From assembly GCF_024362485.1 (NCBI RefSeq), contig NZ_CP101456.1, positions 2,914,001 through 2,978,000 of the forward strand: a DNA stretch of 64,000 nt, given 5' to 3'. The position numbers were made by a program, and so were the translations under genes. Under the pieces are notes generated by a model, which was given only the letters and a program-made list of their open reading frames with translations, did not search any database and was not told the DNA's origin. Position 1 is the stretch's first letter, and each line of letters starts with the position of its first letter. Positions 1 through 64,000 of the stretch are shown here, in pieces. Source of the DNA: Natronobeatus ordinarius (GTDB lineage Archaea; Halobacteriota; Halobacteria; Halobacteriales; Natrialbaceae).

Positions 1-118
1 GGCGCCGATCTTGCTCGTGCTGGGGCTCACCTTCGCGGACACGGCACTCCCGCGGCTGCTGGGTGCCGAACCCGACGAAGGCACGCCCAGCGACCAGCTT
101 CGGCTCACTGATTTCTGA
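1..118 (+). CDS. C-terminal fragment of unidentified protein (cut by window edge)
   Basis: The frame is open from the first base to a TGA at 116-118 and encodes about 38 residues. The stretch begins hydrophobic (APILLVLGLTF) and ends polar (LRLTDF). This would fit the last transmembrane or signal-like segment and short tail of a membrane protein. Too little is visible to name a family. The gene runs toward the converging FAD oxidoreductase gene that ends at 187. Confidence 0.4.
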   Translation, partial: APILLVLGLTFADTALPRLLGAEPDEGTPSDQLRLTDF

Positions 119-186
119 CGAACGCCCGCGTTCGTCGGTGCCCGGTTATCCTAACCGTTGAAACGAGTACTATACCCCGACCTGCC

Positions 187-1335
187 TCAAACGACGTTTT
201 GCTCGACGTGGCGTTCGTCCGCCACAAACCGATCGCTCGAGAGTCCGTCGATATCGACGAGTGACGCCTCCCCGTCGAGGGCGAGTTCGGCGACGAGCCG
301 GCCGGTAGCGGGGGCGTGCTGGAAGCCGTGGCCGGAGAAGCCGGCGGCCGTGATCAGGCCCGGGGCCGTCTCCTCGACGATCGGGTGATTGTCCGGCGTC
401 ACGGCGTAGAGGCCCGCCCAGCCGCGTTTGATCCCGGACTCGGGGCCGAAGTAGGTCGTCCAGTCGGCGGCGGCCTCGAGTGCCGACGCGGCCCAGTCGA
501 AATCGAACGACGTCGAGTAGGCGTCGGGATCGTGGTCGGGGTCGACGTCGGCGAAGTGGCCACCGACGAGGGCGTCGCCGTCGCGTTCCGGCCGGAAGTA
601 CGAGCCACGCGCCATGTCGATCGCCAGCGGGTCTGACTCCGGCACCGACGTCTCGGGTTCGACGACGGCGAGCTGGCGGCGCCTGGGCGCGATGGGCAGG
701 GAGACGTCGGCCATCGCCGCCACCTGCCGTGCCCACGGGCCGGCCGCGTTGACGACGACGTCGGCCTCGAGTCGCCCGGTCTCGGTCTCGACACCCGTCA
801 CCTGACCGCCGTCCTGACGGACGTCCGTCACGGCCGTCTTCGTCAGCACCGTCGCACCCGCCTCGGTGGCTGCCTGTGCGTACCCCTGTACGGCGAGGTG
901 CGGGTCGGCGAAGCCGTCGGTCGGCGAGTAGGTCGCGCCGACGAACGCCTCCGGTCGGATCCCCGAACAGTACTCGAGCGCTTCCTCGGGCTCGAGGAAC
1001 GTACTCGGGACCCCGCGGTCGGTCTGCATCGCGACGTTCTCGCGGAAGGTGTCGGCCATCGCTTCGGTCCGGGCGAGAAAGAGGTAGCCCGTCCGCCGGT
1101 ACTCGATATCGATGCCAAAGCGGTCCTCGAACGTCTCCCAGACGCGCATGCTCTCGAGCGAGAGGTCAACGTTGACCGGCGTCGAGAACTGCGCGCGGAT
1201 GCCGCCGACCGAGCGTTCGGTGCTCCCGCTGCCGATCGACCCCTTCTCACAGACGGTGACCGTCGCTCCTTCGTCAGCGAGAGCGTACGCACTCGCCAGC
1301 CCGACGATCCCGCCACCAACGATGACTGCGTGCAT
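187..1335 (-). CDS. FAD-dependent oxidoreductase, DAO / sarcosine-oxidase-beta-like
   Basis: A 382-residue flavoprotein of the D-amino-acid oxidase fold. The N-terminus is a Rossmann dinucleotide-binding motif (VIVGGGIVGLASAYAL) followed by the acidic E of the second strand (VTVCEKGSIGSGSTER). Residues about 190-210 hold the conserved VVVNAAGPWA. The C-terminal part has the substrate-domain signature GLYAVTPDNHPIVEE and GFSGHGFQHAPATG, which closes the FAD site. The family oxidises secondary or tertiary amines or amino acids. The substrate cannot be read from sequence; sarcosine, glycine or proline-like compounds are possible. I chose the ATG at 1335 over a GTG three codons upstream because it starts directly at the Rossmann strand. 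A paralogue lies at 2393-3484. Confidence 0.85.
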   Translation of the reverse strand: MHAVIVGGGIVGLASAYALADEGATVTVCEKGSIGSGSTERSVGGIRAQFSTPVNVDLSLESMRVWETFEDRFGIDIEYRRTGYLFLARTEAMADTFRENVAMQTDRGVPSTFLEPEEALEYCSGIRPEAFVGATYSPTDGFADPHLAVQGYAQAATEAGATVLTKTAVTDVRQDGGQVTGVETETGRLEADVVVNAAGPWARQVAAMADVSLPIAPRRRQLAVVEPETSVPESDPLAIDMARGSYFRPERDGDALVGGHFADVDPDHDPDAYSTSFDFDWAASALEAAADWTTYFGPESGIKRGWAGLYAVTPDNHPIVEETAPGLITAAGFSGHGFQHAPATGRLVAELALDGEASLVDIDGLSSDRFVADERHVEQNVV

Positions 1336-1445
1336 GAGTCTCACATTCGAAACGCGCTCGGTTAAGCGTTCTCGCGACGATGGTCGACCGGCGGTCGTTT
1401 CGTCGGGGCTGAACTTTTCACACCGGCGTGCGTGAGTACGCTCGA

Positions 1446-1886
1446 ATGTACGACGTCATCCTGATTCCGACTGACGGCAGCGAGTACGCCGAGTCAGCCG
1501 CCGAGACGGGAATCGAGCTCGCAGGCGTCCACGACGCGGCCGTCCACGTCGTCTGCGTGGTCGAAACCGGCCCGTTCGGCGGCCTCAGACTGCCAGGCGA
1601 TGCGGCGAGCGCGGAGGAGGCGATCCGCGATCGGGCGAACGAGTTCGTCGCCCGAATCGCCGACCGGGCGAACGCGGAGGGACTCGAGGTGACGACGGCC
1701 ACGCCGTCGGGGCCCCCGGGAAGCGAACTGCTCGAGTACGCAGAAGCCGTCGACGCCGACCTCATCGTCATGGGCACGCGAGGACGTGGCGGCTTCCACC
1801 GGGCAGCGCTCGGCAGCGTTGCCGACCACGTGATCCGGTTCGGGGACGTGCAGGTGCTGGTGAGCAAGGTGAAAGCGCCGGAGTGA
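1446..1886 (+). CDS. universal stress protein, UspA family
   Basis: A 146-residue single-domain universal stress protein with an adenine-nucleotide alpha hydrolase-like fold. It opens with YDVILIPTDGSEYAE, the first strand with the ATP-contacting Asp. It ends with the nucleotide loop MGTRGRGGF and LGSVADHVIRF, which matches the G-x2-G-x9-G-S pattern of ATP-binding members. The ATG at 1446 is used because homologues begin at the MYDVIL strand; a GTG six codons earlier would add only a short tail. It is transcribed alone, divergently from the FAD oxidoreductase upstream. Its role is probably stress signalling or protection, with no specific partner visible. Confidence 0.88.
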   Translation: MYDVILIPTDGSEYAESAAETGIELAGVHDAAVHVVCVVETGPFGGLRLPGDAASAEEAIRDRANEFVARIADRANAEGLEVTTATPSGPPGSELLEYAEAVDADLIVMGTRGRGGFHRAALGSVADHVIRFGDVQVLVSKVKAPE

Positions 1887-1922
1887 CTGGAAGCGAGAGA
1901 GAACGTGACGGGGTGACGTCGA

Positions 1923-2339
1923 TCACGCCGCCTCGTGGACCATCCGGTTGATGGCTTTCGTGCGTTTTCCGACGGCCCAGCCGATCAACGCGAGTCCGGC
2001 GTAGATCCCGATCGCTGGGGGGACGTACGCCACGAGAACGACCTCCGGGGTGAATCCCAGCGCGTCGAGGCCGCCAGCGACGAGCAACGAGACGAGAAAC
2101 AGCGCCGTCCCGACGTCAGCGCCACGCATGCTCGGCAGTGAACCCGGCGTGGAGAAGAGCCGCCCCATCGCGTAGAAGGCGACGCCGAAGGTGAACCAGC
2201 CGATCAGGAGGAAGGGAGCCGCACGGGTGGCGTCGTCCGGAAAGTAGTCGGGGAGAACGGAGACGTGAACGACGGCCGTCACGAGCACGGCGACCCCGAG
2301 TACGAGGTACAGAATCGGCGAATCGCTGTCCACGGCCAT
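1923..2339 (-). CDS. four-helix integral membrane protein, unknown function
   Basis: A 138-residue protein with about four hydrophobic segments: residues about 9-28, 42-62, 78-96 and 102-122. It ends in a basic tail (KRTKAINRMVHEAA), which suggests a cytoplasmic C-terminus. The first loop is acidic (LPDYFPDDATRA). I do not recognise a catalytic motif. It lies alone between a convergent stress-protein gene and the promoter region of the FAD oxidoreductase paralogue. Small four-helix membrane proteins of this kind are common as uncharacterised conserved haloarchaeal proteins. Confidence 0.75.
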   Translation of the reverse strand: MAVDSDSPILYLVLGVAVLVTAVVHVSVLPDYFPDDATRAAPFLLIGWFTFGVAFYAMGRLFSTPGSLPSMRGADVGTALFLVSLLVAGGLDALGFTPEVVLVAYVPPAIGIYAGLALIGWAVGKRTKAINRMVHEAA

Positions 2340-2392
2340 GTACGGAACGCGGTCGACGATTGGTAAAGTCCTTTGTATTTACCAGACTGCCG

Positions 2393-3484
2393 TCAGAATC
2401 GGTCCGGTGAAAGCCGGACTCGGCTCTCCCGATCGCTCGTCCCCTCGAGGAGTCCCGCGACGACGTCGGCTATCGCCGGCGCGAGCGTGATTCCGAGCCC
2501 CGTCGGTCCACAGGCGACGAGAAAGCCGGGAACGTCGGTCTCGCCGACGATCGGTCGGCCGTCTGGCGTCACCGTCCGGAGGCCAGCCCACTCGTCGACG
2601 ATCGAGGCGTTCGTAAATCCGGGGACGAGTTCGTCGATCGTCCTCGAGGCCGTGCGCATCGCCTCGGGAATCCGCAGCGCCGTCGGTTCGTATCGCTGCC
2701 CCTCCACGTAGTCGGTCGTGAACGCGCCAAAGTAAACCGTAACCTCGTCGACCGGGCGGAGATACCGGCGCGATTCGAAGATCGTGAACGGGAGGTCGGC
2801 GGTCGACCGTCCCTCGAGTGCGAGCATCGGTCCGAGCGTGTGTGCCAGCGGGAGCGAGACGCCGACCAGGTCGTTGAGCGCCGGCGCCCACGGGCCGGCC
2901 GCGTTGACGACGACGTCGGCCTCGAGTCGCCCGGCCTCGGTCTCGACACCCGCCACCGATCCGTCCTCGAGGACGACGTCGGTCACGTCGGTTCCCGTGC
3001 GGAGTTCGACGCCGCGTTCGCGGGCGCGCTCGGCGAAGGCGTCGACGAGTTCCTGGGGCTCGAACGCGGTGTCGCTCGCGGTGGAGAGCCCGCCCGTGAA
3101 GCCATCGGTCTCGACCCCGAACCGGTGCAGTTCCGACGCGTCGACGAACGTCGCGTCGACGCCGTACGCCTGCAGGGTGGTCGCGGCCTCCTCGAGCGTC
3201 GCGGCGTAGTCGTCGCTCTCGGCGACGAACAGCGAACCGAGCCGGGTTGAGGTGATCGCTCCGTCGTCGAGGAAGTGCTCGTACGTCGACCAGGCCCGAT
3301 CCAGAAGTCGCTGGTCGAACCGGGTCGGCGACGACGTCCCCCGGAGAAACATCCCTGCGGAGGCCTCTGTCGTCTCGGAGCCGAGGCTCGAGCGCTCACA
3401 GAGGGTGACGTCAGTGTCGCCTGTGCCGAGGCGGGCTGCGATCGCGACCCCGATGAGACCACCGCCAACGACGACGACGTTCAT
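2393..3484 (-). CDS. FAD-dependent oxidoreductase, DAO family (second paralogue)
   Basis: A 363-residue D-amino-acid-oxidase-fold flavoprotein. It has the N-terminal FAD motif VVVVGGGLIGVAIAARL, the strand-2 acidic residue (VTLCERSSLGSETTE), the central VVVNAAGPWA, and the C-terminal WAGLRTVTPDGRPIVGET. The shorter tail and the missing GFSGHG element distinguish it from the paralogue at 187-1335. The closest functional types would be glycine/ThiO-like or DadA-like oxidases; the substrate is unknown. A tract encoding EADVVVNAAGPWA is almost base-identical to that of the paralogue although the flanks have diverged (see findings). The ATG at 3484 directly starts the Rossmann strand. Confidence 0.83.
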   Translation of the reverse strand: MNVVVVGGGLIGVAIAARLGTGDTDVTLCERSSLGSETTEASAGMFLRGTSSPTRFDQRLLDRAWSTYEHFLDDGAITSTRLGSLFVAESDDYAATLEEAATTLQAYGVDATFVDASELHRFGVETDGFTGGLSTASDTAFEPQELVDAFAERARERGVELRTGTDVTDVVLEDGSVAGVETEAGRLEADVVVNAAGPWAPALNDLVGVSLPLAHTLGPMLALEGRSTADLPFTIFESRRYLRPVDEVTVYFGAFTTDYVEGQRYEPTALRIPEAMRTASRTIDELVPGFTNASIVDEWAGLRTVTPDGRPIVGETDVPGFLVACGPTGLGITLAPAIADVVAGLLEGTSDRESRVRLSPDRF

Positions 3485-3677
3485 AGACGACGCTACAGCC
3501 CCGTGTGGTCATAACGTTCGTTGCGGCAGATCCTGACTGTTCGACGCGGCGGACGATCCTGCACAGTGGAGTCGGGGCCTCCTCGAAGTTCACATTCGAC
3601 TGCGGAGCGGTCGTGGTCCACGTTCGACTGCGGAGAGGCGCGATCGGGAGCCGAACCGAACGCGTTCGGGGCCGAGA

Positions 3678-3836
3678 TCAGTAGAAATAGAGCTCGAGTT
3701 CGTGGCCACAGTTACCACAGTTCGTCTCTTTGCCCCGGAGTCTCGCCGACTCGTCGCCGTCCGGGTCGGCGATCCCGGCGCCTGGCGGGACGGTGGTGGT
3801 TACGGTCGCGTTACACCGGGGGCAGCCGATACGCAT
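3678..3836 (-). CDS. small zinc-ribbon protein
   Basis: A 52-residue protein with two CxxC pairs, CPRC near the N-terminus and CGNC near residue 42. They flank an acidic linker rich in Asp and Gly, the layout of a one-metal zinc ribbon. The C-terminus is HELELYFY. The start is taken at the ATG at 3836 (MRIGCPRC), since upstream codons encode unrelated serine-rich residues. Such tiny zinc-finger proteins are numerous in haloarchaea and usually uncharacterised; a nucleic-acid or protein-protein contact is plausible. Confidence 0.7.
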   Translation of the reverse strand: MRIGCPRCNATVTTTVPPGAGIADPDGDESARLRGKETNCGNCGHELELYFY

Positions 3837-4077
3837 ATTAGATGGACTCGATCGTGACATGCACACCCCGTAATCGGACCGCCGGATTAGTTATCCCAGC
3901 CGTACTCACTCGTGGGGATCCACTACTCCGGCCGACATCCCAGTCAATCGACTGTTTCGGGCTGGTGGATTCGGCGTGGCAAAACCGAACGTCTTCGTTG
4001 GATACTGGGAGCGTAGCTGGCCGGTAACCCGTCCCAGAAAAACCGTTGCAACCCGCAAACTGACGACGGTCCAGCCG

Positions 4078-4617
4078 CTACTCCTCCAGGGTGGCCTCTC
4101 TGGCGGCCGCCGCCCCCTCGAGGATCTCCTCGAGAGTCTTGCTCCCCTGGCTGCGCCAGTGGGCCTCGCCAGTGCCGTCGATGGCAACCGTCGTCGGCGT
4201 CGCGACGACGTCGTAGCGCTCGTAGAGGTTGATTCCGGGGTCCATCCCGACGGCCCAGTTCCCTCCGTGTTCTTCCCACCACGCGCTGATCGGTTCTTCG
4301 TCCCGCTCGATCGTCACCGAGAGGAACGTGACGTCCTCGGCAGCTTCCTGTGCCTCGGCGACGGTCGGCATCAGCGACGCGCAGGACGAACACGTCGTCG
4401 CGAAGAAGTCGACGACCATCGCCTGACCGGGCTGGGGAACGGTGATCGTGCCGGCCTCGCTTCCCGGCGCGTCGATCGTCTCGAGTTCGATCGGATCGCC
4501 GCCACCGTTGGAGTCGCCCTCCGAGTCGAGCAACGATGGCCCTCGAGCAGCGAGGACGCCGGCCCCGGCGAGGACGCCCAGGCTTCCGATCCCCGCGATG
4601 ACGTCGCGTCGTCTCAT
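4078..4617 (-). CDS. thioredoxin-like (TlpA/ResA-type) exported disulfide protein
   Basis: A 179-residue protein starting MRRRDVIAGIGSLGVLAG, a twin-arginine-type signal or anchor. It is followed by a thioredoxin fold with the redox pair in FFATTCSSCASLMPTV (CxxC). After this come a strand rich in hydrophobics (VTFLSVTIE) and the cis-Pro region VVATPTTVAIDGTG. It should act on the outer face of the membrane as a thiol-disulfide reductant. The ATG at 4617 overlaps the stop of the SCO1-like gene upstream in the arrangement ATGA, so the two are translationally coupled. The likely joint job is copper or cysteine redox chemistry in respiratory oxidase maturation. Confidence 0.85.
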   Translation of the reverse strand: MRRRDVIAGIGSLGVLAGAGVLAARGPSLLDSEGDSNGGGDPIELETIDAPGSEAGTITVPQPGQAMVVDFFATTCSSCASLMPTVAEAQEAAEDVTFLSVTIERDEEPISAWWEEHGGNWAVGMDPGINLYERYDVVATPTTVAIDGTGEAHWRSQGSKTLEEILEGAAAAREATLEE

Positions 4618-5390
4618 CCGTCCTCCACGACCGTCAGGAGGTCGTCCGTGATCACCGACCACTCGACCGACGCCGCGTTCGGGTACGCGCGCTCGACGAT
4701 CCCGTCTCGGTTGACCAGCAGGATCAGGTTGTAGTGGACGATGTCGTACTCGTCGGCTTCGTTCCCGTGTCCGTGGTCGTCGTCGTGTCCGTGGTCGTCG
4801 TCGTGTCCGTGGTCGTCGTCGTGGTCGTGTTCGTGGTCGTCGTCATCGAGGCCGTGGTGGTCGAGCTGGAGCCCGAACTGCTCGGCGAGGACCGTCTCGG
4901 CCTCGTCGTAGCTCTCGGGTCTGAGGAAGTGCCAGTTCCCGGCCTCGAGGTCGGCACCGACGATCTCGGCTTCCTCTCTGAGCACGTCTTCGGTGTCCCG
5001 TTCCGGATCGAACGTCATCGCCAGAAGCGCGATCTCGTCCTCGAGTCCCGCTTCGGCGGCTGCCTGCTGTGCGTGGACGAGTCGCGAAAGCAGCATCGGG
5101 CAGGAGTCGTCGTGGCAGTTGGTGTAGATGAACGTCAGCAAGAACGCGCGTTCGCCCACGAATCGCTCCGGAGAGATCTCCTCCTCGAGGAGCGGGTCGG
5201 GGAGGGTAAACGACGGAACGTCGTCGCCGTAACTCGGGTGACTCGCCGCGCTCAGGTCGACTTCCGGCGGGCCGAGAATCGCCCCGTCGGCGCTGCCGTC
5301 GTCGAGCATCCCGGCGACGCCGTCGAGACAGCCCGCCGTCGCGGCGACGCCCGCAACCCCGAGCGAGCGAAGGTACGTGCGCCTGTCCAT
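4614..5390 (-). CDS. SCO1/SenC family copper-chaperone lipoprotein with His-rich insert
   Basis: A 258-residue exported protein. The N-terminus MDRRTYLRSLGVAGVAATAG followed by Cys21 is a twin-arginine-like signal with a lipobox. The SCO fold is recognised from the strand AFLLTFIYTNC, then SCPML and LSRLVHAQQ. SCO proteins deliver copper to the CuA site of cytochrome oxidase. The Cys pair is spaced C-x4-C (CHDDSC) rather than the usual C-x3-C. Near residues 185-215 a low-complexity run of Asp/His (DHGHDD units) forms a probable metal-binding arm encoded by an 18-bp tandem repeat. The ATG at 5390 is preferred over an upstream in-frame start lacking signal features. The downstream thioredoxin gene overlaps. 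Confidence 0.87.
   Translation of the reverse strand: MDRRTYLRSLGVAGVAATAGCLDGVAGMLDDGSADGAILGPPEVDLSAASHPSYGDDVPSFTLPDPLLEEEISPERFVGERAFLLTFIYTNCHDDSCPMLLSRLVHAQQAAAEAGLEDEIALLAMTFDPERDTEDVLREEAEIVGADLEAGNWHFLRPESYDEAETVLAEQFGLQLDHHGLDDDDHEHDHDDDHGHDDDHGHDDDHGHGNEADEYDIVHYNLILLVNRDGIVERAYPNAASVEWSVITDDLLTVVEDG
4767..4820. repeat. three tandem 18-bp coding repeats (DDHGHD units)
   Basis: The 18-base unit GTGTCCGTGGTCGTCGTC occurs three times in a row at 4767-4784, 4785-4802 and 4803-4820, followed by a degenerate fourth. It is in frame with the SCO1-like gene and encodes alternating Asp and His-Gly-His-Asp. Copy-number changes would lengthen or shorten the metal-binding arm without breaking the frame. 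Confidence 0.9.
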
Positions 5391-5664
5391 ATCCGATCCT
5401 AGGAACGAACGCGGATATGCTCGTTGGTTCGGTTCCCACGCCTCCTCGCGGGGGTAAATTGAAACAACATTCGGGAAGGAACAGCCCGAATGACGGCTCA
5501 CGTCAGGGGCTGTGCAAGTATTGCTCGAATCTGGGCAGAGTAGCAAGGGTTAATAAGGTGGATGGGAAACGTCGGGTGAATGCACCGGCGAACTCACTGG
5601 CGAACACCCCGCCGTCGCCGGTCGGTTTTCACTCAGACGTGTGCCACATCAACGCACGCGTAAT

Positions 5665-6960
5665 ATGGTCGAACGATCCACCATGGCATCCACCCAATCT
5701 ACACCCGACCTGGAAGAAGAGGAGACAGCCGTCGAGACCGCCCGACGTCAACTCGAGCGCGCGGCGGCCCATCTCGACGTCGACGAGGGCGTCATCGAAC
5801 GGCTTCGTCACCCGAAGTCCGTCCACCGCTTCACGGTCCCAGTCGAGCGTGACGACGGGACGATGGAGGTTTACACGGCCTACCGAGCCCACCACGACAA
5901 CGTGAGAGGACCGTACAAGGGTGGGCTCCGCTACCATCCGGGCGTCAACGAAGAGGAGTGCGTTGGCCTCGCGATGTGGATGACCTGGAAGTGTGCGGTC
6001 ATGGACATTCCCTTCGGCGGCGGGAAAGGCGGCGTCGTCGTCGACCCCAAGGATCTGAGCGGGGACGAAAAGGAACGACTCACCCGACGACTCGCCCAGG
6101 AACTCCGACCGGTGATCGGTCCGATGAACGACATCCCCGCCCCGGACATGGGGACCGACCCGCAGACGATGGCGTGGTTCATGGACGCCTACTCGATGCA
6201 GGAGGGTGAGACCTGCCCCGGCGTCGTCACCGGCAAACCCCCGTCCATCGGCGGAAGCTACGGTCGTGAGGAAGCACCCGGTCGCAGCGTCGGGATCGTC
6301 ACGGAGCAGGTGCTCGAGCACTACGATATGGATCCGGCCGACACGACCGTCGCCGTGCAGGGCTTCGGTTCCGTCGGCGCGAACGCCGCCCGTTACCTCG
6401 ACGACCTCGGCGCGTCGGTCGTCGCCGTCTCCGACGTCGACGGCGCCATCTACGACCCCGACGGGCTCGACACGAACGACGTCGAAGGCCACGACGAGCG
6501 ACCGGGGATGGTCTCGGGCTACGACGCCCCGGAGACGCTCGCCAACGAGGAGCTCCTCACCCTCGACGTCGACGTCCTCATCCCGGCCGCCATCGGAAAC
6601 GTGCTGACTGGCGAGAACGCCCGCGACATCCAGGCTGACATCATCGTCGAGGGCGCGAACGGGCCGACGACCTCGACCGCCGACCAGATCTTCGAAGAGA
6701 AGGGGATTCCCGTCATCCCGGACATCTTAGCGAACGCCGGCGGCGTCACCGTCTCCTACTTCGAGTGGCTCCAGGACATCAACCGCCGAAAGTGGACTCT
6801 CGAGCGCGTCAACGAGGAGCTCGAGACCGAGATGCTGCGAGCGTGGAACGCGATGAAAGCGGAGTACGAGGTCCGAGACGTCACCTGGCGTGATGCGGCC
6901 TACATCGTCGCGCTCAAGCGGGTCGCCGAAGCCCACGGCGCACGCGGTCTCTGGCCCTGA
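5665..6960 (+). CDS. gdhB: glutamate dehydrogenase (first copy)
   Basis: A 431-residue hexameric-type glutamate dehydrogenase, interconverting glutamate and 2-oxoglutarate plus ammonium. The N-terminal domain has [12 protein letters not shown] and the active-site lysine loop [21 protein letters not shown] follows. The nucleotide domain starts at [17 protein letters not shown], with VAVSDVDG at the second strand. A late conserved segment [12 protein letters not shown] closes the active site. The start is uncertain: ATGs at 5665 and 5683 both precede the first helix. It is monocistronic, with a second copy at 8461 about 1.5 kb downstream and a CitE-like lyase between. One 58-bp tract is identical to the second copy. 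The symbol is tentative. Confidence 0.92.
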
Positions 6961-7026
6961 GAACGGAGTGTCAGCTCCTGAGAACGGGACGCATCAGCTG
7001 CGTGCGCCCGGGGACTCCTCCCTCGA

Positions 7027-7152
7027 TCACAGCACGAGCAACAGTAGTTGATAGGCGATTCCGAGGAGAAAGACGGCGATCAGGATGGCCGTCGCCAGGA
7101 TTACGGCTGGCGGCATCTTCTCCTCTTCGAACTCGAAGAGCAGGTTCTTCAT
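7027..7152 (-). CDS. 41-residue single-span membrane protein
   Basis: A short ORF beginning MKNLLFEFEEEKMPP, followed by one hydrophobic helix (VILATAILIAVFLLGIAYQL) that runs to the C-terminus. The acidic/basic N-terminal segment would stay on one side of the membrane. The ATG at 7152 is chosen because the upstream extension is serine/threonine-rich and not membrane-like. It lies between the convergent glutamate dehydrogenase gene and the divergent CitE-like gene. Tiny single-span proteins are frequent in haloarchaea; its function is unknown. Confidence 0.5.
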   Translation of the reverse strand: MKNLLFEFEEEKMPPAVILATAILIAVFLLGIAYQLLLLVL

Positions 7153-7244
7153 ACGGGATAGCTGATTCGCTCGAAACGTAGTTGTTTCGCTGACCGACGA
7201 CGACGGTGTCAAGATTCAAACCGTCTCCGCCCGACTCCGTGCAC

Positions 7245-8117
7245 ATGGTTCGTAGAAGCGTCATGTTTACGCCCGGCGATCGACCCGAGATGATGCGAAA
7301 GGCTCCAGGTGCGGGATCGGACGTCGTGGTGTTCGACCTCGAGGACGCCGTTGCCCCCGGCCGGAAGGCCGAGGCCCGAGAAGCCGTCCGGTCGGTGCTT
7401 GCCGATCCCGACTTCGACCCCGAGGTCGAGGTCTGCGTTCGGGTCAATCCCGTCGGCCTCGGAGCCGACGCCGACCTCGAGGCAGTCCTCGGCGACGACG
7501 ACGTTCGACTCGACAGCATCATGCTCCCGAAAGCGGAGTCGGCCGCCGACGTCGAGCGACTCGTGAGTTACCTGGCAGGCCGCGAGGCGATCGTTCCCGT
7601 CCTCGCGCTCGTCGAGAGCGCCCGCGGCGTCCTCGAGGCCGACGCCATCGCCGGCGTCGATGCGACCGACGCCCTGATCGTCGGCGCCGAGGACCTCTCG
7701 GCCGACGTCGGAGCGACGCGAACCGAGGAGGGACTCGAGGTGCTCTACGCCCGCGAACGGGTCGTGATCGCGGCCGCCGCGAACGACGTCGAAGCGATCG
7801 ACACCCTCTACACGGATTTCGGGGACGAGGAGGGCCTGATCGCCGACACCGAGTTCGCCATCCAACTCGGCTTCGACGGGAAGCTGGCGATCCACCCGGC
7901 CCAGGTCGAGCCGATCAACGAGGCGTTCACCCCCGATCCGGCGGAACTCGAGTGGGCGACAGCCGTCCTCGCGGGGAAACGCACGGCCGACGCCGAGGGC
8001 CGGGGCGTCTTTCAGGTCGACGGCGAGATGATCGACGCACCCCTGATCGCCCAGGCCGAACAACTCCTCGAACGAGCCGAGGCGGCCGGCCTCGAGACGG
8101 AACTCGAAGACGAGTAA
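7245..8117 (+). CDS. CitE-like CoA-ester lyase (HpcH/HpaI family), candidate beta-methylmalyl-CoA lyase
   Basis: A 290-residue TIM-barrel lyase of the citrate-lyase-beta / malyl-CoA lyase type. The start RRSVMFTPGDRPEMM is typical, followed by VVVFDLEDAV (Mg-site region), the CoA-contacting arginine in VCVRVNP, the metal ligands E in LALVESARG and D in IVGAEDLSADVG, and the C-terminal lid segment. Relatives cleave malyl-CoA, methylmalyl-CoA or citramalyl-CoA into glyoxylate or pyruvate plus an acyl-CoA. Lying between two glutamate dehydrogenase genes, it fits the methylaspartate cycle, which needs glutamate formation and beta-methylmalyl-CoA cleavage. That link is inference. The ATG at 7245 starts at the conserved first strand. 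Confidence 0.85.
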   Translation: MVRRSVMFTPGDRPEMMRKAPGAGSDVVVFDLEDAVAPGRKAEAREAVRSVLADPDFDPEVEVCVRVNPVGLGADADLEAVLGDDDVRLDSIMLPKAESAADVERLVSYLAGREAIVPVLALVESARGVLEADAIAGVDATDALIVGAEDLSADVGATRTEEGLEVLYARERVVIAAAANDVEAIDTLYTDFGDEEGLIADTEFAIQLGFDGKLAIHPAQVEPINEAFTPDPAELEWATAVLAGKRTADAEGRGVFQVDGEMIDAPLIAQAEQLLERAEAAGLETELEDE

Positions 8118-8460
8118 CGAGTCAGTCGCCGAGAGACGACCGTCCTCGAATCTATCTGATAGGGGCGACGTGTCGTTGGCTACCCCGGGGTCCGACGTGG
8201 TTGCACAGGTCGCGGCGGATACGTTCTCACAGCGTGTGCGCTGATTTTACAGCTATGCGGCGAACGATGCGGAATCGTCAACGCCGCTCGCCGAGCGAAA
8301 GCGGACGTTCGACCGGTTATCGACTGACTCTACGGGCCGAGACGTCCATTCGACAATCTAAAGCATTGGACACAGTATGGTGAAATAGTATGTTATTATA
8401 TCCCATACCTTGGCCGTTATTCGGCACGCTTATTTTGGGGTCGAGAAAAGGTGGCGAGTA
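8118..8460. other. 343-bp intergenic region before second glutamate dehydrogenase
   Basis: No convincing gene is visible. The right part is AT-rich, with a stretch around 8375-8410 containing GTATG and CATAC words in both orientations (a possible regulator site). A TATA-like box lies near 8430. Confidence 0.5.
8429..8436 (+). promoter_or_regulatory. TATA-like box of second glutamate dehydrogenase
   Basis: CTTATTTT is centred about 28 bp before the ATG at 8461. This is the spacing expected for a leaderless haloarchaeal transcript and supports that start over in-frame upstream codons. Confidence 0.6.
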
Positions 8461-9717
8461 ATGAGCGAGGAAGCGAATCCGTTCGAAAGTTTGCAGTCGC
8501 AGATCGACGACGCAGCGGCGTACCTCGACGTCGGCGACGACGTTATCGAGCGCCTCAAACACCCCGAGCGCGTGCTCGAGACGAACCTCACCGTCGAACT
8601 CGATGACGGCTCGCTCGGTCGCTTCAAGGCGTTTCGCTCGCAGTTCAACGGCGACCGCGGGCCGTACAAAGGCGGCATCCGGTATCACCCAAACGTCACC
8701 CGCGACGAGGTGAAGGCGCTCTCGGGGTGGATGACGTACAAGACGGCCATCGTCGACATTCCGCTCGGCGGCGGCAAGGGTGGCATCATCGTCGACCCCT
8801 CCCAGTACAGCGAGGCCGAACTCGAGCGCATCACCCGTGCGTTCGCGGCGGAGCTGACGCCCATGATCGGCGTGGACAAGGACATCCCCGCCCCGGACGT
8901 CAACACCGGCCAGCGGGAGATGAACTGGATCAAGGACACCTACGAGACGATCGAGGACACGACCGAGCCGGGCGTCATCACCGGCAAGGCGCTGGACAGC
9001 GGCGGTAGCGAGGGTCGCGTCGAGGCGACGGGCCGCTCGACCGTGATCGCCGCTCGAGAGGCGTTCGACTACCTCGGACGGGACATCGCCGACGCGACCG
9101 TGGCCGTCCAGGGCTACGGCAACGCCGGCTGGATCTCCGCGAAGCTCGTCGAGGAACTCGGCGCGACCGTCGTCGCCGTCTCCGACTCGAGCGGCGCCGT
9201 CTACAACGAAGCCGGTCTCGACGCCCGCGACGTCAAGGCGTTCAAAAACGAGACGGGGTCGGTGTCGGGCTACGCCGACGCCGACGAGGAGCTCACCAAC
9301 GACGAGCTGCTCACCCTCGACGTCGACCTGCTGATCCCGGCCGCCCTCGAGAACGCGATCGACGCCGAGCTCGCCGCGGACGTGAAAGCCGACGTGATCT
9401 CCGAGGCCGCCAACGGGCCGATCACCCCCGGGGGTGACGAGGTGCTCGCCGGGAAGGACGTCGTCGTCATCCCGGACATCTTAGCGAACGCCGGCGGCGT
9501 CACCGTCTCCTACTTCGAGTGGGTGCAGAACCGCCAGCGCTTCTACTGGACCGAGGAGAAAGTCAACGCCGAACTCGAGGCGATCATCGGCGACGCCTTC
9601 GACGCGCTGACCGGGGCGTACGAAGAACACGACCTCGAGAACTTCCGCACCGCGGCGTACGTCGTCTCGATCCAGCGCGTCGTCGACGCGTTCGAGGAAG
9701 CGGGGACGTTCCCCTAG
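8461..9717 (+). CDS. gdhB: glutamate dehydrogenase (second copy)
   Basis: A 418-residue glutamate dehydrogenase. It has [12 protein letters not shown], the catalytic-lysine loop [20 protein letters not shown], and the Rossmann motif [16 protein letters not shown] followed by [20 protein letters not shown] sits near residue 345. It diverges clearly from the first copy over most of its length, but one 58-bp stretch is identical. The two enzymes may differ in coenzyme or direction, as is common for multiple GDHs in haloarchaea. That cannot be settled here. The ATG at 8461 has a TATA box at the leaderless distance. A strong hairpin follows the stop. The symbol is tentative. Confidence 0.92.
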
Positions 9718-9736
9718 TACCCTCCCAACCGTCGAC

Positions 9737-9778
9737 TGATGAGCGAAACCGATTGTGTTCAGCTGGTTTCGCTCATCA
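9737..9778 (+). terminator. 14-bp perfect inverted repeat after gdh stop
   Basis: TGATGAGCGAAACC (9737-9750) and its exact reverse complement (9765-9778) are separated by 14 bases. They begin 20 bp after the glutamate dehydrogenase stop codon, so a transcript hairpin or terminator-like end is likely. There is no T-run of bacterial type. Confidence 0.6.
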
Positions 9779-9799
9779 ATTCAGGCTTGGGAAGCCACT

Positions 9800-9883
9800 A
9801 GTGCTTTGCCAAGCCAGATCTGCAGGGTCGAATCCGTCGCCGAAGGCCGGTTCGACCCTGCAGTCGACGGTTGGCGGAGTACT
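9800..9883. repeat. 84-bp palindromic repeat element, copy 1
   Basis: The unit begins AGTGCTTTGCCAAGC and ends with a near-complement (GGTTGGCGGAGTACT). It contains an inner perfect inverted repeat TGCAGGGTCGAA / TTCGACCCTGCA. The whole unit can fold into one imperfect hairpin. Copy 2 abuts it directly and copy 3 lies at 25709-25792. No ORF is evident inside. Confidence 0.85.
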
Positions 9884-9967
9884 AGTGCTTTGCCAAGCCT
9901 GCTCTGCAGGGTCGAATTCGTCGCTGAAAGCCGGTTCGACCCTGCAGTCGACGCTTGGCGGAGCACG
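9884..9967. repeat. 84-bp palindromic repeat element, copy 2 (tandem)
   Basis: This is the same unit as copy 1, directly adjacent in the same orientation. It carries the same terminal and internal inverted repeats, with several substitutions in the loop region (GAATTCGTCGCTGAAAG). Confidence 0.85.
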
Positions 9968-10015
9968 AGGTCGCCCCAGCCGGAGCCGGTCGGCGAGTTC
10001 GTCGCGTATACGTAT

Positions 10016-10024
10016 CTATATTAT
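10016..10024 (+). promoter_or_regulatory. TATA box of acetolactate decarboxylase gene
   Basis: TATATTATA is centred about 28 bp upstream of the ATG at 10048, matching a leaderless transcript. Confidence 0.6.
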
Positions 10025-10047
10025 AGAGTCCTCACAAGACGAACACG

Positions 10048-10821
10048 ATGGGGGAACACAGACGTACCGTTCTCGTGGGCCTCGCGAGCGCCCTCGCCGG
10101 CTGTGCCGCGCCGGCGACGAAGCGTGAGCAGGGACAGAACGCCGACGCGGGGGACGGATCGGACACGCTGTATCACGTCTCGACGATCGACGCGCTCAGC
10201 TGCGGCCACTTCTCGGACGAGGTCGCCATCGGCGAGCTCCTCGACAACGGCGGCTTCGGCCTCGGAACCGTCAACGGGATCGACGGCGAGCTGGCGGTGG
10301 TCGACGGCGAGGCGTACGCGGTCAGCGGTGACGGAACGGCGACCGAGCTCGAGCGCTCGACGCGGACGCCGTTCGCCGCCGTGACGGCGTTCGAGCCCGA
10401 CGCGACCGTCGAACTCGAGAACGTCGAGAGCTTCGCCGACTTCGGCGACCGCGTGACCGAGGAGCTGCCCCGAACCGACCACTTCCACGCGCTGCGCGTC
10501 GAGGGGACGTTCGAGTACCTCCGGACGCGAAGCGTCGACGGACAGATCGAACCGTATCCGACCCTCGAGAAGGTCCTCGAGAACGAGACGATCTTCGAGT
10601 TCGAGGGCGTCGAGGGGAGCATGCCGACGTTCTTCATCCCCGAACAGTTCGAGGGGATCCACCCGCCGGGCTACCACGCACACTTCATCACGGCCGACCG
10701 CGACGGCGGCGGCCACGTCTACGACCTGCGCGCCGACTCGCTCACGGTCGAGATCGATCATCTCCAGTCGGTGCACGTCGAACTGGCCGAACGGGAAGTC
10801 GAGACGTATCCGCCGTGTTGA
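10048..10821 (+). CDS. budA: alpha-acetolactate decarboxylase, exported lipoprotein form
   Basis: A 257-residue protein matching the BudA/AlsD family, which converts 2-acetolactate to acetoin. After a lipoprotein-type signal (VGLASALAGC, Cys19), the body shows the expected N-terminal strand with LYHVSTIDALSCGHF. Near the C-terminus is the zinc-ligand segment GYHAHFITADRDGGGHVYD, with two His ligands plus the later His. Surface localisation is unusual for a central-carbon enzyme but is also known for some Gram-positive members. Its substrate could be acetolactate leaking from branched-chain amino-acid synthesis. No acetoin genes lie next to it. The start is supported by a TATA box. Confidence 0.88.
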   Translation: MGEHRRTVLVGLASALAGCAAPATKREQGQNADAGDGSDTLYHVSTIDALSCGHFSDEVAIGELLDNGGFGLGTVNGIDGELAVVDGEAYAVSGDGTATELERSTRTPFAAVTAFEPDATVELENVESFADFGDRVTEELPRTDHFHALRVEGTFEYLRTRSVDGQIEPYPTLEKVLENETIFEFEGVEGSMPTFFIPEQFEGIHPPGYHAHFITADRDGGGHVYDLRADSLTVEIDHLQSVHVELAEREVETYPPC

Positions 10822-11068
10822 TCGTCACACCGTATCGATGACTGCCACCGAGCACGCCCGCTGCACCATCGTCGACACCGACACATAGGCGCTCTTGCCG
10901 CTGGTCGACGAGCTGGGCCTCACCGATACCGAGCCTCGACTGACCGTCCTCGAGGAACACGTTCTTGCCACGACGGCAGGGTTCGGTCGCCCACGGAACG
11001 AGTCTACCGTCAGAGGTTTCCGCCGGCACAAACGATTTACACGAGCTAATTATATCTAATTACGACTC

Positions 11069-12040
11069 ATGCTGGAGAACTTCCCTGACTACGTAGCCGT
11101 CGACTATCAAGACGGCACTGACGAGGACCCCGAGGACTACCCGCACATCCAGAACAAGATCGAGAAGGCCATCGAGGTCACGGAGACGGCTCTCGAACAG
11201 TACGAGAATCCCGCAGTGATGTGGACCGGCGGGAAGGACTCGACGCTCGTGCTCTACTTCGTGAAAGAGGTCGCCGAACGGTACGGCCACGAGCTGCCGA
11301 CGGCGATCTTTATCGACCACTACCAGCACTTCGACGAGATCCACGCGTTCGTCGACCGGTGGGCCGACGAGTGGGACCTCGAGGTCGTCTACGCCCGAAA
11401 CGAGGACATCGGGGAGTACGTCGAGGCCGAGGACCTCGAACCCGGCGACGACATCCCGATCGAGGCGCTCTCAGAGCACAATCAGCACCACGTCCGCGAG
11501 ATCCTCGAGTACGAAGAGGACAGCTTCCCCTTCCTGCTCGACACCTACGCGGGTAACCACCTGTTGAAGACCGTCGCGCTGAACGACGCGCTCGAGGCGG
11601 ACGACGTCGACGGCGTTATCTCGGGCGTCCGCTGGGACGAACAGGAAGCTCGCGCGGACGAGACGTTCTTTTCGCCACGGCACGACCCCGACATCTACCC
11701 GCCCCACGACCGCGTCCACCCGATCCTCCAGTTCGACGAGGCCGCCGTCTGGGAGGCGTTCTGGAACTTCGTCGTTCCCGACACCGTAGCGGCGTTCCCC
11801 GACGACGGCTACGTCCCCGAGGGAACGGACGACATGCCCGGCGACCTCGAGCCCGAAGACACCCCCGTCTCGCCGAAGTACTGGGAGGGCTTTCGATCGC
11901 TCGGCAGCGAGATCAGCACGGAGAAAGCAAACGACGAGCCAGCCTGGTTACAGGACCTCGAGGGAACGACCGAACGCGCCGGGCGGGCCCAGGACAAAGA
12001 GGAGTTGATGGAACGGCTGCGCGATCTGGGCTATATGTGA
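11069..12040 (+). CDS. phosphoadenosine phosphosulfate reductase (CysH-like) family protein
   Basis: A 323-residue protein of the PAPS-reductase / ATP-pyrophosphatase fold. The PP-loop motif is MWTGGKDSTLVLYFVKEVA at about residues 50-68, followed by the IFIDHYQHFDEI strand. A C-terminal element holds GVRWDEQEARADE and DRVHPILQFDEAAVW. There are no cysteine pairs, so no iron-sulfur cluster is expected. In the family such proteins reduce (P)APS or transfer nucleotides; haloarchaeal members are often annotated generically as sulfate-assimilation proteins. An AT-rich TATA-like stretch lies just upstream of the ATG. The gene converges with the GLUG surface protein, only 6 bp between stops. Confidence 0.8.
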   Translation: MLENFPDYVAVDYQDGTDEDPEDYPHIQNKIEKAIEVTETALEQYENPAVMWTGGKDSTLVLYFVKEVAERYGHELPTAIFIDHYQHFDEIHAFVDRWADEWDLEVVYARNEDIGEYVEAEDLEPGDDIPIEALSEHNQHHVREILEYEEDSFPFLLDTYAGNHLLKTVALNDALEADDVDGVISGVRWDEQEARADETFFSPRHDPDIYPPHDRVHPILQFDEAAVWEAFWNFVVPDTVAAFPDDGYVPEGTDDMPGDLEPEDTPVSPKYWEGFRSLGSEISTEKANDEPAWLQDLEGTTERAGRAQDKEELMERLRDLGYM

Positions 12041-12046
12041 GACAGC

Positions 12047-13498
12047 TCAGCTGACCGGATCGCCGCTTCGCCAGGCGTCGATCACGTCGCGCAACAGATC
12101 GGTATCGATCTCGCTGCCGCGCCAGTTGTCGATCGCGTCGCGAAGGCCGTCGGTCTCGACGACGCCGTCTTCGTTGGTGTACGGCTCGAGGGGGCTCTCG
12201 TCATCGTCCTCGGCTGCGAGTTCAGGGTATCCGTCGGTGGTCGTCCAGGTGCCGTCGAAATCGAGGTCGTCCATCTCGTCCTCGGCGGAGGCACCCTGCA
12301 TCTCGTCCGTGGACAGTCCGGTCCCTGAGCCCGTTCCGCCGTCGACCTCGCCGAAGGCGGAATCCATCACATCCGAATTGTAATACACGTCTTCGACGGT
12401 GGCCTGGTTCAGCCCGGCCACCCCGCCCTCGTTAGCCAGTGGTCCGGAGGCTGCTCCCGTCGCGTACGACGTTCTGATCTCTGCCTGCTGGACGTTTTCA
12501 CCGACTAACGCACCGACGTTGTCGTTACCGTTGATCGTCGCACTCCCTCTGGCGTAGGAATTTTCGATCACGCCATCGTCGGAGTTCTTTCCGACCAATC
12601 CGCCGACGCCGGTCGAGGTCCACGAGAGGTCGATATCAGAGACATCACCCGTCGCCCACGATTTCGAGATCGTCCCCGTATTCTCTCCGACCAATCCACC
12701 CAGGAAGGACATCGCGCCTTCGACGATTCCCGTCGCAGAGGCGTTCGTGATGCTTCCGTTGTTCTTTCCAACCAATCCGCCGACAGTGATGTCACCAGTT
12801 ACGGGCCCCGTCGCGTGGGAGTCCACGATGGAGCCGTCGTTACGACCGACCAGCCCACCGGCAAAATCAGCTTGATACTGGTCCTCCGCAGTAACGGCCC
12901 CGTTCGCCGAACAGTCGGTAATCTCACCCCCCGATCCACCTGCGATGATGCCGACGTTATTCCTCCCTGTCACACCGGGCACGTCGACGTGAAGGTTCGT
13001 TACTTCCCCATCGAAACCGATGTTTGCGAACAACCCGATGTAGTCGTCCCCCGTTCCAGTTCTGTCGATCGCGAGACCAGAAATCGTGTGGCCGTTTCCG
13101 TCGAGCGTTCCGTCGAACCGCCACGTACTGGTCCCGATCGGATCCCATCCCTCGCCACCGTTCGCCGAGGGGGCCGCGTAGTCGTCGTAGCCGGCCGTCT
13201 CCTCGTCCAGGTCGTCGATCAGCACGAACTGGTCGTCCATGTTGGACGTGACGTTCTCGAGTTGCCCCCACGTCTCGATCTGGTAGGGGTCCTGTTCGGT
13301 ACCGGAACCGCCGGCAAACTCATCCGCACTCACGGTTCCACTGAACCCAACGACGGCACCCGTGAGCCCAACCCCGATCGTCGTGAGTGCCGTCCGTCGC
13401 GAGATCGATTCACTGGCTCCAGCCTTGCGCCCGGTTCGCTGATCCGCATCTCGTGTGCCCGCAACTGCTCGTCGCTTCGATTCGTTCTGCCTCTCCAT
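12047..13498 (-). CDS. Tat-exported GLUG-repeat surface protein with C-terminal dockerin-like module
   Basis: A 483-residue secreted protein. A twin-arginine signal (SRRTALTTIGVGLTGAVVG) lies at about residues 34-52. The body contains repeated GLUG-type segments (GGLVGKNNGSITNA, GGLVGENTGTISKS, GGLVGRNDGSI) of about 25-30 residues, which form a right-handed beta-helix-like stack. The last 44 residues are the dockerin-like module with DNW and DAW ends, shared with four other proteins here. The ATG at 13498 is preferred over a GTG three codons upstream. The role is likely adhesion or cell-surface structure; there is no enzymatic motif. It lies downstream of a similar GLUG protein in the same direction. 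Confidence 0.85.
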   Translation of the reverse strand: MERQNESKRRAVAGTRDADQRTGRKAGASESISRRTALTTIGVGLTGAVVGFSGTVSADEFAGGSGTEQDPYQIETWGQLENVTSNMDDQFVLIDDLDEETAGYDDYAAPSANGGEGWDPIGTSTWRFDGTLDGNGHTISGLAIDRTGTGDDYIGLFANIGFDGEVTNLHVDVPGVTGRNNVGIIAGGSGGEITDCSANGAVTAEDQYQADFAGGLVGRNDGSIVDSHATGPVTGDITVGGLVGKNNGSITNASATGIVEGAMSFLGGLVGENTGTISKSWATGDVSDIDLSWTSTGVGGLVGKNSDDGVIENSYARGSATINGNDNVGALVGENVQQAEIRTSYATGAASGPLANEGGVAGLNQATVEDVYYNSDVMDSAFGEVDGGTGSGTGLSTDEMQGASAEDEMDDLDFDGTWTTTDGYPELAAEDDDESPLEPYTNEDGVVETDGLRDAIDNWRGSEIDTDLLRDVIDAWRSGDPVS

Positions 13499-13886
13499 AC
13501 TGTTCACTTACGATGACTGTGTATATTTGTTAGGTGATCTGATAGTAATGTATGCGATGAGTTCAGAGTAAGTTCTCGGGGAAGCCACACGACGGGCTGA
13601 GAAAGCCGAGTGCTGAGTGGGCCCATGGAATCGGCCCGTTCCACAACTGTCGTCGCTGGTCAGCACTCCCACAGTGTCCGCGCCGTCGTATCGCTCCTGC
13701 TGCCAGCCGTACTGGTCACGGAGCGCATCCGTTCGGTCGAAGAGCGACGGCTACGGTGGCGAGCCTCCCCTGCCGGCTCATGGGTCACGATCGAACCAGC
13801 AGCTCACGGCTCAACTGTGACCGACGTCGATCGTCACGTCACCGCACTCGAGTCCAAAACCACCGTTTTCGCAGGGACGGCCGTCG
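13499..13886. other. 388-bp intergenic region between two GLUG genes
   Basis: This contains the AT-rich promoter region of the downstream GLUG gene near 13510-13560 (minus strand). The remaining bases show no recognisable gene. Reading frames there are arginine-rich and look spurious. Confidence 0.5.
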
Positions 13887-15386
13887 TCAGACGACCGGGT
13901 CGCCGGATCGCCAGGCGTCGATCACGTCCCGTAACAGGTCGGTGTCGATCTCGCCGCCCCGCCAGTCGTCGATCGCATCCCGGAGCCCATCGGTCCCGAC
14001 GATCCCATCGCCGTCAGTGTACGGTGTGAGGGGGTGCTCGAGCTCCCACGCGAGCGCCGGGTACGAATCGGTAGTCGTCCATGTGTCCGCGAAGTCGAAC
14101 TCGAGCAGGTTGTCCTCGGCGTCTTCGCCAGTCATGTCGTCGGTCGAAAGTCCGGTTATGCCGGTGGTATCACCGGAACCGACGCCGTCGTTCTGAGCCA
14201 GTTCGGGGCTGTTCTCGAAGTCCCAGTAGGAGTCGGTTACGTCACCGTCGTTCTGCCCGATGAGACCGCCGTGGTCGGAGTCGTCCGTCACGTCTCCCGT
14301 CACCATGCCAGTGGCGTACGTCTCAGTTACCTGCCCGCTACTGCCGACGTTTCCGACGAGTCCACCCACCTGATTGCTTCCGTTGACGTCGCCGGTCGCG
14401 TACGATCGCTCCACGACGCCCTCGTTGATCGAGCCGACGAGGCCGCCGAATCGGTATCCTGCTTTTATCGTTTCCTCGTAATCGCCCGTCACGTTGCCCG
14501 CGGTGTAGGTGTTGGCCACGTACCCGCTTTGGATCTCTCCGACGGCACCGCCAACGTACATTCCACCGTCGACGTCGGCCGCCGAAGCGGAGTTCTGAAC
14601 GACGCTGGTGTGAAATGCGTCATTGGTGTCCATCACTCCGACCAGCCCCCCGATGTAGTCCCCGCTCCCACGAACCTGGCCGTCGACGTGAGCGGAGTCG
14701 ACCGTTCCGTTCACGAGCGTGCCGACCAGCCCACCACCGTTGCTCCCGTAGTACGCCCGCACGTAGCCGTCGGTGACCGTCACGTCGTGCAGTTCGCCGT
14801 CCGTCAGCTCACCCACAACCGCACCGACGTTTTCGTCCCCTTTCACGAACGGGTTCTCGAGTTCGACCGATTCGATCGTCGCGCCCGCCGCGACACCGAA
14901 CAGACCGATGTCGTTCTCGTCAGTTCGGTCGATGGTGAGATTCGAAATGACGTATCCGTTCCCGTCGAACGAGCCGGTGAACGGGTCGGACTCATCGTCT
15001 GCGATCAGGATAATCGGGTCGTCGTCCATCCTGTCACCGATCGGTTCGAACCCGTCACCACCGTTCCAGTTTGCAGTCTCGCTCGCGTCGATATCACCCG
15101 ACAGCTCGTAGTGCGCCGAGAGATTCTGGTTTATCGCCTGCAGTTCGTCGACGCCGTGAATCCGGTACGGATCGTCCGGCGTCCCGTCTCCCTCGAGGTC
15201 ATCCTCGAGGACTTCGACGCCGTCGGCGTGACCCGTCGCCTCGTGGTCGGCACTCTCGACACCGGCTGTCACGCCGCCGACTGCCCCGAACAGCAACCCG
15301 ATCGAGACGGCGAGCAGCAGGACACCGAGTATCCCAGCTACTTGTATTCGCGATGGCGACGACCGCACAGCGGTCCATCTGGTCAT
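13887..15386 (-). CDS. GLUG-repeat surface protein with C-terminal dockerin-like module
   Basis: A 499-residue secreted protein. A long hydrophobic signal (VAGILGVLLLAVSIGLLFGA) spans about residues 17-36. The region DDPYRIHGVDELQAI starts a module type also seen in the giant protein. GLUG repeats follow (VGAVVGELTDG, GGLVGTLVNGT, GGLVGSINEGVVERSYATG), then a linker with SYWDFENSP. The protein ends in the shared DW/AW module. There is no PGF-CTERM tail or C-terminal membrane helix, so retention must rely on something else. It is transcribed as part of a run of five surface-protein genes on this strand. There is no detectable active site. Confidence 0.85.
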   Translation of the reverse strand: MTRWTAVRSSPSRIQVAGILGVLLLAVSIGLLFGAVGGVTAGVESADHEATGHADGVEVLEDDLEGDGTPDDPYRIHGVDELQAINQNLSAHYELSGDIDASETANWNGGDGFEPIGDRMDDDPIILIADDESDPFTGSFDGNGYVISNLTIDRTDENDIGLFGVAAGATIESVELENPFVKGDENVGAVVGELTDGELHDVTVTDGYVRAYYGSNGGGLVGTLVNGTVDSAHVDGQVRGSGDYIGGLVGVMDTNDAFHTSVVQNSASAADVDGGMYVGGAVGEIQSGYVANTYTAGNVTGDYEETIKAGYRFGGLVGSINEGVVERSYATGDVNGSNQVGGLVGNVGSSGQVTETYATGMVTGDVTDDSDHGGLIGQNDGDVTDSYWDFENSPELAQNDGVGSGDTTGITGLSTDDMTGEDAEDNLLEFDFADTWTTTDSYPALAWELEHPLTPYTDGDGIVGTDGLRDAIDDWRGGEIDTDLLRDVIDAWRSGDPVV

Positions 15387-15437
15387 GCCCGCTCATTCAG
15401 CCAAACGATCATAAACCCGGACTAACGAACGAGTAAT

Positions 15438-15456
15438 CTTCGAGGTTACCTCGAAG
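15438..15456. promoter_or_regulatory. 8-bp perfect inverted repeat upstream of GLUG gene
   Basis: CTTCGAGG-TTA-CCTCGAAG sits 52-70 bp upstream of the start codon at 15386. It is a candidate operator or hairpin in the 197-bp gap between the fibre gene and the GLUG gene. No regulator can be assigned. Confidence 0.4.
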
Positions 15457-15583
15457 TATGTTGCTACAGTCGATTGGTTTATTCACGGGACAGGTCATCA
15501 CCATCGTCGTCCCTAAGCGCGCCAGTTTGTGTGACCCGTCATCGATTCGTTTACCCGGCAGAATCGGTCACTCGAGCGCCCAA

Positions 15584-16864
15584 CTACGAGTTCGGGTCCG
15601 CCGCCCCGTTTGGCTCGTCCGACGTCAGCGTATCCGAGTGCTCGCTCGAGTCTGCCGTCTCCGCCGTCGTCGTCACCGTCCCGTTCGGTAGCTTGTACGT
15701 TACGAACTGGAACGCTCGTTGGACGGCGTTGCCGTCGGAATCCTCGAACTCGACAATGAGGTCGCCGGAGTTGCTGGTTATGCGCCACTGGGCATGGTTG
15801 ACTGGCGTCACGACGGTCACATAGTTGTTGAAGAAGTAATATTCGTTAGTGAAATTGATCCGGTAGCGCTCTCCACCGCTGTTCCACTGGGCACTCTCGA
15901 CGTTGACGGCGTTCTCGATCGACCCATCGGCGTTGATGTGGCCCTTCGCGATCGGGCCGGCCGTTCGCTGCGGGGTTTCGTCCGCGAACGCGAGCTCGCC
16001 ACCGAGTTCGGTGTCGCCGGTCGTCTCGTGGTCGCCGTCCGTCTTGCTGTCGCCGGAGGAGTACACCCCGTAGCCCGACCCCGACGAGTCAATTCCACCA
16101 ACGGCCCAGCCATCCGGTGTATAGCTTCGCCCGAGAACCCCGTAGGCCATCCCGCTCGTCGCCGCCGCCATCCCGAAGACGCCACCAGCATCGACCACCC
16201 CGTCGTCGTCGCCACTCAGATCGGTGACGCCGGAGACGCCGATGCCCGAGCCCGTGAACGAACTGTGGTCGTAGTCGTCCGAGGTAGCGAAGCCAGCGAC
16301 ACCCCGTCCGTTGACGGATTCGGAGACGCCCCTGACGCCGTGGGTGGTTTCGTCGCCGGTCGCCGTTCCTTCGACTCCGGCAGGAACGACTTCCGGGGTC
16401 GAACCGTTGTTCGCGTCGGCGTCGGCGATTCCGGCAACGCCGCGGGTTTCCGCCGCGACATCCGTGGCGGATGCGTGGCCGGTGACGCCGGTGGCGTCGT
16501 CGTCGTCCGTCGTCGCGACGATCTCGGTCGCCTCGAGGTCGACCGTGTGCAACGCGTTGAGGGGGCGATCCGCGGTTCCGACCTGCCCCTGTGGCTGCGT
16601 CTGAGCGGTGGCCGTCCCGGCTCCGAGGCCCAGTAACGCGAGGGCGCCACCCGCCTGCAGGACGCCGCGGCGACCGACCGACAGCGTTCCGCCGTCACTG
16701 GACGGTGGGGCCGCCGGACCGTCGTCGACCAGTTCGTCGATCCGATTCTCCTGTCGCTCGATCGTCTCCTGCTGGCTCTCGATGATCGATTCGAGCGCCT
16801 CGATGCGGTCTTCGATGGACTGTTCGTCGGTCGTCTCCGTCGATCGCTGTGGTTCGTCAGTCAT
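15584..16864 (-). CDS. beta-roll fibre protein with N-terminal coiled coil and internal Tat signal
   Basis: A 426-residue protein. Residues about 16-46 form a coiled coil (LESIIESQQETIE core). A twin-arginine motif then occurs unusually late (GRRGVLQAGGALALLG, Arg65-66), followed by AQTQPQGQVGTADRPLNAL, a segment also found in the S74 protein. The middle (about 120-300) is Gly/Val-rich with repeats such as GVRGVSES, GVAGFATS, GIGVSGV, GVFGMAA and GVLGRSY, which suggests a beta-roll. The C-terminal 130 residues form a different, non-repetitive beta domain. It lacks the DW module. The ATG at 16864 is chosen because the upstream extension is not conserved-looking. It is probably a surface fibre exported already folded. 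Confidence 0.75.
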   Translation of the reverse strand: MTDEPQRSTETTDEQSIEDRIEALESIIESQQETIERQENRIDELVDDGPAAPPSSDGGTLSVGRRGVLQAGGALALLGLGAGTATAQTQPQGQVGTADRPLNALHTVDLEATEIVATTDDDDATGVTGHASATDVAAETRGVAGIADADANNGSTPEVVPAGVEGTATGDETTHGVRGVSESVNGRGVAGFATSDDYDHSSFTGSGIGVSGVTDLSGDDDGVVDAGGVFGMAAATSGMAYGVLGRSYTPDGWAVGGIDSSGSGYGVYSSGDSKTDGDHETTGDTELGGELAFADETPQRTAGPIAKGHINADGSIENAVNVESAQWNSGGERYRINFTNEYYFFNNYVTVVTPVNHAQWRITSNSGDLIVEFEDSDGNAVQRAFQFVTYKLPNGTVTTTAETADSSEHSDTLTSDEPNGAADPNS

Positions 16865-17059
16865 GAGTTTCCTCGTTTCGTTTGGTCTCGGTTTCGGCGT
16901 TTCGCGGTTGCTCGTCCTCACTCGCCCGTGATGCGTTCGGTGCATCGCTCACCACCCTGTGGTCGATTGACCCGGATACCGCCGAGCGCGTTCCGGGACG
17001 CTGGGTGTCCGCTCTCGAAGCGGTGATTCCCGGTGCGGTTCGCTCGAGCGGCGCCCCCA

Positions 17060-17932
17060 TCACGTGACCACCTCGCCGGATCGCCAGGCGTCGATCACGT
17101 CCCGTAACAGGTCGGTGCCGATCTCGCCGGATCGCCAGTCGTCGATCGCGTCGCGGAGTCCGTCGGTGCCGACGGTTCCGTCGTCGCCGGCGTACTTCGC
17201 GAGACCGATCTCGGTCTGGAACGTCACGTCGTGCTCGCCGCCGGGGAGCGTGAACGTCACCTGGCCGTCCTCGACGGTCGACTCGAGCGTCGAGCCGTCG
17301 ACGGTCGCGACCACTTCCGTTCCGTCGGAGAGGTTCGCCTCGGCGGGCTCGAGCGTGAGGTCGAACGCGGCCGGTGCGTCGTAGGCGAGGTCCGTCTCGT
17401 CGCTGTCGTAGTCGACGGCACCGAACGAGAGCGCGTCCACCGCCCCGTCGATGGCCACGGCGTCGGCGTCGGCTGGGTCGATCCGGAGCGTCGCGTCGAC
17501 GGCCGAGATGCAGGTGACCGATCCGGTGCCACCTTCGTAGATGAGCACACCCGGTCCGTCGGTGCTGAAGGTCACGTTGCCGAACGCGACCGTTTCATCG
17601 TCGAGGAACTCCGGATACGGCGACCCGCCGGGACCGTCGTCCACAACTTCGAGGCCGGTGTCGGTCACCCAGACCGGACCCGTGTCTTCGCCCACTGCAC
17701 ACGTCAGGTCGGCGGGGTCCTCGAGCGACGCCGGCTCGAGGTCGTGTTGTGTGACCAGTTCGAGATCGCCCATCGAATCGTCGATCGGCTCCGGTTCGTC
17801 GTCGCCGACGATGCTGGTGACGGTGTCTCCGACCCCGGCTCCCGCGGCGGCGCCGACCACGGCTGCGAGGCCGACGAGGAGGACCATAGAGAGGAGGGCC
17901 AGCCTCGAGTCGCCGATCGAGCGATCAGTCAT
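17060..17932 (-). CDS. small secreted protein with C-terminal dockerin-like module
   Basis: A 290-residue protein with an N-terminal signal or anchor helix (LALLSMVLLVGLAAVVGAAA). An acidic beta-rich body of no recognised family follows, containing two Cys about 60 residues apart (LTCAVG and VTCIS). The C-terminal DW/AW module ends the protein. Its start overlaps the end of the S74-domain gene by 8 bp, so translation is coupled and the two products are probably made in fixed proportion. The body ends with a strand-rich segment like a small Ig or carbohydrate-binding fold (EVVATVDGSTLESTVEDG), which is inference. It may be the partner, cap or anchor of the S74 fibre. Confidence 0.75.
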   Translation of the reverse strand: MTDRSIGDSRLALLSMVLLVGLAAVVGAAAGAGVGDTVTSIVGDDEPEPIDDSMGDLELVTQHDLEPASLEDPADLTCAVGEDTGPVWVTDTGLEVVDDGPGGSPYPEFLDDETVAFGNVTFSTDGPGVLIYEGGTGSVTCISAVDATLRIDPADADAVAIDGAVDALSFGAVDYDSDETDLAYDAPAAFDLTLEPAEANLSDGTEVVATVDGSTLESTVEDGQVTFTLPGGEHDVTFQTEIGLAKYAGDDGTVGTDGLRDAIDDWRSGEIGTDLLRDVIDAWRSGEVVT

Positions 17933-19421
17933 CCGCGGTCACCTCCGGGGTCGCGACGGCCTCATCGCGCTCGAGCTCCTCGACTCGAGACTCGAGGTCG
18001 TCGATCCGTTCGTCGCGGTCTGCCAACTCGGCGGCGAGACCCTGGACGGCGGCGAACAACACGCCGTCGGCATCGATCGTCTGAATCCCTTCGTCGCTGC
18101 CACCGAGTCCGAACGCCTCGAAAAACTCGCCGGCCATCGGCCCCATGTGGCGGGTGTCGGTCTGCCAGTTGTACGACCAGGTGCTGAGCTCGAGGTTAGC
18201 CACTTTCTCGAGGACGGCTTTCGCATCGACGGGAGTAATGTTCGTTTTCGATTCAGCGCTGCTGATAGCGGACCACGAAGTGTCACCGTTGCCCATCCAG
18301 ACGCCCGCGTTGCCCTCGACGGAGTCGGTGCGGAAGTAATAGCCGTTTTGGAACATACAGTAGAAGCGATTGGCGATCCCGGTCGAGTGATTTTCAGTCT
18401 CGGTGTGGGAGTCAGTGAAGACGAACTGGCCGGGGCGCGAGGCATTCGCGTTTCTCCCGGCGACGACGCTGTAGGTTCCATCAGCCGTATTGTTTCGGCC
18501 ACCCAGTACGGTCGAATGCTGCCCGCTAGCGGTGTTTTCGTAGCCGCCGCCCACCGTTGCGTTCCAAGCGCTGGCCTCGTTTTTCTCGCCGCCACCGACG
18601 AACGCGTTGGTCCCGCCCGCTTGATTTTGATCGCCACCACTGACCGTCGAACGTGTCCCGTCGGCCGTATTTTGAAAGCCGCCGCCAACGGTGGATCGGC
18701 TCCCACTCGCTTCGTTCACATCCCCGCCAGCGACGGTCGATCGGTTCCCGCTGGCTTCGTTGTGTTCGCCCCCGCCAACTGTCGAAGAACCGCCGCTGGC
18801 GACGTTGTCGCTGCCACCGCCGACCGTTGCCTGCTCGTCGCCAGTCTCGTTCCCGAGGCCGCCCCCGATCGTCGAATACGATCCGCTGACGGTGTTTGGA
18901 GCGAGGGATTCCCCACCTCCGCCGATCGTCGCGCCGAAGCCGTCACCGTCCACGCTGTTCGTGGAGTGGCCGGCGATCACGTTCCCGGCATCCCCGCCGT
19001 CTCCGGCAGTGAAACGAAGCGCGCGCTCACTGCCGACGAGAACGTCGAACGGCGTTTCGCCGTCGGGCACACCCTGGAGTTGCTGCGCGTAGAGTGCGTT
19101 CAGCGGCCGGTCGGCGGTCCCGACCTGTCCCTGCGGAGTCGCCGCGCTGGCCGACGACGACATCGCTCCCAGGCCGGCCAGGCCCGCGATCCCGGCCAGT
19201 GCTGAACGTCTGCTGACCAGCGAGAATCCACTCGAGTCGTCCCGATTCGTTCGCTCGTCCGTTTCCTTCTCGAGTTTCTCGATCGTCTCCTGCTGCGTCT
19301 CGTTTCGATCCTCGAGTTTTTCGATGGTCTCCTGCTGGGATTCGATGATCGACTCGAGTCGCTCGAGTCGCTCGTTGAGAGACGACTCGGCCGTTGAGGA
19401 CGATCGTGTTTCGTTTATCAT
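17925..19421 (-). CDS. YadA-like head repeat protein with S74 intramolecular chaperone and pre-Tat coiled coil
   Basis: A 498-residue protein. Residues about 14-55 are coiled coil. A twin-arginine signal starts at Arg71-Arg72 (SRRSALAGIAGLAGLG). PQGQVGTADRPLNAL follows. Residues 176-325 are ten 15-residue repeats of the type NxASGxxSTVGGGxx, the pattern of trimeric-adhesin (YadA/Hag) head rolls. Residues about 386-465 match the peptidase S74 / endosialidase intramolecular chaperone domain (SAESKTNITPVDAKAVLEK, then HMGPMAGEFF, then DGVLFAAVQGLAAEL). A short coiled coil ends the chain. S74 domains trimerise and often self-cleave at a conserved Ser; Ser387, 388 or 391 could serve. Such domains are typical of phage tail spikes and bacterial fibres. 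Confidence 0.85.
   Translation of the reverse strand: MINETRSSSTAESSLNERLERLESIIESQQETIEKLEDRNETQQETIEKLEKETDERTNRDDSSGFSLVSRRSALAGIAGLAGLGAMSSSASAATPQGQVGTADRPLNALYAQQLQGVPDGETPFDVLVGSERALRFTAGDGGDAGNVIAGHSTNSVDGDGFGATIGGGGESLAPNTVSGSYSTIGGGLGNETGDEQATVGGGSDNVASGGSSTVGGGEHNEASGNRSTVAGGDVNEASGSRSTVGGGFQNTADGTRSTVSGGDQNQAGGTNAFVGGGEKNEASAWNATVGGGYENTASGQHSTVLGGRNNTADGTYSVVAGRNANASRPGQFVFTDSHTETENHSTGIANRFYCMFQNGYYFRTDSVEGNAGVWMGNGDTSWSAISSAESKTNITPVDAKAVLEKVANLELSTWSYNWQTDTRHMGPMAGEFFEAFGLGGSDEGIQTIDADGVLFAAVQGLAAELADRDERIDDLESRVEELERDEAVATPEVTADD
18447..18896 (-). repeat. ten in-frame 45-bp repeats encoding the YadA-like head
   Basis: Ten consecutive 15-residue repeats (protein residues 176-325) follow the consensus N-x-A-S-G-x-x-S-T-V-G-G-G-x-x. 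At DNA level the copies have diverged, so this is an old structural repeat rather than a recent expansion. The spacing is exactly 45 bp throughout. Confidence 0.85.
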
Positions 19422-19650
19422 TGATAGTGCTTCATCACTGCGTACCTTCTGAGGGAAGGCATTTGCCTGTCAATTCTTCCCGGCTGATACCCCTCATGCC
19501 AGGTCCATTACAGCGAGGTGATTATGAAATGATAGCTGTGCAGAACGTAACCTGTGCGATTACTTCATAGTAACTTACCCGAGACCGTAGGGAACGACTC
19601 GAGGTTCCAGTAGCGTCGGTGTCGATTCGTCGAGGGTCGCTCGAGCCGGC

Positions 19651-21339
19651 TCACTCGAGTGCGTAGCCGTCGAACCGTCGAATCGCGTAGCCGACTGCGA
19701 CCAGCGGCGCGGCCAGTCCGAGCGCGAGGACGACCCAGGCGGCGACGGTCACGACGGTCGCGGGAACGGCCACCTCGGGGCCCGGCAGGAGCGAGAGGAA
19801 CCCCGTCGCGAGCGCTGCAACCAGTCCAGGGGCACCGTCGACGTAGAGGACGAGGGCGGACACCCCCGGCGCGACGATTCCGAGCGTGTAGCCGGCGAAC
19901 GCCGTCTTGCTCGGCATCACCGCCTCGCGGTTGTTCGTCACCCGGACGCTGCCAAAGCGCGGGAAGGCCGAGCCGACGCCGACGGCGAGCGCCGGCGTGG
20001 CGACCACTCCGGCGACGGTTGCGGTCACCAGTAGCGCGGTCTGCTCGAGTGTGAGTGGACTCACCACTCCCACGAGGAGGGCGACGACGAGCCCGGTAGG
20101 AACGGCGACGAGGACACCAGCGAGGAGTCGACCCAGGATCACCTGTCGGCCCGAGACGGTCGACGTCATCACGGCCGGGAGCGATCGCCCGAGGTCGCCG
20201 AGCGGATTGAGCGTGAACAGCGCGCCGGCCCCCCAGACGACGTAGAAACAGAGCAGGACGGCCACGTGCGTCGGGAGCGTCCCGGTCGCGACGACGTCGT
20301 CGACGACGAAGATCGCGCCGAACAGTGGATAGACGACGTACAGCAGCCGGATCGGTGCTCGCCGCGTTCGACGGATCGCGGTGACGGCCACCGTCCGGAC
20401 GGGGCGTGAACCGACGCGCTCGAGCAGGCTCCCGAGTCGGTCAGAAGAGCCGACCTCGGCCGTCGGCTCTTCGTCGGTTCGGGCGGGGTCGGCGAACCAG
20501 TGGACGCGGGCGGAGGCGACGCCCCCGGCAACGGCGAGCGTGGCGAAGAACGCCGAGCCGACGATCGCGCCACCGACGCCGACGGTCGACGGTGAGACGC
20601 CCGGGATGGCGACGAGCAAGAGGTGGCCGGGCCAGCCCAGCGGGCTCCCCGAGAGCAGGCCGAACAGGTGTACCGTGATGGCGTCCAGCCAGCCCGCCGC
20701 GATCGCCCCGAAGTAGGCGACGGCGACGACGACGATCAGCGGCGTCCGGTACCGGGCGATCGGTTCGAAAACGGTGAGCAGGTGTCGGATCCAGATGCCG
20801 AGCAGGAAGCCGACGGGGACGGCGGTGAGCAAGACGAGGACGGCGACGGCCGGGACGACGAGAACGGGACGTATCGTGCCCGCGCCGCGTGCGAACGCCG
20901 CTGAAAGGACCACCGCAGGTGGAAGCACCCAGGCGGCGAACAACGCTACCTCGGCTCCGACCAGTCCGATCACGACGTTCCGGAGTCGCGTCGAGACGAG
21001 GAGACACGCCGGCTCGTCGACGTCGGCAACGGTCGTAACCGTCCGGATCGTGGCCATCAGCGTCAGCAACAGCCAGACGAGCGCGGTCGCGCCGGTGACG
21101 GCCTCGACAGCCGAGATCGGTCCGAACGCGTCGGCACCCTCCGCCGCGAGGTGCTCGCCGGCGACGGGGAGCAACAGCAGCCCGACGAGCAGCGACGGTC
21201 CGAGAGCGAACAGGGCGACGACGCCGAGCAGGAGAAGCTTCGTCCGGTCACCGGCGACCACGCGCACCGTCCGTCGACACTCCGTGGCTGCGATGATCAG
21301 GGGGGTTCGTGACGCGGCGCTCAGGGAAGCCAGCGACAT
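19651..21339 (-). CDS. polytopic membrane protein, ABC-2-like exporter permease
   Basis: A 562-residue protein with about 12 hydrophobic segments and short loops. A central hydrophilic stretch (residues about 290-330, with EEPTAEVGSSDRLGSLLERV) separates two halves. The half-repeat pattern with LLGVVALFALGPSLLVGLLL near the N-terminus and VMTSTVSGRQVILGRLLAG in the second half resembles ABC-2 type permeases of haloarchaeal exporters. No ATPase gene is adjacent, so it is an orphan permease in this window. The ATG at 21339 is used rather than a GTG one codon earlier. The substrate is unknown. Confidence 0.65.
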   Translation of the reverse strand: MSLASLSAASRTPLIIAATECRRTVRVVAGDRTKLLLLGVVALFALGPSLLVGLLLLPVAGEHLAAEGADAFGPISAVEAVTGATALVWLLLTLMATIRTVTTVADVDEPACLLVSTRLRNVVIGLVGAEVALFAAWVLPPAVVLSAAFARGAGTIRPVLVVPAVAVLVLLTAVPVGFLLGIWIRHLLTVFEPIARYRTPLIVVVAVAYFGAIAAGWLDAITVHLFGLLSGSPLGWPGHLLLVAIPGVSPSTVGVGGAIVGSAFFATLAVAGGVASARVHWFADPARTDEEPTAEVGSSDRLGSLLERVGSRPVRTVAVTAIRRTRRAPIRLLYVVYPLFGAIFVVDDVVATGTLPTHVAVLLCFYVVWGAGALFTLNPLGDLGRSLPAVMTSTVSGRQVILGRLLAGVLVAVPTGLVVALLVGVVSPLTLEQTALLVTATVAGVVATPALAVGVGSAFPRFGSVRVTNNREAVMPSKTAFAGYTLGIVAPGVSALVLYVDGAPGLVAALATGFLSLLPGPEVAVPATVVTVAAWVVLALGLAAPLVAVGYAIRRFDGYALE

Positions 21340-21471
21340 CACCGCTCACCGTCCAGTCGACGTGAGCGGCTGGTGGGCGGAAGCGTCATACCAGAGTCGA
21401 CGGCTCGTCGATAGTAAGCTGTTCGGTCCACTATCACGTTCGGAAGCGACGTCGACGCCCGTCGGTGACGA

Positions 21472-22656
21472 TTACCGCCGCTCGAGCAGCGCCACGATCG
21501 CACCGCCGCCGCCGACGCTCATCCCGACCAGGCCGCGTTCGAGTCCCTCGTCGTGGAGCTGGTAGGCCAGCGAGGTCGCGAGCATCCCGCCGGAGGCGCC
21601 GATCGGGTGGCCGTAGGCGATCGCACCACCGCGCGGATTCAGCTTCTCGCGGGGGATCCCGAGTCGCTCCATCACGTACACCGACTGGGCGGCGAACGCC
21701 TCGTTGAGCCACCAGGCGCCGACGTCGTCGACCGCGAGGTCGTTGCGCTCGAGTAACCCCTCGACGACGTCGCCCACCGCCTCGTTGAACTCGTCGGGAT
21801 TCCGGTAGACGAGGTCGTAGTCGGCGACCGTCGCCATCGGCTCGAGCCCGTGGTCGGCGGCCGCCTCGGCGTCGGCGAGCAACACGACGCCAGCGCCGTC
21901 GCTGAGCTTCGAGGCATTGGCCGCGGTGATCGTCCCGTCCTCGCGGAACGCCGGCGCCAGTGCGGCCAGGTCGTCGAACGTCGACTCGGGACGCGGCCCC
22001 TCGTCGCGCTCGACGATCCCATCGGGCGTCTCGACGGGGACGAGCTCCGGGTCGTACGCGCCCGTGTCGATCGCCTCGGCTGCCCGCCGGTGGCTCTCGA
22101 GGGCGTACCGATCCTGGGCTGCCCGGGAGACGTCCTCGCGGTCGACGAGTCCCTCGGTGATCTCGCCCATGTGGACGTCGAGGTTGACGTCCCAGAGCGA
22201 GTCGAGGATCATGGAATCGGTGAGCGTGACGTCGCCGTACCGGCGTCCCTTGCGGTACTCAGGCAGGATCCACGGGGCGTTGGTCATCGACTCGAAGCCG
22301 CCCGCGACCGCGAACTTCGACCGGCCAGCCGCAATCCGATCCGCCGCGAGGGTGATCGCCCGCAGCCCCGAACCCGAGGCCTCGTTCACCGTCGTCGCCG
22401 GCGTCTCGTTCGGGAGTGACGACTCGACGACGGCCTGCCGGCCGGGAACCTGGCCGATCCCCGCCTGGATGGCGTTGCCGAGACTCACCCAGTCGATTTC
22501 GTCGCCGTCGACGTCGGCCCGCTCGAGCAACCCGTCGATCGCCGTCCGCGCGAGCGACACCGCCTCGACGTCGGCGAGCCCGCCGAGCAACGTTCCGTGT
22601 GGCGTCCGAGCACCGTCGACGAGGACCACGTCACGTCCTCGCTCGTCAGGAGTCAT
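21472..22656 (-). CDS. thiolase family protein (acetyl-CoA acetyltransferase-like) with Ser at the Cys nucleophile position
   Basis: A 394-residue thiolase-superfamily enzyme that would condense or cleave acyl-CoAs. The N-terminal VVLVDGARTPHGTLLGGL and central GGFESMTNAPW are typical. LNPRGGAIAYGHPIGASGG carries the catalytic His, and LNEAFA is intact. However, the segment that normally holds the nucleophilic Cys reads NEASGSG, placing Ser94 at the Cys position. The C-terminal Cys-Gly motif reads SVGGGGA, also without Cys. A Ser-containing catalytic triad has been reported for haloarchaeal beta-ketothiolases, so this may be functional. The start at MTPDERGRDVV is chosen because the upstream extension is unlike the family. 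Confidence 0.88.
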   Translation of the reverse strand: MTPDERGRDVVLVDGARTPHGTLLGGLADVEAVSLARTAIDGLLERADVDGDEIDWVSLGNAIQAGIGQVPGRQAVVESSLPNETPATTVNEASGSGLRAITLAADRIAAGRSKFAVAGGFESMTNAPWILPEYRKGRRYGDVTLTDSMILDSLWDVNLDVHMGEITEGLVDREDVSRAAQDRYALESHRRAAEAIDTGAYDPELVPVETPDGIVERDEGPRPESTFDDLAALAPAFREDGTITAANASKLSDGAGVVLLADAEAAADHGLEPMATVADYDLVYRNPDEFNEAVGDVVEGLLERNDLAVDDVGAWWLNEAFAAQSVYVMERLGIPREKLNPRGGAIAYGHPIGASGGMLATSLAYQLHDEGLERGLVGMSVGGGGAIVALLERR

Positions 22657-22756
22657 AGCCGAGGTGTCGGCTCGAGTGCACATCAATATTTGTGCGCCAC
22701 ACCGCTTCGACCCCGCCACGCGGCCTCGACCGACCCACCTGCGTTGGGTCGACGAC

Positions 22757-22763
22757 TTTATAC
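22757..22763 (+). promoter_or_regulatory. TATA box of phytoene-desaturase-like gene
   Basis: TTTATAC is centred about 25 bp upstream of the ATG at 22785. This fixes that start for a leaderless transcript and places the promoter in the gap divergent from the thiolase gene. Confidence 0.6.
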
Positions 22764-22784
22764 CTCGCGTCCGAACAGTCGGCC

Positions 22785-24059
22785 ATGACGTCGACACCAC
22801 GCGTCCTCGTCGTCGGTGGCGGCCTGGCCGGTCTCGTCGCCGCCCGCCACCTCGCCGCCGGTGGGGGAGCGGTGACGCTGTTCGAACGACGGCCCGAGGT
22901 CGGGGGCCGCGTGCGGACGCTCGAGCGCGACGGCTACCGCTTCGATCGCGGATTCCAGGTGCTGTTTACGGCCTACCCCGCCGTGACGCGCGAACTCGAC
23001 CTCGAGTCGCTCGACCTCCGGCGGTTCGCCCCGGGGGCGACCATCGCCCGGGCGGGACACCGCTCGACGCTGTCGGATCCGCTTCGCGATCCGCGGGCGT
23101 TCTCGGCGACGATCTTCAACCCCGACGTGACCCTCGGCGACAAGCTCCGCGTCCTTCGTCTCCGGCGACGGCTCGCTCGCACCGACCCCGAGACGATCTT
23201 CGCCGGCGAAGACGCCTCGATCGCCGACTTCCTCCGCCAGCAGGGCTTCTCCGACCGGTTCGTCGACAACTTCGCCGCCCCGTTCTACGGCGGCATCACG
23301 CTCGACCGCTCGCTGTCGACCTCGAAGCGCGTCTTCGAGTACACGTTCCGGTCGCTCTCGAGGGGCGACATCGCCGTCCCCGCCGAGGGAATGGGGGCGA
23401 TTCCGCGCCAGCTGGCCGAGCACGCCCGCGACGCCGGGGCGGCGATCGAGACCGGAGCCGAGGTCACGTCGGTCACCGCCGACGACGGGCGGGCGACCGT
23501 CACCGTCGACGGCGAAACGCACGAGGCCGACGCCGTCGTCGTCGCCACCGATCCACGACGCGCCCGCGAACTCACCGGGCTCGAGTCGATCCCGACGGCC
23601 GCCCGCGCCTGCGTGACTCAGTACTACGCCCTCGACGAACGGGCCGACCTCGAGACCGGCCGCCGACTCCTGCTCAACGCCGGGGAAGACGGCCCCAACC
23701 ACGTCGCCCCGTTGGGCGCGGTCGCGCCCGAATACGCCCCCGACGACGTCACGCTCGTGAGCGCGACCTTCCTCGGCGACCCCGACGCGACGGACGAGGA
23801 ACTCGCCGAGGCGACCGACCGGGCGCTCGAGTCGTGGTATCCCGAACGGCTGTTCGGCCGGTTCGACCTCCTGCACACCGAGCGCGTGCCGTTCGCCCAG
23901 TTCGCCCAGCCGCCCGGCATTCACGACGGACTCCCTGACGTTCGCGCACCCGAGGGGCCGGTGTACCTCGCCGGTGACTACACCCGCTGGTCGTCGATCC
24001 AGGGTGCGATGGAGAGTGGTCGCCAGGCGGCGAAGGCCGTGGTAAAGGCGTGTTCGTGA
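22785..24059 (+). CDS. FAD-dependent amine-oxidase / phytoene-desaturase-like protein
   Basis: A 424-residue flavoprotein. The N-terminal dinucleotide-binding motif is VLVVGGGLAGLVAARHLAAGGG, and the extended GG-doublet sequence VTLFERRPEVGGRVRTLERDGYRFDRGFQ is typical of protoporphyrinogen-oxidase/phytoene-desaturase relatives. The C-terminal FAD-closing motif GPVYLAGDYTRWSSIQGAMESGRQAA matches too. The substrate is probably a hydrophobic polyene or cyclic compound; carotenoid desaturation or isomerisation is plausible, but no crt gene lies beside it. It is divergent from the thiolase gene with a shared 128-bp promoter region. Confidence 0.82.
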   Translation: MTSTPRVLVVGGGLAGLVAARHLAAGGGAVTLFERRPEVGGRVRTLERDGYRFDRGFQVLFTAYPAVTRELDLESLDLRRFAPGATIARAGHRSTLSDPLRDPRAFSATIFNPDVTLGDKLRVLRLRRRLARTDPETIFAGEDASIADFLRQQGFSDRFVDNFAAPFYGGITLDRSLSTSKRVFEYTFRSLSRGDIAVPAEGMGAIPRQLAEHARDAGAAIETGAEVTSVTADDGRATVTVDGETHEADAVVVATDPRRARELTGLESIPTAARACVTQYYALDERADLETGRRLLLNAGEDGPNHVAPLGAVAPEYAPDDVTLVSATFLGDPDATDEELAEATDRALESWYPERLFGRFDLLHTERVPFAQFAQPPGIHDGLPDVRAPEGPVYLAGDYTRWSSIQGAMESGRQAAKAVVKACS

Positions 24060-24544
24060 AGGGTGGTCGATCGCGACGGGTGTCACTCGAGTCGAACGGG
24101 AGTCAGGTACTCGAGGCCACGACCCGGGTTCGCTCTCGAGACGCGAAGTGTGACTCGATCCGAGTATGACAGCATACCACTATTACTGGACTAACCCTGG
24201 CGGGCAGTCATATTGGACTCGGTGACGATCCGCATCGAATCGTTCAGCACGGCTACCAGAGCTAGACCCACGGTCAGTCGTCGTAAACCGCCGTATCGTC
24301 CAACGCGCTCCGAGACACGAGCCGGAGGAGGGTGTCCCGATGGAACCGCCGTTCGCGCCGCGACGTGGAACCCGAAGGCGAGTAACTGACTCAAGACTGA
24401 TCGGCGATCACTCGGTGGCGAATAGGCCGCCTGCCAGCACTACTTACTAGATATTCTAATTGTATTTGTTAGTGTGACTTCGTCGTTGGGATCGCCGGTC
24501 GGGCCCGATTGACCGCCAGCTGCGAACTCGAGTCGTTCACCAGT

Positions 24545-24563
24545 ATTTCGGCGTCGTCGAAAT
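24545..24563. promoter_or_regulatory. 19-bp inverted repeat ATTTCG-N7-CGAAAT, copy 1
   Basis: ATTTCGGCGTCGTCGAAAT is an inverted repeat with 6-bp arms. A second copy, differing at one base, lies at 24792-24810, both within 400 bp upstream of the IclR-type gene. It is a candidate operator. Confidence 0.45.
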
Positions 24564-24791
24564 TAACCTCGTCGGCAAGATCGCTCGATGGCGACCGTCC
24601 GTTACAGGCATAAGACTGTAACATATTGTCGCCAACACGGGATCTTTCTCGAGGCTATCGGTCCGATCACGACTCGATGCCAGCCGAGCAGTTTCTTCGA
24701 GCGCCGCGAGATCGCAGTCGGCGACGCCTCAGAGCGGACTGCGCCCCGGCGCGTCGTCGTCCGACGTCACGACGAACGCGTTCGACGTCGA

Positions 24792-24810
24792 ATTTCGGCG
24801 TTGTCGAAAT
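24792..24810. promoter_or_regulatory. 19-bp inverted repeat ATTTCG-N7-CGAAAT, copy 2
   Basis: ATTTCGGCGTTGTCGAAAT lies 129 bp upstream of the IclR-type start and matches copy 1 at 18 of 19 bases. Two spaced copies suggest a cooperative regulator site. Confidence 0.45.
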
Positions 24811-24938
24811 CGAGGCGCGACGGACGTGAGCCGCGTTCGACACGATCGGGACGTGACGGCGAACGACGGCACCGATCGAACCCGTCTGGAGATCGTGATA
24901 GCAAGCAATATAGGGGTAATACGCCTGTGTAGTATCGA

Positions 24939-25709
24939 ATGCCAGCCACACCGGACGAGGGACGAGGGATCAAGTCGACCCGAACGACGTTCGCCATCGT
25001 CGAAGCGCTGCACGACACGCGGCGGGCTCGGCTGACGGAACTCGCCGACCGGGTCGGCATCGCCAACAGCACCGCCCACGAACACCTCGCGACGCTGCAG
25101 GAACTCGGCTACGTCGTCGAGGAAGACGGCGAGTTCGGCCTCTCGCTGAAGTTCTTAGACCACGGGACGCAGGCGAAACGCCGATACCGGGACCTCGTCG
25201 AGGCCTCGACGCCGGCGCTCGAGGGACTGGTCGCGGAGACCGACGAGACGGTGAACCTCGTGGTCGAAGAACACGGACAGGCCGTCTACGTCGACCGACT
25301 CACCGGTGAACGCGGGGTGCCGACGAACTCCTGGGTGGGGAAGCGAAAGCCACTGCACGCCATCTCCGCGGGGAAAGCGATCCTCGCGCACCTGCCCGAG
25401 GATCGGCTAGAAGCGATCGTCGCGGGTCGCGAGCTCCCGCCCGCCACGGACCGGACGATCACGGCCCGCGAACAGCTCCAGCGCGAACTCGAGGAGATCC
25501 GCGAGCGCGGCGTCTCGTTCAACGACCGGGAATCACACGACCGGATCCGCGCGGTCGGCACGCCGATCGTGCTCGACGGGCACGTTCACGGCGCGGTCTC
25601 GGTTGCCGGTCCGGCCAAGCGGCTGACGGGGGAGTACTTCAGGACCGAGATTCCGGACCTGCTTCTCGGCGCAGTGAACGAGATCGAGCTGAAACTCACC
25701 TATCGCTGA
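24939..25709 (+). CDS. IclR-family transcriptional regulator
   Basis: A 256-residue regulator. The N-terminal winged helix-turn-helix (residues about 8-70) includes TRTTFAIVEALHDTRRARL, LTELADRVGIANSTAHEHL and LGYVVEEDGEFGLSL. The C-terminal effector domain has TDETVNLVVEEHGQAVYVDR and LHAISAGKAILAHLPE, ending with AAVSV-type strands. IclR proteins respond to carboxylic or aromatic acids. It stands directly upstream of glutaryl-CoA dehydrogenase and a class III CoA-transferase, so it probably controls glutarate (lysine/tryptophan breakdown) use. Its TGA stop is at the left edge of an 84-bp palindromic repeat. A partial IclR gene also lies at the window end. Confidence 0.9.
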   Translation: MPATPDEGRGIKSTRTTFAIVEALHDTRRARLTELADRVGIANSTAHEHLATLQELGYVVEEDGEFGLSLKFLDHGTQAKRRYRDLVEASTPALEGLVAETDETVNLVVEEHGQAVYVDRLTGERGVPTNSWVGKRKPLHAISAGKAILAHLPEDRLEAIVAGRELPPATDRTITAREQLQRELEEIRERGVSFNDRESHDRIRAVGTPIVLDGHVHGAVSVAGPAKRLTGEYFRTEIPDLLLGAVNEIELKLTYR

Positions 25710-25792
25710 GTGCTTTGCCAAGCCTGCTCTGCAGGGTCGAATTCGTCGCTGAAGGCCGGTTCGACCATGCAGTCGACGCTTGGCGGAGTACT
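25709..25792. repeat. 84-bp palindromic repeat element, copy 3
   Basis: This is the same 84-bp unit as at 9800-9967 and in the same orientation. It begins at the last base of the IclR stop codon and lies between that gene and the acyl-CoA dehydrogenase promoter. One base of the internal inverted repeat is changed (CCATGCA instead of CCCTGCA). Confidence 0.85.
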
Positions 25793-25883
25793 GACGCGAC
25801 CTCGAGCGACCGGGAGCGCAGTCTCGGACGGACAGCGGCAGAACGCGAAAGATTATGGTCTCCCTGAAAATACCTACTGGTGT

Positions 25884-27047
25884 ATGCTCGACTACGTCGA
25901 CCTGGAGGCGGACCTCTCCGCAGAGGAACGACTCATCCGTGACACCGCTCGCGAATTCGTCGCCGAAGAGGTGCAGCCGGACATCGGCGAACACTACGAG
26001 AACGGCACGTTCCCGACCGAACTCATCCCCGAGATGGGCGAGATGGGCTTTTTCGCACCCAACCTCGAGGGCTACGGCTCGCCGAACGTCTCCGAGACGG
26101 CCTACGGCCTGTTGATGCAGGAACTCGAGGCCTGTGACTCGGGACTGCGCTCGATGGCCTCCGTGCAGGGGGCGCTCGTGATGTACCCGATCCACGCCTT
26201 CGGCAGCGAGGCCCAGAAAGAAGAGTGGCTCCCCAAACTCGGTTCGGGCGAGGCCGTCGGCTGTTTCGGGCTCACCGAGCCCGAACACGGCTCGAACCCG
26301 TCGGGGATGGAGACCCACGCCGAACGCGACGAAGACGGCTACGTGCTCAACGGCTCGAAGACCTGGATCACCAACTCTCCGATCGCCGACGTCGCGGTCG
26401 TCTGGGCGCGCGACCGCTCGAGCGAGGACGAGCCGGTGCGCGGGTTCGTCGTCGAGACCGACCGCGACGGCGTCTCGACCAACAAGATCACCGAGAAGCT
26501 CTCGCTGCGCGCGTCGATCACCGGCGAGATCGGCCTGAACGACGTGCACGTCCCAGAGGAGAACGTCCTGCCGGGTGTCACCGGCATGAAGGGGCCGCTG
26601 TCGTGTCTCACCCAGGCGCGCTACGGCATCGCCTGGGGCGCCGTCGGCGCCGCCCGGGACTGCTTCGAGACCGCACGGCAGTACGCGCTGGATCGCGAGC
26701 AGTTCGGCGGCCCGATCGCTCGCTTCCAGATCCAGCAGGAGAAGCTCGCGGAGATGGCCACTCAGATCACGCTGGCGCAGCTGCTGGCGTACCGACTGGC
26801 CGACCTCAAAGAGCGCGGCGAGCTCCGCCCCCAGCAGGTCTCGATGGCCAAGCGCAACAACGTCCGGATGGCACGCAACCAGGCGCGGGTCGCCCGCGAG
26901 ATGCTCGGCGGCAACGGCATCACGTCCGACTACTCGCCGATGCGCCACATGGCCAACTTAGAGACCGTCTACACCTACGAGGGGACCCACGACATCCACT
27001 CGCTGATCCTCGGCCACGACCTCACGGGCATCGCCGCCTTCGAGTGA
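25884..27047 (+). CDS. acyl-CoA dehydrogenase, glutaryl-CoA dehydrogenase type
   Basis: A 387-residue acyl-CoA dehydrogenase. GCFGLTEPEHGSNPSGMET, NGSKTWITNSPIADV and the catalytic-Glu segment TVYTYEGTHDIHSLILG are all present. The motif DSGLRSMASVQGALVMYP closely resembles the glutaryl-CoA dehydrogenase substrate loop, where the Arg binds the gamma-carboxylate. GCDH converts glutaryl-CoA to crotonyl-CoA and CO2. It is followed after 4 bp by a CaiB-type CoA-transferase that could activate glutarate. The ATG at 25884 is chosen since the upstream part of the open frame lies inside the repeat element. A TATA-like run lies about 30 bp before it. Confidence 0.88.
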   Translation: MLDYVDLEADLSAEERLIRDTAREFVAEEVQPDIGEHYENGTFPTELIPEMGEMGFFAPNLEGYGSPNVSETAYGLLMQELEACDSGLRSMASVQGALVMYPIHAFGSEAQKEEWLPKLGSGEAVGCFGLTEPEHGSNPSGMETHAERDEDGYVLNGSKTWITNSPIADVAVVWARDRSSEDEPVRGFVVETDRDGVSTNKITEKLSLRASITGEIGLNDVHVPEENVLPGVTGMKGPLSCLTQARYGIAWGAVGAARDCFETARQYALDREQFGGPIARFQIQQEKLAEMATQITLAQLLAYRLADLKERGELRPQQVSMAKRNNVRMARNQARVAREMLGGNGITSDYSPMRHMANLETVYTYEGTHDIHSLILGHDLTGIAAFE

Positions 27048-27051
27048 GCAG

Positions 27052-28281
27052 ATGGTCGGAGAAGCACGCGAGCCCGACTCCGAGACGGGGCCGCTCGAGG
27101 GGATCACCGTCCTCGACGCCTCGCAGGTGCTCGTCGGGCCGTTCTGTACGATGCAACTGGCCGACCTGGGCGCGGACGTGATCAAGGTCGAACGCCCCGG
27201 CGTCGGCGACCAGACGCGCGGCTGGCATCCGCCCCAGTTCGGCGAGGGCGACGAGGGCGTCAGCGCCTACTACTCGAGTGTCAACCGGAACAAGCGCTCG
27301 ATCACGCTGAACCTCAAGTCCGAGGAGGGTCGTGAGCTGCTTCGCGAGCTCGCCCGCGACGCGGACGTCTTCGTCGAGAACTTCCGGGTCGGCACGCTCG
27401 AGGAGTGGGGACTGGGCTACGAGGAGCTCTCGGCCGAGAACCCCGACCTGGTGTACTGCTCGCTATCGGGCTACGGCGAGTGGGGGCCGTACGCCGAGCG
27501 GCCCGCCTACGACCTGATCATGCAGGCCGAGGGCGGGTTCATGAGCATCACCGGCGAAGAAGGCGGCCCACCGGTTCGCGTCGGCGTCGCCATCGCCGAC
27601 ATCGGCGCGGGAATGTACGCCACGCAAGCGATCCTCTCTGCGCTGTTCCACCGCGAGCGCGGCGGGAGCGGCCAGAAGGTAGACGTCAGCCTCTTCGACG
27701 GCCAGGTCGCCTGGCTCTCGTACATGGCAAGTTACTACTTCGCGACGGGCGAGCCACCGGGACGGATGGGCAGCAAACACCCGACGATCACCCCCTACCA
27801 GGCGTTCCCCACCCGGGACGGCTACGTCGTCGTCGCGGCGGCCTCCGAGAAGCTCTGGCGGAACCTCTGTCGTGCCCTCGAGCGCGCGGACCTCCTCGAG
27901 GACGAGCGCTTCGAGACGAACGCCGACCGGGTCGAACACCGCGAGGCGCTCGAGGAACTCCTCGAGGCCGAGTTCGCAGACCGGACGACCGAGGAGGTGG
28001 TCGAGACGCTCGAGGCGGGCGACGTCCCCGCTCGCGCGGTCCACGACGTGGGGGACGTCTTCGACCATCCACAGGTCGAGGCTCGAGGGATGCACCACGA
28101 GGTCCCCCATCCCGACGTGGGATCGATCGAGATGGCCGGCAGCCCGATGCACCTCTCGGGGACGCCGACGACGATCCGCAGCCACCCGCCGAAACTCGGC
28201 GAGCACACCGACGAGGTGCTCGCCGAACTCGGGTACTCGGCGGACGAACGAGAACGGTTGCGCGAGGACCAGGTCGTCTGA
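27052..28281 (+). CDS. class III CoA-transferase (CaiB/BaiF), candidate glutarate CoA-transferase
   Basis: A 409-residue family III CoA-transferase. GITVLDASQVLVGPFCTMQLADLGADVIKVE is the expected opening. YSSVNRNKRSITLNLKSEEG and ADVFVENFRVGTLEEWGLGY follow. The catalytic Asp is in VGVAIADIGAGMYATQAI. The C-terminal half includes the HHEVPHP-type segment of the family. These enzymes transfer CoA between carboxylic acids through an aspartyl-CoA intermediate. Its start is 4 bp after the acyl-CoA dehydrogenase stop, so the two form an operon. The pair matches glutarate activation followed by oxidative decarboxylation, as known from lysine catabolism; this pathway link is inference from the gene pair. 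Confidence 0.88.
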   Translation: MVGEAREPDSETGPLEGITVLDASQVLVGPFCTMQLADLGADVIKVERPGVGDQTRGWHPPQFGEGDEGVSAYYSSVNRNKRSITLNLKSEEGRELLRELARDADVFVENFRVGTLEEWGLGYEELSAENPDLVYCSLSGYGEWGPYAERPAYDLIMQAEGGFMSITGEEGGPPVRVGVAIADIGAGMYATQAILSALFHRERGGSGQKVDVSLFDGQVAWLSYMASYYFATGEPPGRMGSKHPTITPYQAFPTRDGYVVVAAASEKLWRNLCRALERADLLEDERFETNADRVEHREALEELLEAEFADRTTEEVVETLEAGDVPARAVHDVGDVFDHPQVEARGMHHEVPHPDVGSIEMAGSPMHLSGTPTTIRSHPPKLGEHTDEVLAELGYSADERERLREDQVV

Positions 28282-28405
28282 CGGTTTTCGGCGGGATCGT
28301 CCCACGGCTCACGACGGACCCGACGAGCCGTCCTACCGGCCTGCTCGTCCGTAATCAATTTATTCGTGACATAACGGTTATCCGGTTCGAAGCGAGTGAG
28401 AGCGT

Positions 28406-28825
28406 ATGGTCGTCGTCGCAGCGGTTGACCGATCGGAGGATGCACAGGACGTGATCGCGGAGGGAACGCAACTCGCCAGCGCGCTCGAGGTTCCGCTCCA
28501 CGTCGTTCACGCGGTGGGCTCGGCGGAGTTCGCGCAACTCCAACGAGAACACGTCTCGAGTACCGACGCCGAGGGCGGCGTCCTGAGCCGGCGCGACGTC
28601 GCGGCGGAACGGGCGCGCGAACTCGTGAACGCGGAGGACGACGCGATCGAGATCGCCGGACTGGACGGTGAGCCGGCCGAATCGATCGTCGAGTACGCCA
28701 ACGAGCGTGACGCGGCGTACGTCGTCCTCGGCGGCCGCGATCGGACGCCGGCGGGAAAAGCGGTCTTCGGGAGCGTCGCCCAGTCGGTGATCCTGTCGCT
28801 GGACCGTCCCGTCGTCGTCGTGTGA
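28406..28825 (+). CDS. universal stress protein, UspA family (second)
   Basis: A 139-residue UspA-fold protein. It begins VVVAAVDRSEDAQDVIAEG, the first strand with the nucleotide-contacting Asp. It ends VLGGRDRTPAGKAVFGSVAQS, the G-x2-G-like nucleotide loop and GSVA motif, then LDRPVVVV. It is probably ATP-binding. It stands alone between the CoA-transferase gene and the convergent TRAP-transporter gene. Its sequence is distinct from the copy at 1446. Confidence 0.87.
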   Translation: MVVVAAVDRSEDAQDVIAEGTQLASALEVPLHVVHAVGSAEFAQLQREHVSSTDAEGGVLSRRDVAAERARELVNAEDDAIEIAGLDGEPAESIVEYANERDAAYVVLGGRDRTPAGKAVFGSVAQSVILSLDRPVVVV

Positions 28826-28941
28826 GTTTGCCGGTCGTGACTGGTTGCTGATTCGGTCGCGATCCGTCCTGCGGTCGCGATAAAACGGAACGAGCCGACG
28901 GCGCGTCAGTGATCCGTTTCGTCGACGGACCGGACGCAGGA

Positions 28942-31005
28942 TTATCGCTTCGCGCCGGAGACGAACGGTAGTCCGCCGTTCACGACGGTGTACTGCCGAC
29001 CGGCGATAACGACGACCACGGCGAGTCCAATCGCGTCAGTCGCGACGCCGGGGGCCAGCAGCGTCAGCGCGCCGGCGAACAGGACGAGCCGCTCGGGCAC
29101 GGACGTATCGTCGAAGAGGTACGCCTGCGTCGACGCCGAGAGGGCGACCACCCCGACGATGGCGGTCGCCACGCTGAGGGCGATCGCCGGGACGTGCCCC
29201 ATCGTGACCGAAGCCGGGTCGGCCATGAGGATGAGTTCGGGTCCGTAGACGAACAGGAAGGGGATGATGAACCCGACGAGCGCGATGCCGAGTGCGGTGG
29301 CACCCGTCCGCCACGGGTCGGATTCGGCGATCCCGCTGGCGGTGAACACCGCGAGCATGATCGGGGGCGTGATGGCGCTGATGATCGCGAAGTAGAAGAT
29401 GAACAGGTGCGCTGCGAGTTCGGGCACGCCGAGGTCCATGAGCGCGGGTGCACCGAGCGCTGCGACGACGACGTACGCTGCGGTCGTCGGCAGTCCCATC
29501 CCGAGGACGATCGACGCGATCATCGTCAGCACGAGGCCGATGATGAGCACACCGCCGGAGAGGTTCGCCACGAGCGAACTGAACGCCAGCCCCAGCCCGG
29601 TGAGGGTGACGACGCCGACGACGATTCCCGCCGTGGCACACGCGGCCGCGACGACGAGCGTCATCCGAATTCCGCGGTCGAACGCACCCACTGCGGTCCC
29701 GGCCGCAGTGGCGGCCATCGATCGGGCCGTCTGCGTGTCACCCGAGCCGAGCGCCCGCAGGAACGCGATCACTGCAGATGGGGGCGTTGCGACGACGACC
29801 GTCAGGACGATCGCGACGAACCCGGCGAGCATCGCGGTGTAGCCCTGGACGAGCAGGACGACCAGCGCGATGATCGGGATCGTGAAGTGAACGCCGGTTT
29901 TGAGCAGCTCCCAGGAGTCCGGTAGTTCGGACTTCGGTCGCCCTTCGAGCCCCTGTTTCTTTGCGCGGAAGTGGACCGCCATGCCGACGCAGAGAAAGTA
30001 CAGCAGGGCGGGGATCACCGCCGCGGCGATAATGTAGACGTACGAGATGCCGGTCCAGACGGCCATGATGAACGCGCCAGCGCCCATCACCGGCGGCATG
30101 ATCTGACCGCCGCTCGAGGCCGAGGACTCGACGGCGGCGGCGTAGTGGTCGTCGAACCCGGTCCGTTTCATGAGCGGAATGGTGAACGCTCCGGTCGTCG
30201 CCGTGTTCGCGACGGCGCTTCCGTTCAGACTCGCCATGAAGCCGCTCGCGAGGACGGACGTCTTGGCGGGGCCGCCCGCCATCCGTCCGGTGTAGCCGTA
30301 CGCGAGGTCGATGAACCAGTCGCCGATGCCTGTGACCTCGAGAAACGCCCCGAAGATGATAAAGAGGACGACGAACGTGGCGCTCACGCCGAGTGGGATA
30401 CCGAAGATCCCTTCGGTGGAGAGGTAGAGGTGTGAGACGACGCGCTCGACGCCGTAGCCGCGGTGGGCGAGGAGCCCGGGCATGACCGGCCCGAGGAAGG
30501 CGTAGGCGATGAACGTGATCGCGATGAGCGGGAGGATGATACCGGTCGTCCGCCGGGTCATCTCGAGGACGACGAGGATCGAGAGGACGCCGAAGACGAT
30601 GTCGAGCGTCGTCGGTGCGCCCGCTCGCGCCGCGAAGTCGCCGTACTCGACGGCGTACGCGAGGTAGAGGACGCTCGGGATCGTGATGCCCACGAGCAGC
30701 CAGTCGTACCACGGGACGCGGCCCGAAGACTCGCCCGTATGCGACTCATACCAGAGGAACACCAGCACCGCCATGAACGCGAGGTGGATCGGTCGGTGGA
30801 TGAACGCGCCCGGAACGCCGATCCACGGTGCGGGCGTCACCGTGTGGTAAATCCCCGCGACGACGGCGATCGCCATCGCGAGATGCATGATTCTGCCCGA
30901 TAGCGGTCGCTTGGTCATCCCACTGAAGTGACTACCTCTCGTGGATTCGTCCGTTTCCTCACTGAGATCGATGTCGAGCCCTTCGTTTGGATTACTGCTA
31001 CTCAT
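28942..31005 (-). CDS. TRAP transporter fused permease (DctMQ-type), TAXI system
   Basis: A 687-residue membrane protein with a cytoplasmic acidic N-terminus (EETDESTRG) and about 16-18 hydrophobic segments. The first four-helix part corresponds to the small DctQ subunit; the remainder is the DctM large subunit. Recognisable segments include ASGFMASLNGSAVANTATTG, SSGGQIMPPVMGAGAFIMA and SAITPPIMLAVFTASG, all typical of the 4TM/12TM fused TRAP permeases that work with TAXI solute-binding proteins. It imports an organic acid or amino-acid-like solute with sodium or protons. The DUF1850 protein and binding protein upstream complete the operon. Confidence 0.9.
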   Translation of the reverse strand: MSSSNPNEGLDIDLSEETDESTRGSHFSGMTKRPLSGRIMHLAMAIAVVAGIYHTVTPAPWIGVPGAFIHRPIHLAFMAVLVFLWYESHTGESSGRVPWYDWLLVGITIPSVLYLAYAVEYGDFAARAGAPTTLDIVFGVLSILVVLEMTRRTTGIILPLIAITFIAYAFLGPVMPGLLAHRGYGVERVVSHLYLSTEGIFGIPLGVSATFVVLFIIFGAFLEVTGIGDWFIDLAYGYTGRMAGGPAKTSVLASGFMASLNGSAVANTATTGAFTIPLMKRTGFDDHYAAAVESSASSGGQIMPPVMGAGAFIMAVWTGISYVYIIAAAVIPALLYFLCVGMAVHFRAKKQGLEGRPKSELPDSWELLKTGVHFTIPIIALVVLLVQGYTAMLAGFVAIVLTVVVATPPSAVIAFLRALGSGDTQTARSMAATAAGTAVGAFDRGIRMTLVVAAACATAGIVVGVVTLTGLGLAFSSLVANLSGGVLIIGLVLTMIASIVLGMGLPTTAAYVVVAALGAPALMDLGVPELAAHLFIFYFAIISAITPPIMLAVFTASGIAESDPWRTGATALGIALVGFIIPFLFVYGPELILMADPASVTMGHVPAIALSVATAIVGVVALSASTQAYLFDDTSVPERLVLFAGALTLLAPGVATDAIGLAVVVVIAGRQYTVVNGGLPFVSGAKR

Positions 31006-31029
31006 GGTTGGCGGTTGTCGTGTTCCCTC

Positions 31030-31551
31030 TTACCAGCGGCCGGCCGCGGAGAGCAGCCGATAGACGGCGTAGTTGGTCCGTTCGGCCGAGAACTGGATCG
31101 TCGACCCACTCTCTGCGTACGACTGGAGCGGCCGTTCCCGCCCGTCGATCACGAGGTCCTGTTCGGTCGTCGACGCGACGCGTACCGAAAACGTCCCCAG
31201 TTCACGTTCGAACTCGCTGACGGTCATGTTCCCCTCCCGGTACGTCTCGCGACTGTGCTCGAGGCCCGCTGCGTGGTAGGCGTACGCCTCACGAACCTGT
31301 ACGATGTCGGAACCGTCGACGACGTACGTCTCGTGGATCGGCGTCTTCTCGAAAGAGTGGACGTACCGGATCTCGAACTCCTCGCCCTCCTCGAGCGGGT
31401 AGACGGCGAGTGTTTCTCCCGACTCCCTGTCGGTGAGCTGTACCGTCGTGATCGTCGGCGCGGCCGCGGCTACAGCGAGCAGGAAGACCGCACCGACGAG
31501 GATGGAGGCGCCGGCGACGCGGAGTATCCTCGACGCCTTACAGGCCGACAT
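31030..31551 (-). CDS. DUF1850-type protein of TRAP operon
   Basis: A 173-residue protein with an N-terminal hydrophobic segment (ILRVAGASILVGAVFLLAVA) that could be a signal anchor, then a beta-rich domain with EEFEIRYVHSFEKTPIHETYVV and AGLEHSRETYREGNMTVSEF. This layout and the position between a TAXI solute-binding protein and a fused TRAP permease are the hallmark of DUF1850 proteins, whose role in transport is not established. It overlaps the binding-protein gene by 14 bp and ends 24 bp before the permease start. Confidence 0.8.
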   Translation of the reverse strand: MSACKASRILRVAGASILVGAVFLLAVAAAAPTITTVQLTDRESGETLAVYPLEEGEEFEIRYVHSFEKTPIHETYVVDGSDIVQVREAYAYHAAGLEHSRETYREGNMTVSEFERELGTFSVRVASTTEQDLVIDGRERPLQSYAESGSTIQFSAERTNYAVYRLLSAAGRW

Positions 31552-32509
31552 CGTCGAGGTACGCTTCCGATCCCGGGTGGAGGTCGATCGGGGAGCCGCG
31601 AGCGGTCCCCTCGAACTCCCCGACGACGTCGTGGATGGTAGCGAGGTCGTCGAGGTTCTCGTAGATCGCTTCCGTGATGTCGTAGACGAGGTCTTCGTCA
31701 GCGTCCTCGTTGACGATCATGGTGTTCACGACGCCGGGGTTGTGGACCTCGTAGTCCTGGTCGGGATAGGTGTCGGGCTCGATCGTGGCTGCCGTGTAGT
31801 AGGGGAACTCGTCGTCGATCGCCGCGAGGTCGTCCTCGGGGAAGCTCAGCAGGCGGATGTCACGCTGACTGGTGACTTCCTCGATCGAGGACGTCGGCGG
31901 GCCGACACTCCAGAAGCCGGCGTCGATCTGTCCGTCGATCAGCGCATCGGCAGTCTCGGCGAACGACAGCCGCTCTTCGTTGATGTCGTCGTAGCTCAGG
32001 CCGTACCACTCGAGCAGTTCCTGGGCGATGACCTCCGTGCCGCTGCCGGGCGAACCGACGCTCACGTCGAGTCCCTCGAGGTCGTCGAGCGTCTCGACCT
32101 CGGAGTCTTCGGGGACGACGACCTGTGTGTGGTTGACGTACGCGCCGAACATCGCCTGGAGCGGTTCGGGCTCGTCGAAGTCGCCTTCTCCGTCGACCGC
32201 CAGCAACACCGAGTTACTGAGCGCGAGCGCCATCGTCATCTCCCCGCCGCCGACCTCTCGAGCGTTCTCGACGCTCGCGCCAGTCGACTCCGCAGACGCA
32301 TTGATCCCCTCGAGTTCCTCGTTGAGCAAGTCGGCGATCCCGCCACCGAGGATGTAGTAGACGCCACCGGTTCCGCCCGTTCCGATGGTGACGAACTGGT
32401 CGTCGGAACCGAGACAGCCCGCCATCGCAGCGAGTCCACCGGCTGCACTCACACTCGTCGCTTTCAGGAACGTCCGACGGTCGTATCCGTAACGGCTAGA
32501 GCCAGTCAT
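31538..32509 (-). CDS. TAXI-family TRAP transporter solute-binding lipoprotein
   Basis: A 323-residue binding protein. A twin-arginine-like and lipobox signal (DRRTFLKATSVSAAGGLA, then AGCLG) anchors it outside the cell. The mature part starts with VTIGTGGTGGVYYILGGGIA, the TAXI signature. Two lobes follow, with DLEGLDVSVGSPGSGTEVIAQ and IDAGFWSVGPPTSSIEEV. TAXI proteins bind glutamate, 2-oxoglutarate or related carboxylates; the substrate here is not evident. The ATG at 32509 is preferred over an upstream extension. It is the first gene of the three-gene transporter operon. The SDR-cupin-FAH operon sits immediately upstream on the same strand. Confidence 0.88.
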   Translation of the reverse strand: MTGSSRYGYDRRTFLKATSVSAAGGLAAMAGCLGSDDQFVTIGTGGTGGVYYILGGGIADLLNEELEGINASAESTGASVENAREVGGGEMTMALALSNSVLLAVDGEGDFDEPEPLQAMFGAYVNHTQVVVPEDSEVETLDDLEGLDVSVGSPGSGTEVIAQELLEWYGLSYDDINEERLSFAETADALIDGQIDAGFWSVGPPTSSIEEVTSQRDIRLLSFPEDDLAAIDDEFPYYTAATIEPDTYPDQDYEVHNPGVVNTMIVNEDADEDLVYDITEAIYENLDDLATIHDVVGEFEGTARGSPIDLHPGSEAYLDDVGL

Positions 32510-32682
32510 TACAATTGCTACACACCAACATGAACTAATAAATGTTACTGAATATCGTATGTGGTTTTTCATTATTGTCGTAATATATACTGCTCAAGAT
32601 TAATCGCCTCCTGGCAGAACCGACCGTAGCGCGTCGTACGAGATCCACATCGGTGTTGGCTGGGACTTCCTCTCGGTCGAGA

Positions 32683-32818
32683 TAGTACTCGTTGAACGTC
32701 ATTGCACACCTGGCCACGAACATCGGCGGCCAGCCTCGACCTCGTTGCCGAGGCCGGCCGCTCGGCTGTGGCTGGCCGCTCGACTGTAGCCGGGTGAAAG
32801 TCGTCTCAACGAGTACTA
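32683..32818. repeat. 136-bp MITE-like element with perfect 13-bp terminal inverted repeats, copy 1
   Basis: TAGTACTCGTTGA (32683-32695) is exactly mirrored by TCAACGAGTACTA (32806-32818). Inside lie further inverted arms (GCCAGC / GCTGGC, CCGGCCGCTCG). No transposase ORF is present. The right end overlaps the 3' end of the FAH-family gene and supplies its last few codons and stop. A related copy lies at 59549-59670. Confidence 0.8.
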
Positions 32819-33639
32819 CACCGCATCACCGGCGCGTCGACGGTACCGATCGTTTCGACGGCAGCGCTGACGTGATCGCCCGGCTCGATCGGTTCCGCAC
32901 CCGGCGTCCCCGTGCTGATCAGGTCGCCCACCTCGAGGGTCATCACGCGCGAGTGAAACGAGACGAGTTCTCGCGGCGAGAACAGCATGTTCCGGATCTC
33001 GTTCTCGGCTGCGACTCGATCGTCGACGACCGTCTGCACGGTCACCTCCTCGAGCGCCAGCGGCTCGTCGGGGACGGCGATCGCCGGTCCGACGACGAGG
33101 AAGCTGTCAAAACTCTTCGCCCGGGTCAGGAAGCGGGGGTTGCGCTGGAGGATGTCCTCGGCGGTCATGTCGATGACCGGCAGGTAGCCCGCGACGACGT
33201 CGTCGACGGACTCCTCCTCGAGGTCGCGACACTCACGGCCGATCACCACGCCGAGTTCCGCCTCGGCGGTGACCCGCTCGCTCTGCTCGAGCGGCGGGAG
33301 CCTGATCGGGCCGCCCGGCCCCGTGACGGCGGTCCCGGGCTTCATGAAGCTCGCCGGTTCGTCGGGCCGTTGCTCGTCGAGGTCGCCGGCGTGTTCGGCG
33401 TAGTTCAGGCCGATACCCCACAGCTTCCCGAACGACGCGAGTGGCGGACCGAACCGGACCGCGTCGGCGTCGATCCGGTCGGCCGTCGCCGTCTCGACGT
33501 CGGGGAGCGTCCCCGCCGCGGCTCTCGGGAGCGCCTCGCAGACGCTTCCCAGCGTGGGGTCTGCCGCCGAGAGCGGGACGAACCCCTCGTCGTCGCCGAG
33601 CAGCGGTCGGCCGGCTGCGGTGCGTGCGAGGTACTTCAT
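32806..33639 (-). CDS. fumarylacetoacetate hydrolase family protein
   Basis: A 277-residue FAH-fold hydrolase or decarboxylase. The start MKYLARTAAGRPLLGDDEG is the expected N-terminus. The central motif GIGLNYAEHAGDL contains the His of the metal and catalytic site, and AEAELGVVIGRECRDLEEE the acidic metal ligands. PVIDMTAEDILQRNPRFLTRAKSFDSF and LISTGTPGAEPIEPGDHV complete the fold. Relatives cleave C-C bonds of acylpyruvates or decarboxylate oxo-diacids. It overlaps the cupin gene by 4 bp in one operon with an SDR. The last six codons lie inside a MITE-like element. Confidence 0.85.
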   Translation of the reverse strand: MKYLARTAAGRPLLGDDEGFVPLSAADPTLGSVCEALPRAAAGTLPDVETATADRIDADAVRFGPPLASFGKLWGIGLNYAEHAGDLDEQRPDEPASFMKPGTAVTGPGGPIRLPPLEQSERVTAEAELGVVIGRECRDLEEESVDDVVAGYLPVIDMTAEDILQRNPRFLTRAKSFDSFLVVGPAIAVPDEPLALEEVTVQTVVDDRVAAENEIRNMLFSPRELVSFHSRVMTLEVGDLISTGTPGAEPIEPGDHVSAAVETIGTVDAPVMRCSTR

Positions 33640-33980
33640 TCGCGATCGGTCCAGAAGTCGAACGAACGTCCGGGCGCGAACACGTCGAGGCCGACGGCTC
33701 GCTCGTCGCCGGTGTTCTCCACCCGGTGGGCCTCCCAGGCGTCGAGCCAGACGGAATCGTACTGCTGCAGGGTGATCTCGTCGTCTTCGGTCACGACCGT
33801 CAGCTCGCCCTCGAGACAGATGCAGACCTGCTCGTTCTCGTGGTCGTGCATCGGCGAACTGTGCCCCGGCGGCTTCTCGAACCACTCGAAGGCGAACGCC
33901 TCGCTGCCGGCCATCGAGACGCGACGCCAGCCCTCCTCGGGCTCGTACGTCTCCGCCTCGTCGAATTCGACGGGCTTCAT
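33636..33980 (-). CDS. cupin-domain protein
   Basis: A 114-residue single-domain cupin. The metal motif 1 is PMHDHENEQVCICLEGELTV (HxH plus Glu), and motif 2 is WLDAWEAHRVENTGDE with the second His. The fold is a small beta-barrel. It overlaps the SDR gene upstream and the FAH gene downstream by 4 bp each, so all three are translationally coupled. It could be an isomerase, dioxygenase or binding protein acting on the same small carbonyl compound. The sequence alone does not decide. Confidence 0.85.
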   Translation of the reverse strand: MKPVEFDEAETYEPEEGWRRVSMAGSEAFAFEWFEKPPGHSSPMHDHENEQVCICLEGELTVVTEDDEITLQQYDSVWLDAWEAHRVENTGDERAVGLDVFAPGRSFDFWTDRE

Positions 33981-34768
33981 AGGTTCGACGCTCCCGAACC
34001 GCCGTCGATCGGAACCGCGACGCCGTTGACGTAGCCCGACAGCGGCGAGGAGAGGAACGCGACCGTGTTTCCGAGCTCCATCGGGTCGCCGATACGCTCG
34101 AGCGGCACGCCAGCACCCCAGTCGGCGAGCCCCTCCTCGTAGCCGTCGTAATCGCCGCGCTCGACTGCCTGTTCGACCAGTTCGCGGATGCGGGCGGTCT
34201 CGTGGGGACCCGGCAACACTGCGTTCGCACGGACGTCGGGCGCGAACTCCTTCGAGAGCGTCTTCTCGAGGCCGATGACGCTCATCCGAACGGCGTTCGA
34301 GAGCACGAGACTGTCGATGGCCTCCTTCACGCTGCGAGAGGTGATCGTGACGATCGTGCCGCCGTCGCCGTCACGCAGGTAGGGTTCGGCCTCCCGGGCG
34401 AGACGGACGACGCTCATCACCAGCAGGTCGTAGGCCTCGTACCAGTCCTCGTCGTCGGTCTCGAGGAACGGCCCCGACGGCGGCCCACCCGCGCTCGTCA
34501 CGAGGTGGTCGAGGCCGCCGAACTCGTCGACGGTCGTCTCGACCAGCGCCACGATGTCGTCTTCGTCGGTGAGGTCGCCGGGCTGGGCGACGACCTCGCC
34601 GGTCGCCACCGTCTCGATCTCGGCTTTCGCCGCCGACAGTCGGTCCTCGTCACGGCCGTTGATGACGACGTTCGCCCCCTCGCGTGCAAGAGCTTTCGCA
34701 GACGCCTTTCCGAGCCCGCTCGAGGAGGCCGTTACGAGTGCCGCATTGCCGTCGATCTGTAAGTCCAT
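33977..34768 (-). CDS. SDR-family oxidoreductase-like protein lacking the canonical YxxxK
   Basis: A 263-residue short-chain dehydrogenase/reductase fold. The cofactor motif is VTASSSGLGKASAKALA (TGxxxGxG-like), followed by VVINGRDEDRLSAAKAE with Arg after strand 2 (NADP-like) and a DLTDEDD acidic loop. The central strand has LVTSAGGPPSG. However, the usual S-Y-K triad is altered: the position of Tyr reads Ser and that of Lys reads Arg (LVLSNAVRMSVIGLEKTL). The Ser of TITSRSVKE remains. Such SDR subfamilies exist and may use different chemistry. The ATG at 34768 is chosen because the upstream extension does not resemble the family. Confidence 0.85.
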   Translation of the reverse strand: MDLQIDGNAALVTASSSGLGKASAKALAREGANVVINGRDEDRLSAAKAEIETVATGEVVAQPGDLTDEDDIVALVETTVDEFGGLDHLVTSAGGPPSGPFLETDDEDWYEAYDLLVMSVVRLAREAEPYLRDGDGGTIVTITSRSVKEAIDSLVLSNAVRMSVIGLEKTLSKEFAPDVRANAVLPGPHETARIRELVEQAVERGDYDGYEEGLADWGAGVPLERIGDPMELGNTVAFLSSPLSGYVNGVAVPIDGGSGASNL

Positions 34769-35638
34769 GTTCGTGGGTAATCTTCTATGAACGTCTAAAA
34801 GTCTTGCCGTGGCGGTAGGGCGCGTCGCCCGCGTCGAACGGTCACCGCTCGCGAGCGCAGTGACGTTCGAACCACGTCGATGCATGCCAGAGTCATCTCA
34901 AAGTAGAATACAGATATTTTCTATTAGGATTTCCCGGCTAGTACCGTACCACCATAGTGACGCGACCTCGGCCTGGACACTGTCGTTGTCCATACCTGCG
35001 CATGGTGACTGCCAGGTAGATAATCGGCTCACTCGGTCGAAAAGGACGTCATTTGGCGGTGAGTTACAGAGCACGAGACACACCCAGATCGAGTGCTCGC
35101 TCGAGTTCGACCAGCTATCCGTGATCGAACCGGCCGTTAGTCCATCACTCGAGCCGTCGATTCGACCTCTATTTCAAACATCATATTCTCCTGTTTAACA
35201 GAGTTATATCAGTACAACAGACGTCGTCCCCCGATTGGCAGGGAGAATCGAAAATCGGACATGGAAACGTCCCCACCGTTTTGCAGCGAGGGGTCCCGCC
35301 GTTCACAGTAGTTGCCGATTCAATGTAGATGGCCGAGCGAAGTTGGTTGATCAACCGACGTGGATTACGATGCTGTGACAAGCGGGGCAAAATGGAAAGG
35401 GAGGGAGCGAAGAAACGCCGCTGCCGGCGGTGTTTCTGAGCGTTTCGACTCAGTCACGGCGTTCTGACCGATCAGCTCGGTCGGACCGAACCCCCTCTAC
35501 CCGTAGTCAGTTACAACAACGATTTCCCTGCAGACACGCGCCGGGACCGGTGATTTCTCCGGGGAACACCGTCTGAGACGAGCACAGTTGCGAGAATCCA
35601 CAGATTGTACATCGAAACTGTTCGGAAACGAAACGTGC
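34769..35638. other. 870-bp intergenic region without supported gene
   Basis: Short open frames on both strands have no coherent composition. AT-rich patches occur at 34905-34930 and 35175-35210. I see no tRNA, intact IS or CRISPR repeat. GC content is lower than in the neighbours, which may mark an insertion boundary or decayed DNA. Confidence 0.5.
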
Positions 35639-36055
35639 CTAATCGTCTGCTGGATTAGGAGTTTTCCGTCCAGAAAATGAGGCGTCAGTCTGGACCGCGG
35701 CCTGCCACGCCATGATCAGCATCGAGAGGATCAACAGCGCGCCCCAAAGAAATGCAGTCAGGTGAAAAGCGGAAAACCCTCCACCGATGGCCAACCACGG
35801 CACGAGGGGGATCCCCCACTGCCCGAGGATAAAAGCCCACGTTACGACTCGTTCGAGCGTCCCAGTGAGCTGCAGTGCAGGAACCGCGAATCCGAGCACG
35901 ACAGCGAGAATCGAGAGGACACCGAGGTGTGCATGCCCTCCGATCATCCACGTCGGTGTCCCTTGCAGTGTGGCGTTCAGATAGGTCTGATACATCCCGA
36001 CGGACATCATCACTGCCAGTCCGAGGAATCCGGATACTTTGAGTGCCTTCGACAT
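35639..36055 (-). CDS. four-helix membrane protein with GHAHLG motif
   Basis: A 138-residue protein with about four hydrophobic segments and an acidic/basic C-terminal tail. The region between helices 1 and 2 carries IGGHAHLGVLSIL, whose His pair could bind metal or haem. This resembles small haloarchaeal membrane proteins of unknown function. The first segment starts MSKALKVSGFLGLAVMMSV. It is separated by 3 bp from the small membrane gene upstream, so they form a two-gene operon. It is not related in sequence to the surface proteins next door. Confidence 0.75.
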   Translation of the reverse strand: MSKALKVSGFLGLAVMMSVGMYQTYLNATLQGTPTWMIGGHAHLGVLSILAVVLGFAVPALQLTGTLERVVTWAFILGQWGIPLVPWLAIGGGFSAFHLTAFLWGALLILSMLIMAWQAAVQTDASFSGRKTPNPADD

Positions 36056-36058
36056 CGT

Positions 36059-36274
36059 TCACGACCGTTCCAGGGACGCTTCTGTTCGAGAAACGTACGC
36101 TTCAGCGACTTTGACAGCTGCATACGCGAGCCCCATCACGAATGCCCCCTGGAACGGATTGCTCACGAGCTCGGGGTTTGCCTGATCGAGAAACGCGAGG
36201 ACGAGTAGAACGAGCCCCACGAATGCAAGCAGCCACGCTACTATCGCATACAGGTCTGTTAACCTCCAGTCCAT
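36059..36274 (-). CDS. 71-residue two-helix membrane protein
   Basis: Two hydrophobic segments (IVAWLLAFVGLVLLVLAFL and GAFVMGLAYAAVKVA) flank a short polar loop with NPELVSNPFQ. The tail is YVSRTEASLERS. It is the first gene of the pair with the GHAHLG protein, with 3 bp between stop and start. An AT-rich promoter-like stretch lies just upstream at 36280-36330. No family is recognised. Confidence 0.7.
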   Translation of the reverse strand: MDWRLTDLYAIVAWLLAFVGLVLLVLAFLDQANPELVSNPFQGAFVMGLAYAAVKVAEAYVSRTEASLERS

Positions 36275-36634
36275 ACTGAATTACAGCGGCCGATTATACA
36301 TAAGCATTCTGGTATTTTATACATCAGCGATTGAATGGAACTCACGTTTTGATTACGACACGAGCGATGAGCATCGCCTGTGTCGATCGTCAACCGGTGC
36401 GTTGCTGGCGCCGATATACTCTCTCCGGTGTGTCAAACGACGATCTCGACTGATGAACAGTCCAGTTGAGGGCCCCGACGGTTTCGGCGTCTTCAGAACG
36501 CAAAGCGTTCTGATGGGGCGCACGAGAGCAACTCTCGTGGCCGTCGGCCGGTCTGAGACGGCTCGTTGTACCGTGTTACTGGTGAGCGCTGCACCGTTCG
36601 AGCGATCACCAGTGCCCCACCAAAACAGACCGTA
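36275..36634. other. 360-bp intergenic region with four consecutive stem-loops
   Basis: The right part, directly after the stop of the 1622-residue gene, contains perfect inverted repeats: 36494-36512 (CAGAACGC / GCGTTCTG), 36521-36539 (CACGAGA / TCTCGTG), about 36542-36565 (GCCGTC / GACGGC), and about 36579-36613 (CTGGTGA / TCACCAG). Together they look like a structured 3' untranslated region. The left part is AT-rich promoter DNA for the small membrane-protein pair. Confidence 0.6.
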
Positions 36635-39600
36635 TCAGTCGCCGCGTTTCCACGCGTCGACGACCGCCAGGAGGAGGTCGGAATCGATCACGCCCGCTCG
36701 CCAATCGCTGATCGCCTCGCGGAGCCCGTTCGTCTCGACGACGCCGGTTTCCTCGTCACGATAGTCGTCCACACTCGGTTCGGCTGACGGTTCGTCGCCA
36801 AACGCGCCGACCGTGGTGAACTCGGTAACGGTCCCCATCACGACCTGCCGATCGGTGTCGACGGTCGAACCCTCGACCTCGGACCAGCTCCCGTCGTCGT
36901 CTTTCCACAGCGAGAGTGTCTCCTCGTCGATGTCGCCGATCTCGACTGCACCGTAGTGGAGCTCGAGCTCGAGCCAGCCGTTCTCGTCGCTGACGTTCTC
37001 GAGTGCGACGTATTGGCCGAGACTCACTGTCTCACCGGGTGCATCGGCGGGTGATGATACGGGGACGATCTCGACGTTCTCTCCCTCGAAGGAAGCGGTC
37101 ACGTCGTCCATCTCGAGCGCGTCGAACGCGACGTGGGCCTCCGACTCGAGTTCGGCGTCGGCCACGGAGTCGAGTCCGTGATCGGCCATCGATTCGGGTT
37201 CGACGTCGCCCATCGACTCGAGTCTGACGGCAACCGACGTGACGTTGGTGACAGACGAGTCGTCGACCGTTCCGTTCGACCCGACAGTCCAGATCCCAAC
37301 GTCGCTGCCGTCGACGGCGGCGTTCGAGAGCGCGAACTCCCCGACGCCTTCAGCGGCGATTCCGATCTCGCTTCGGGGGACGTCCACGTTCGACAGCGTC
37401 GCGCCGTCGACCATCTGGAGTCCAACGCCTACGCTTTCCTCCGCATCCCCGACGGCGACGACCTCCTCGAGCGTCAGGTCGGTCGAGACGACGGCGAAGA
37501 ATCCCGCGTCGTCTCCGATGGCGGTGGTGTTCGTCACCTCCACGCCGTGGGTGTCGACCGCGGCGAACCCAATTTCCGATCCGTCTGCGACGACGTCGTC
37601 GAAGGCGACGTCGGTGACGCCTTCGAGGCGGATTCCCGCGGCGTCGTTGCCGACCGCAGAAACGCCGTCGAAGGTGTTTCCAGCGCCGACACCGGATTCG
37701 GGAGGCTCGTCTGGGACGACCCCATCGTGTGAGACGATCTCGAGGCCGATTTCGTTCTGGAGGGCGGCCACGCCGGTGAACGCGTTCTGTGTCGAGTCCT
37801 CGAGTGAGATCCCAACGTCGTACCGGATTGCAATCACGTCGGACACGGTGAGTTCGTCGGCACCGAGGAGGTCGATACCGACGCTGCCCCCGGCGGGCGA
37901 TACGTCCGGATCTGTCGTTCCGTCGGCGGAGACGAACTCGATCCCGCCGCCGGATACGTTCTCGAAGACGACGCCGCGTTCCCAGCCGGCGACCGAGACG
38001 GTTCGGACGGTGACGTTCTCGATACCGGCGTCGTCCCCGTTTGCGTGAATCGCAACTCCCCCGCTCGTCGCTCCCTCGTTGGTAATCGCGTTCTCACCGC
38101 CGTCGAGCACCACGTCGCTCACGGTGATCTCAATACAGGAGCCCTCACCGTCGGTCGTGAGGTTCTCCTCGAGTTCGTAGACGCCAGGTCCGTCGATCAC
38201 TCGACAGTCTGAGACCGTGCTGGGATCGAGCACCTCGAACGACTCGATCCTGGTCGCCTCCTCGGCGTTGTCGGCAACGGCGGTCACGGTCGCCGCATAG
38301 GAGTCGGGTACGTCGATCGTGCCGACGTCGAAGGCCACGGTCGTGTTCGAACCCGCCCCGAGCGAACCGGCGTCGGCCGTCTCATCGAACACCGTACCCG
38401 TTGTGTCGCCGACGAGTTCGAGGCTGACCGCGAGGTCATCCGTGTCGACGCCAGCGGTCTCCTCGACCGGAATTTCGACGGTGCCGTAGTCGTCGTCCGC
38501 CTCACCATTGGGGAACTGGTCGGCGAAGTCGCCGATTTCGATTGCTGCATTCGACGGCGTAGCGAACGCCCCGAACGTCGAAAATTCCGTCACGTTCGCC
38601 GTCACCACCCCTCTCTCTGGGTCGACGCTCGAGTCTGCGATTGGCTCCCACTCGCCCTCATCCGCGTCGAACGTCCACAGCGAGAGCGTCTCGAAGTCGA
38701 CGCCCTCCAGATCACCTGCCACGTAGCCGAGCTCGAGGTGCAACAGTTCACCCCTCTCGTCGCTCGTCGGTTCGGCCTCGAAATAGCGATCGATGGAGGT
38801 CTTGTTTTCTGGGGGCGTGGGGTCGGGTAGCGCTCCAGGATCGACGGGGTCGACGCGAACGTTGTGAGCTTCGAACGAGAGCGTCGTGTTCGCCGCCGTG
38901 GACGCGCCGATGTCGAGTCCCTCGGCGGAGGTCCGCTCTGAATCGTTTTCGACGACCAGCGCAGCCTCGTCGGTGTCGTGAATCGTCGTGTCGTCGAGGT
39001 CGGTATCGGTCGACCTGAACTGCGTCCCCATCGAAGTCTCGAAATCGGACACCAGCACGCCCACGCCGCCGCCGGTCACGACGTTCGAGGCCAGCGTCGT
39101 GTTGATTGCACCCTGGAGGTGGATGCCTGCATTCTCGTTACCGAGGAGCGTATTCTCCGAGAGAGTGGTATCGGTGGATTCGCGTCCCAAAATGATACCT
39201 TCGTTCTCGTTGGCCTGAATGGTGTTTCCGGTGACAGTGGTGTTCGCGGCTCCCGTGCGAATGCCGATACCGTCGTAGTTCGATTCGATAGTGTTGTTCT
39301 CCACGACGGTGTTTTCCGAAGAGCTTCGGACGTGAATTCCGAACTCGCCGTTTTCCGCGACGTAGTTGTCGCTCACGACCGCGTCGTCGCCTCCCACGTC
39401 GATGCCGATTCCAGAGCTGTTGATAGCGGTGTTGTTTACCACCGTGTTGGGCTCGTCGACCCGAATACCCCAGTCCGCGTGGTCTCTGGCGGTGTTGTGC
39501 TCGAGCGTGTTGCCCTCCCCGTCCCTGACGTAGATGCCACGCTCGTCCGTCGCCAAGCCCTGTTCGAGGTTTCCGACTGCAACGTTGTCACGGACGTCGT

Positions 39601-41503
39601 TGTGGTCGGAGCCCTCGTCGAAGTATAAGTCATTGCCCCGGGTGCGGAACTCGCCTTCAAATGCGTTCTCGGACGCCTGGTTCCCGTATACGTCGTTGTT
39701 CGAGGAGTCCTCGAATAAGAAGCCGTACTCTCCGTTCGCAACAGCCGTACTGTTCGTGACTGCACTGTCTTCGACACCGTCGAACGCTACGCCCGTATAC
39801 CACCCCTCCACGGTGACGTTCGTGACGGTGACTCCCTCGACACCGGTGACCAGCACGCCAGAACCTGAGTCGTCACCCGAAACCGTGTGGTTGTTCCCGT
39901 CGAAGTGCACGTCGTCTGCGGTTATCTCGATACACGTCTCGGTGGCATTGATATCGGTGGTCAGTTCGTACTCACCGGGTTCGTCGATGACGGTACACTC
40001 GGTGATCTGCCCGTCGTCGACCTCCTCGATGGTCAACGTCCCGGTCTGGTTACTGTCGTCGCTGAAGATCCCGTGTTCGTACGTTCCAACGTCCAGGTCC
40101 TCAGATTCGATGTCGGCGAACTCGACAGATTCGGTTTCGTTGCCACCGAGTTCGACCGTCTGAGTGGCGGCTGTGGTGTGGTCGATGCGGAGTTCAACGA
40201 CCTGTTCGTCGACTGCGCCTCCGGTGTTGGTAACGACCGCCGAGACGTCGACCGTTTCACCCTGCTCGACTGTCGCGTTATCGGGCTCGAGTTCGCTCAC
40301 CTTGAAGAACGCGTCTTCCTCGAGCGGTGCGAGGAACGTCACCGCGTTCGCGAGGATACGGTCGCGATTGCTGGTCTCTTCCATGTAGAGGCCGTCAGTG
40401 ATCGAGAGCAACACCTCGTGGCCGTCGTCGGTCACTCCCACTGCTGGCCCGTCGGTCTCCTCGCTCCCCTCACCAATCTCACCGAGTACGTCGCCGTCGT
40501 CGAATCCGTCGAACCACGTTCGGAATACTCCCTCTTCACTGAAGAGATCGATTGTCTCTCCGGCTTCACCAACGCCCTCGAACAGCGGGTGGTCCGTTGT
40601 GATCGTCAACTGGGCGTCGTCACCCCCGGCGTCGGAGACGGAGTCTGGGTCGTCGAACACCGCTGTACGCGTACTGATCGCACCGTCAAAATCAGCGTCC
40701 TCGAACGAGACCAGGCCCGTCTCCTCGTCGAGTTCGGCGTACAGCGCTTCCACCGCGTCGCTGTCCGGGTCCTGGCCGTAGTCGGCGACAACGATCACGT
40801 CGTAGTCGTCTGCCGCCGTAGAAGCGCTCGAGCCGAGGACCGCTTCGGGTAGAACGACGTCCAGCTGATACTCACCCGCGACGCCCGCGTCCTCGAGTCC
40901 GGGCTCGAGCGCGAACGCGATGACGTCTTCGGCGAACCACTCGTTGCTCGAGACGACGGCCACGTCCTTCGCCGCGTCCTTCTCGATCGTCACGAAATCC
41001 GTCGCCGCGTCGAACTCGCTTCTGACTTCGACGGTGACGTCCTGGCCGAAGTCGTCGTCGCCAGTGGGCCACTCGAGGGTGACGCTGCCGGTGTCACCGG
41101 GTGCGACCGAGACGTTCTGGCTGTCCGCGAGGGTGTCCGCCACGAAGTCACCGCTCTCATCGTAGAACAGTTCGACCGGCTCGTCGGCGGCGTCGTTGCC
41201 GAGGTTCTCGATCACGACCGCGACCGTCAGCGTCTCGCCGACGGTCACGGGTTCGTTCGTGTCCGTGATCTCGACGGTGTAGTACGGCTCGTCGAACTCG
41301 AACAGCCCGACCGTCAGGGGACTGAAGCCGATCTCGTCGTCGACATCGGCAGTGACGACACCTCGATCGGCGTCGACCTCGGCGTCAGGAACGAACTCCC
41401 ACTCACCGCCGCCGTCGACCCAGAGTGTGAGCGCGTCGGCGTCGCCCTCGAGTGGATTGCCCGATTGGGAACCGAGCGCAAACGTTCGCGCTAAATTCGC
41501 CAT
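36635..41503 (-). CDS. 5'-truncated giant surface protein: CARDB-like and beta-helix domains, dockerin-like end
   Basis: From its first ATG this gene encodes 1622 residues, but there is no signal peptide. It begins inside a domain recognisable from the neighbour (ALTLWVDGGGEWEF against ALWTHDGEEWSPV). It continues with CARDB-like Ig domains (VTVGETLTVAVVIENLGN) and a long right-handed beta-helix with Cys-pair starts (ITECTVIDEPGEYEL). Then come a further beta-domain, a second beta-helix (VSDCRVIDGPGVYEL), and the DW/AW module. The downstream part aligns closely in plan with the C-terminal half of the 3692-residue protein. Either a pseudogene or a rearranged gene whose 5' end was lost. The open frame continues upstream to 42349 only as a shadow of the neighbour's sequence. 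Confidence 0.75.
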   Translation of the reverse strand: MANLARTFALGSQSGNPLEGDADALTLWVDGGGEWEFVPDAEVDADRGVVTADVDDEIGFSPLTVGLFEFDEPYYTVEITDTNEPVTVGETLTVAVVIENLGNDAADEPVELFYDESGDFVADTLADSQNVSVAPGDTGSVTLEWPTGDDDFGQDVTVEVRSEFDAATDFVTIEKDAAKDVAVVSSNEWFAEDVIAFALEPGLEDAGVAGEYQLDVVLPEAVLGSSASTAADDYDVIVVADYGQDPDSDAVEALYAELDEETGLVSFEDADFDGAISTRTAVFDDPDSVSDAGGDDAQLTITTDHPLFEGVGEAGETIDLFSEEGVFRTWFDGFDDGDVLGEIGEGSEETDGPAVGVTDDGHEVLLSITDGLYMEETSNRDRILANAVTFLAPLEEDAFFKVSELEPDNATVEQGETVDVSAVVTNTGGAVDEQVVELRIDHTTAATQTVELGGNETESVEFADIESEDLDVGTYEHGIFSDDSNQTGTLTIEEVDDGQITECTVIDEPGEYELTTDINATETCIEITADDVHFDGNNHTVSGDDSGSGVLVTGVEGVTVTNVTVEGWYTGVAFDGVEDSAVTNSTAVANGEYGFLFEDSSNNDVYGNQASENAFEGEFRTRGNDLYFDEGSDHNDVRDNVAVGNLEQGLATDERGIYVRDGEGNTLEHNTARDHADWGIRVDEPNTVVNNTAINSSGIGIDVGGDDAVVSDNYVAENGEFGIHVRSSSENTVVENNTIESNYDGIGIRTGAANTTVTGNTIQANENEGIILGRESTDTTLSENTLLGNENAGIHLQGAINTTLASNVVTGGGVGVLVSDFETSMGTQFRSTDTDLDDTTIHDTDEAALVVENDSERTSAEGLDIGASTAANTTLSFEAHNVRVDPVDPGALPDPTPPENKTSIDRYFEAEPTSDERGELLHLELGYVAGDLEGVDFETLSLWTFDADEGEWEPIADSSVDPERGVVTANVTEFSTFGAFATPSNAAIEIGDFADQFPNGEADDDYGTVEIPVEETAGVDTDDLAVSLELVGDTTGTVFDETADAGSLGAGSNTTVAFDVGTIDVPDSYAATVTAVADNAEEATRIESFEVLDPSTVSDCRVIDGPGVYELEENLTTDGEGSCIEITVSDVVLDGGENAITNEGATSGGVAIHANGDDAGIENVTVRTVSVAGWERGVVFENVSGGGIEFVSADGTTDPDVSPAGGSVGIDLLGADELTVSDVIAIRYDVGISLEDSTQNAFTGVAALQNEIGLEIVSHDGVVPDEPPESGVGAGNTFDGVSAVGNDAAGIRLEGVTDVAFDDVVADGSEIGFAAVDTHGVEVTNTTAIGDDAGFFAVVSTDLTLEEVVAVGDAEESVGVGLQMVDGATLSNVDVPRSEIGIAAEGVGEFALSNAAVDGSDVGIWTVGSNGTVDDSSVTNVTSVAVRLESMGDVEPESMADHGLDSVADAELESEAHVAFDALEMDDVTASFEGENVEIVPVSSPADAPGETVSLGQYVALENVSDENGWLELELHYGAVEIGDIDEETLSLWKDDDGSWSEVEGSTVDTDRQVVMGTVTEFTTVGAFGDEPSAEPSVDDYRDEETGVVETNGLREAISDWRAGVIDSDLLLAVVDAWKRGD

Positions 41504-41589
41504 CACCAGCTCTCCGCGATTCCGGGAGGGACGCTCATCAGCGCTGGCAACAGGGTGCGGGCCCCTGCCGAGGAGATTCGCCTCGAGGC

Positions 41590-41880
41590 TTATACGGCCG
41601 GCTCGCCGGATCGCCAGGCGTCGATGACGTCCCAGAGCAGGTCGGTGTCGATCTCCCCGCCCCGCCAGTCGTCGATCGCTCGGCGCAGTCCGTCGGTGTC
41701 GACGACGCCGTCGTCGTCCACGTAGTCGGCGAGGGTCGGTTCCGAGCCGACCGGCTCGCCGCTTCGCCAGGCGTCGATGACGTCGCGAAGCAGGTCGGTG
41801 TCGATCACCCCACCCCGCCAGTCGTCGATCGCCGCCCGCAGTCCGTCGGTGTCGACGACGCCGTCGTCGTTCACGTAGTC
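41590..41880 (-). repeat. two tandem dockerin-like (DW/AW) modules at the giant protein's C-terminus
   Basis: Two copies of the module, about 41590-41724 and 41743-41880, are separated by a short linker (EPVGSEPTLADY). Each has a first half DDGVVDTDGLR-AIDDWRGG and a second half IDTDLLRDVIDAWRSGE. The DNA of the two copies is strongly similar. The same module ends the proteins at 12047, 13887, 17060 and 36635. Confidence 0.85.
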
Positions 41881-44800
41881 GGCGAGGTCCTGCTCGTCCT
41901 CGAGGACGACGAACGGCACCGTTCGCGTTTCCGCTTCGGCGTTGTCGGCGTCGGCAGTCACCGTCGCCGTGTACGTGTCGGGTGCGTCGATCACGCCCAC
42001 GTCGAAGCCGAAGCCCTCGCCGTCGCCCTCGAGTTCGCGGTCGTCGACCGTCTCGTCGAAGACGACGCCCTCGTCGTCGCCGGCAATCTCGAGGGCGACC
42101 TCGAGTCCCTCGGTCTCGACGCCTGCGAGTTCCTCGACCGGAATCACGACGGTGCCGTAGTCGTGACCGGCCGTCGCGTCGGGGAACTCGGCTGCAAAGT
42201 CGCCCACCTCGAGGACGGCTTCTCCGGGGACGCCCGCCGCGAACAGGCCGACTGTCACGTCCTCGACGAGAGTGGCGGTGACGACCCGGCGGTCGGTGTC
42301 GACGGTGGACTCCTCGATTTCGTGCCACGCCTCGCCGTCGTGGGCCCACAACGAGAGCGTCTCCTCGTCGAGGCTCCCGAGCTCCGCTTCGGTGTAGTGG
42401 ACCTCGAGGTCGAGCCAGCCGTCGGCTTCCAGCGGCTCGACGGCGACGTATCGGTCGAGGCTCACCACCCCATCCGGGCCGTCGGCCGGAGCCGTCGTCG
42501 GGAGGAAGGTGACTTCCTCACCCTCGGCGGAGACGACGTCGCCGTCTATCACCACGTCCTCGAACCGGACGTCGGCCTCGTCGTTGAACACGACTGCAGC
42601 GTATGTCACGTCGGTCAGGGTCGCGTTCTCGACCGCCCCATCAGACCGGTAGACGTTGAACCCCAGCGATCCACCGGTCATCGTGGCGTCCTCGAGGTGA
42701 AGGCCCGTCACGTCGACCAGGTGGATTCCGGTCAACCCCCCGTATACGTCGGCGTCAGAGACCGTGACGTCCTCGACCAGCTCGAGGGTGAGGCCGTTTC
42801 CGAACTCGTCGGTGGCCTCGGCGGAGACGTCCTCGAGGGTCGCGTCGCTGACGCCGCCGACGTAGAGCCCGGACGAGCCGACCGCGTCGGTGGCAGTCAC
42901 CTCGAGGGCCTCGCCGTGGACGACCATGATGCCGTTGGACTCGCCGATCGCGACGGTTCGATTCATCGTCGTCCCCGTCGCTTCGTGGAGGTAGATGCCC
43001 TGACCGGCGCTGTCGGCCGCGGTCACCTCCTCGAAGGTGTTTCCGACGCCGGTGGTCCCCTCGGGATCTCGCTCACCGGGGAACTCGAGGCCGCCAGAGA
43101 CGCCGATCTGCGTCCCCACGGTGACGAGATCGAAGACGTCGGTGTCGTTCGCCTCGATCATCGAGAGGCCCATCCTGACGTCGGTCACGTCGACCGCCGA
43201 CACCTCGAGTCCCTCGGTCCCGCGCAGTTCGATCCCGACGGTTCCGAGTGTCGGGTCGCCATCGGCGTCGGGGGTGCCGTAGACGTCGACGAACTCGAGG
43301 CCGCCGCCGGTGACGTTCTCGAAGGCGACACCGGTCTCCCAGCCGTCGACGGTCAACTCGCGGACGGTGACGTTCTCGAGTCCCTCCGCGCCGCCGTCGA
43401 CGGCGATGGCCGTCCGGTCGCCCGAGGCCGTCTCGTGGCTCAGCACGTGGTGGCCGCCCTCGAGGACGACGTCGCTCGCGGTGACCTCGAGACACCTCCC
43501 CTCATCGTCGGTCGTGAGGTTCCCCGCGAGTTCGTAGACGCCGGGGTCGTCGATCACCCGGCAGTCGGTGATCCCGTCTGGATCGACCAGTTCGAACGGC
43601 TCGCTCCGGATCGTCGGCTCGGCGTTCATCGCGTCGGCCGTCACTGTCGCCGTGTAGGTGTCCGCCTCGAGGATCGGCCCGACCTCGAACTCGACGGTTG
43701 CCTCCTCGCCGGTCAGTTCGAGCGTGTCGTTCGTCTCGACGAACGCCTCGCCCGTTTCGTCGCCGACGATCTCGAGGGTGACCTCGAGCCCCTCGGTCTC
43801 GACGCCTGCGAGTTCCTCGACCGGAATCTCGACGGGGGCGTAGTCGTGGCCGGCCGTCGCGTCGGGGAACTCGGCGGCGAAGTCGCCCACCTCGAGGACG
43901 GCCTCGTCCGGAGCGGTCGCCTCGACGGTCAGCGTCCCGGTCTGGTTTGCATCCTCGCTGAAGACGCCGAACTCGTAGGTGCCCGGCTCGAGTCCGGCTG
44001 GTTCGATCTCTGTGAACGCGACCGATTTGGTTTCACCACTCCCGAGCGAGACGGACTCGGTGGCGACGACGTCGCCGTCGACGCGGAGTTCGACCGGTTG
44101 CTCGCCAGCTTCCTCACCGATGTTGGTGACGGTCGCCGAGACGTCGAACGACTCGCCCGATTCGACCGTCAGGGCGTCGGGCTCGAGGTCGCTCACGTCG
44201 AAAACGGCCGGCTCTGGTGGTTCCTCGACGGTCAGCGTCCCGGTCTGGCTACTGTCGTCGCTGAAGACGCCGAACTCGTAGGAACCGGGCTCGAGGTCGG
44301 CCGTCGTCACGTCCGCGAACTCGACGAATTCGGTTTCGTCGCCGGCGAGTTCGACCGTCTGGGTGGCGACCGCACTGCCGTCGATGCGGAGTTCGACGAC
44401 CTGTTCGTCGAGTTCCTCGCCGACGTTCGTGACGGACGCCGAGACGTCGAGCGTCTCACCCTGTGCGACCGTCGGGGCGTCGGGCTCGAGGTCACTCACC
44501 TCGAACTGGGCCGGTTCTGGTGGCTCCTCGACCGTGAACGTCACCGATCGGGTGGTTTCGTTCACGGTCTCTGCGTCGGCGGTCACCGTCGCGGTGTACT
44601 CGTCGGTGGCGTTCAGCTGACCGACCGCGAAGGTGAACTCGTTGTGGGCACCCCAGATTGTTTCGTCGTCGATCGTCTCTTCGAACACCACGCCTTCGGT
44701 GACACCGGCCACCTCGAGTGTGATCTCGAACCCGTCAATGACCTGGTCCATCGTTTCGTCGACGGTAATCGTGACGGTGGCGTAGTCGTGGCCGGGTTCG

Positions 44801-47800
44801 CCGTCGGGGAACTGGTCGGCGAAGTCCTCGATCTCGAGGATCGTCTCGTAGACGGTCACCTCGGTCGTGGCGGCGTCGTCTGCGGTCTCGACGGTCACCT
44901 CGGCGGTGTCGCCGTCGTTCCATTCCGTCTCCCACTCGAGGACGACCGACTCGTTCGACTCCCCACCCTCGAGGGTGACGTCCGTCGCGTCCCGTTCGGT
45001 TCCCTCGAAGTCGAGCAGCCCCACGGTCTGGGTGCCCGGCTGGTCCCCCGCGTTGGTCACGTTCGCCGTGACGGTCAGGACCGCACCCGGGTCCACCGGC
45101 TCGTTCGTCTCCTCGATCGAGACGAGGAACTCCGCCGGCGCCTCGACCGTCAGGGTACCCGTCAGTTCGTCGTCGCCGGCCGCGTCGGCGACCGACACCG
45201 CGTACTCCTCGGCCTCGAGGTCGCCCGTGACGTTCTCGAAGCCGACCGTCTCGGTCTCGTCGGCGGCGAGCTCGTCGGTCGTCGCGTTCGCCTCGAATGC
45301 GTCGCCGAGTTCGAGCTCGATGGTGAACGAGCCAGCGACGTCCCCGGCGTTGGTGACGTCGACACTCACGTTCGCCTCGTCGCCTTCGGTGATCGTCGCC
45401 GTCTCACCCGATTCCGCGATCTCGAGGTCACTCAGCGCGGCCGTCGCGGGCTCGAGCGTCTCGAACGTCTCGCTCCGGGTCGTCGGCTCGGCGTTCGTCG
45501 CGTCGGCCGTCACCGTCGCCGTGTAGGTGTCCGCCTCGTCGATCTCGCCGACGTCGAACTCGAGGGTGGCTCCTTCGCCAGCCAGCTCGAGCGTGTCGTT
45601 CGTCTCAGTGAACACCGTTCCCGTTTCGTCACCGACGATTTCGAGGGTGACCGCGAGGTCGATCGAACCCTCGCCGGCGGTCTCCTCGATCGGAATCTCG
45701 ACGGTACCGTAGTCGTCGCCCGCCTCGCCGTCGGGGAACTGGTCGGCGAAGTCGCCGATCTCGAGGTCGGCGATCGGCGGCGTGGCGAACGCGCCGACCG
45801 TCGAACCATCCGTCACGTTCCCGATCACGACCCGTCGGTCGGCGTCGACGCTCGAGTCGGCAACCGGGCTCCACTCCTCGCCGTCGTGAGTCCACAGCGC
45901 GAGCGTCTCCTCGGCGGCGTCTTCCGGCAGGACGTCGGGGTCGTAGGAGAGTTCGAGGTCGCGCAGTTCGCCCGCGCCCGAGACGGTCACCTCGACGTAC
46001 CGCTCGGCCGAGTAGGTTTCCACAGTGTTGTCCGTGGGCGCCTCGGCGGGGGTGTCGGTCGCCTCGACGACGACGTTCTCGCCCTCGAACGAGAGGGTGA
46101 CGGGCTCGCCGACCGTCGCGTTCGCCGTCAGCGATTCGACGGTCGCGCCGGTCACGTCGCCCACCTCGAGCGCAGCCGAACTCGCGTCGTGCTCGACGGT
46201 GAGAGCAGCGACGGTCACGTTAGATTCGCTCCCGTCGTCGATGACGACGGCGGGCACACCGCCCGCGTCGGCCACCTCGAGCGCGTGATTGTCGCCGTCG
46301 AAGGCAACGTCAGACGCCGTGATCTCGAGGATCGTGCCGGGGCCCTCGAGGTCCGCGTGGAGACTGTACGTCCCCGATTCGTCGATCGTGATCGGTTCCT
46401 CGGCCGTGGCGGGAACGGCGCGGTCTTCCCAGGCGAGCGCCGGGTAGTCGTCGTCGACGAGCGTCCACGCCTCCTCGTACTCGAGGGGTGCGAAGACCGC
46501 CGGGGCGACGTCGACGAACTGGTCGGTCTCGAGGCCGGTCATGCCCTCGAGTTCGCCGCTTCCAATTCCCTCGTCCTGGCCGGTGGCGTCGACGTCCCAG
46601 TAGCCGTTGGTCATCTCGGGAGACGTCTGTGGGTTGCGACTGCCGACGAGCCCGCCACCGTCTTCGACCGCGCCGGTCGCGTAGACACCGGTTATCTCGC
46701 CCGAGGTAAAGTATCCGACGAAGCCGCCGGTACCGCCCCCGGAGACGGCTCCCTGCGCGTAGGAATTGTTCACGGAGCCACCGAACATGCGCCCGGCGAA
46801 TCCACCGACCCGGTTACCAGTCGCGGTGACGTCGGCGGTCGCGACGGAGTCGGTCACCTCGCCGCCGTGCACCCGGCCGGCGAAGCCGCCAACCTCACTG
46901 TCGCCGGAGACGTCGCCGGTCGAGACGGAGTCGGTGACCGTGCCGGAGGACGCCACCGCGCCGACGAGGCCGCCGACTTCGTCGATGCCGGTGACGGTCC
47001 CGGTCGCGGTCAGTTGCGTCGCCTCACCACTGAAGACACGGCCAACGGCGCCGCCGACCCACCGGTCACCGGTCACGTCGACGTCCGCGGACACCGCCTT
47101 CGCGTCGGTGTTGCGAAGCACGCCGACGGCCCCGCCCGTTTGCGTCCCGCCGGAGGCCGTGCCGGCTGCGGAGACGTGCCGGAAGTCACCGTCCACCTCG
47201 CCGGCCACCACTCCGGTGTTCCGATCGCCGGTGACGTTCCCGGTCGCGGTCACGTTCGTGATCGAGCCGTCCACCTCGCCGGCTACCAACCCGGTGTTAT
47301 CACCACCGGTGACGTTCCCGGTCACGGTCACGTTCGAGATCGAGCCCTCCTCGACGACTCCGACCAGCGCGCCGGTGTGTTCGTTGTCCTCAGCGTCGGG
47401 GTTGGACCAGACGTCGACGTCGAGCAGCGACACGTTGTGGATCTCGTGTCCAGCGCGTCCGTCGTCGAACACCGCGAACAGGCCGGTTGGTCCGTCACCG
47501 TCCGGGTCGTCGATGGTCAGTTCGGTGATCTCGTACCCGTTGCCGTCGAACGAGCCGGTGAAGGGCGCGTCCTCGTCCCCGATGGGCGCGAAGGCTGTGT
47601 GGTCGTTCATGTACGGCGAGCGCGCGGCGTCGATGTCGTTCGTCAGGACGTAGTGCGCGTCGAGTCCTGGCCCGTCCTCGTCGTCGCCGATGCACTGTAA
47701 CTGATCCAGCGTCCCGACCTCGTAGGCACCCTCGTCGGTCTGCTCGAAGTCGATCTCGGCACAGTCTAGCGACGTCGGGTGTGGCATGCCGACCTCCCAG

Positions 47801-50800
47801 AACAGCGCCGGGTAGTCGTCGGGGTCGGTCTGGGTGGCCCAGAAGGCACCGAAGCTGACGTTCATGTGTTCTTCGGCCGCCGTGCCGACCATCGCCGTCG
47901 TCTCGAGGCCGGTCGTGCCCTCGGGGGTGTTGGAATCCCCGTCGAAGCCGTCGTTCCCGACAGCGTCGTCCTGGCCGGTCGCGTTGACGTCCCAGTAGAC
48001 GTCGATGAACTCGACCTGGTTGCCGTCAGGGGTGAAATCGGCGACGCCGCCGCTCTCGTTCCCGGAGACGGGGCCCGCAGCATACGTGTTCTCGATGGTC
48101 GCGTCTACCACCCCGGAGACGATGCCCCCGCCATCGGAAGAAACCGTGACGGTAGCAGTGGTGTAGGAATCTCGAAGTTCAGACCCCTCGAACATTCTGG
48201 CAACCAGACCGCTGCTCTCTTGCTCTGCCTCGACGGATCCTGAAACCGACACCCACTCGACCGTCGCATCCTCTTTGAGAGCGTCGGCCAGTGGTGCATT
48301 GAATCGGGTTCCCGTAATGTCCACCTGTTCGAGACCGACAGCGGTGACAGTTCCATTGATCGTCGCAAACAGTCCCTGATGGCGCTCACTGCGGTCGATC
48401 GTCAGGTTCGAGATGACGTGGCCGTTCCCGTCGAACGTGCCCGTGAACCAATTGTCGCCCGTCCGGTCTTCACCGATCGGTTCGAAGCCCTCGCCGTCGT
48501 TCCAGTGGGCCGTGTCCGCGAGGTCGATGTCATTCATCAAGACGTAGTCGTCCTCGAGACTGCCGCTGGCGTTCTCGTGGCCGAGACACTGCAACTCCAT
48601 CGGCGTCCGGATCTCGAGGAAGCCGTCGCTGGCCTCGGCGTACTCGATGGCGTGACACGCCAACTCGAGGGAGTCGGGCGTCGGGGGCGCTTCCAGGCCG
48701 ACCATAGCAGGGTAGGGGTAAGACAGCGAGTCACCGTGCTCGACGGCCCAGTCGTCCTCGAAGTCGAGGTCCATCGCCTGCGTCGCGGAGACGCCAACCA
48801 TGTCGGGCGTGTGGAGGCCGGTGACGCCCTGATCGTCTCGCTCGCCGATTCCGTCGTCCAGCCCGGTCGCGTCGACGTCCCAGTAGGCGTTTTCGATGTC
48901 GGGTGAAGCGGTTGCTCCACCGGCGACGCCGCCCGCGTAATACGAGTCGCTGTCACCGTAGTCCGACGGGAGGGTGATCTCGCCAGCGGCGTAGACGTCG
49001 TTGAGTGCTCCCCGAGAGGCGTCGTGGGCACCGATGAATCCGCCGATAGCCCACTGGTCGCCCGTGAGATCGACCACCGCGGCCGAGCGTTCGATGGTGC
49101 CATCCCCCATCGTCTGCATTGCGAATCCGCCCATCGACCCTTGCGCGGTGATGGTTCCGGTGACGTACGAGTCGGTGATCGTCCCCTCGTGCCGGCCGAC
49201 GAAGCCGCCGACGTTCGTGTCCGCGGTGATGTCTACGTCCTCGAGTCCGACGCCGGTGATGGTCCCGTCGTTGCCGGTGTACTCGAACAGTCCACCGAGG
49301 TAGTTACCGTAGCCGTGTTCGGGCCGGTTCATCACGATGTTCGAGATGACGTGGCCGTCCCCGTCGAACGTACCGGTAAATGCGACGCCTTCGTCCTCAT
49401 CTCCGATCGGGTCGAAGCCCTTCGCGTCGTGCCAGGCTGTGGCATCCGAGGCGTCGATGTCGTCGATCAGGACGTAGTTCGCGTCCAGGCCCGGCCCTTC
49501 CTCGTCGTCGCCGACGCACTGTAACTGCTCGAGCGTCCCGACCTCGTAATAGCCGTCGTCATTTTGCACGAAGTCGACCTCGCTGCAGTCCGGTGCCTGA
49601 TACGCCGGCAGGTCGGCGGCCTCCCAGAACAGGATCGGGTAGTCGTCACCCTCCGGGAGGAACCATCGCGGCTCGGAGAGCAATTCCGTGTGCTCCTCGG
49701 CGTCTGCGCCGGTCAACTGCCAGGTCTCGAGACCGGTCGCGCCCTCAGGAGTAGTAGGTCCCTCGTTGTCCCCACCCACGTCTCCGACGGCGTGGTCCTG
49801 GCCGGTCGTGTTGACGTCCCAGTAGACGTTGGTGTACTCGGTATCGATGTCCAGGAAACCAACGACACCGCCGCTCTCGTTCCCGGAGATGGTACCCGCC
49901 GCGTAGGTGTTCTCGATGGTGACCTCGTCATCGGACGATGACTCCAGCATACCCGCGGCAACGCCTCCCGCCCAGTTGTTGTGGGCCGTGACGTCCACGG
50001 TGGAGGACGAATCACGCACCTCGGTGTCCGGGTACATGACGGCAACCAGGCCACCCACCTGTCGATTTGCCTCGACGGACCCCGAAGCCGACACGCCGTG
50101 GACCGCACCCCCTTCCTCGAGCACACCGACCAGCCCAGCAGTATTGCTCGAGCCTCCTGCAATGGCTACCTGTTCGAGTCCCACGTCGGAGATGGTACCG
50201 TTAGCCGCCACAAAGAGTGCGTTGAACTGACCGGTCCTGTCGATCGTCAGGTTCGAAATGGTGTGACCGTCGCCGTCGAACGTCCCCGTGAACGACTGGT
50301 CGTCTTCGCCTGGCTCTGCCCGGACACCGATCGGATCGAAGCCCTCGCCGTCGTTCCAGTGGGCCGTATCCGCGAGGTCGATGTCGTTCGTCAGGAGGTA
50401 GTCGTCATCGTAACTGGCACTCGAGTCCTCGTGGCCGATACACTGCAGCTCGATCGGGGTTCCGACCTCGAGGAGGACCTCGTACCCAAAGTCGCGGCTG
50501 CGATCGCGCTCGGTGTACTCGACGTCGGCACACACGGGTGCTCCTATCGTCTCGGGAGTCGGGGGCGCTTTCGGTTCGGTCGCGGCAGGGTACGGGTAGG
50601 ACAGGGTGTCGTCGTGCTCGACGGCCCACTCGTCCTCGAAGTCGAACTCGAGTTCGTAGGTCGCGGTGACGCCGACCATTGCGGGCGTGTGGAGGCCTGT
50701 GACGCCCTCGTCGTCATCGTCTCCGATTCCCTCGTCTACGCCCGTGGCAGCGACGTCCCAGTAGGCGTTTTCGACGGTGCCACCCGAATGCCACCCGATG

Positions 50801-52668
50801 AGTCCGCCCGCATAGTCTTCATCGTCGTCGCCGAAGTCATCCGGGAGATCGATCTCGCCAACCGCGTAGACGTCGCTGACTGTCCCACTGGAGTGACCCG
50901 CGAGGAACCCACCGTTCACTAGCCCATCAGTCTCGATGTCGACCGCCGCGAACGATCGTTCGAAGACAGCATCCTGCCCACTCGTCTCAAAACCGAACCC
51001 GCCAACGTCCTGTTCGGCAACGAGTTCCCCGGTGACGTACGAATCGGTGATCGTTCCCTCGTTTGTCCCGACGAATCCGCCGGCGGCTGCTTCCGCCGTC
51101 ACGCTGACGTTCTCGAGACCAACACGGGTAATGTTCCCTTCGGTGTATTCGAACAGTCCACCCACAGAGAAGCCGTCTGGCTGGTTCACGGTGAGGTCCG
51201 AGATCACGTGACCGTCGCCGTCGAACGTTCCCGTGAACAGTTCGGGGTCTTCGCCGGATCCTGGCTCTCCCCTAAAACCAATCGGCTCGAAGCCCGCCCC
51301 GTCGTTCCAGGCCGAGGTCGCCGAGGCGTCGATGTCGTTCGTCAACACGTAGTCCGCGTCGAGTCCCGGCCCCTCCTCATCGTCGCCGACACACTGTAAC
51401 TGCTCGAGCGTCCCGACCTCGTAATAGCCGTCGTCGTTTGCCTCGAACTCAACGTCGCTGCAGTCCGGCGCCTGATACGCCGGCAGGTCCGCGGCCTCCC
51501 AGAACAGGATCGGGTAGTCGTCACCCTCCGGGAGGAACCATTGCGGATGGGACAGCAAGGCCATGTGTTCCTCGGCGTCAGTGCCGGTCATCTGCCAGGT
51601 CTCGAGGCCGGTTCCGCCGTCGGAGTAGGTGATGCCCGAGGCCGTTTCGTCCCAGTAGCTGTCGACGATCGGTTCGGCGCTCTCGTCGGTCGCGACGAGG
51701 CCGCCGACGGTCCCGGTACCGTCGACCACGCCCGTCGCGTAGGAGGCCGTGATGACCGGGTCCCGCTGGTCGAAGTTCTCCCCGACGAGCCCGCCGACGT
51801 TCTCTTCACCCGTGACGGCACCGGTCGCGTACGAGGCCGAAATCTCCCCGTTGTTCACCCCGACGAGGCCACCGACCGTCTCCACGCCAGTGACGTCGCC
51901 CTCGGCGCCGGACGCGAAGACGGTGCCCTCCTCGCCGGTGACTGTTCCGACGAGCCCACCGGCGCGCTGGCCCGACTCGGCCGTCACCGTCGCGTTCGCG
52001 ACCGAGGCCGTGACGGTGCCGGTGCCGTCGAGACGGCCAACGATCCCGCCGACCTGCGTGCCGTAGTCGGCGCCGGTGTCGTGGCCGGTCGCCACCACCG
52101 ATCCCGTCACGGTCGCGTCCTCGACGTACCCGGCGCTCATCCCGGCCAGCCCGCCGACGTGCTCGCCGCCGGTGACGTCGGCGTCCTCGAGGGTGAGGTC
52201 GGTCACCGTGGCGCCGGTCCCGACGAGTCCGAACAGGCCGACGTTCTCGTCGTCGGGCCGGTCGATCGCGAGCCCCGAGATGGTGTGGCCGTCGCCGTCG
52301 AAGGTCCCGACGAAGCCCTCGTCCGTCGACTCGCCGACGGAGCCGAGGGTCGACGCGCCGATCGGCTCGAAGCCCGCCCCGTCGTTCCACCCCGCCGTCG
52401 CCGAGGCGTCGATGTCGTTCGTCAGGACGTAGTCCGCATCGAGGCCCGGCCCGTCCGCGTCGTCGCCGACACACTGTAACTGCTCGAGCGTCCCGACCTC
52501 GTAATACCCCTCGCTGTTCTGGTCGAGGTCGACCTCGCTACAGTCCGGTGCATCCGTCTCGGCGGCGACACCCCCGGTTGCCACCAGAAGCACTCCCCCA
52601 AGTCCCACGATGCAGATGAATAGCCACCGAGCCACGTGACCCGACGGAAACCGATCTGACTGATTCAT
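41590..52668 (-). CDS. giant secreted GLUG / beta-helix surface protein (3692 aa) with two dockerin-like modules
   Basis: One uninterrupted gene. It opens with a signal peptide (WLFICIVGLGGVLLVATGG). About residues 40-2000 hold six related GLUG modules of 300-365 residues, each starting with a Cys pair (CSEV... then QLQC) and containing DYVLTNDIDASA and GTFDGDGHVIS. A parallel beta-helix stretch follows (about 2100-2230), then four or more CARDB-like Ig domains (about 2290-3000; ADLEIGDFADQFPDGEAG type). A second NosD-like beta-helix comes next (about 3030-3400), with a final CARDB-like domain and two dockerin-like modules of about 43 residues. It is very acidic. The role is probably adhesion or a cell-surface coat, comparable in size class to other haloarchaeal giant surface proteins. 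The ATG at 52668 puts the signal first; 52689 is an alternative. Confidence 0.9.
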   Translation of the reverse strand: MNQSDRFPSGHVARWLFICIVGLGGVLLVATGGVAAETDAPDCSEVDLDQNSEGYYEVGTLEQLQCVGDDADGPGLDADYVLTNDIDASATAGWNDGAGFEPIGASTLGSVGESTDEGFVGTFDGDGHTISGLAIDRPDDENVGLFGLVGTGATVTDLTLEDADVTGGEHVGGLAGMSAGYVEDATVTGSVVATGHDTGADYGTQVGGIVGRLDGTGTVTASVANATVTAESGQRAGGLVGTVTGEEGTVFASGAEGDVTGVETVGGLVGVNNGEISASYATGAVTGEENVGGLVGENFDQRDPVITASYATGVVDGTGTVGGLVATDESAEPIVDSYWDETASGITYSDGGTGLETWQMTGTDAEEHMALLSHPQWFLPEGDDYPILFWEAADLPAYQAPDCSDVEFEANDDGYYEVGTLEQLQCVGDDEEGPGLDADYVLTNDIDASATSAWNDGAGFEPIGFRGEPGSGEDPELFTGTFDGDGHVISDLTVNQPDGFSVGGLFEYTEGNITRVGLENVSVTAEAAAGGFVGTNEGTITDSYVTGELVAEQDVGGFGFETSGQDAVFERSFAAVDIETDGLVNGGFLAGHSSGTVSDVYAVGEIDLPDDFGDDDEDYAGGLIGWHSGGTVENAYWDVAATGVDEGIGDDDDEGVTGLHTPAMVGVTATYELEFDFEDEWAVEHDDTLSYPYPAATEPKAPPTPETIGAPVCADVEYTERDRSRDFGYEVLLEVGTPIELQCIGHEDSSASYDDDYLLTNDIDLADTAHWNDGEGFDPIGVRAEPGEDDQSFTGTFDGDGHTISNLTIDRTGQFNALFVAANGTISDVGLEQVAIAGGSSNTAGLVGVLEEGGAVHGVSASGSVEANRQVGGLVAVMYPDTEVRDSSSTVDVTAHNNWAGGVAAGMLESSSDDEVTIENTYAAGTISGNESGGVVGFLDIDTEYTNVYWDVNTTGQDHAVGDVGGDNEGPTTPEGATGLETWQLTGADAEEHTELLSEPRWFLPEGDDYPILFWEAADLPAYQAPDCSEVDFVQNDDGYYEVGTLEQLQCVGDDEEGPGLDANYVLIDDIDASDATAWHDAKGFDPIGDEDEGVAFTGTFDGDGHVISNIVMNRPEHGYGNYLGGLFEYTGNDGTITGVGLEDVDITADTNVGGFVGRHEGTITDSYVTGTITAQGSMGGFAMQTMGDGTIERSAAVVDLTGDQWAIGGFIGAHDASRGALNDVYAAGEITLPSDYGDSDSYYAGGVAGGATASPDIENAYWDVDATGLDDGIGERDDQGVTGLHTPDMVGVSATQAMDLDFEDDWAVEHGDSLSYPYPAMVGLEAPPTPDSLELACHAIEYAEASDGFLEIRTPMELQCLGHENASGSLEDDYVLMNDIDLADTAHWNDGEGFEPIGEDRTGDNWFTGTFDGNGHVISNLTIDRSERHQGLFATINGTVTAVGLEQVDITGTRFNAPLADALKEDATVEWVSVSGSVEAEQESSGLVARMFEGSELRDSYTTATVTVSSDGGGIVSGVVDATIENTYAAGPVSGNESGGVADFTPDGNQVEFIDVYWDVNATGQDDAVGNDGFDGDSNTPEGTTGLETTAMVGTAAEEHMNVSFGAFWATQTDPDDYPALFWEVGMPHPTSLDCAEIDFEQTDEGAYEVGTLDQLQCIGDDEDGPGLDAHYVLTNDIDAARSPYMNDHTAFAPIGDEDAPFTGSFDGNGYEITELTIDDPDGDGPTGLFAVFDDGRAGHEIHNVSLLDVDVWSNPDAEDNEHTGALVGVVEEGSISNVTVTGNVTGGDNTGLVAGEVDGSITNVTATGNVTGDRNTGVVAGEVDGDFRHVSAAGTASGGTQTGGAVGVLRNTDAKAVSADVDVTGDRWVGGAVGRVFSGEATQLTATGTVTGIDEVGGLVGAVASSGTVTDSVSTGDVSGDSEVGGFAGRVHGGEVTDSVATADVTATGNRVGGFAGRMFGGSVNNSYAQGAVSGGGTGGFVGYFTSGEITGVYATGAVEDGGGLVGSRNPQTSPEMTNGYWDVDATGQDEGIGSGELEGMTGLETDQFVDVAPAVFAPLEYEEAWTLVDDDYPALAWEDRAVPATAEEPITIDESGTYSLHADLEGPGTILEITASDVAFDGDNHALEVADAGGVPAVVIDDGSESNVTVAALTVEHDASSAALEVGDVTGATVESLTANATVGEPVTLSFEGENVVVEATDTPAEAPTDNTVETYSAERYVEVTVSGAGELRDLELSYDPDVLPEDAAEETLALWTHDGEEWSPVADSSVDADRRVVIGNVTDGSTVGAFATPPIADLEIGDFADQFPDGEAGDDYGTVEIPIEETAGEGSIDLAVTLEIVGDETGTVFTETNDTLELAGEGATLEFDVGEIDEADTYTATVTADATNAEPTTRSETFETLEPATAALSDLEIAESGETATITEGDEANVSVDVTNAGDVAGSFTIELELGDAFEANATTDELAADETETVGFENVTGDLEAEEYAVSVADAAGDDELTGTLTVEAPAEFLVSIEETNEPVDPGAVLTVTANVTNAGDQPGTQTVGLLDFEGTERDATDVTLEGGESNESVVLEWETEWNDGDTAEVTVETADDAATTEVTVYETILEIEDFADQFPDGEPGHDYATVTITVDETMDQVIDGFEITLEVAGVTEGVVFEETIDDETIWGAHNEFTFAVGQLNATDEYTATVTADAETVNETTRSVTFTVEEPPEPAQFEVSDLEPDAPTVAQGETLDVSASVTNVGEELDEQVVELRIDGSAVATQTVELAGDETEFVEFADVTTADLEPGSYEFGVFSDDSSQTGTLTVEEPPEPAVFDVSDLEPDALTVESGESFDVSATVTNIGEEAGEQPVELRVDGDVVATESVSLGSGETKSVAFTEIEPAGLEPGTYEFGVFSEDANQTGTLTVEATAPDEAVLEVGDFAAEFPDATAGHDYAPVEIPVEELAGVETEGLEVTLEIVGDETGEAFVETNDTLELTGEEATVEFEVGPILEADTYTATVTADAMNAEPTIRSEPFELVDPDGITDCRVIDDPGVYELAGNLTTDDEGRCLEVTASDVVLEGGHHVLSHETASGDRTAIAVDGGAEGLENVTVRELTVDGWETGVAFENVTGGGLEFVDVYGTPDADGDPTLGTVGIELRGTEGLEVSAVDVTDVRMGLSMIEANDTDVFDLVTVGTQIGVSGGLEFPGERDPEGTTGVGNTFEEVTAADSAGQGIYLHEATGTTMNRTVAIGESNGIMVVHGEALEVTATDAVGSSGLYVGGVSDATLEDVSAEATDEFGNGLTLELVEDVTVSDADVYGGLTGIHLVDVTGLHLEDATMTGGSLGFNVYRSDGAVENATLTDVTYAAVVFNDEADVRFEDVVIDGDVVSAEGEEVTFLPTTAPADGPDGVVSLDRYVAVEPLEADGWLDLEVHYTEAELGSLDEETLSLWAHDGEAWHEIEESTVDTDRRVVTATLVEDVTVGLFAAGVPGEAVLEVGDFAAEFPDATAGHDYGTVVIPVEELAGVETEGLEVALEIAGDDEGVVFDETVDDRELEGDGEGFGFDVGVIDAPDTYTATVTADADNAEAETRTVPFVVLEDEQDLADYVNDDGVVDTDGLRAAIDDWRGGVIDTDLLRDVIDAWRSGEPVGSEPTLADYVDDDGVVDTDGLRRAIDDWRGGEIDTDLLWDVIDAWRSGEPAV

Positions 52669-52778
52669 GTACGGGGAATCGCCCGCCATCCCTTCAATCT
52701 TTTCATATCTGAAATCAAGAAATAAATTCTGCTCATCGAGTGAGTGGAACGCAGAACGTGAGAACACCAGCGGAAGGA

Positions 52779-52786
52779 TTATTTAC
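52779..52786 (+). promoter_or_regulatory. TATA-like box of first FilR1-type regulator
   Basis: TTATTTAC is centred about 28 bp upstream of the ATG at 52811, consistent with a leaderless transcript. It lies in the 142-bp divergent gap with the giant surface gene. On the minus strand, AT-rich runs at 52701-52728 would serve that gene. Confidence 0.6.
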
Positions 52787-52810
52787 ATCAATTAGCAACA
52801 TAAACGTAAT

Positions 52811-53620
52811 ATGGCCGAGGGATCGGGGATCTCGCTCACCGAAACGGCGCTCGAACACCACGACGTGCTCTCCCTTCTCGAGGCCGCTGGGCCACTCCCC
52901 AGCCGTGCTCTCGAGGACGACCTCGACTGCTCGCTGGCGACGGCCAACCGCTACCTCGGGACGCTTCGCGAGCGCGGACTCGTCGAGAAAGACGGGACGG
53001 CGTACGCCCTCACGGCGCTGGGGGAAGCCGTGTTGCGGACGGTCGAGACGGCTGCCCGCCAGGTCGCCGTCCTCGAGACGATCGCCGACTCACCGTTTCT
53101 CTCGAACGTGGCGGACGCACCGAAGCCGTTCGACGTCCGCTGGCTCGCCGATGCGACCGTGATCCGATCGACGGCGACAGATCCGTACCGCCTGTACGAC
53201 CGATACGTCGAGGTCTTCGAGGACGCATCACGCCTTCGAGCGCTCCGAAACGAGGGTGTCATCCCTCCGGGCGTGCTCGAAGCGATGACGCCCAAACTGC
53301 TCGATCCCGCGTTCGACGCCGAAGGGATCTGGTCTCGAGCGTCGGCCGAGCGGTTCATGCAGGTGCATCCGACAATCCACGAACTCAGACGAGAGAATCC
53401 CGAACTCGGGGTGTACATCTCTGGGGACCCGATCCCCATCGATTTCAGCCTGTTCGACACCTGCCTCGTATTTCTTTCGTACGACCAGCGGACCGGCCAT
53501 CCCACCCGCTACGTCGAAACGGACGACGAGAGCGCGATGGGGTGGGCGGCGGACGTGTTCGCCCACTACCGCGAGCGCTCGAAGACGGTTCCCGACGTGT
53601 TCGAGGAGTTCGAGTACTGA
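52811..53620 (+). CDS. FilR1-domain winged-helix regulator (first)
   Basis: A 269-residue regulator. Residues about 15-75 form a winged HTH (LEHHDVLSLLEAAGPLPSR, CSLATANRYLGTLRERGLV). The rest resembles the middle and C-terminal domains of methanogenesis-regulator-type FilR1 proteins, frequent in haloarchaea, with WLADATVIRSTATDPYRLYD and a final HYRERSKTVPDVF helix. It is divergent from the giant surface gene with a shared 142-bp promoter region, so it is a candidate regulator of it. A second family member follows 50 bp downstream in the same direction. Confidence 0.82.
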   Translation: MAEGSGISLTETALEHHDVLSLLEAAGPLPSRALEDDLDCSLATANRYLGTLRERGLVEKDGTAYALTALGEAVLRTVETAARQVAVLETIADSPFLSNVADAPKPFDVRWLADATVIRSTATDPYRLYDRYVEVFEDASRLRALRNEGVIPPGVLEAMTPKLLDPAFDAEGIWSRASAERFMQVHPTIHELRRENPELGVYISGDPIPIDFSLFDTCLVFLSYDQRTGHPTRYVETDDESAMGWAADVFAHYRERSKTVPDVFEEFEY

Positions 53621-53640
53621 CCGACCATGGGCGGTGAACA

Positions 53641-53675
53641 TTCATACTGCGTTCACACCGTGTGCACTGTATGAA
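53641..53675. promoter_or_regulatory. imperfect palindrome over TATA region and start codon of second FilR1 regulator
   Basis: The outer arms TTCATAC and GTATGAA and an inner CACACCGTGTG are symmetrically placed in 35 bp. The left arm doubles as a TATA-like box centred about 26 bp before the ATG at 53671, and the right arm covers the start codon. Binding there would block transcription, so autoregulation is likely. Confidence 0.5.
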
Positions 53676-54483
53676 TAGTGATCGAGGGGCCACACTCGTC
53701 GCAGCCGTCGTCGAACACCGCGACGTCCTCTCGAGTCTCGAGTCCGACGGCCCGCTTTCGAGTCGCGACCTCGAGGACGGCCTCGAGTACTCGCGAGCGA
53801 CGGTCAACCGCCGGCTCGCCGACCTTCGAAGCGAGGGGCTCGTCGAGGCGCGAGACGGCCGCTACGAGCTGACCGAGTTCGGAACCGTCGTCCTGAACGA
53901 GGCCGACGCAGCCTTCCGGCGGCTGGGCGTCGTCGACGTGCTCGCGTCCTCCACGTTGCTCGAGCGCCTGGGTGAGCTGCCACTCGAGTTCGACCTCGCC
54001 TGGCTCGAGGAGGCGACCGTGGTGACGGCGTCGCTCGAGGACCCCTACCGAATGCACGATCGCTACCTCGACCACTGGGACAGTACGGAGCGCGTAACGG
54101 GTGCCCGAAGTATCAGCGTGGTTCCCCCGAACGTCGTCGAGCAGCTCAAACCGAAACTCCGCGGTGAAACCGAGGTGGACAGTATCTGGACTCCACGAGC
54201 AGTGACGGAGTACTTCGAGCGATATCCGGAGCTGAAGTCGATGTGGCTGGACGCACCGAACGCACAGCTACGCATCACTCGTGAACCGATCCCCGTCCAG
54301 TTCGCGACCTTCGATCACCGACTCGCGTTCATCGTCCACGACGACAAGACCGGCCACCCGTGCACACTGGTGGATACGGCCAACCCCGGGGCGCTCGAGT
54401 GGGGCCACGACCTCTATGCGTATTATCGCGAGCGGTCCCAGCCACTGAGCGCCTGGCTCGCCACGACTGTACACGCGATCTAA
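53671..54483 (+). CDS. FilR1-domain winged-helix regulator (second)
   Basis: A 270-residue paralogue of the preceding regulator. The HTH is in VEHRDVLSSLESDGPLSSR and EYSRATVNRRLADLRSEGL. The conserved motif LAWLEEATVVTASLEDPYRM mirrors the paralogue's WLADATVIRSTATDPYRLYD, and AYYRERSQPLSAWL closes the protein. The ATG at 53671 is chosen over a GTG three codons upstream because of its spacing to the TATA-like arm of the palindrome. The pair may act as a cross-regulating couple controlling surface-protein expression, which is inference from position. Confidence 0.82.
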   Translation: MNSDRGATLVAAVVEHRDVLSSLESDGPLSSRDLEDGLEYSRATVNRRLADLRSEGLVEARDGRYELTEFGTVVLNEADAAFRRLGVVDVLASSTLLERLGELPLEFDLAWLEEATVVTASLEDPYRMHDRYLDHWDSTERVTGARSISVVPPNVVEQLKPKLRGETEVDSIWTPRAVTEYFERYPELKSMWLDAPNAQLRITREPIPVQFATFDHRLAFIVHDDKTGHPCTLVDTANPGALEWGHDLYAYYRERSQPLSAWLATTVHAI

Positions 54484-54587
54484 GCGCATCGGACTCGTAA
54501 GCTGGGCAGCTACGAGAGGCGGCCGGCCAGTTCCTCGCCGCGTTCAGCGACGACGCACGCGATCGCCCATGGTCTTCCGGAGGTCGA

Positions 54588-55292
54588 TCAGAGGAGCTGT
54601 CGACACTCTCCGAGTGGCGGAAACCAGAGCGTCTCGTCGCCGCTTTCGTCCCTGACCGCCGGGTAGAACGCGTCGGGGTCGCTCACGAGCGGGGAGAGGA
54701 AGTCCCGGCCGGACAGCCCGTTGACGGTCGAGCCGGGCGCGAGCCGGGTGAACGCCGGGAGGACGAGGACGTCCGTCCCCCGATAGCAGTCGGGTCCGTA
54801 GAGCAGGCAGGGTAGCTTCCGGCCGTCGACCGACAGCGCCGGGTGGTCGTGACCGATCACGTACCGCTGCGCCCCGAGGGTCGGTTCATCGTGGCCGTGC
54901 AGCACGACCGTCCCGTCGTCGAGGCGGTACTCGTCGGCCGTCTCGCCGTCGAAGGCGGCCTCGAGCATCGCGTCGTGGTTGCCGGGCGTGACGACGAGCG
55001 CGGTGCCAGCGTCGTCGACAGCGCGCTCGAGGTCGGCGACCGCGTCCTCGACGCCGCGCGGGAGGGACGAGAACGAGTGCAACAGGTCGCCCGCGACGAC
55101 GACCGTTCCGGGGTCGAGGCGCTCGAGGAGGGACTCGAGTCGGGAGACGACGTCGGCGGTCGCCGAGAGTGGCGCGTCGACGGCAGACGTGACGGCCCGT
55201 CCGAGGTGGAGGTCGGCGAGCACGAGCGCCTCGGCGTCGGGGAGGTAGAGGGCCCGGTCGACGAACGAGAACGGGACGTCGACGGCGGCCAT
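54588..55292 (-). CDS. metallophosphoesterase-fold protein
   Basis: A 234-residue calcineurin-like phosphoesterase. Metal motifs are visible in order: VLADLHLG (DxH), TVVVAGDLLH (GD), VVTPGNHDAM (GNHD), and HGHDEP plus VIGHDHPAL (GH). This is the classic dinuclear metal site, and the family includes YfcE/MPP-like and RecJ-independent nucleases. The substrate is not predictable. The ATG at 55292 lies 1 bp after the stop of the archaeosortase gene upstream, so they share a transcript. Its start was set there rather than at an upstream in-frame codon inside artA. Confidence 0.87.
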   Translation of the reverse strand: MAAVDVPFSFVDRALYLPDAEALVLADLHLGRAVTSAVDAPLSATADVVSRLESLLERLDPGTVVVAGDLLHSFSSLPRGVEDAVADLERAVDDAGTALVVTPGNHDAMLEAAFDGETADEYRLDDGTVVLHGHDEPTLGAQRYVIGHDHPALSVDGRKLPCLLYGPDCYRGTDVLVLPAFTRLAPGSTVNGLSGRDFLSPLVSDPDAFYPAVRDESGDETLWFPPLGECRQLL

Positions 55293-55293
55293 C

Positions 55294-56361
55294 TCAGCTC
55301 TCGGAATCGTCGCCAGCGGGGTCGTCGGCGCCACTCGCGCCGGAATCGGCACCACCGTCTGCGCGCATCGGCTGGCCGATGGCGCCCTCGAGGTCGTACT
55401 CGTTGCCGGTGACGATAAACAGCACGTCCTCTAAGATCGCGAGCACCTCGGGGAGGATGCGGACGACGAGGTAGGTGATGCCGACCAGCGCGAAGATCGA
55501 CAGCACCTGGGCGATGAAGTTGTGGGCGACGAGGAACGAGGTGCGACTCTCGGGCTCGCCCATCAGGTCGGACACGATATAGATCAGCGGCTCGTACTGG
55601 AACCAGCCCCACGGCGAGGCGAGGCCGATGAAGACGTTCCGGAGCAGGTTGAGGAACCAGATGACCCCGATCGCGAGGACGAACGCCGCGACCTTCCGCC
55701 GGAGCGGAGCCCGGACGGCGGCGATGAGGCCGCCGAAGATGGCCATGCTCCCGAGGCCGGTACAGGCCAGCACGATGTAGGTCGTCCGGCCGGTGACGGT
55801 CTCGTCGGGGTCGAAGTTAAACCGGCTCACGTAGCCGTCGGGGCCCTCGTTGAGGCCGGGGCTGTGTCCGACCAGCTCCATGCCCCAGTGGGCCTGTCTG
55901 GCGGTCGTCTCGATCAGCCACTGGCGGACGAACGGGATCGTTTCCGCGGGCAGGTAGATGATTCCCATGATCGCGACCGCCTTCGTGAGCAAGAGCAGCG
56001 AGTCCCGGCCCTGGTAGAGCAGGTAGCCCGTGTACGCACACAGCGGCAGCGCGGCGAGCGCCAGCACCGTCTGGAGCGGGCTCCGGGCGTCGTAGTAGTA
56101 GTACGGCACCATCGTGAGCCAGAACGCGCCAAAGAGCACCCACGCGGCCGCGCCGACGTATCGCGCGCCGTCGGCCACGTCGTACCACCGCAGGGCGAGC
56201 GCGACGACGAACGCGCCGATCGCGACCCACGCCAGCAGGTCGGTGAGCTCGAGGCCGGCCGCGAACGCCGGCGTCGACTGGATCGCAAGGGGAGGCGAGA
56301 GAGTCGTCACCTCGAGGGAGGGAGAGGCGAGCGAAGCGGGGGGCGAAGGCGGGGTCGCCAT
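55294..56361 (-). CDS. artA: archaeosortase A
   Basis: A 355-residue polytopic membrane protein of the exosortase/archaeosortase family. The catalytic residues are visible: Cys200 in LACTGLGSMAIFGG, Arg241 in LNLLRNVFIG, and His280 in LVAHNFIAQV. Additional features are WGMELVGHSPGLNEGPDG in a surface loop and about 8 hydrophobic helices. In Haloferax, ArtA processes the PGF-CTERM tail of S-layer glycoprotein and links it to lipid. No protein in this window ends in PGF-CTERM, so its substrates are elsewhere. It precedes a metallophosphoesterase gene that starts 1 bp after its stop. Confidence 0.93.
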   Translation of the reverse strand: MATPPSPPASLASPSLEVTTLSPPLAIQSTPAFAAGLELTDLLAWVAIGAFVVALALRWYDVADGARYVGAAAWVLFGAFWLTMVPYYYYDARSPLQTVLALAALPLCAYTGYLLYQGRDSLLLLTKAVAIMGIIYLPAETIPFVRQWLIETTARQAHWGMELVGHSPGLNEGPDGYVSRFNFDPDETVTGRTTYIVLACTGLGSMAIFGGLIAAVRAPLRRKVAAFVLAIGVIWFLNLLRNVFIGLASPWGWFQYEPLIYIVSDLMGEPESRTSFLVAHNFIAQVLSIFALVGITYLVVRILPEVLAILEDVLFIVTGNEYDLEGAIGQPMRADGGADSGASGADDPAGDDSES

Positions 56362-56451
56362 TGTTCACCTCGAGTGCACGTCGCCTCGAGCTATCAACCT
56401 GACGCCTTCGCAGAGTGTCACCCGAGAGATACGACGAGCGGGCGAGCCGGC

Positions 56452-58941
56452 TCAGTCGTCCTCGAGCAGGTCCCGCGAGGAGTTCATCACCACGAGCAGG
56501 CTGCTCGTGGTCATCGCGAGGGCGGCGAACAGCGGGTTGAGCAGGCCGGTGATCGCGAGTGGAATGGCGACGCCGTTGTAGAAGAAGGCCCAGCCGATGT
56601 TCTGTTTGACGCGCTCGCCCGCGGCGGCCGAGAGGTCGAAGATCGTCTCGAGCGCCTCGAGGTCGTCGTCGACGATGGCGACGTCGGCGGCGTCGGCGGC
56701 CAGCGCCGTGCCGCCCCCCATCGCGATGCCGAGGTCGGCCCGGGCGAGCGCGGGCGCGTCGTTGGTCCCGTCGCCGACCATGACGGTTCCCCCGATGGCC
56801 TGGAAGCGGGCGACCGTCTCGGCTTTCCCTTCGGGCGGAACGTCGGCGAAGACGTGGGCGACGCCGGGGTGCTCCTCGAAGAACGCGGCCGCCCGCGGGT
56901 CGTCGCCGGTGAGCAACACGACCTCGACGCCCCGCTCGGCCAGCCGGGTGACGAGGTCGTCCCAGCCCTCCCGCGGTTCGTCGCCGACGATCACGACCCC
57001 CTCAGCACGCCCGTCCCGGCCGACGGCGACCGGGACGCGTCCGAAGACGCGGTTCTCGTCGATGGTCGCCGCGACGTCGTCGGGGATCGTCCAGCCGCGT
57101 TCCTCGAAGAGGTCGGGGTGACCGACCAGGTACGCGGTGCCCTCGACCTCGCCGCCGACGCCGGTGGCGTAGCTGGCGAAGTGCTGGACGCGGCGATCCT
57201 CGCGGTCGTTTCCATCCGGGGCGTCGCCGGCGACGTCACCGCGTTCGTCGACCACGCCGCCGTCGGCAACCGCCGCGTCCCCGACTTCGTCGCCCCCGTC
57301 GCCGAACTCGGCGGCGATCGCCTCGGCGATGGGGTGGGCGGAGCGACGCTCGAGGGCGGCCGCCCCCGCGAAGAGCTCCGCGGAGCCGTCGGCGTCGACG
57401 ACGCGCATCTCGCCGGTCGTGATCGTCCCCGTCTTGTCGAAGATCACGGTGTCGACCTCGCGGAGCCGCTCGAAGACGGTCTCGTCGAAGACGACGATGC
57501 CGCGCTCGAGCGCTTCCTTGACGCCGGAGGCGACCGCGAGCGGCGTCGCCAGTCCGACCGAACAGGGACAGGAGACGATCAACACGGTGAGGCCGACGAG
57601 CAACGCGACGCCGACGTCGCCCGTGAGCAGCAGGTACGCCGCCGTGACGACGGTCGCGAGCACGAGCACCAGCGGGACGAAGATCGTCGCGATCTTGTCG
57701 GCGAGCCCCTGGATGCCGTGAGACGAACTCTGGAGGTCCCAGACCATGTCGGTGATGCGCTCGACGCTGCTGCCGGCGTCGTCACCGACCTCGACGACGG
57801 CGGCGCCGTCCTGCACGAGCGAGCCGCCGACCACCCGGTCGCCCGGATGTTTCGTGACCGGCAAGGACTCGCCGGTCACGACGGCCTCGTCGATCGTCGC
57901 GTCGCCGTCGGCCACGACGCCGTCGACGGGGACGCGCTCGCCCGCCCGGACGAGCACCTCGTCGCCGGGCTCGAGGTCGTCGACGTCGACCTCGGTCGTC
58001 GAGCCGTCGGCGGTCGACAGGTGGGCGGTCTCGACCCTCGAGGTCGTCAGATCCGTGAGCCGGTCCATCGCGTCCCGTTTGACGGTGCCCTTGTAGTAGC
58101 GGCCGACGGTGACGACGACGATGATCGCGACGGTGACGTCGAAGTAGATGTGGGTGCCGCCGACGACGACCACGACCCAGCTGTAGGCGTACGCCGAGAG
58201 CGCCGCGATACTCACGAGGAGGTCCATGTTCGGTGAGCGAGTCTTCAGGCTCACGTAGGCCCCCTGGAGGATCGGGCCGCCCGTTATCAGGAGGACGAGC
58301 GTCGTCGGGACGGCAACGATGAGAAAGAAGTAGGTGGCCGTGGGGCTCGCGATCGCGTCGGAGATCAACTGGGCCGTTCGATCGTCGTAGAACAGCCCGC
58401 CGAAGTACGTCGGGTAGATGACCGCGACGTACTGGAACATCACCATCATCCCGAAGAGGATACCGACGACGATCCGCCCGAGGATGCGGTCCTCGGCACG
58501 CCGTTCGGCGAGCGGATCGTCCCGACGGTACGCCCGGTAGCCCAGCCCGCTGAGTCCCTCGAGGAGGTCGTCCTCGGTCACCCGTTCGGGGTCGTGGTCG
58601 ACGCGGACGGTGTCGGTGATGTAGCTCGCCCGCGTCGTCGCGATGGCGTCGTCGTCGACCGCGGCCGACTCGATGAACACCTCACACGTCGGGCAGTGCA
58701 TGCCGTCGACGTGCAAGAACGTCGTCTCGTAGTCCTCGGGCCGTTCGTACTCGTCGCCGTCCTCGAGCTCCTCTCGAGCGTCCTCGAGGGAGACGTCGGC
58801 CGTCTCGACGTCGTCCCGGTCGGCGAGCGTCTCGTACACCTCCTTGCAGCCGGTACAGCAGAACGCGTCGCCGTCGGCGTTCTCGACGGGTTTTTTCGGC
58901 AGCGGGAGGTCACAGAGGGTACACCCGTCGTCAGCGGCCAT
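56452..58941 (-). CDS. copper-type heavy-metal P-type ATPase, CopA/FixI-like
   Basis: An 829-residue P1B-ATPase. The N-terminus carries a Cys-rich metal-binding domain (CTLCDLP, CCTGCKEVYE) of the ATPase catalytic-domain-binding kind, then an HMA domain with MHCPTCEVFIES. The membrane ion site is SCPCSVGLATPLA (CPC), the phosphorylation motif DKTGTITTGE, the nucleotide motif SAHPIAEAIA (HP), and MVGDGTNDAPALA the hinge. The N-terminal Cys domain plus HMA recalls ATPases that supply copper to cytochrome oxidase. A role with the SCO1-like protein at 4614 is possible but they are 50 kb apart. Confidence 0.9.
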   Translation of the reverse strand: MAADDGCTLCDLPLPKKPVENADGDAFCCTGCKEVYETLADRDDVETADVSLEDAREELEDGDEYERPEDYETTFLHVDGMHCPTCEVFIESAAVDDDAIATTRASYITDTVRVDHDPERVTEDDLLEGLSGLGYRAYRRDDPLAERRAEDRILGRIVVGILFGMMVMFQYVAVIYPTYFGGLFYDDRTAQLISDAIASPTATYFFLIVAVPTTLVLLITGGPILQGAYVSLKTRSPNMDLLVSIAALSAYAYSWVVVVVGGTHIYFDVTVAIIVVVTVGRYYKGTVKRDAMDRLTDLTTSRVETAHLSTADGSTTEVDVDDLEPGDEVLVRAGERVPVDGVVADGDATIDEAVVTGESLPVTKHPGDRVVGGSLVQDGAAVVEVGDDAGSSVERITDMVWDLQSSSHGIQGLADKIATIFVPLVLVLATVVTAAYLLLTGDVGVALLVGLTVLIVSCPCSVGLATPLAVASGVKEALERGIVVFDETVFERLREVDTVIFDKTGTITTGEMRVVDADGSAELFAGAAALERRSAHPIAEAIAAEFGDGGDEVGDAAVADGGVVDERGDVAGDAPDGNDREDRRVQHFASYATGVGGEVEGTAYLVGHPDLFEERGWTIPDDVAATIDENRVFGRVPVAVGRDGRAEGVVIVGDEPREGWDDLVTRLAERGVEVVLLTGDDPRAAAFFEEHPGVAHVFADVPPEGKAETVARFQAIGGTVMVGDGTNDAPALARADLGIAMGGGTALAADAADVAIVDDDLEALETIFDLSAAAGERVKQNIGWAFFYNGVAIPLAITGLLNPLFAALAMTTSSLLVVMNSSRDLLEDD

Positions 58942-59313
58942 GGCTCACCTCCGTCGAACCCGCTGTCAGCGCGCGTCGGCGCCGGCCAGCGCGGCTCCAC
59001 TTCCGGCGACCGTACTGTCGGCACCGGCCCGACCGAGCGCGGCTCGATCGGAGGGCAGTCGCCGACTCGGTGGCGTTCGTGGTCATCGGTGATTCGGGTG
59101 CAGTCGTCGCGGCTCGACCTGGCGACGATTGGTGTAGTACTCGAACCGTTATTCGTCGACGCGTTCCGATAACGGTTCTGGTTCGACGTGTGACCAGTCA
59201 CGGGCCGGTACGTGTACCCAGTCACGAGCCGGTACCCGAGTCGGGCGATCCGCGGCCGTCGCCCGAGCGGCTTCGATACAGCTTAGCATCGGCGCATCCT
59301 ACCTCGAGCGAGT
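58942..59313. other. 372-bp intergenic region
   Basis: No gene supported. It contains a direct repeat: ACCAGTCACGGGCCGGTAC and ACCCAGTCACGAGCCGGTAC near 59190-59236 (24-25 bp spacing). No promoter word stands out. The ATPase promoter (minus) is within the first 100 bp. Confidence 0.4.
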
Positions 59314-59529
59314 ATGAACCAGCAGGCGTTCGTGAAACTCGCGATCGTGGCGTTCGGGCTGGTCATCCTGAGCTTCTTCGTCCTCGGCTTCTCGCGGACT
59401 GTGTTCGACTTTCGGACCGCCCAGCTCCTGGCGGCGCCGATCGGATTCGCCGGCTTTGGACTCGCGATCTTCCTGTTCGTCAGGGCCACGCTTTCGGCGG
59501 CTGGCGTGTGGACGATCGATCCCGAGTGA
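59314..59529 (+). CDS. 71-residue two-helix membrane protein
   Basis: Two hydrophobic segments (LAIVAFGLVILSFFVLGF and LLAAPIGFAGFGLAIFLFV) are joined by SRTVFDFRTAQ. Composition is typical of small haloarchaeal membrane proteins, and no family is recognised. It lies upstream of a MITE-like element and is oriented with the YeiH-type gene. Confidence 0.6.
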   Translation: MNQQAFVKLAIVAFGLVILSFFVLGFSRTVFDFRTAQLLAAPIGFAGFGLAIFLFVRATLSAAGVWTIDPE

Positions 59530-59830
59530 CCGCCGCGATCGGGAGTGTTATAGTAACCGTTGAACGTCATTGCACACCCGGTCACGACCATCGGCGGTCA
59601 GCCTCGTCGAGGAGGCCGAGGCTGACCGCTCGGCTGTGACCGGGTGTAAATCGTTGCAACGAATACTATATCCCCCAGCACCGAATTGCCTCGAGCGAAT
59701 GGGACTCATCGGCCGAGACGTCGAGGGACTGATCGCCTGGGGTAGCCCGACGAGCGACGACGGGCCGAGGGGCGTCGAAACCCGCGCGAAGACCTGGGTG
59801 GGCGTGACGCGACGCCGTCGGTGATCGCGG
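59530..59830. other. 301-bp intergenic region containing MITE-like copy
   Basis: The left two-thirds hold the second MITE-like element. To its right a short frame (59699-59824) starts MGLIGRDVEGLIAWGS; it has no clear family and may be spurious. Confidence 0.45.
59549..59670. repeat. MITE-like element, copy 2
   Basis: The ends TATAGTAACCGTTGAACGTC and, as reverse complement of the right side, TATAGTATTCGTTGCAACGA match each other at most positions. The interior arms CACCCGGTCAC / GTGACCGGGTG and GGTCAGCCTC / GAGGCTGACC form strong stems. Layout and left-half sequence (GTTGAACGTCATTGCACACC) match the copy at 32683-32818. There is no coding sequence. Confidence 0.75.
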
Positions 59831-60820
59831 ATGCGCGCCGTTTCCCTCCTCCCCGGTCTCGCCCTGCTCGTCGCCGGCGCGATCGTCGCGCGGACGCTCG
59901 CGCCGATCGTCGGCGTGCACCACCTGCTGCTGGCGATCGCGATCGGATTCGTCGTGGCGAACGCCTCCGGCGTTCCGGCGGTCGCCGCCTCGGGCGTGGA
60001 CACCCACTCGCGCTGGCTGGCCGCCGGGATCGTCCTCATGGGCGCGTCGGTGACGCTCGAGACGCTGCTCGAGGCCGGCGGCGTCGTGCTCGCCGTCGTG
60101 CTCGGGGTCTGTGGGTTCACCCTGCTCGTCGTCGAGGGGCTCGCCCGAAACGTCTTCGGCCTGAACGACCGCCTCGGATCGCTGCTCGCGGCCGGCGCGA
60201 GCATCTGTGGCGTCTCGGCGGTCGTCGCAGTCGCGGGGGCGGTGGACGCGCGCCAGGAGCAGATCGCCTACGCCGCAGCGACGGTCCTGCTGTTCGACGC
60301 GATCACGATCGTCGTCTTTCCGATCGTCGGCGACCTGCTGGGGCTATCCGGAATGGTCTTCGGCATCTGGGCCGGAGTCAGCATGTTCTCGACAGGGCCG
60401 GTCGTCGCGGTCGGGTTCGCCCACTCGGAGGTCGCCGGCCAGTGGGCGACGGTGACGAAACTGGCGCGTAACGCCCTGATCGGCGTGGTCGTCGTCGGCT
60501 ACGCGACCTACTACGCACGGACGAACGCGGCGGGGCAGGGGCCGCCGTCGATCCGAACGCTCTGGGAGGGGTTCCCGACGTTCGTCCTCGGCTTTCTCGT
60601 GTTCGTGCTCGCTGCGAGCGTCGGGGTGTTCTCGCCGGCCCAGCACGCGGCGATCGAGCGGGCATACGACTGGCTGTTCTTGCTGGCGTTCGTCGGCCTC
60701 GGGACGGAGATTCGACTCGCCGCGCTTCGTCGCACGGGATTGACGCCCGCGCTGGTCGTCCTGCTCGCGCTGGCGCTCGTCAGCACGCTCTCGCTCGCGG
60801 TGTTGACGGTCCTGTTCTGA
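59831..60820 (+). CDS. YeiH-family putative membrane transporter
   Basis: A 329-residue polytopic protein of the conserved YeiH family, often described as a putative sulfate exporter. Characteristic elements are ASGVDTHSRWLAAGIVLMGAS, SICGVSAVVAVAGAVDA and STGPVVAVGFAHSEVAGQW. There are about ten hydrophobic helices. The ATG at 59831 follows immediately on an intergenic region with the MITE-like copy. It is likely monocistronic, with histidinol dehydrogenase 82 bp downstream. Substrate not shown by sequence. Confidence 0.83.
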   Translation: MRAVSLLPGLALLVAGAIVARTLAPIVGVHHLLLAIAIGFVVANASGVPAVAASGVDTHSRWLAAGIVLMGASVTLETLLEAGGVVLAVVLGVCGFTLLVVEGLARNVFGLNDRLGSLLAAGASICGVSAVVAVAGAVDARQEQIAYAAATVLLFDAITIVVFPIVGDLLGLSGMVFGIWAGVSMFSTGPVVAVGFAHSEVAGQWATVTKLARNALIGVVVVGYATYYARTNAAGQGPPSIRTLWEGFPTFVLGFLVFVLAASVGVFSPAQHAAIERAYDWLFLLAFVGLGTEIRLAALRRTGLTPALVVLLALALVSTLSLAVLTVLF

Positions 60821-60902
60821 GGATCCCGGGCGGCTCTGCGATCCGATCCACAGCGGTGTGCGAAACAAAACCGTTTTTCGCGGCCCACTCGAATTTCGGC
60901 CC

Positions 60903-62180
60903 ATGAGCGTAGACGTACGGGAGATCGGCGACCTCGGGCCCGACGAACGGGTCGCCTTCTTCGAACGCGACGCCGGCATCGACGCGGTCAGAGAGGACGT
61001 CCGCGAGATCGTCGGTCGCGTTCGCGAGGAAGGCGACGTCGCCGTCCGGGAGTTCTGCCGCGAGTTCGACGGCGTCGAGGTGGGCAACCTCGAGATCACC
61101 GACCAGTGCGAGCGGGCCTTCGACGACCTCGATTCGGACCTCCGCGAGGCGATCGAGACGGCCGCGGCGAACGTTCGGGAATTTCACGAGGCCCAGCTTC
61201 CCGAAGACTGGCGCGAGGCGTTCGGCGAGGGACGGGAGCTGGGGCGACGATTCCGCCCGATCGATCGCGTCGGCGTCTACGTCCCCGGGGGAACTGCGGC
61301 GTACCCCTCGAGTGCGATCATGGGCGTCGTGCCGGCGGTCGTTGCGGGCGTCGAGCACGTCTCGGTCGTGACGCCGCCCGCCGACGAGCTCAATCCGGCC
61401 ACGCTGGCGGCGATCCACGTCGCCGGCGCGGACGCGGTGTACAGCGTCGGCGGTGCGCAGGCGATCGCCGCGCTCGCGTACGGCACGGAGTCGATCACCC
61501 GGGTCCAGAAGATCGTCGGGCCGGGCAACCGGTGGGTGACGGCGGCGAAAGCCGACGTTCGGGGCGACGTCGAGATCGACATGCTGGCCGGCCCGAGCGA
61601 GGTCGTCGTGGTGGCCGACGAGACGGCCGATCCCGAGTTCGTCGCCGCGGAACTGGTCGCCCAGGCCGAACACGACCCCAACGCGTCGGTCGTCGCCGTC
61701 ACCGACGACGCCGACCTCGCCGAAGCGACGGCCGACGCCGTCGACCGACAGGCGGGCGAGCGCGAACGCGAGGACGTCATCCGCGAAGCACTCACAAACG
61801 ACGCCAGCGGTGTCCTGCTCGCGCGGTCGATGAGCGAGGCGATCCTCTTCACCGAGGAGTACGCCCCAGAGCACCTCTCGATTATGGCCGCCGACGAGGA
61901 GGCGATCCTCGAGCGAATCGACAGCGCCGGTAGCGTCTTTCTCGGTCCGTACACGCCCGTCGCCGCGGGCGATTACGCCAGCGGGACGAACCACGTGCTC
62001 CCGACCAACGGCGGCGCGCGCGTCACCGGCGGCCTCTCCGTCGAGACGTTCCTCCGCTCGACCACCGTCCAGCGGCTCTCCGAGGACGGCCTCGGCGACC
62101 TCGCCGACACGATCACGACGCTCGCCGAGGCCGAAGGGCTCGAGGCCCACGCCGAGAGCGTCCGGACGCGTCTCGAGTGA
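60903..62180 (+). CDS. hisD: histidinol dehydrogenase
   Basis: A 425-residue enzyme catalysing the last two steps of histidine synthesis (L-histidinol to L-histidine, NAD-dependent, zinc site). The NAD/zinc region is seen in VGVYVPGGTAAYPSSAIM and IVGPGNRWVTAAKADVRG, MLAGPSEVVVVADE, and AQAEHDPNASVVAVT (Glu-His pair). EYAPEHLSIM and YASGTNHVLPTNGGAR complete the active site. The length is close to the family norm. The ATG at 60903 is chosen since the first fifteen codons of the longer frame do not fit the family. It stands apart from other his genes in this window. Confidence 0.95.
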   Translation: MSVDVREIGDLGPDERVAFFERDAGIDAVREDVREIVGRVREEGDVAVREFCREFDGVEVGNLEITDQCERAFDDLDSDLREAIETAAANVREFHEAQLPEDWREAFGEGRELGRRFRPIDRVGVYVPGGTAAYPSSAIMGVVPAVVAGVEHVSVVTPPADELNPATLAAIHVAGADAVYSVGGAQAIAALAYGTESITRVQKIVGPGNRWVTAAKADVRGDVEIDMLAGPSEVVVVADETADPEFVAAELVAQAEHDPNASVVAVTDDADLAEATADAVDRQAGEREREDVIREALTNDASGVLLARSMSEAILFTEEYAPEHLSIMAADEEAILERIDSAGSVFLGPYTPVAAGDYASGTNHVLPTNGGARVTGGLSVETFLRSTTVQRLSEDGLGDLADTITTLAEAEGLEAHAESVRTRLE

Positions 62181-62314
62181 GCACCCCCCACAGTTCCGTC
62201 GTTTCCGTCGTCTCGTCTGGCTCGCCCGTCCCAAACGTCCCGAACGGTTCTCGGCTCCGCGTCGGTGGGCTGGCGATGCCAACCACTTTGTCCGGCCGAC
62301 GCGAACTGGCTCCC

Positions 62315-62626
62315 ATGTCTGAGCTTGAACCAGACGTGCTCCTGCCCAGCGACCGAATGCGCAGCCAGGCACTCGAGGGCGACGTCACCCAGATCCACCG
62401 CGGCCAGCAGTACGCCGACGAGGGCGACACGTTCACCATCGAGGGAACGACGTTCGAGGTCGTCGAGGTGACCGAGCGCACGCTCGGCGACGTGACCGAC
62501 GAGGACGTCCAGGCCGAAGGCATGGCCGACCTCGAGGAGTACCGGGCTGTCCTCGAGCGCGCCCACGACCACTTCGAGTGGGACGACGACTCCGAGGTGG
62601 TCTTACACCGCTTCGAGCGACGGTAG
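62315..62626 (+). CDS. ASCH-domain-like protein
   Basis: A 103-residue acidic protein with the ASCH (PUA-like) layout. MRSQALEGDVTQIHRGQQYADEGD is the first helix and loop. GTTFEVVEVTERTLGDVTD is the beta-hairpin, and EGMADLEEYRAVLERAHDHF is the final helix. ASCH domains bind RNA or modified nucleosides in many archaea. The ATG at 62315 is the first that leaves a family-like N-terminus. It lies between hisD and a long intergenic region; no partner is evident. Confidence 0.75.
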   Translation: MSELEPDVLLPSDRMRSQALEGDVTQIHRGQQYADEGDTFTIEGTTFEVVEVTERTLGDVTDEDVQAEGMADLEEYRAVLERAHDHFEWDDDSEVVLHRFERR

Positions 62627-63425
62627 CCGAGGCGCCAGCCACGACACACCGGCTCGACGATGACGAGGCGATTCCCGCCAGGCCCACCTGGGCATCGTCG
62701 CTGCTCGAGTGTGTCACACACCGAGTGAACAGATTCACATACAGTATACTGTACGGAGAGGCATTCACTGGTACAGTTCGTAGTGATCGAGTGCTCGTTC
62801 GAAGAGGGCTGGTATAAACGATCTGGAGCACAAATTCGTCCGATCCGCGTCTGGACGCCGATCTACATTCAATTCGAGGTGGCTCAGCCGTCCTTGAGCC
62901 AGATACCGGCTCGGTAGCAATTTTTTCACCTTGTGACACCGAATATCAACCAATCATACAAACCATCTAGTTGCCGATCTATCTGCATAACTAACTTAAG
63001 TTAGACATGTCTTCGAGAGAGACACTGTCGTTCCGAGTCGTCGACCCATGTGGCCGTCGGCAACGCTCATCGACAGGCGATTCTCATCGGCAGGCGATTC
63101 GAATCCATTGTGCGAGAGGTAGACACACTATTACAACAATAGGATTGTAACGAAATCGAGTACGGAGGCCGTTCGCAGCAGGCGAACGAGGGTGAGAGAA
63201 CCGGCGACCGCACGAGCGTCCTGGCTCGCCAGCTAACGGCCAGGTGCTGGGTACGACCGGGACGTATCGCACTCGGTCGCCGGCATTGCACGCTCGCTCG
63301 TGACCCAGCGGCCAGCAGCGTCCGTGCTGGCCGCTCGAGTGCACAGTGAGTACCTCGTTTCCAGGAGTATTGTCGCCGTCGGTGCTGTGCCGTCGGCGAA
63401 AAACGCCGTTTTCCGCTGGCGAACG
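62627..63425. other. 799-bp intergenic region with palindromes and a possible MITE relic
   Basis: No supported gene. GC content falls in the middle. It contains perfect 14-bp palindromes at 62740-62753 (TACAGTATACTGTA) and 62991-63004 (CTAACTTAAGTTAG), a tandem 17-bp repeat at 63066-63099, and an 11-bp perfect stem at 63307-63317 / 63325-63335 resembling the interior of the MITE-like element. These are candidate operator sites or relics of mobile DNA. Confidence 0.5.
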
Positions 63426-64000
63426 CTACACGTGGGCCATGTTGATCTCGATCTCGTTGGCGATGCCGAGCAGCAGGTTGGGCACCTCCTCGTCGAAGCG
63501 GTTCCCGCGGAGTCGCTTGGCCGGCGCCGAGAGACTCAGCGAGCCGATCGCAACGTCTCGCTCGTTGGTGATCGGAACGCCGACGGCGTGGAGGCCGGGG
63601 ATCGACTCCTCGCGGTTCTGTGCGAACCCTCGCTCGCGGATCTCCGCGAGTTCGTTCCGGAGCTCGTCGGGATCGGTGATGGTGTCTTCGGTGCGGGCGG
63701 GGAGCCCGTAGCGGTCGACGATTTCGTCGATCCGTTCTTCGGGGAGGTACGCGAGGATCGCCTTCCCCGCGGCGAGCTGGTGGAGGTAGTTGAGCTGGCC
63801 GGTCCGGGCGTACGTCCGCACCGATCGCTTCCCCGAGGCCACGTAGAGGTGGATTCCCCGGCCGTGTTCCTCGGCGAGGATCCAGACTTTCTCCCCCGTC
63901 TGCTCGGCGAGTTCGTCGACCTTCGGCCGGCCGACCTGGTAGAGGGTGTCCTGCTCTCGAGCGTAGTTGCCGAGATCGAGAAACCGGAGCGCGACGTGAA
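63426..64000 (-). CDS. IclR-family regulator (N-terminus outside window)
   Basis: At least 191 residues are visible, open from the right window edge to the TGA at 63426. The visible part starts with the end of the HTH/linker (VALRFLDLGNYARE), then the effector-binding domain: VDELAEQTGEKVWILAEEHG, LHQLAAGKAILAYLPEERID, and VGVPITNERDVAIGSLSL. This is the typical IclR layout; it is distinct in sequence from the IclR gene at 24939. The wing of the HTH and the start codon lie beyond position 64000. The target genes are not visible. Confidence 0.85.
   Translation of the reverse strand, partial: HVALRFLDLGNYAREQDTLYQVGRPKVDELAEQTGEKVWILAEEHGRGIHLYVASGKRSVRTYARTGQLNYLHQLAAGKAILAYLPEERIDEIVDRYGLPARTEDTITDPDELRNELAEIRERGFAQNREESIPGLHAVGVPITNERDVAIGSLSLSAPAKRLRGNRFDEEVPNLLLGIANEIEINMAHV

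Follow-up and report, generated by a model that had tools for sequence, protein, structure and literature searches.

A candidate haloarchaeal surface-fibre module with a coiled coil ahead of the twin-arginine signal

The fibre locus

The window (the whole stretch of 64,000 nucleotides that was analysed) is haloarchaeal, judging by relatives and by its acidic proteins. Five genes on the same strand, from position 19421 down to 12047, encode the fibre protein P0002, its neighbour P0003, a second fibre protein P0001, and P0004 and P0005 (Table 1). The original prediction described a Tat-exported trimeric-fibre locus, and the open reading frames of P0001 and P0002 were found at the coordinates it gave.

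Table 1. Features of the fibre locus, with positions in the window
Feature	Position	Strand	Description
P0002, 498 aa	17925..19421	-	Tat-signal fibre: pre-Tat coil, UspA1/YadA-like head, S74 chaperone
P0002 residues 15-57	19251..19379	-	pre-Tat coiled coil, RLERLE (RhxxhE) at 18-23
P0002 R71-R72	19206..19211	-	twin arginine
P0002 residues 96-110	19092..19136	-	PQGQVGTADRPLNAL, capping-loop-like, putative start of mature fibre
P0002 residues 164-324	18450..18932	-	ten-repeat UspA1/YadA-like head
P0002 residues 387-437	18111..18263	-	Peptidase_S74 match, Ser387 and Lys392
P0003, 290 aa	17060..17932	-	partner protein; 8 nt overlap with P0002 stop
P0003 residues 68-242	17207..17731	-	conserved partner domain, all-beta in model
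P0003 C-terminal DW module	17063..17194	-	replaces transmembrane helix of most relatives
P0001, 426 aa	15584..16864	-	second Tat-signal fibre; P0002-like N-terminal cassette, GV-G repeat body
P0001 residues 13-48	16721..16828	-	pre-Tat helix, RIEALE (RhxxhE) at 20-25
P0001 R65-R66	16667..16672	-	twin arginine
P0001 residues 91-105	16550..16594	-	PQGQVGTADRPLNAL
P0004	13887..15386	-	GLUG repeats and DW module; same-strand neighbour of fibre genes
P0005	12047..13507	-	Tat-type signal, GLUG repeats and DW module; neighbour gene

Head and S74 domain of P0002

The original prediction assigned an S74 chaperone domain to one of the two fibres and named a poor profile alignment of this region among the results that would refute the proposal; the prediction withstands this check. 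P0002 alone matches the Pfam profile Peptidase_S74 (PF13884), at residues 387-437 and with a score of 32.4 bits (cut-off 22), and this is the single S74 occurrence in the host genome (G000). Ser387 and Lys392 are five residues apart and form an S-x4-K dyad, so that the S74 catalytic pair is intact by sequence. The S74 dyad of MYRF is S578/K583 (PMC3742443), and the S74 domain of MAT fibres carries SDxxxK (PMC10769870). A script located a serine five positions before the lysine in 25 of the 31 S74 proteins from haloarchaea, and in four more (L061, both proteins of L076, L079) it was recognised by eye. The exceptions are L060, which has no such lysine, and L078, whose sequence is incomplete.

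The ten YadA-like head repeats claimed for the same protein were recovered as well. The head matches the Pfam profile UspA1_rep (2.9e-11), and its nearest solved relative is the head of UspA1 (3pr7, E 2e-27). It consists of ten GG repeats, nine of them with the exact 15-residue spacing. The C-terminus of P0002 has no Pfam match to the YadA-type anchor barrel; the S74 domain is found there instead.

The shared N-terminal cassette

As predicted, the 426- and 498-residue proteins share a coil ahead of the twin arginine and a segment after it. The stretch LESIIESQQETIE is identical in P0001 (residues 24-36) and P0002 (residues 22-34), ahead of RR65 and RR71, and PQGQVGTADRPLNAL follows RR in both, beginning at residues 91 and 96, respectively. 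The longest stretch shared by the two proteins has 15 residues, compared to at most six in 2000 shuffles of the N-termini. The codons differ at 5 of 13 and 10 of 15 positions of the shared stretches, and every difference is synonymous. Thus these stretches owe their identity to conservation of the protein and not to fresh copying of DNA, and a recent gene conversion in the coil core is rejected. No start codon was found between the coil and RR, therefore translation of the signal always includes the coil.

Tat features were assigned by motif: both proteins contain RR, an uncharged h-region and an A-x-A-like site. The latter follows the hydrophobic stretch in nearly all family members and is typically A-S-A-D. 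A profile search with the N-terminal cassette against PDB produced weak coiled-coil and Tat matches and nothing else. The spacing of PQGQVGTADRPLNAL is that of the capping-loop motif known from trimeric beta-helix fibres (PMC10769870). Since relatives carry the motif, and since its spacing fits the capping loop of bacterial fibres, this segment is not a private tag of P0001 and P0002.

P0001 has no significant family match, and its body differs from that of P0002, consisting of a GV-G repeat and, after it, a beta-rich terminal part. It has two close orthologues (62-64% identity). The AlphaFold model of P0001 is poor overall (pLDDT 37), and a fold search is uninformative at that quality; residues 12-48 are modelled as one helix.

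Distribution and exchange of cassettes

Among 293 genomes of the order, relatives of P0001 were found in 9 and those of P0002 in 29. The cassette profile matches over most of its length in approximately 20 of 392 genomes, the weaker matches being Tat signals alone. The cassette (coil, RR signal and GQ[VI]GT...PL..LY) is joined to varied bodies, S74 fibres among them. S74-type and C1q-type ends fold as trimers, and one cassette protein (L044) has a C1q/BclA-like end, the C1q score of 21.3 bits being under the cut-off of 23.7.

The P0001 orthologue in genome G377 has a P0002-like cassette (58% to P0002 in the coil and linker, 88% in the signal part) and a P0001 body (69% to P0001, 26% to P0002). 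Thus cassettes have been exchanged between paralogues. Matching of the coils for P0001/P0002 heterotrimers is unsupported, as the paralogous coils of G100 and G377 are no more alike than others.

The coiled coil ahead of the Tat signal

The pattern RhxxhE is known from the literature as a trimerisation motif (Kammerer 2005, described in PMC5940361). RLERLE of P0002 and RIEALE of P0001 fit it, with arginine at position g, hydrophobic residues at a and d, and glutamate at e. Alignment of 25 haloarchaeal pre-Tat coils on their first RhxxhE gave, in the first heptad, R in 23 and K in two rows at g, and L at d and E at e in all 25; position a is hydrophobic in 88% of the rows in the second heptad and 87% in the third, although the rows share ancestry and were placed on the motif itself, so that these counts overstate independence. 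The later a positions are mostly Ile, Val or Leu, and Gln is common at d.

RhxxhE precedes RR in 14 of 17 cassette proteins versus three of 49 other Tat ORFs (Fisher p = 5e-9, the rows not being independent), and in none of the 14 Tat ORFs of a host genome sample (400 kb of G000 and the window). Two of the three positive other ORFs (L116, L123) encode proteins that are fibre-like themselves and carry a coil ahead of RR. In a control set of 325 proteins the motif occurs in 9 of 71 coil-like windows, and in 23 of the 325 proteins within the first 90 residues.

The coils of L051, L054 and L180 are very short, and the coil is absent from Tat-signal fibre relatives in L055, L060, L061, L069, L073 and L076; the L053 operon encodes one fibre with the coil and one without. 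Given the six Tat fibres that lack it, the coil is not strictly required. The N-termini of S74 proteins that have no signal peptide, and that are encoded beside contractile-tail-tube-like genes (read by eye), contain no coil either. Thus the coil is associated with export rather than with the S74 domain. These data support the pre-Tat coil as a conserved trait of the family, of trimeric type as judged by motif.

The partner protein

The pairing of a cassette fibre with a partner gene was found in other haloarchaeal genomes too. A profile search detected the domain at residues 68-242 of P0003 in 37 of 392 genomes, and in the chromosomal loci examined the partner adjoins nearly every cassette fibre. 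In most chromosomal pairs the start and stop codons of the fibre and partner genes are at a distance of -8 or -4 (overlap) or are separated by one nucleotide; such tight coupling is seen in the window, L050, L053, L056, L064, L111 and L113, and twice in each of L043 and L110. The gene order is reversed in L051, and in L186 and L187 the partner has no intact fibre alongside.

Most partners have a transmembrane helix at or near the C-terminus, in several cases after a CARDB-like domain, whereas P0003 ends in a DW module, present in 23 copies in G000. The original prediction suggested that this small overlapping DW protein might anchor the fibre. The suggestion gains support from the linkage of the family to fibres and from the transmembrane helix of most of its members, and P0003 may be a surface anchor.

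The partner domain is confidently modelled as all-beta (pLDDT 89), and the fold has no match at E <= 0.001 in PDB or the viral fold library BFVD. In L054 a Pfam run shows it fused to a 7TM-PAS-histidine kinase; by similarity, the same holds for L074 and L194. This domain family connects fibres of the cell surface with a histidine kinase receptor and with the spindle-virus elements described below.

Relation to spindle viruses

A profile made solely from chromosomal partners also finds a second group of proteins (E to 4.5e-25). They have 550-750 amino acids with several C-terminal transmembrane segments and occur in provirus-like or extrachromosomal elements. In genome G148 one copy is chromosomal and another lies on a 23-kb contig; G265 likewise has a chromosomal copy, in addition to four on contig C4, of which three are spaced 14,077 bp apart. 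Several partner-bearing elements share with Haloferax virus LSV-48N a protein set that includes CDS0012, which is a homologue of partner proteins of provirus-like elements (E to 4e-88). The partner domain proper was not detected in LSV-48N CDS0012. In the most abundant virion protein of LSV-48N, residues 365-549 are reported to form a beta-sandwich, and the C-terminus bears a weak resemblance to an SSV19 tail protein (PMC12714723). Judging by its sequence, CDS0012 is presumably this protein.

Virus-related elements also carry small Tat fibres, with the pre-Tat coil in L180, L181, L182 and L190 and with another short helix before the Tat signal in L114, L117, L118 and L188. In some virus-type fibres a different short helix, IREIVRDE, is found at the site of the coil.

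Query proteins from LSV-48N and from the L181 element gave no matches at the window or at other chromosomal pair loci. As no other LSV-48N protein is present, the chromosomal pair loci are not proviruses, and the candidate provirus at the window is rejected. The idea of a domesticated phage fibre thus has to be divided. Tailed-phage spikes are not indicated as its source, P0001 and P0002 having no match among 50,697 phage records; a search of phage records with P0003 was negative too. On the other hand, LSV-48N-like spindle-virus elements do carry the same pair. In plasmids there was no match for P0001, and a partner protein matched in its CARDB part only; single-protein queries of viral contigs, a search sensitive to close relatives only, gave no match. 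By sequence, the fibre and partner pair is common to haloarchaeal chromosomes and LSV-48N-like elements, and transfer in either direction is possible.

Proposed assembly and export

The domain composition, the conserved RhxxhE coil, the S-x4-K dyad, and a partner gene that is linked and coupled to the fibre gene, all of which can be read from the sequences, are consistent with a two-gene surface-fibre module. We consider it rather probable that in this module three chains are joined by the N-terminal coil ahead of Tat export, and that the coil is then removed together with the signal. The trimeric state, the order of assembly and export, the use of Tat, cleavage, and binding of the fibre to the partner are what we infer. 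Tat carries folded cargo. P0002 and P0001 would be cell-surface fibres working with P0003 as a dedicated partner. The coil ahead of RR would zip three chains in the cytoplasm, setting them in register while the C-terminal domain is still to be made; this trimerisation domain (S74 in P0002) would then complete folding. Tat would export the assembled trimer bearing three Tat signals, and signal peptidase would cut after A-x-A, so that the coil would be discarded with the signal. The mature fibre would begin at the G-x-V-G-T...P-L segment, the S74 domain would be released by self-cleavage at Ser387, and P0003 would hold the fibre at the surface.

The Tat core complex has the composition (TatBC)3, and each TatC binds one signal peptide in vitro; experiments with MdoD suggest that export of homo-oligomers follows their assembly (PMC13323110). 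A broader possibility, which we hold tentatively and at slightly less than an even chance, is that a two-gene spike module is common to haloarchaea and LSV-48N-like spindle viruses. Its coil before RR, trimeric, cytoplasmic and removable, would fix the oligomeric state ahead of Tat, providing a built-in device for the export of pre-assembled trimers.

The coil is located where proofreading chaperones are known to act on Tat precursors, and it could be a docking tag that binds a cytoplasmic chaperone or targeting factor, such as a Tat proofreading chaperone, or that delays export until the body has folded. A delay of the latter kind has been proposed for the extended signal regions of trimeric autotransporters. 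With its Gln-rich d layers the coil is likely to be weak and reversible, and the presence of IREIVRDE at the same site in some virus-type members also agrees with docking. However, no conserved extra gene was seen beside the partner in the loci examined, and the geometry of a homotrimer, for which another binding partner is unneeded, agrees with R at g, L at d and E at e; docking is thus unlikely. Retention of the fibre in the membrane by an uncleaved signal seems quite improbable. Three signal anchors with a trimeric coil on their cytoplasmic side could form a natural base for a trimeric stalk, the partner then having some other role. However, A-x-A-like sites, mostly A-S-A-D, occur in nearly all members, and a partner with a C-terminal transmembrane helix would be superfluous as an anchor.

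Chance can produce the motif, because R, L and E abound in haloarchaeal coils, and several Tat fibres manage without a coil. One could thus regard the coil as an ancestral remnant, or as a general feature of haloarchaeal N-termini, that has no function in assembly. We find this very doubtful, given the rarity of RhxxhE in other Tat ORFs (3/49) and within the N-terminal 90 residues of the controls (23/325), the exclusively synonymous codon differences in the shared coil core, and the retention of the coil despite its swapping between paralogues.

Assembly of the trimer by the coil before export would bear on the question whether Tat exports homo-oligomers before or after assembly, described as long-standing in a Tat structure paper of 2026 that answers it for one dimer (PMC13323110). 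A cargo with a zipper before the signal, many relatives having the coil and several lacking it, offers a direct test of the export of pre-assembled trimers by Tat. As a whole, the original interpretation is partly supported by the sequence data.

Comparison with known systems

The MAT fibres of Bdellovibrio bacteriovorus (PMC10769870) are likewise trimeric fibres of the cell surface; their bodies are exchangeable, and some have an S74 domain with S-x4-K at the end. Compared by published description, their capping-loop spacing V-G-x-x-x-x-P-x-x-x-L is matched by P0001 and P0002. Unlike the MAT fibres, the latter are archaeal and of Tat type, and have a coil before RR and a linked partner gene. 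The trimeric autotransporter adhesins UspA1 and YadA (type Vc) have beta-roll head repeats as in P0002 (3pr7), which differs from them in the absence of an anchor-barrel match, in the S74 domain at the C-terminus and in belonging to a single-membrane archaeal cell.

WceF of Pantoea stewartii (PMC7949094) resembles these fibres as a trimeric tailspike-like protein with a Tat signal. Its signal has 28 residues, in contrast to the 64-70 residues before RR in P0001 and P0002, and WceF is a right-handed beta-helix enzyme. Being trimeric and Tat-exported with so short a signal, it was counted against the coil being obligatory. CDS0012 of LSV-48N (PMC12714723) is homologous to the partners of elements that carry the fibre and partner pair, whereas the chromosomal loci are without other LSV-48N proteins. 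Finally, the S74 chaperones of MYRF and phage endosialidase (PMC3742443), which differ from P0002 in their bodies and cellular roles, have the Ser/Lys dyad five residues apart, as in P0002.

The DW module

The genome holding the window contains 23 copies of a C-terminal module of about 45 residues, the DW module, with the pattern TDGLRDAIDDWRSGEI.TDLLRDVIDAWRSG. The ORFs carrying it differ widely in size, and a Pfam search with the module yielded no match. In P0003, the partner protein encoded beside the fibre gene, it occupies the position of the relatives' transmembrane helix, and this replacement suggests a role in surface retention or docking. Among the very large surface-type ORFs of the window, one of 3725 aa has two DW modules and one of 1904 aa contains NosD/beta-helix sequence.

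Fibre loci in related genomes

Genes resembling contractile-tail tube proteins immediately precede the fibres with the S74 chaperone domain in four loci (L069, L075, L076, L079), while in L077 the upstream gene is absent from the listing. The S74 fibre loci following tube-like genes are probably eCIS loci. After the fibre, L075 and L077 each encode a very small protein that has a Tat signal and a DW module at its C-terminus.

Downstream of Tat S74 fibres, three loci encode fusions of the partner domain with a histidine kinase (domains assigned by Pfam in L054), possibly fibre-linked sensors.

The spike of L182 is divided between a 150 aa ORF with the coil and Tat signal and a 244 aa ORF with a LamG-like body, as judged by eye. 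The virus-type spikes of L114, L117, L118 and L188 have a conserved short helix, Q[AI][IL]REI[IV]R[DE]E, ahead of the twin arginine in place of the RhxxhE coil.

Coordinates of DW modules, fibres and associated genes
Feature	Locus	Position	Strand
DW module	window	17063-17194	
DW module	window	13887-14033	
DW module	window	12047-12187	
DW module	window	41600-41886	
Very large surface-type ORFs	window	36635-52767	minus
S74 fibres, mostly signal-less	L069	527-2161	
	L075	5278-6953	
	L076	5336-7460	
	L077	5165-6761	
	L079	2691-5322	
Partner domain, 7TM, PAS, histidine kinase	L054	8495-11332	
	L074	7466-10297	
	L194	6811-9723	
S74-like C-terminus, catalytic Lys lost	L060	5970-7196	
Two-ORF spike	L182	6653-7836	

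Four copies of an element similar to Haloferax virus LSV-48N, three of them spaced 14,077 bp, were found in contig C4 of genome G265 (L180), and one further copy in its chromosome, contig C1 (L197).
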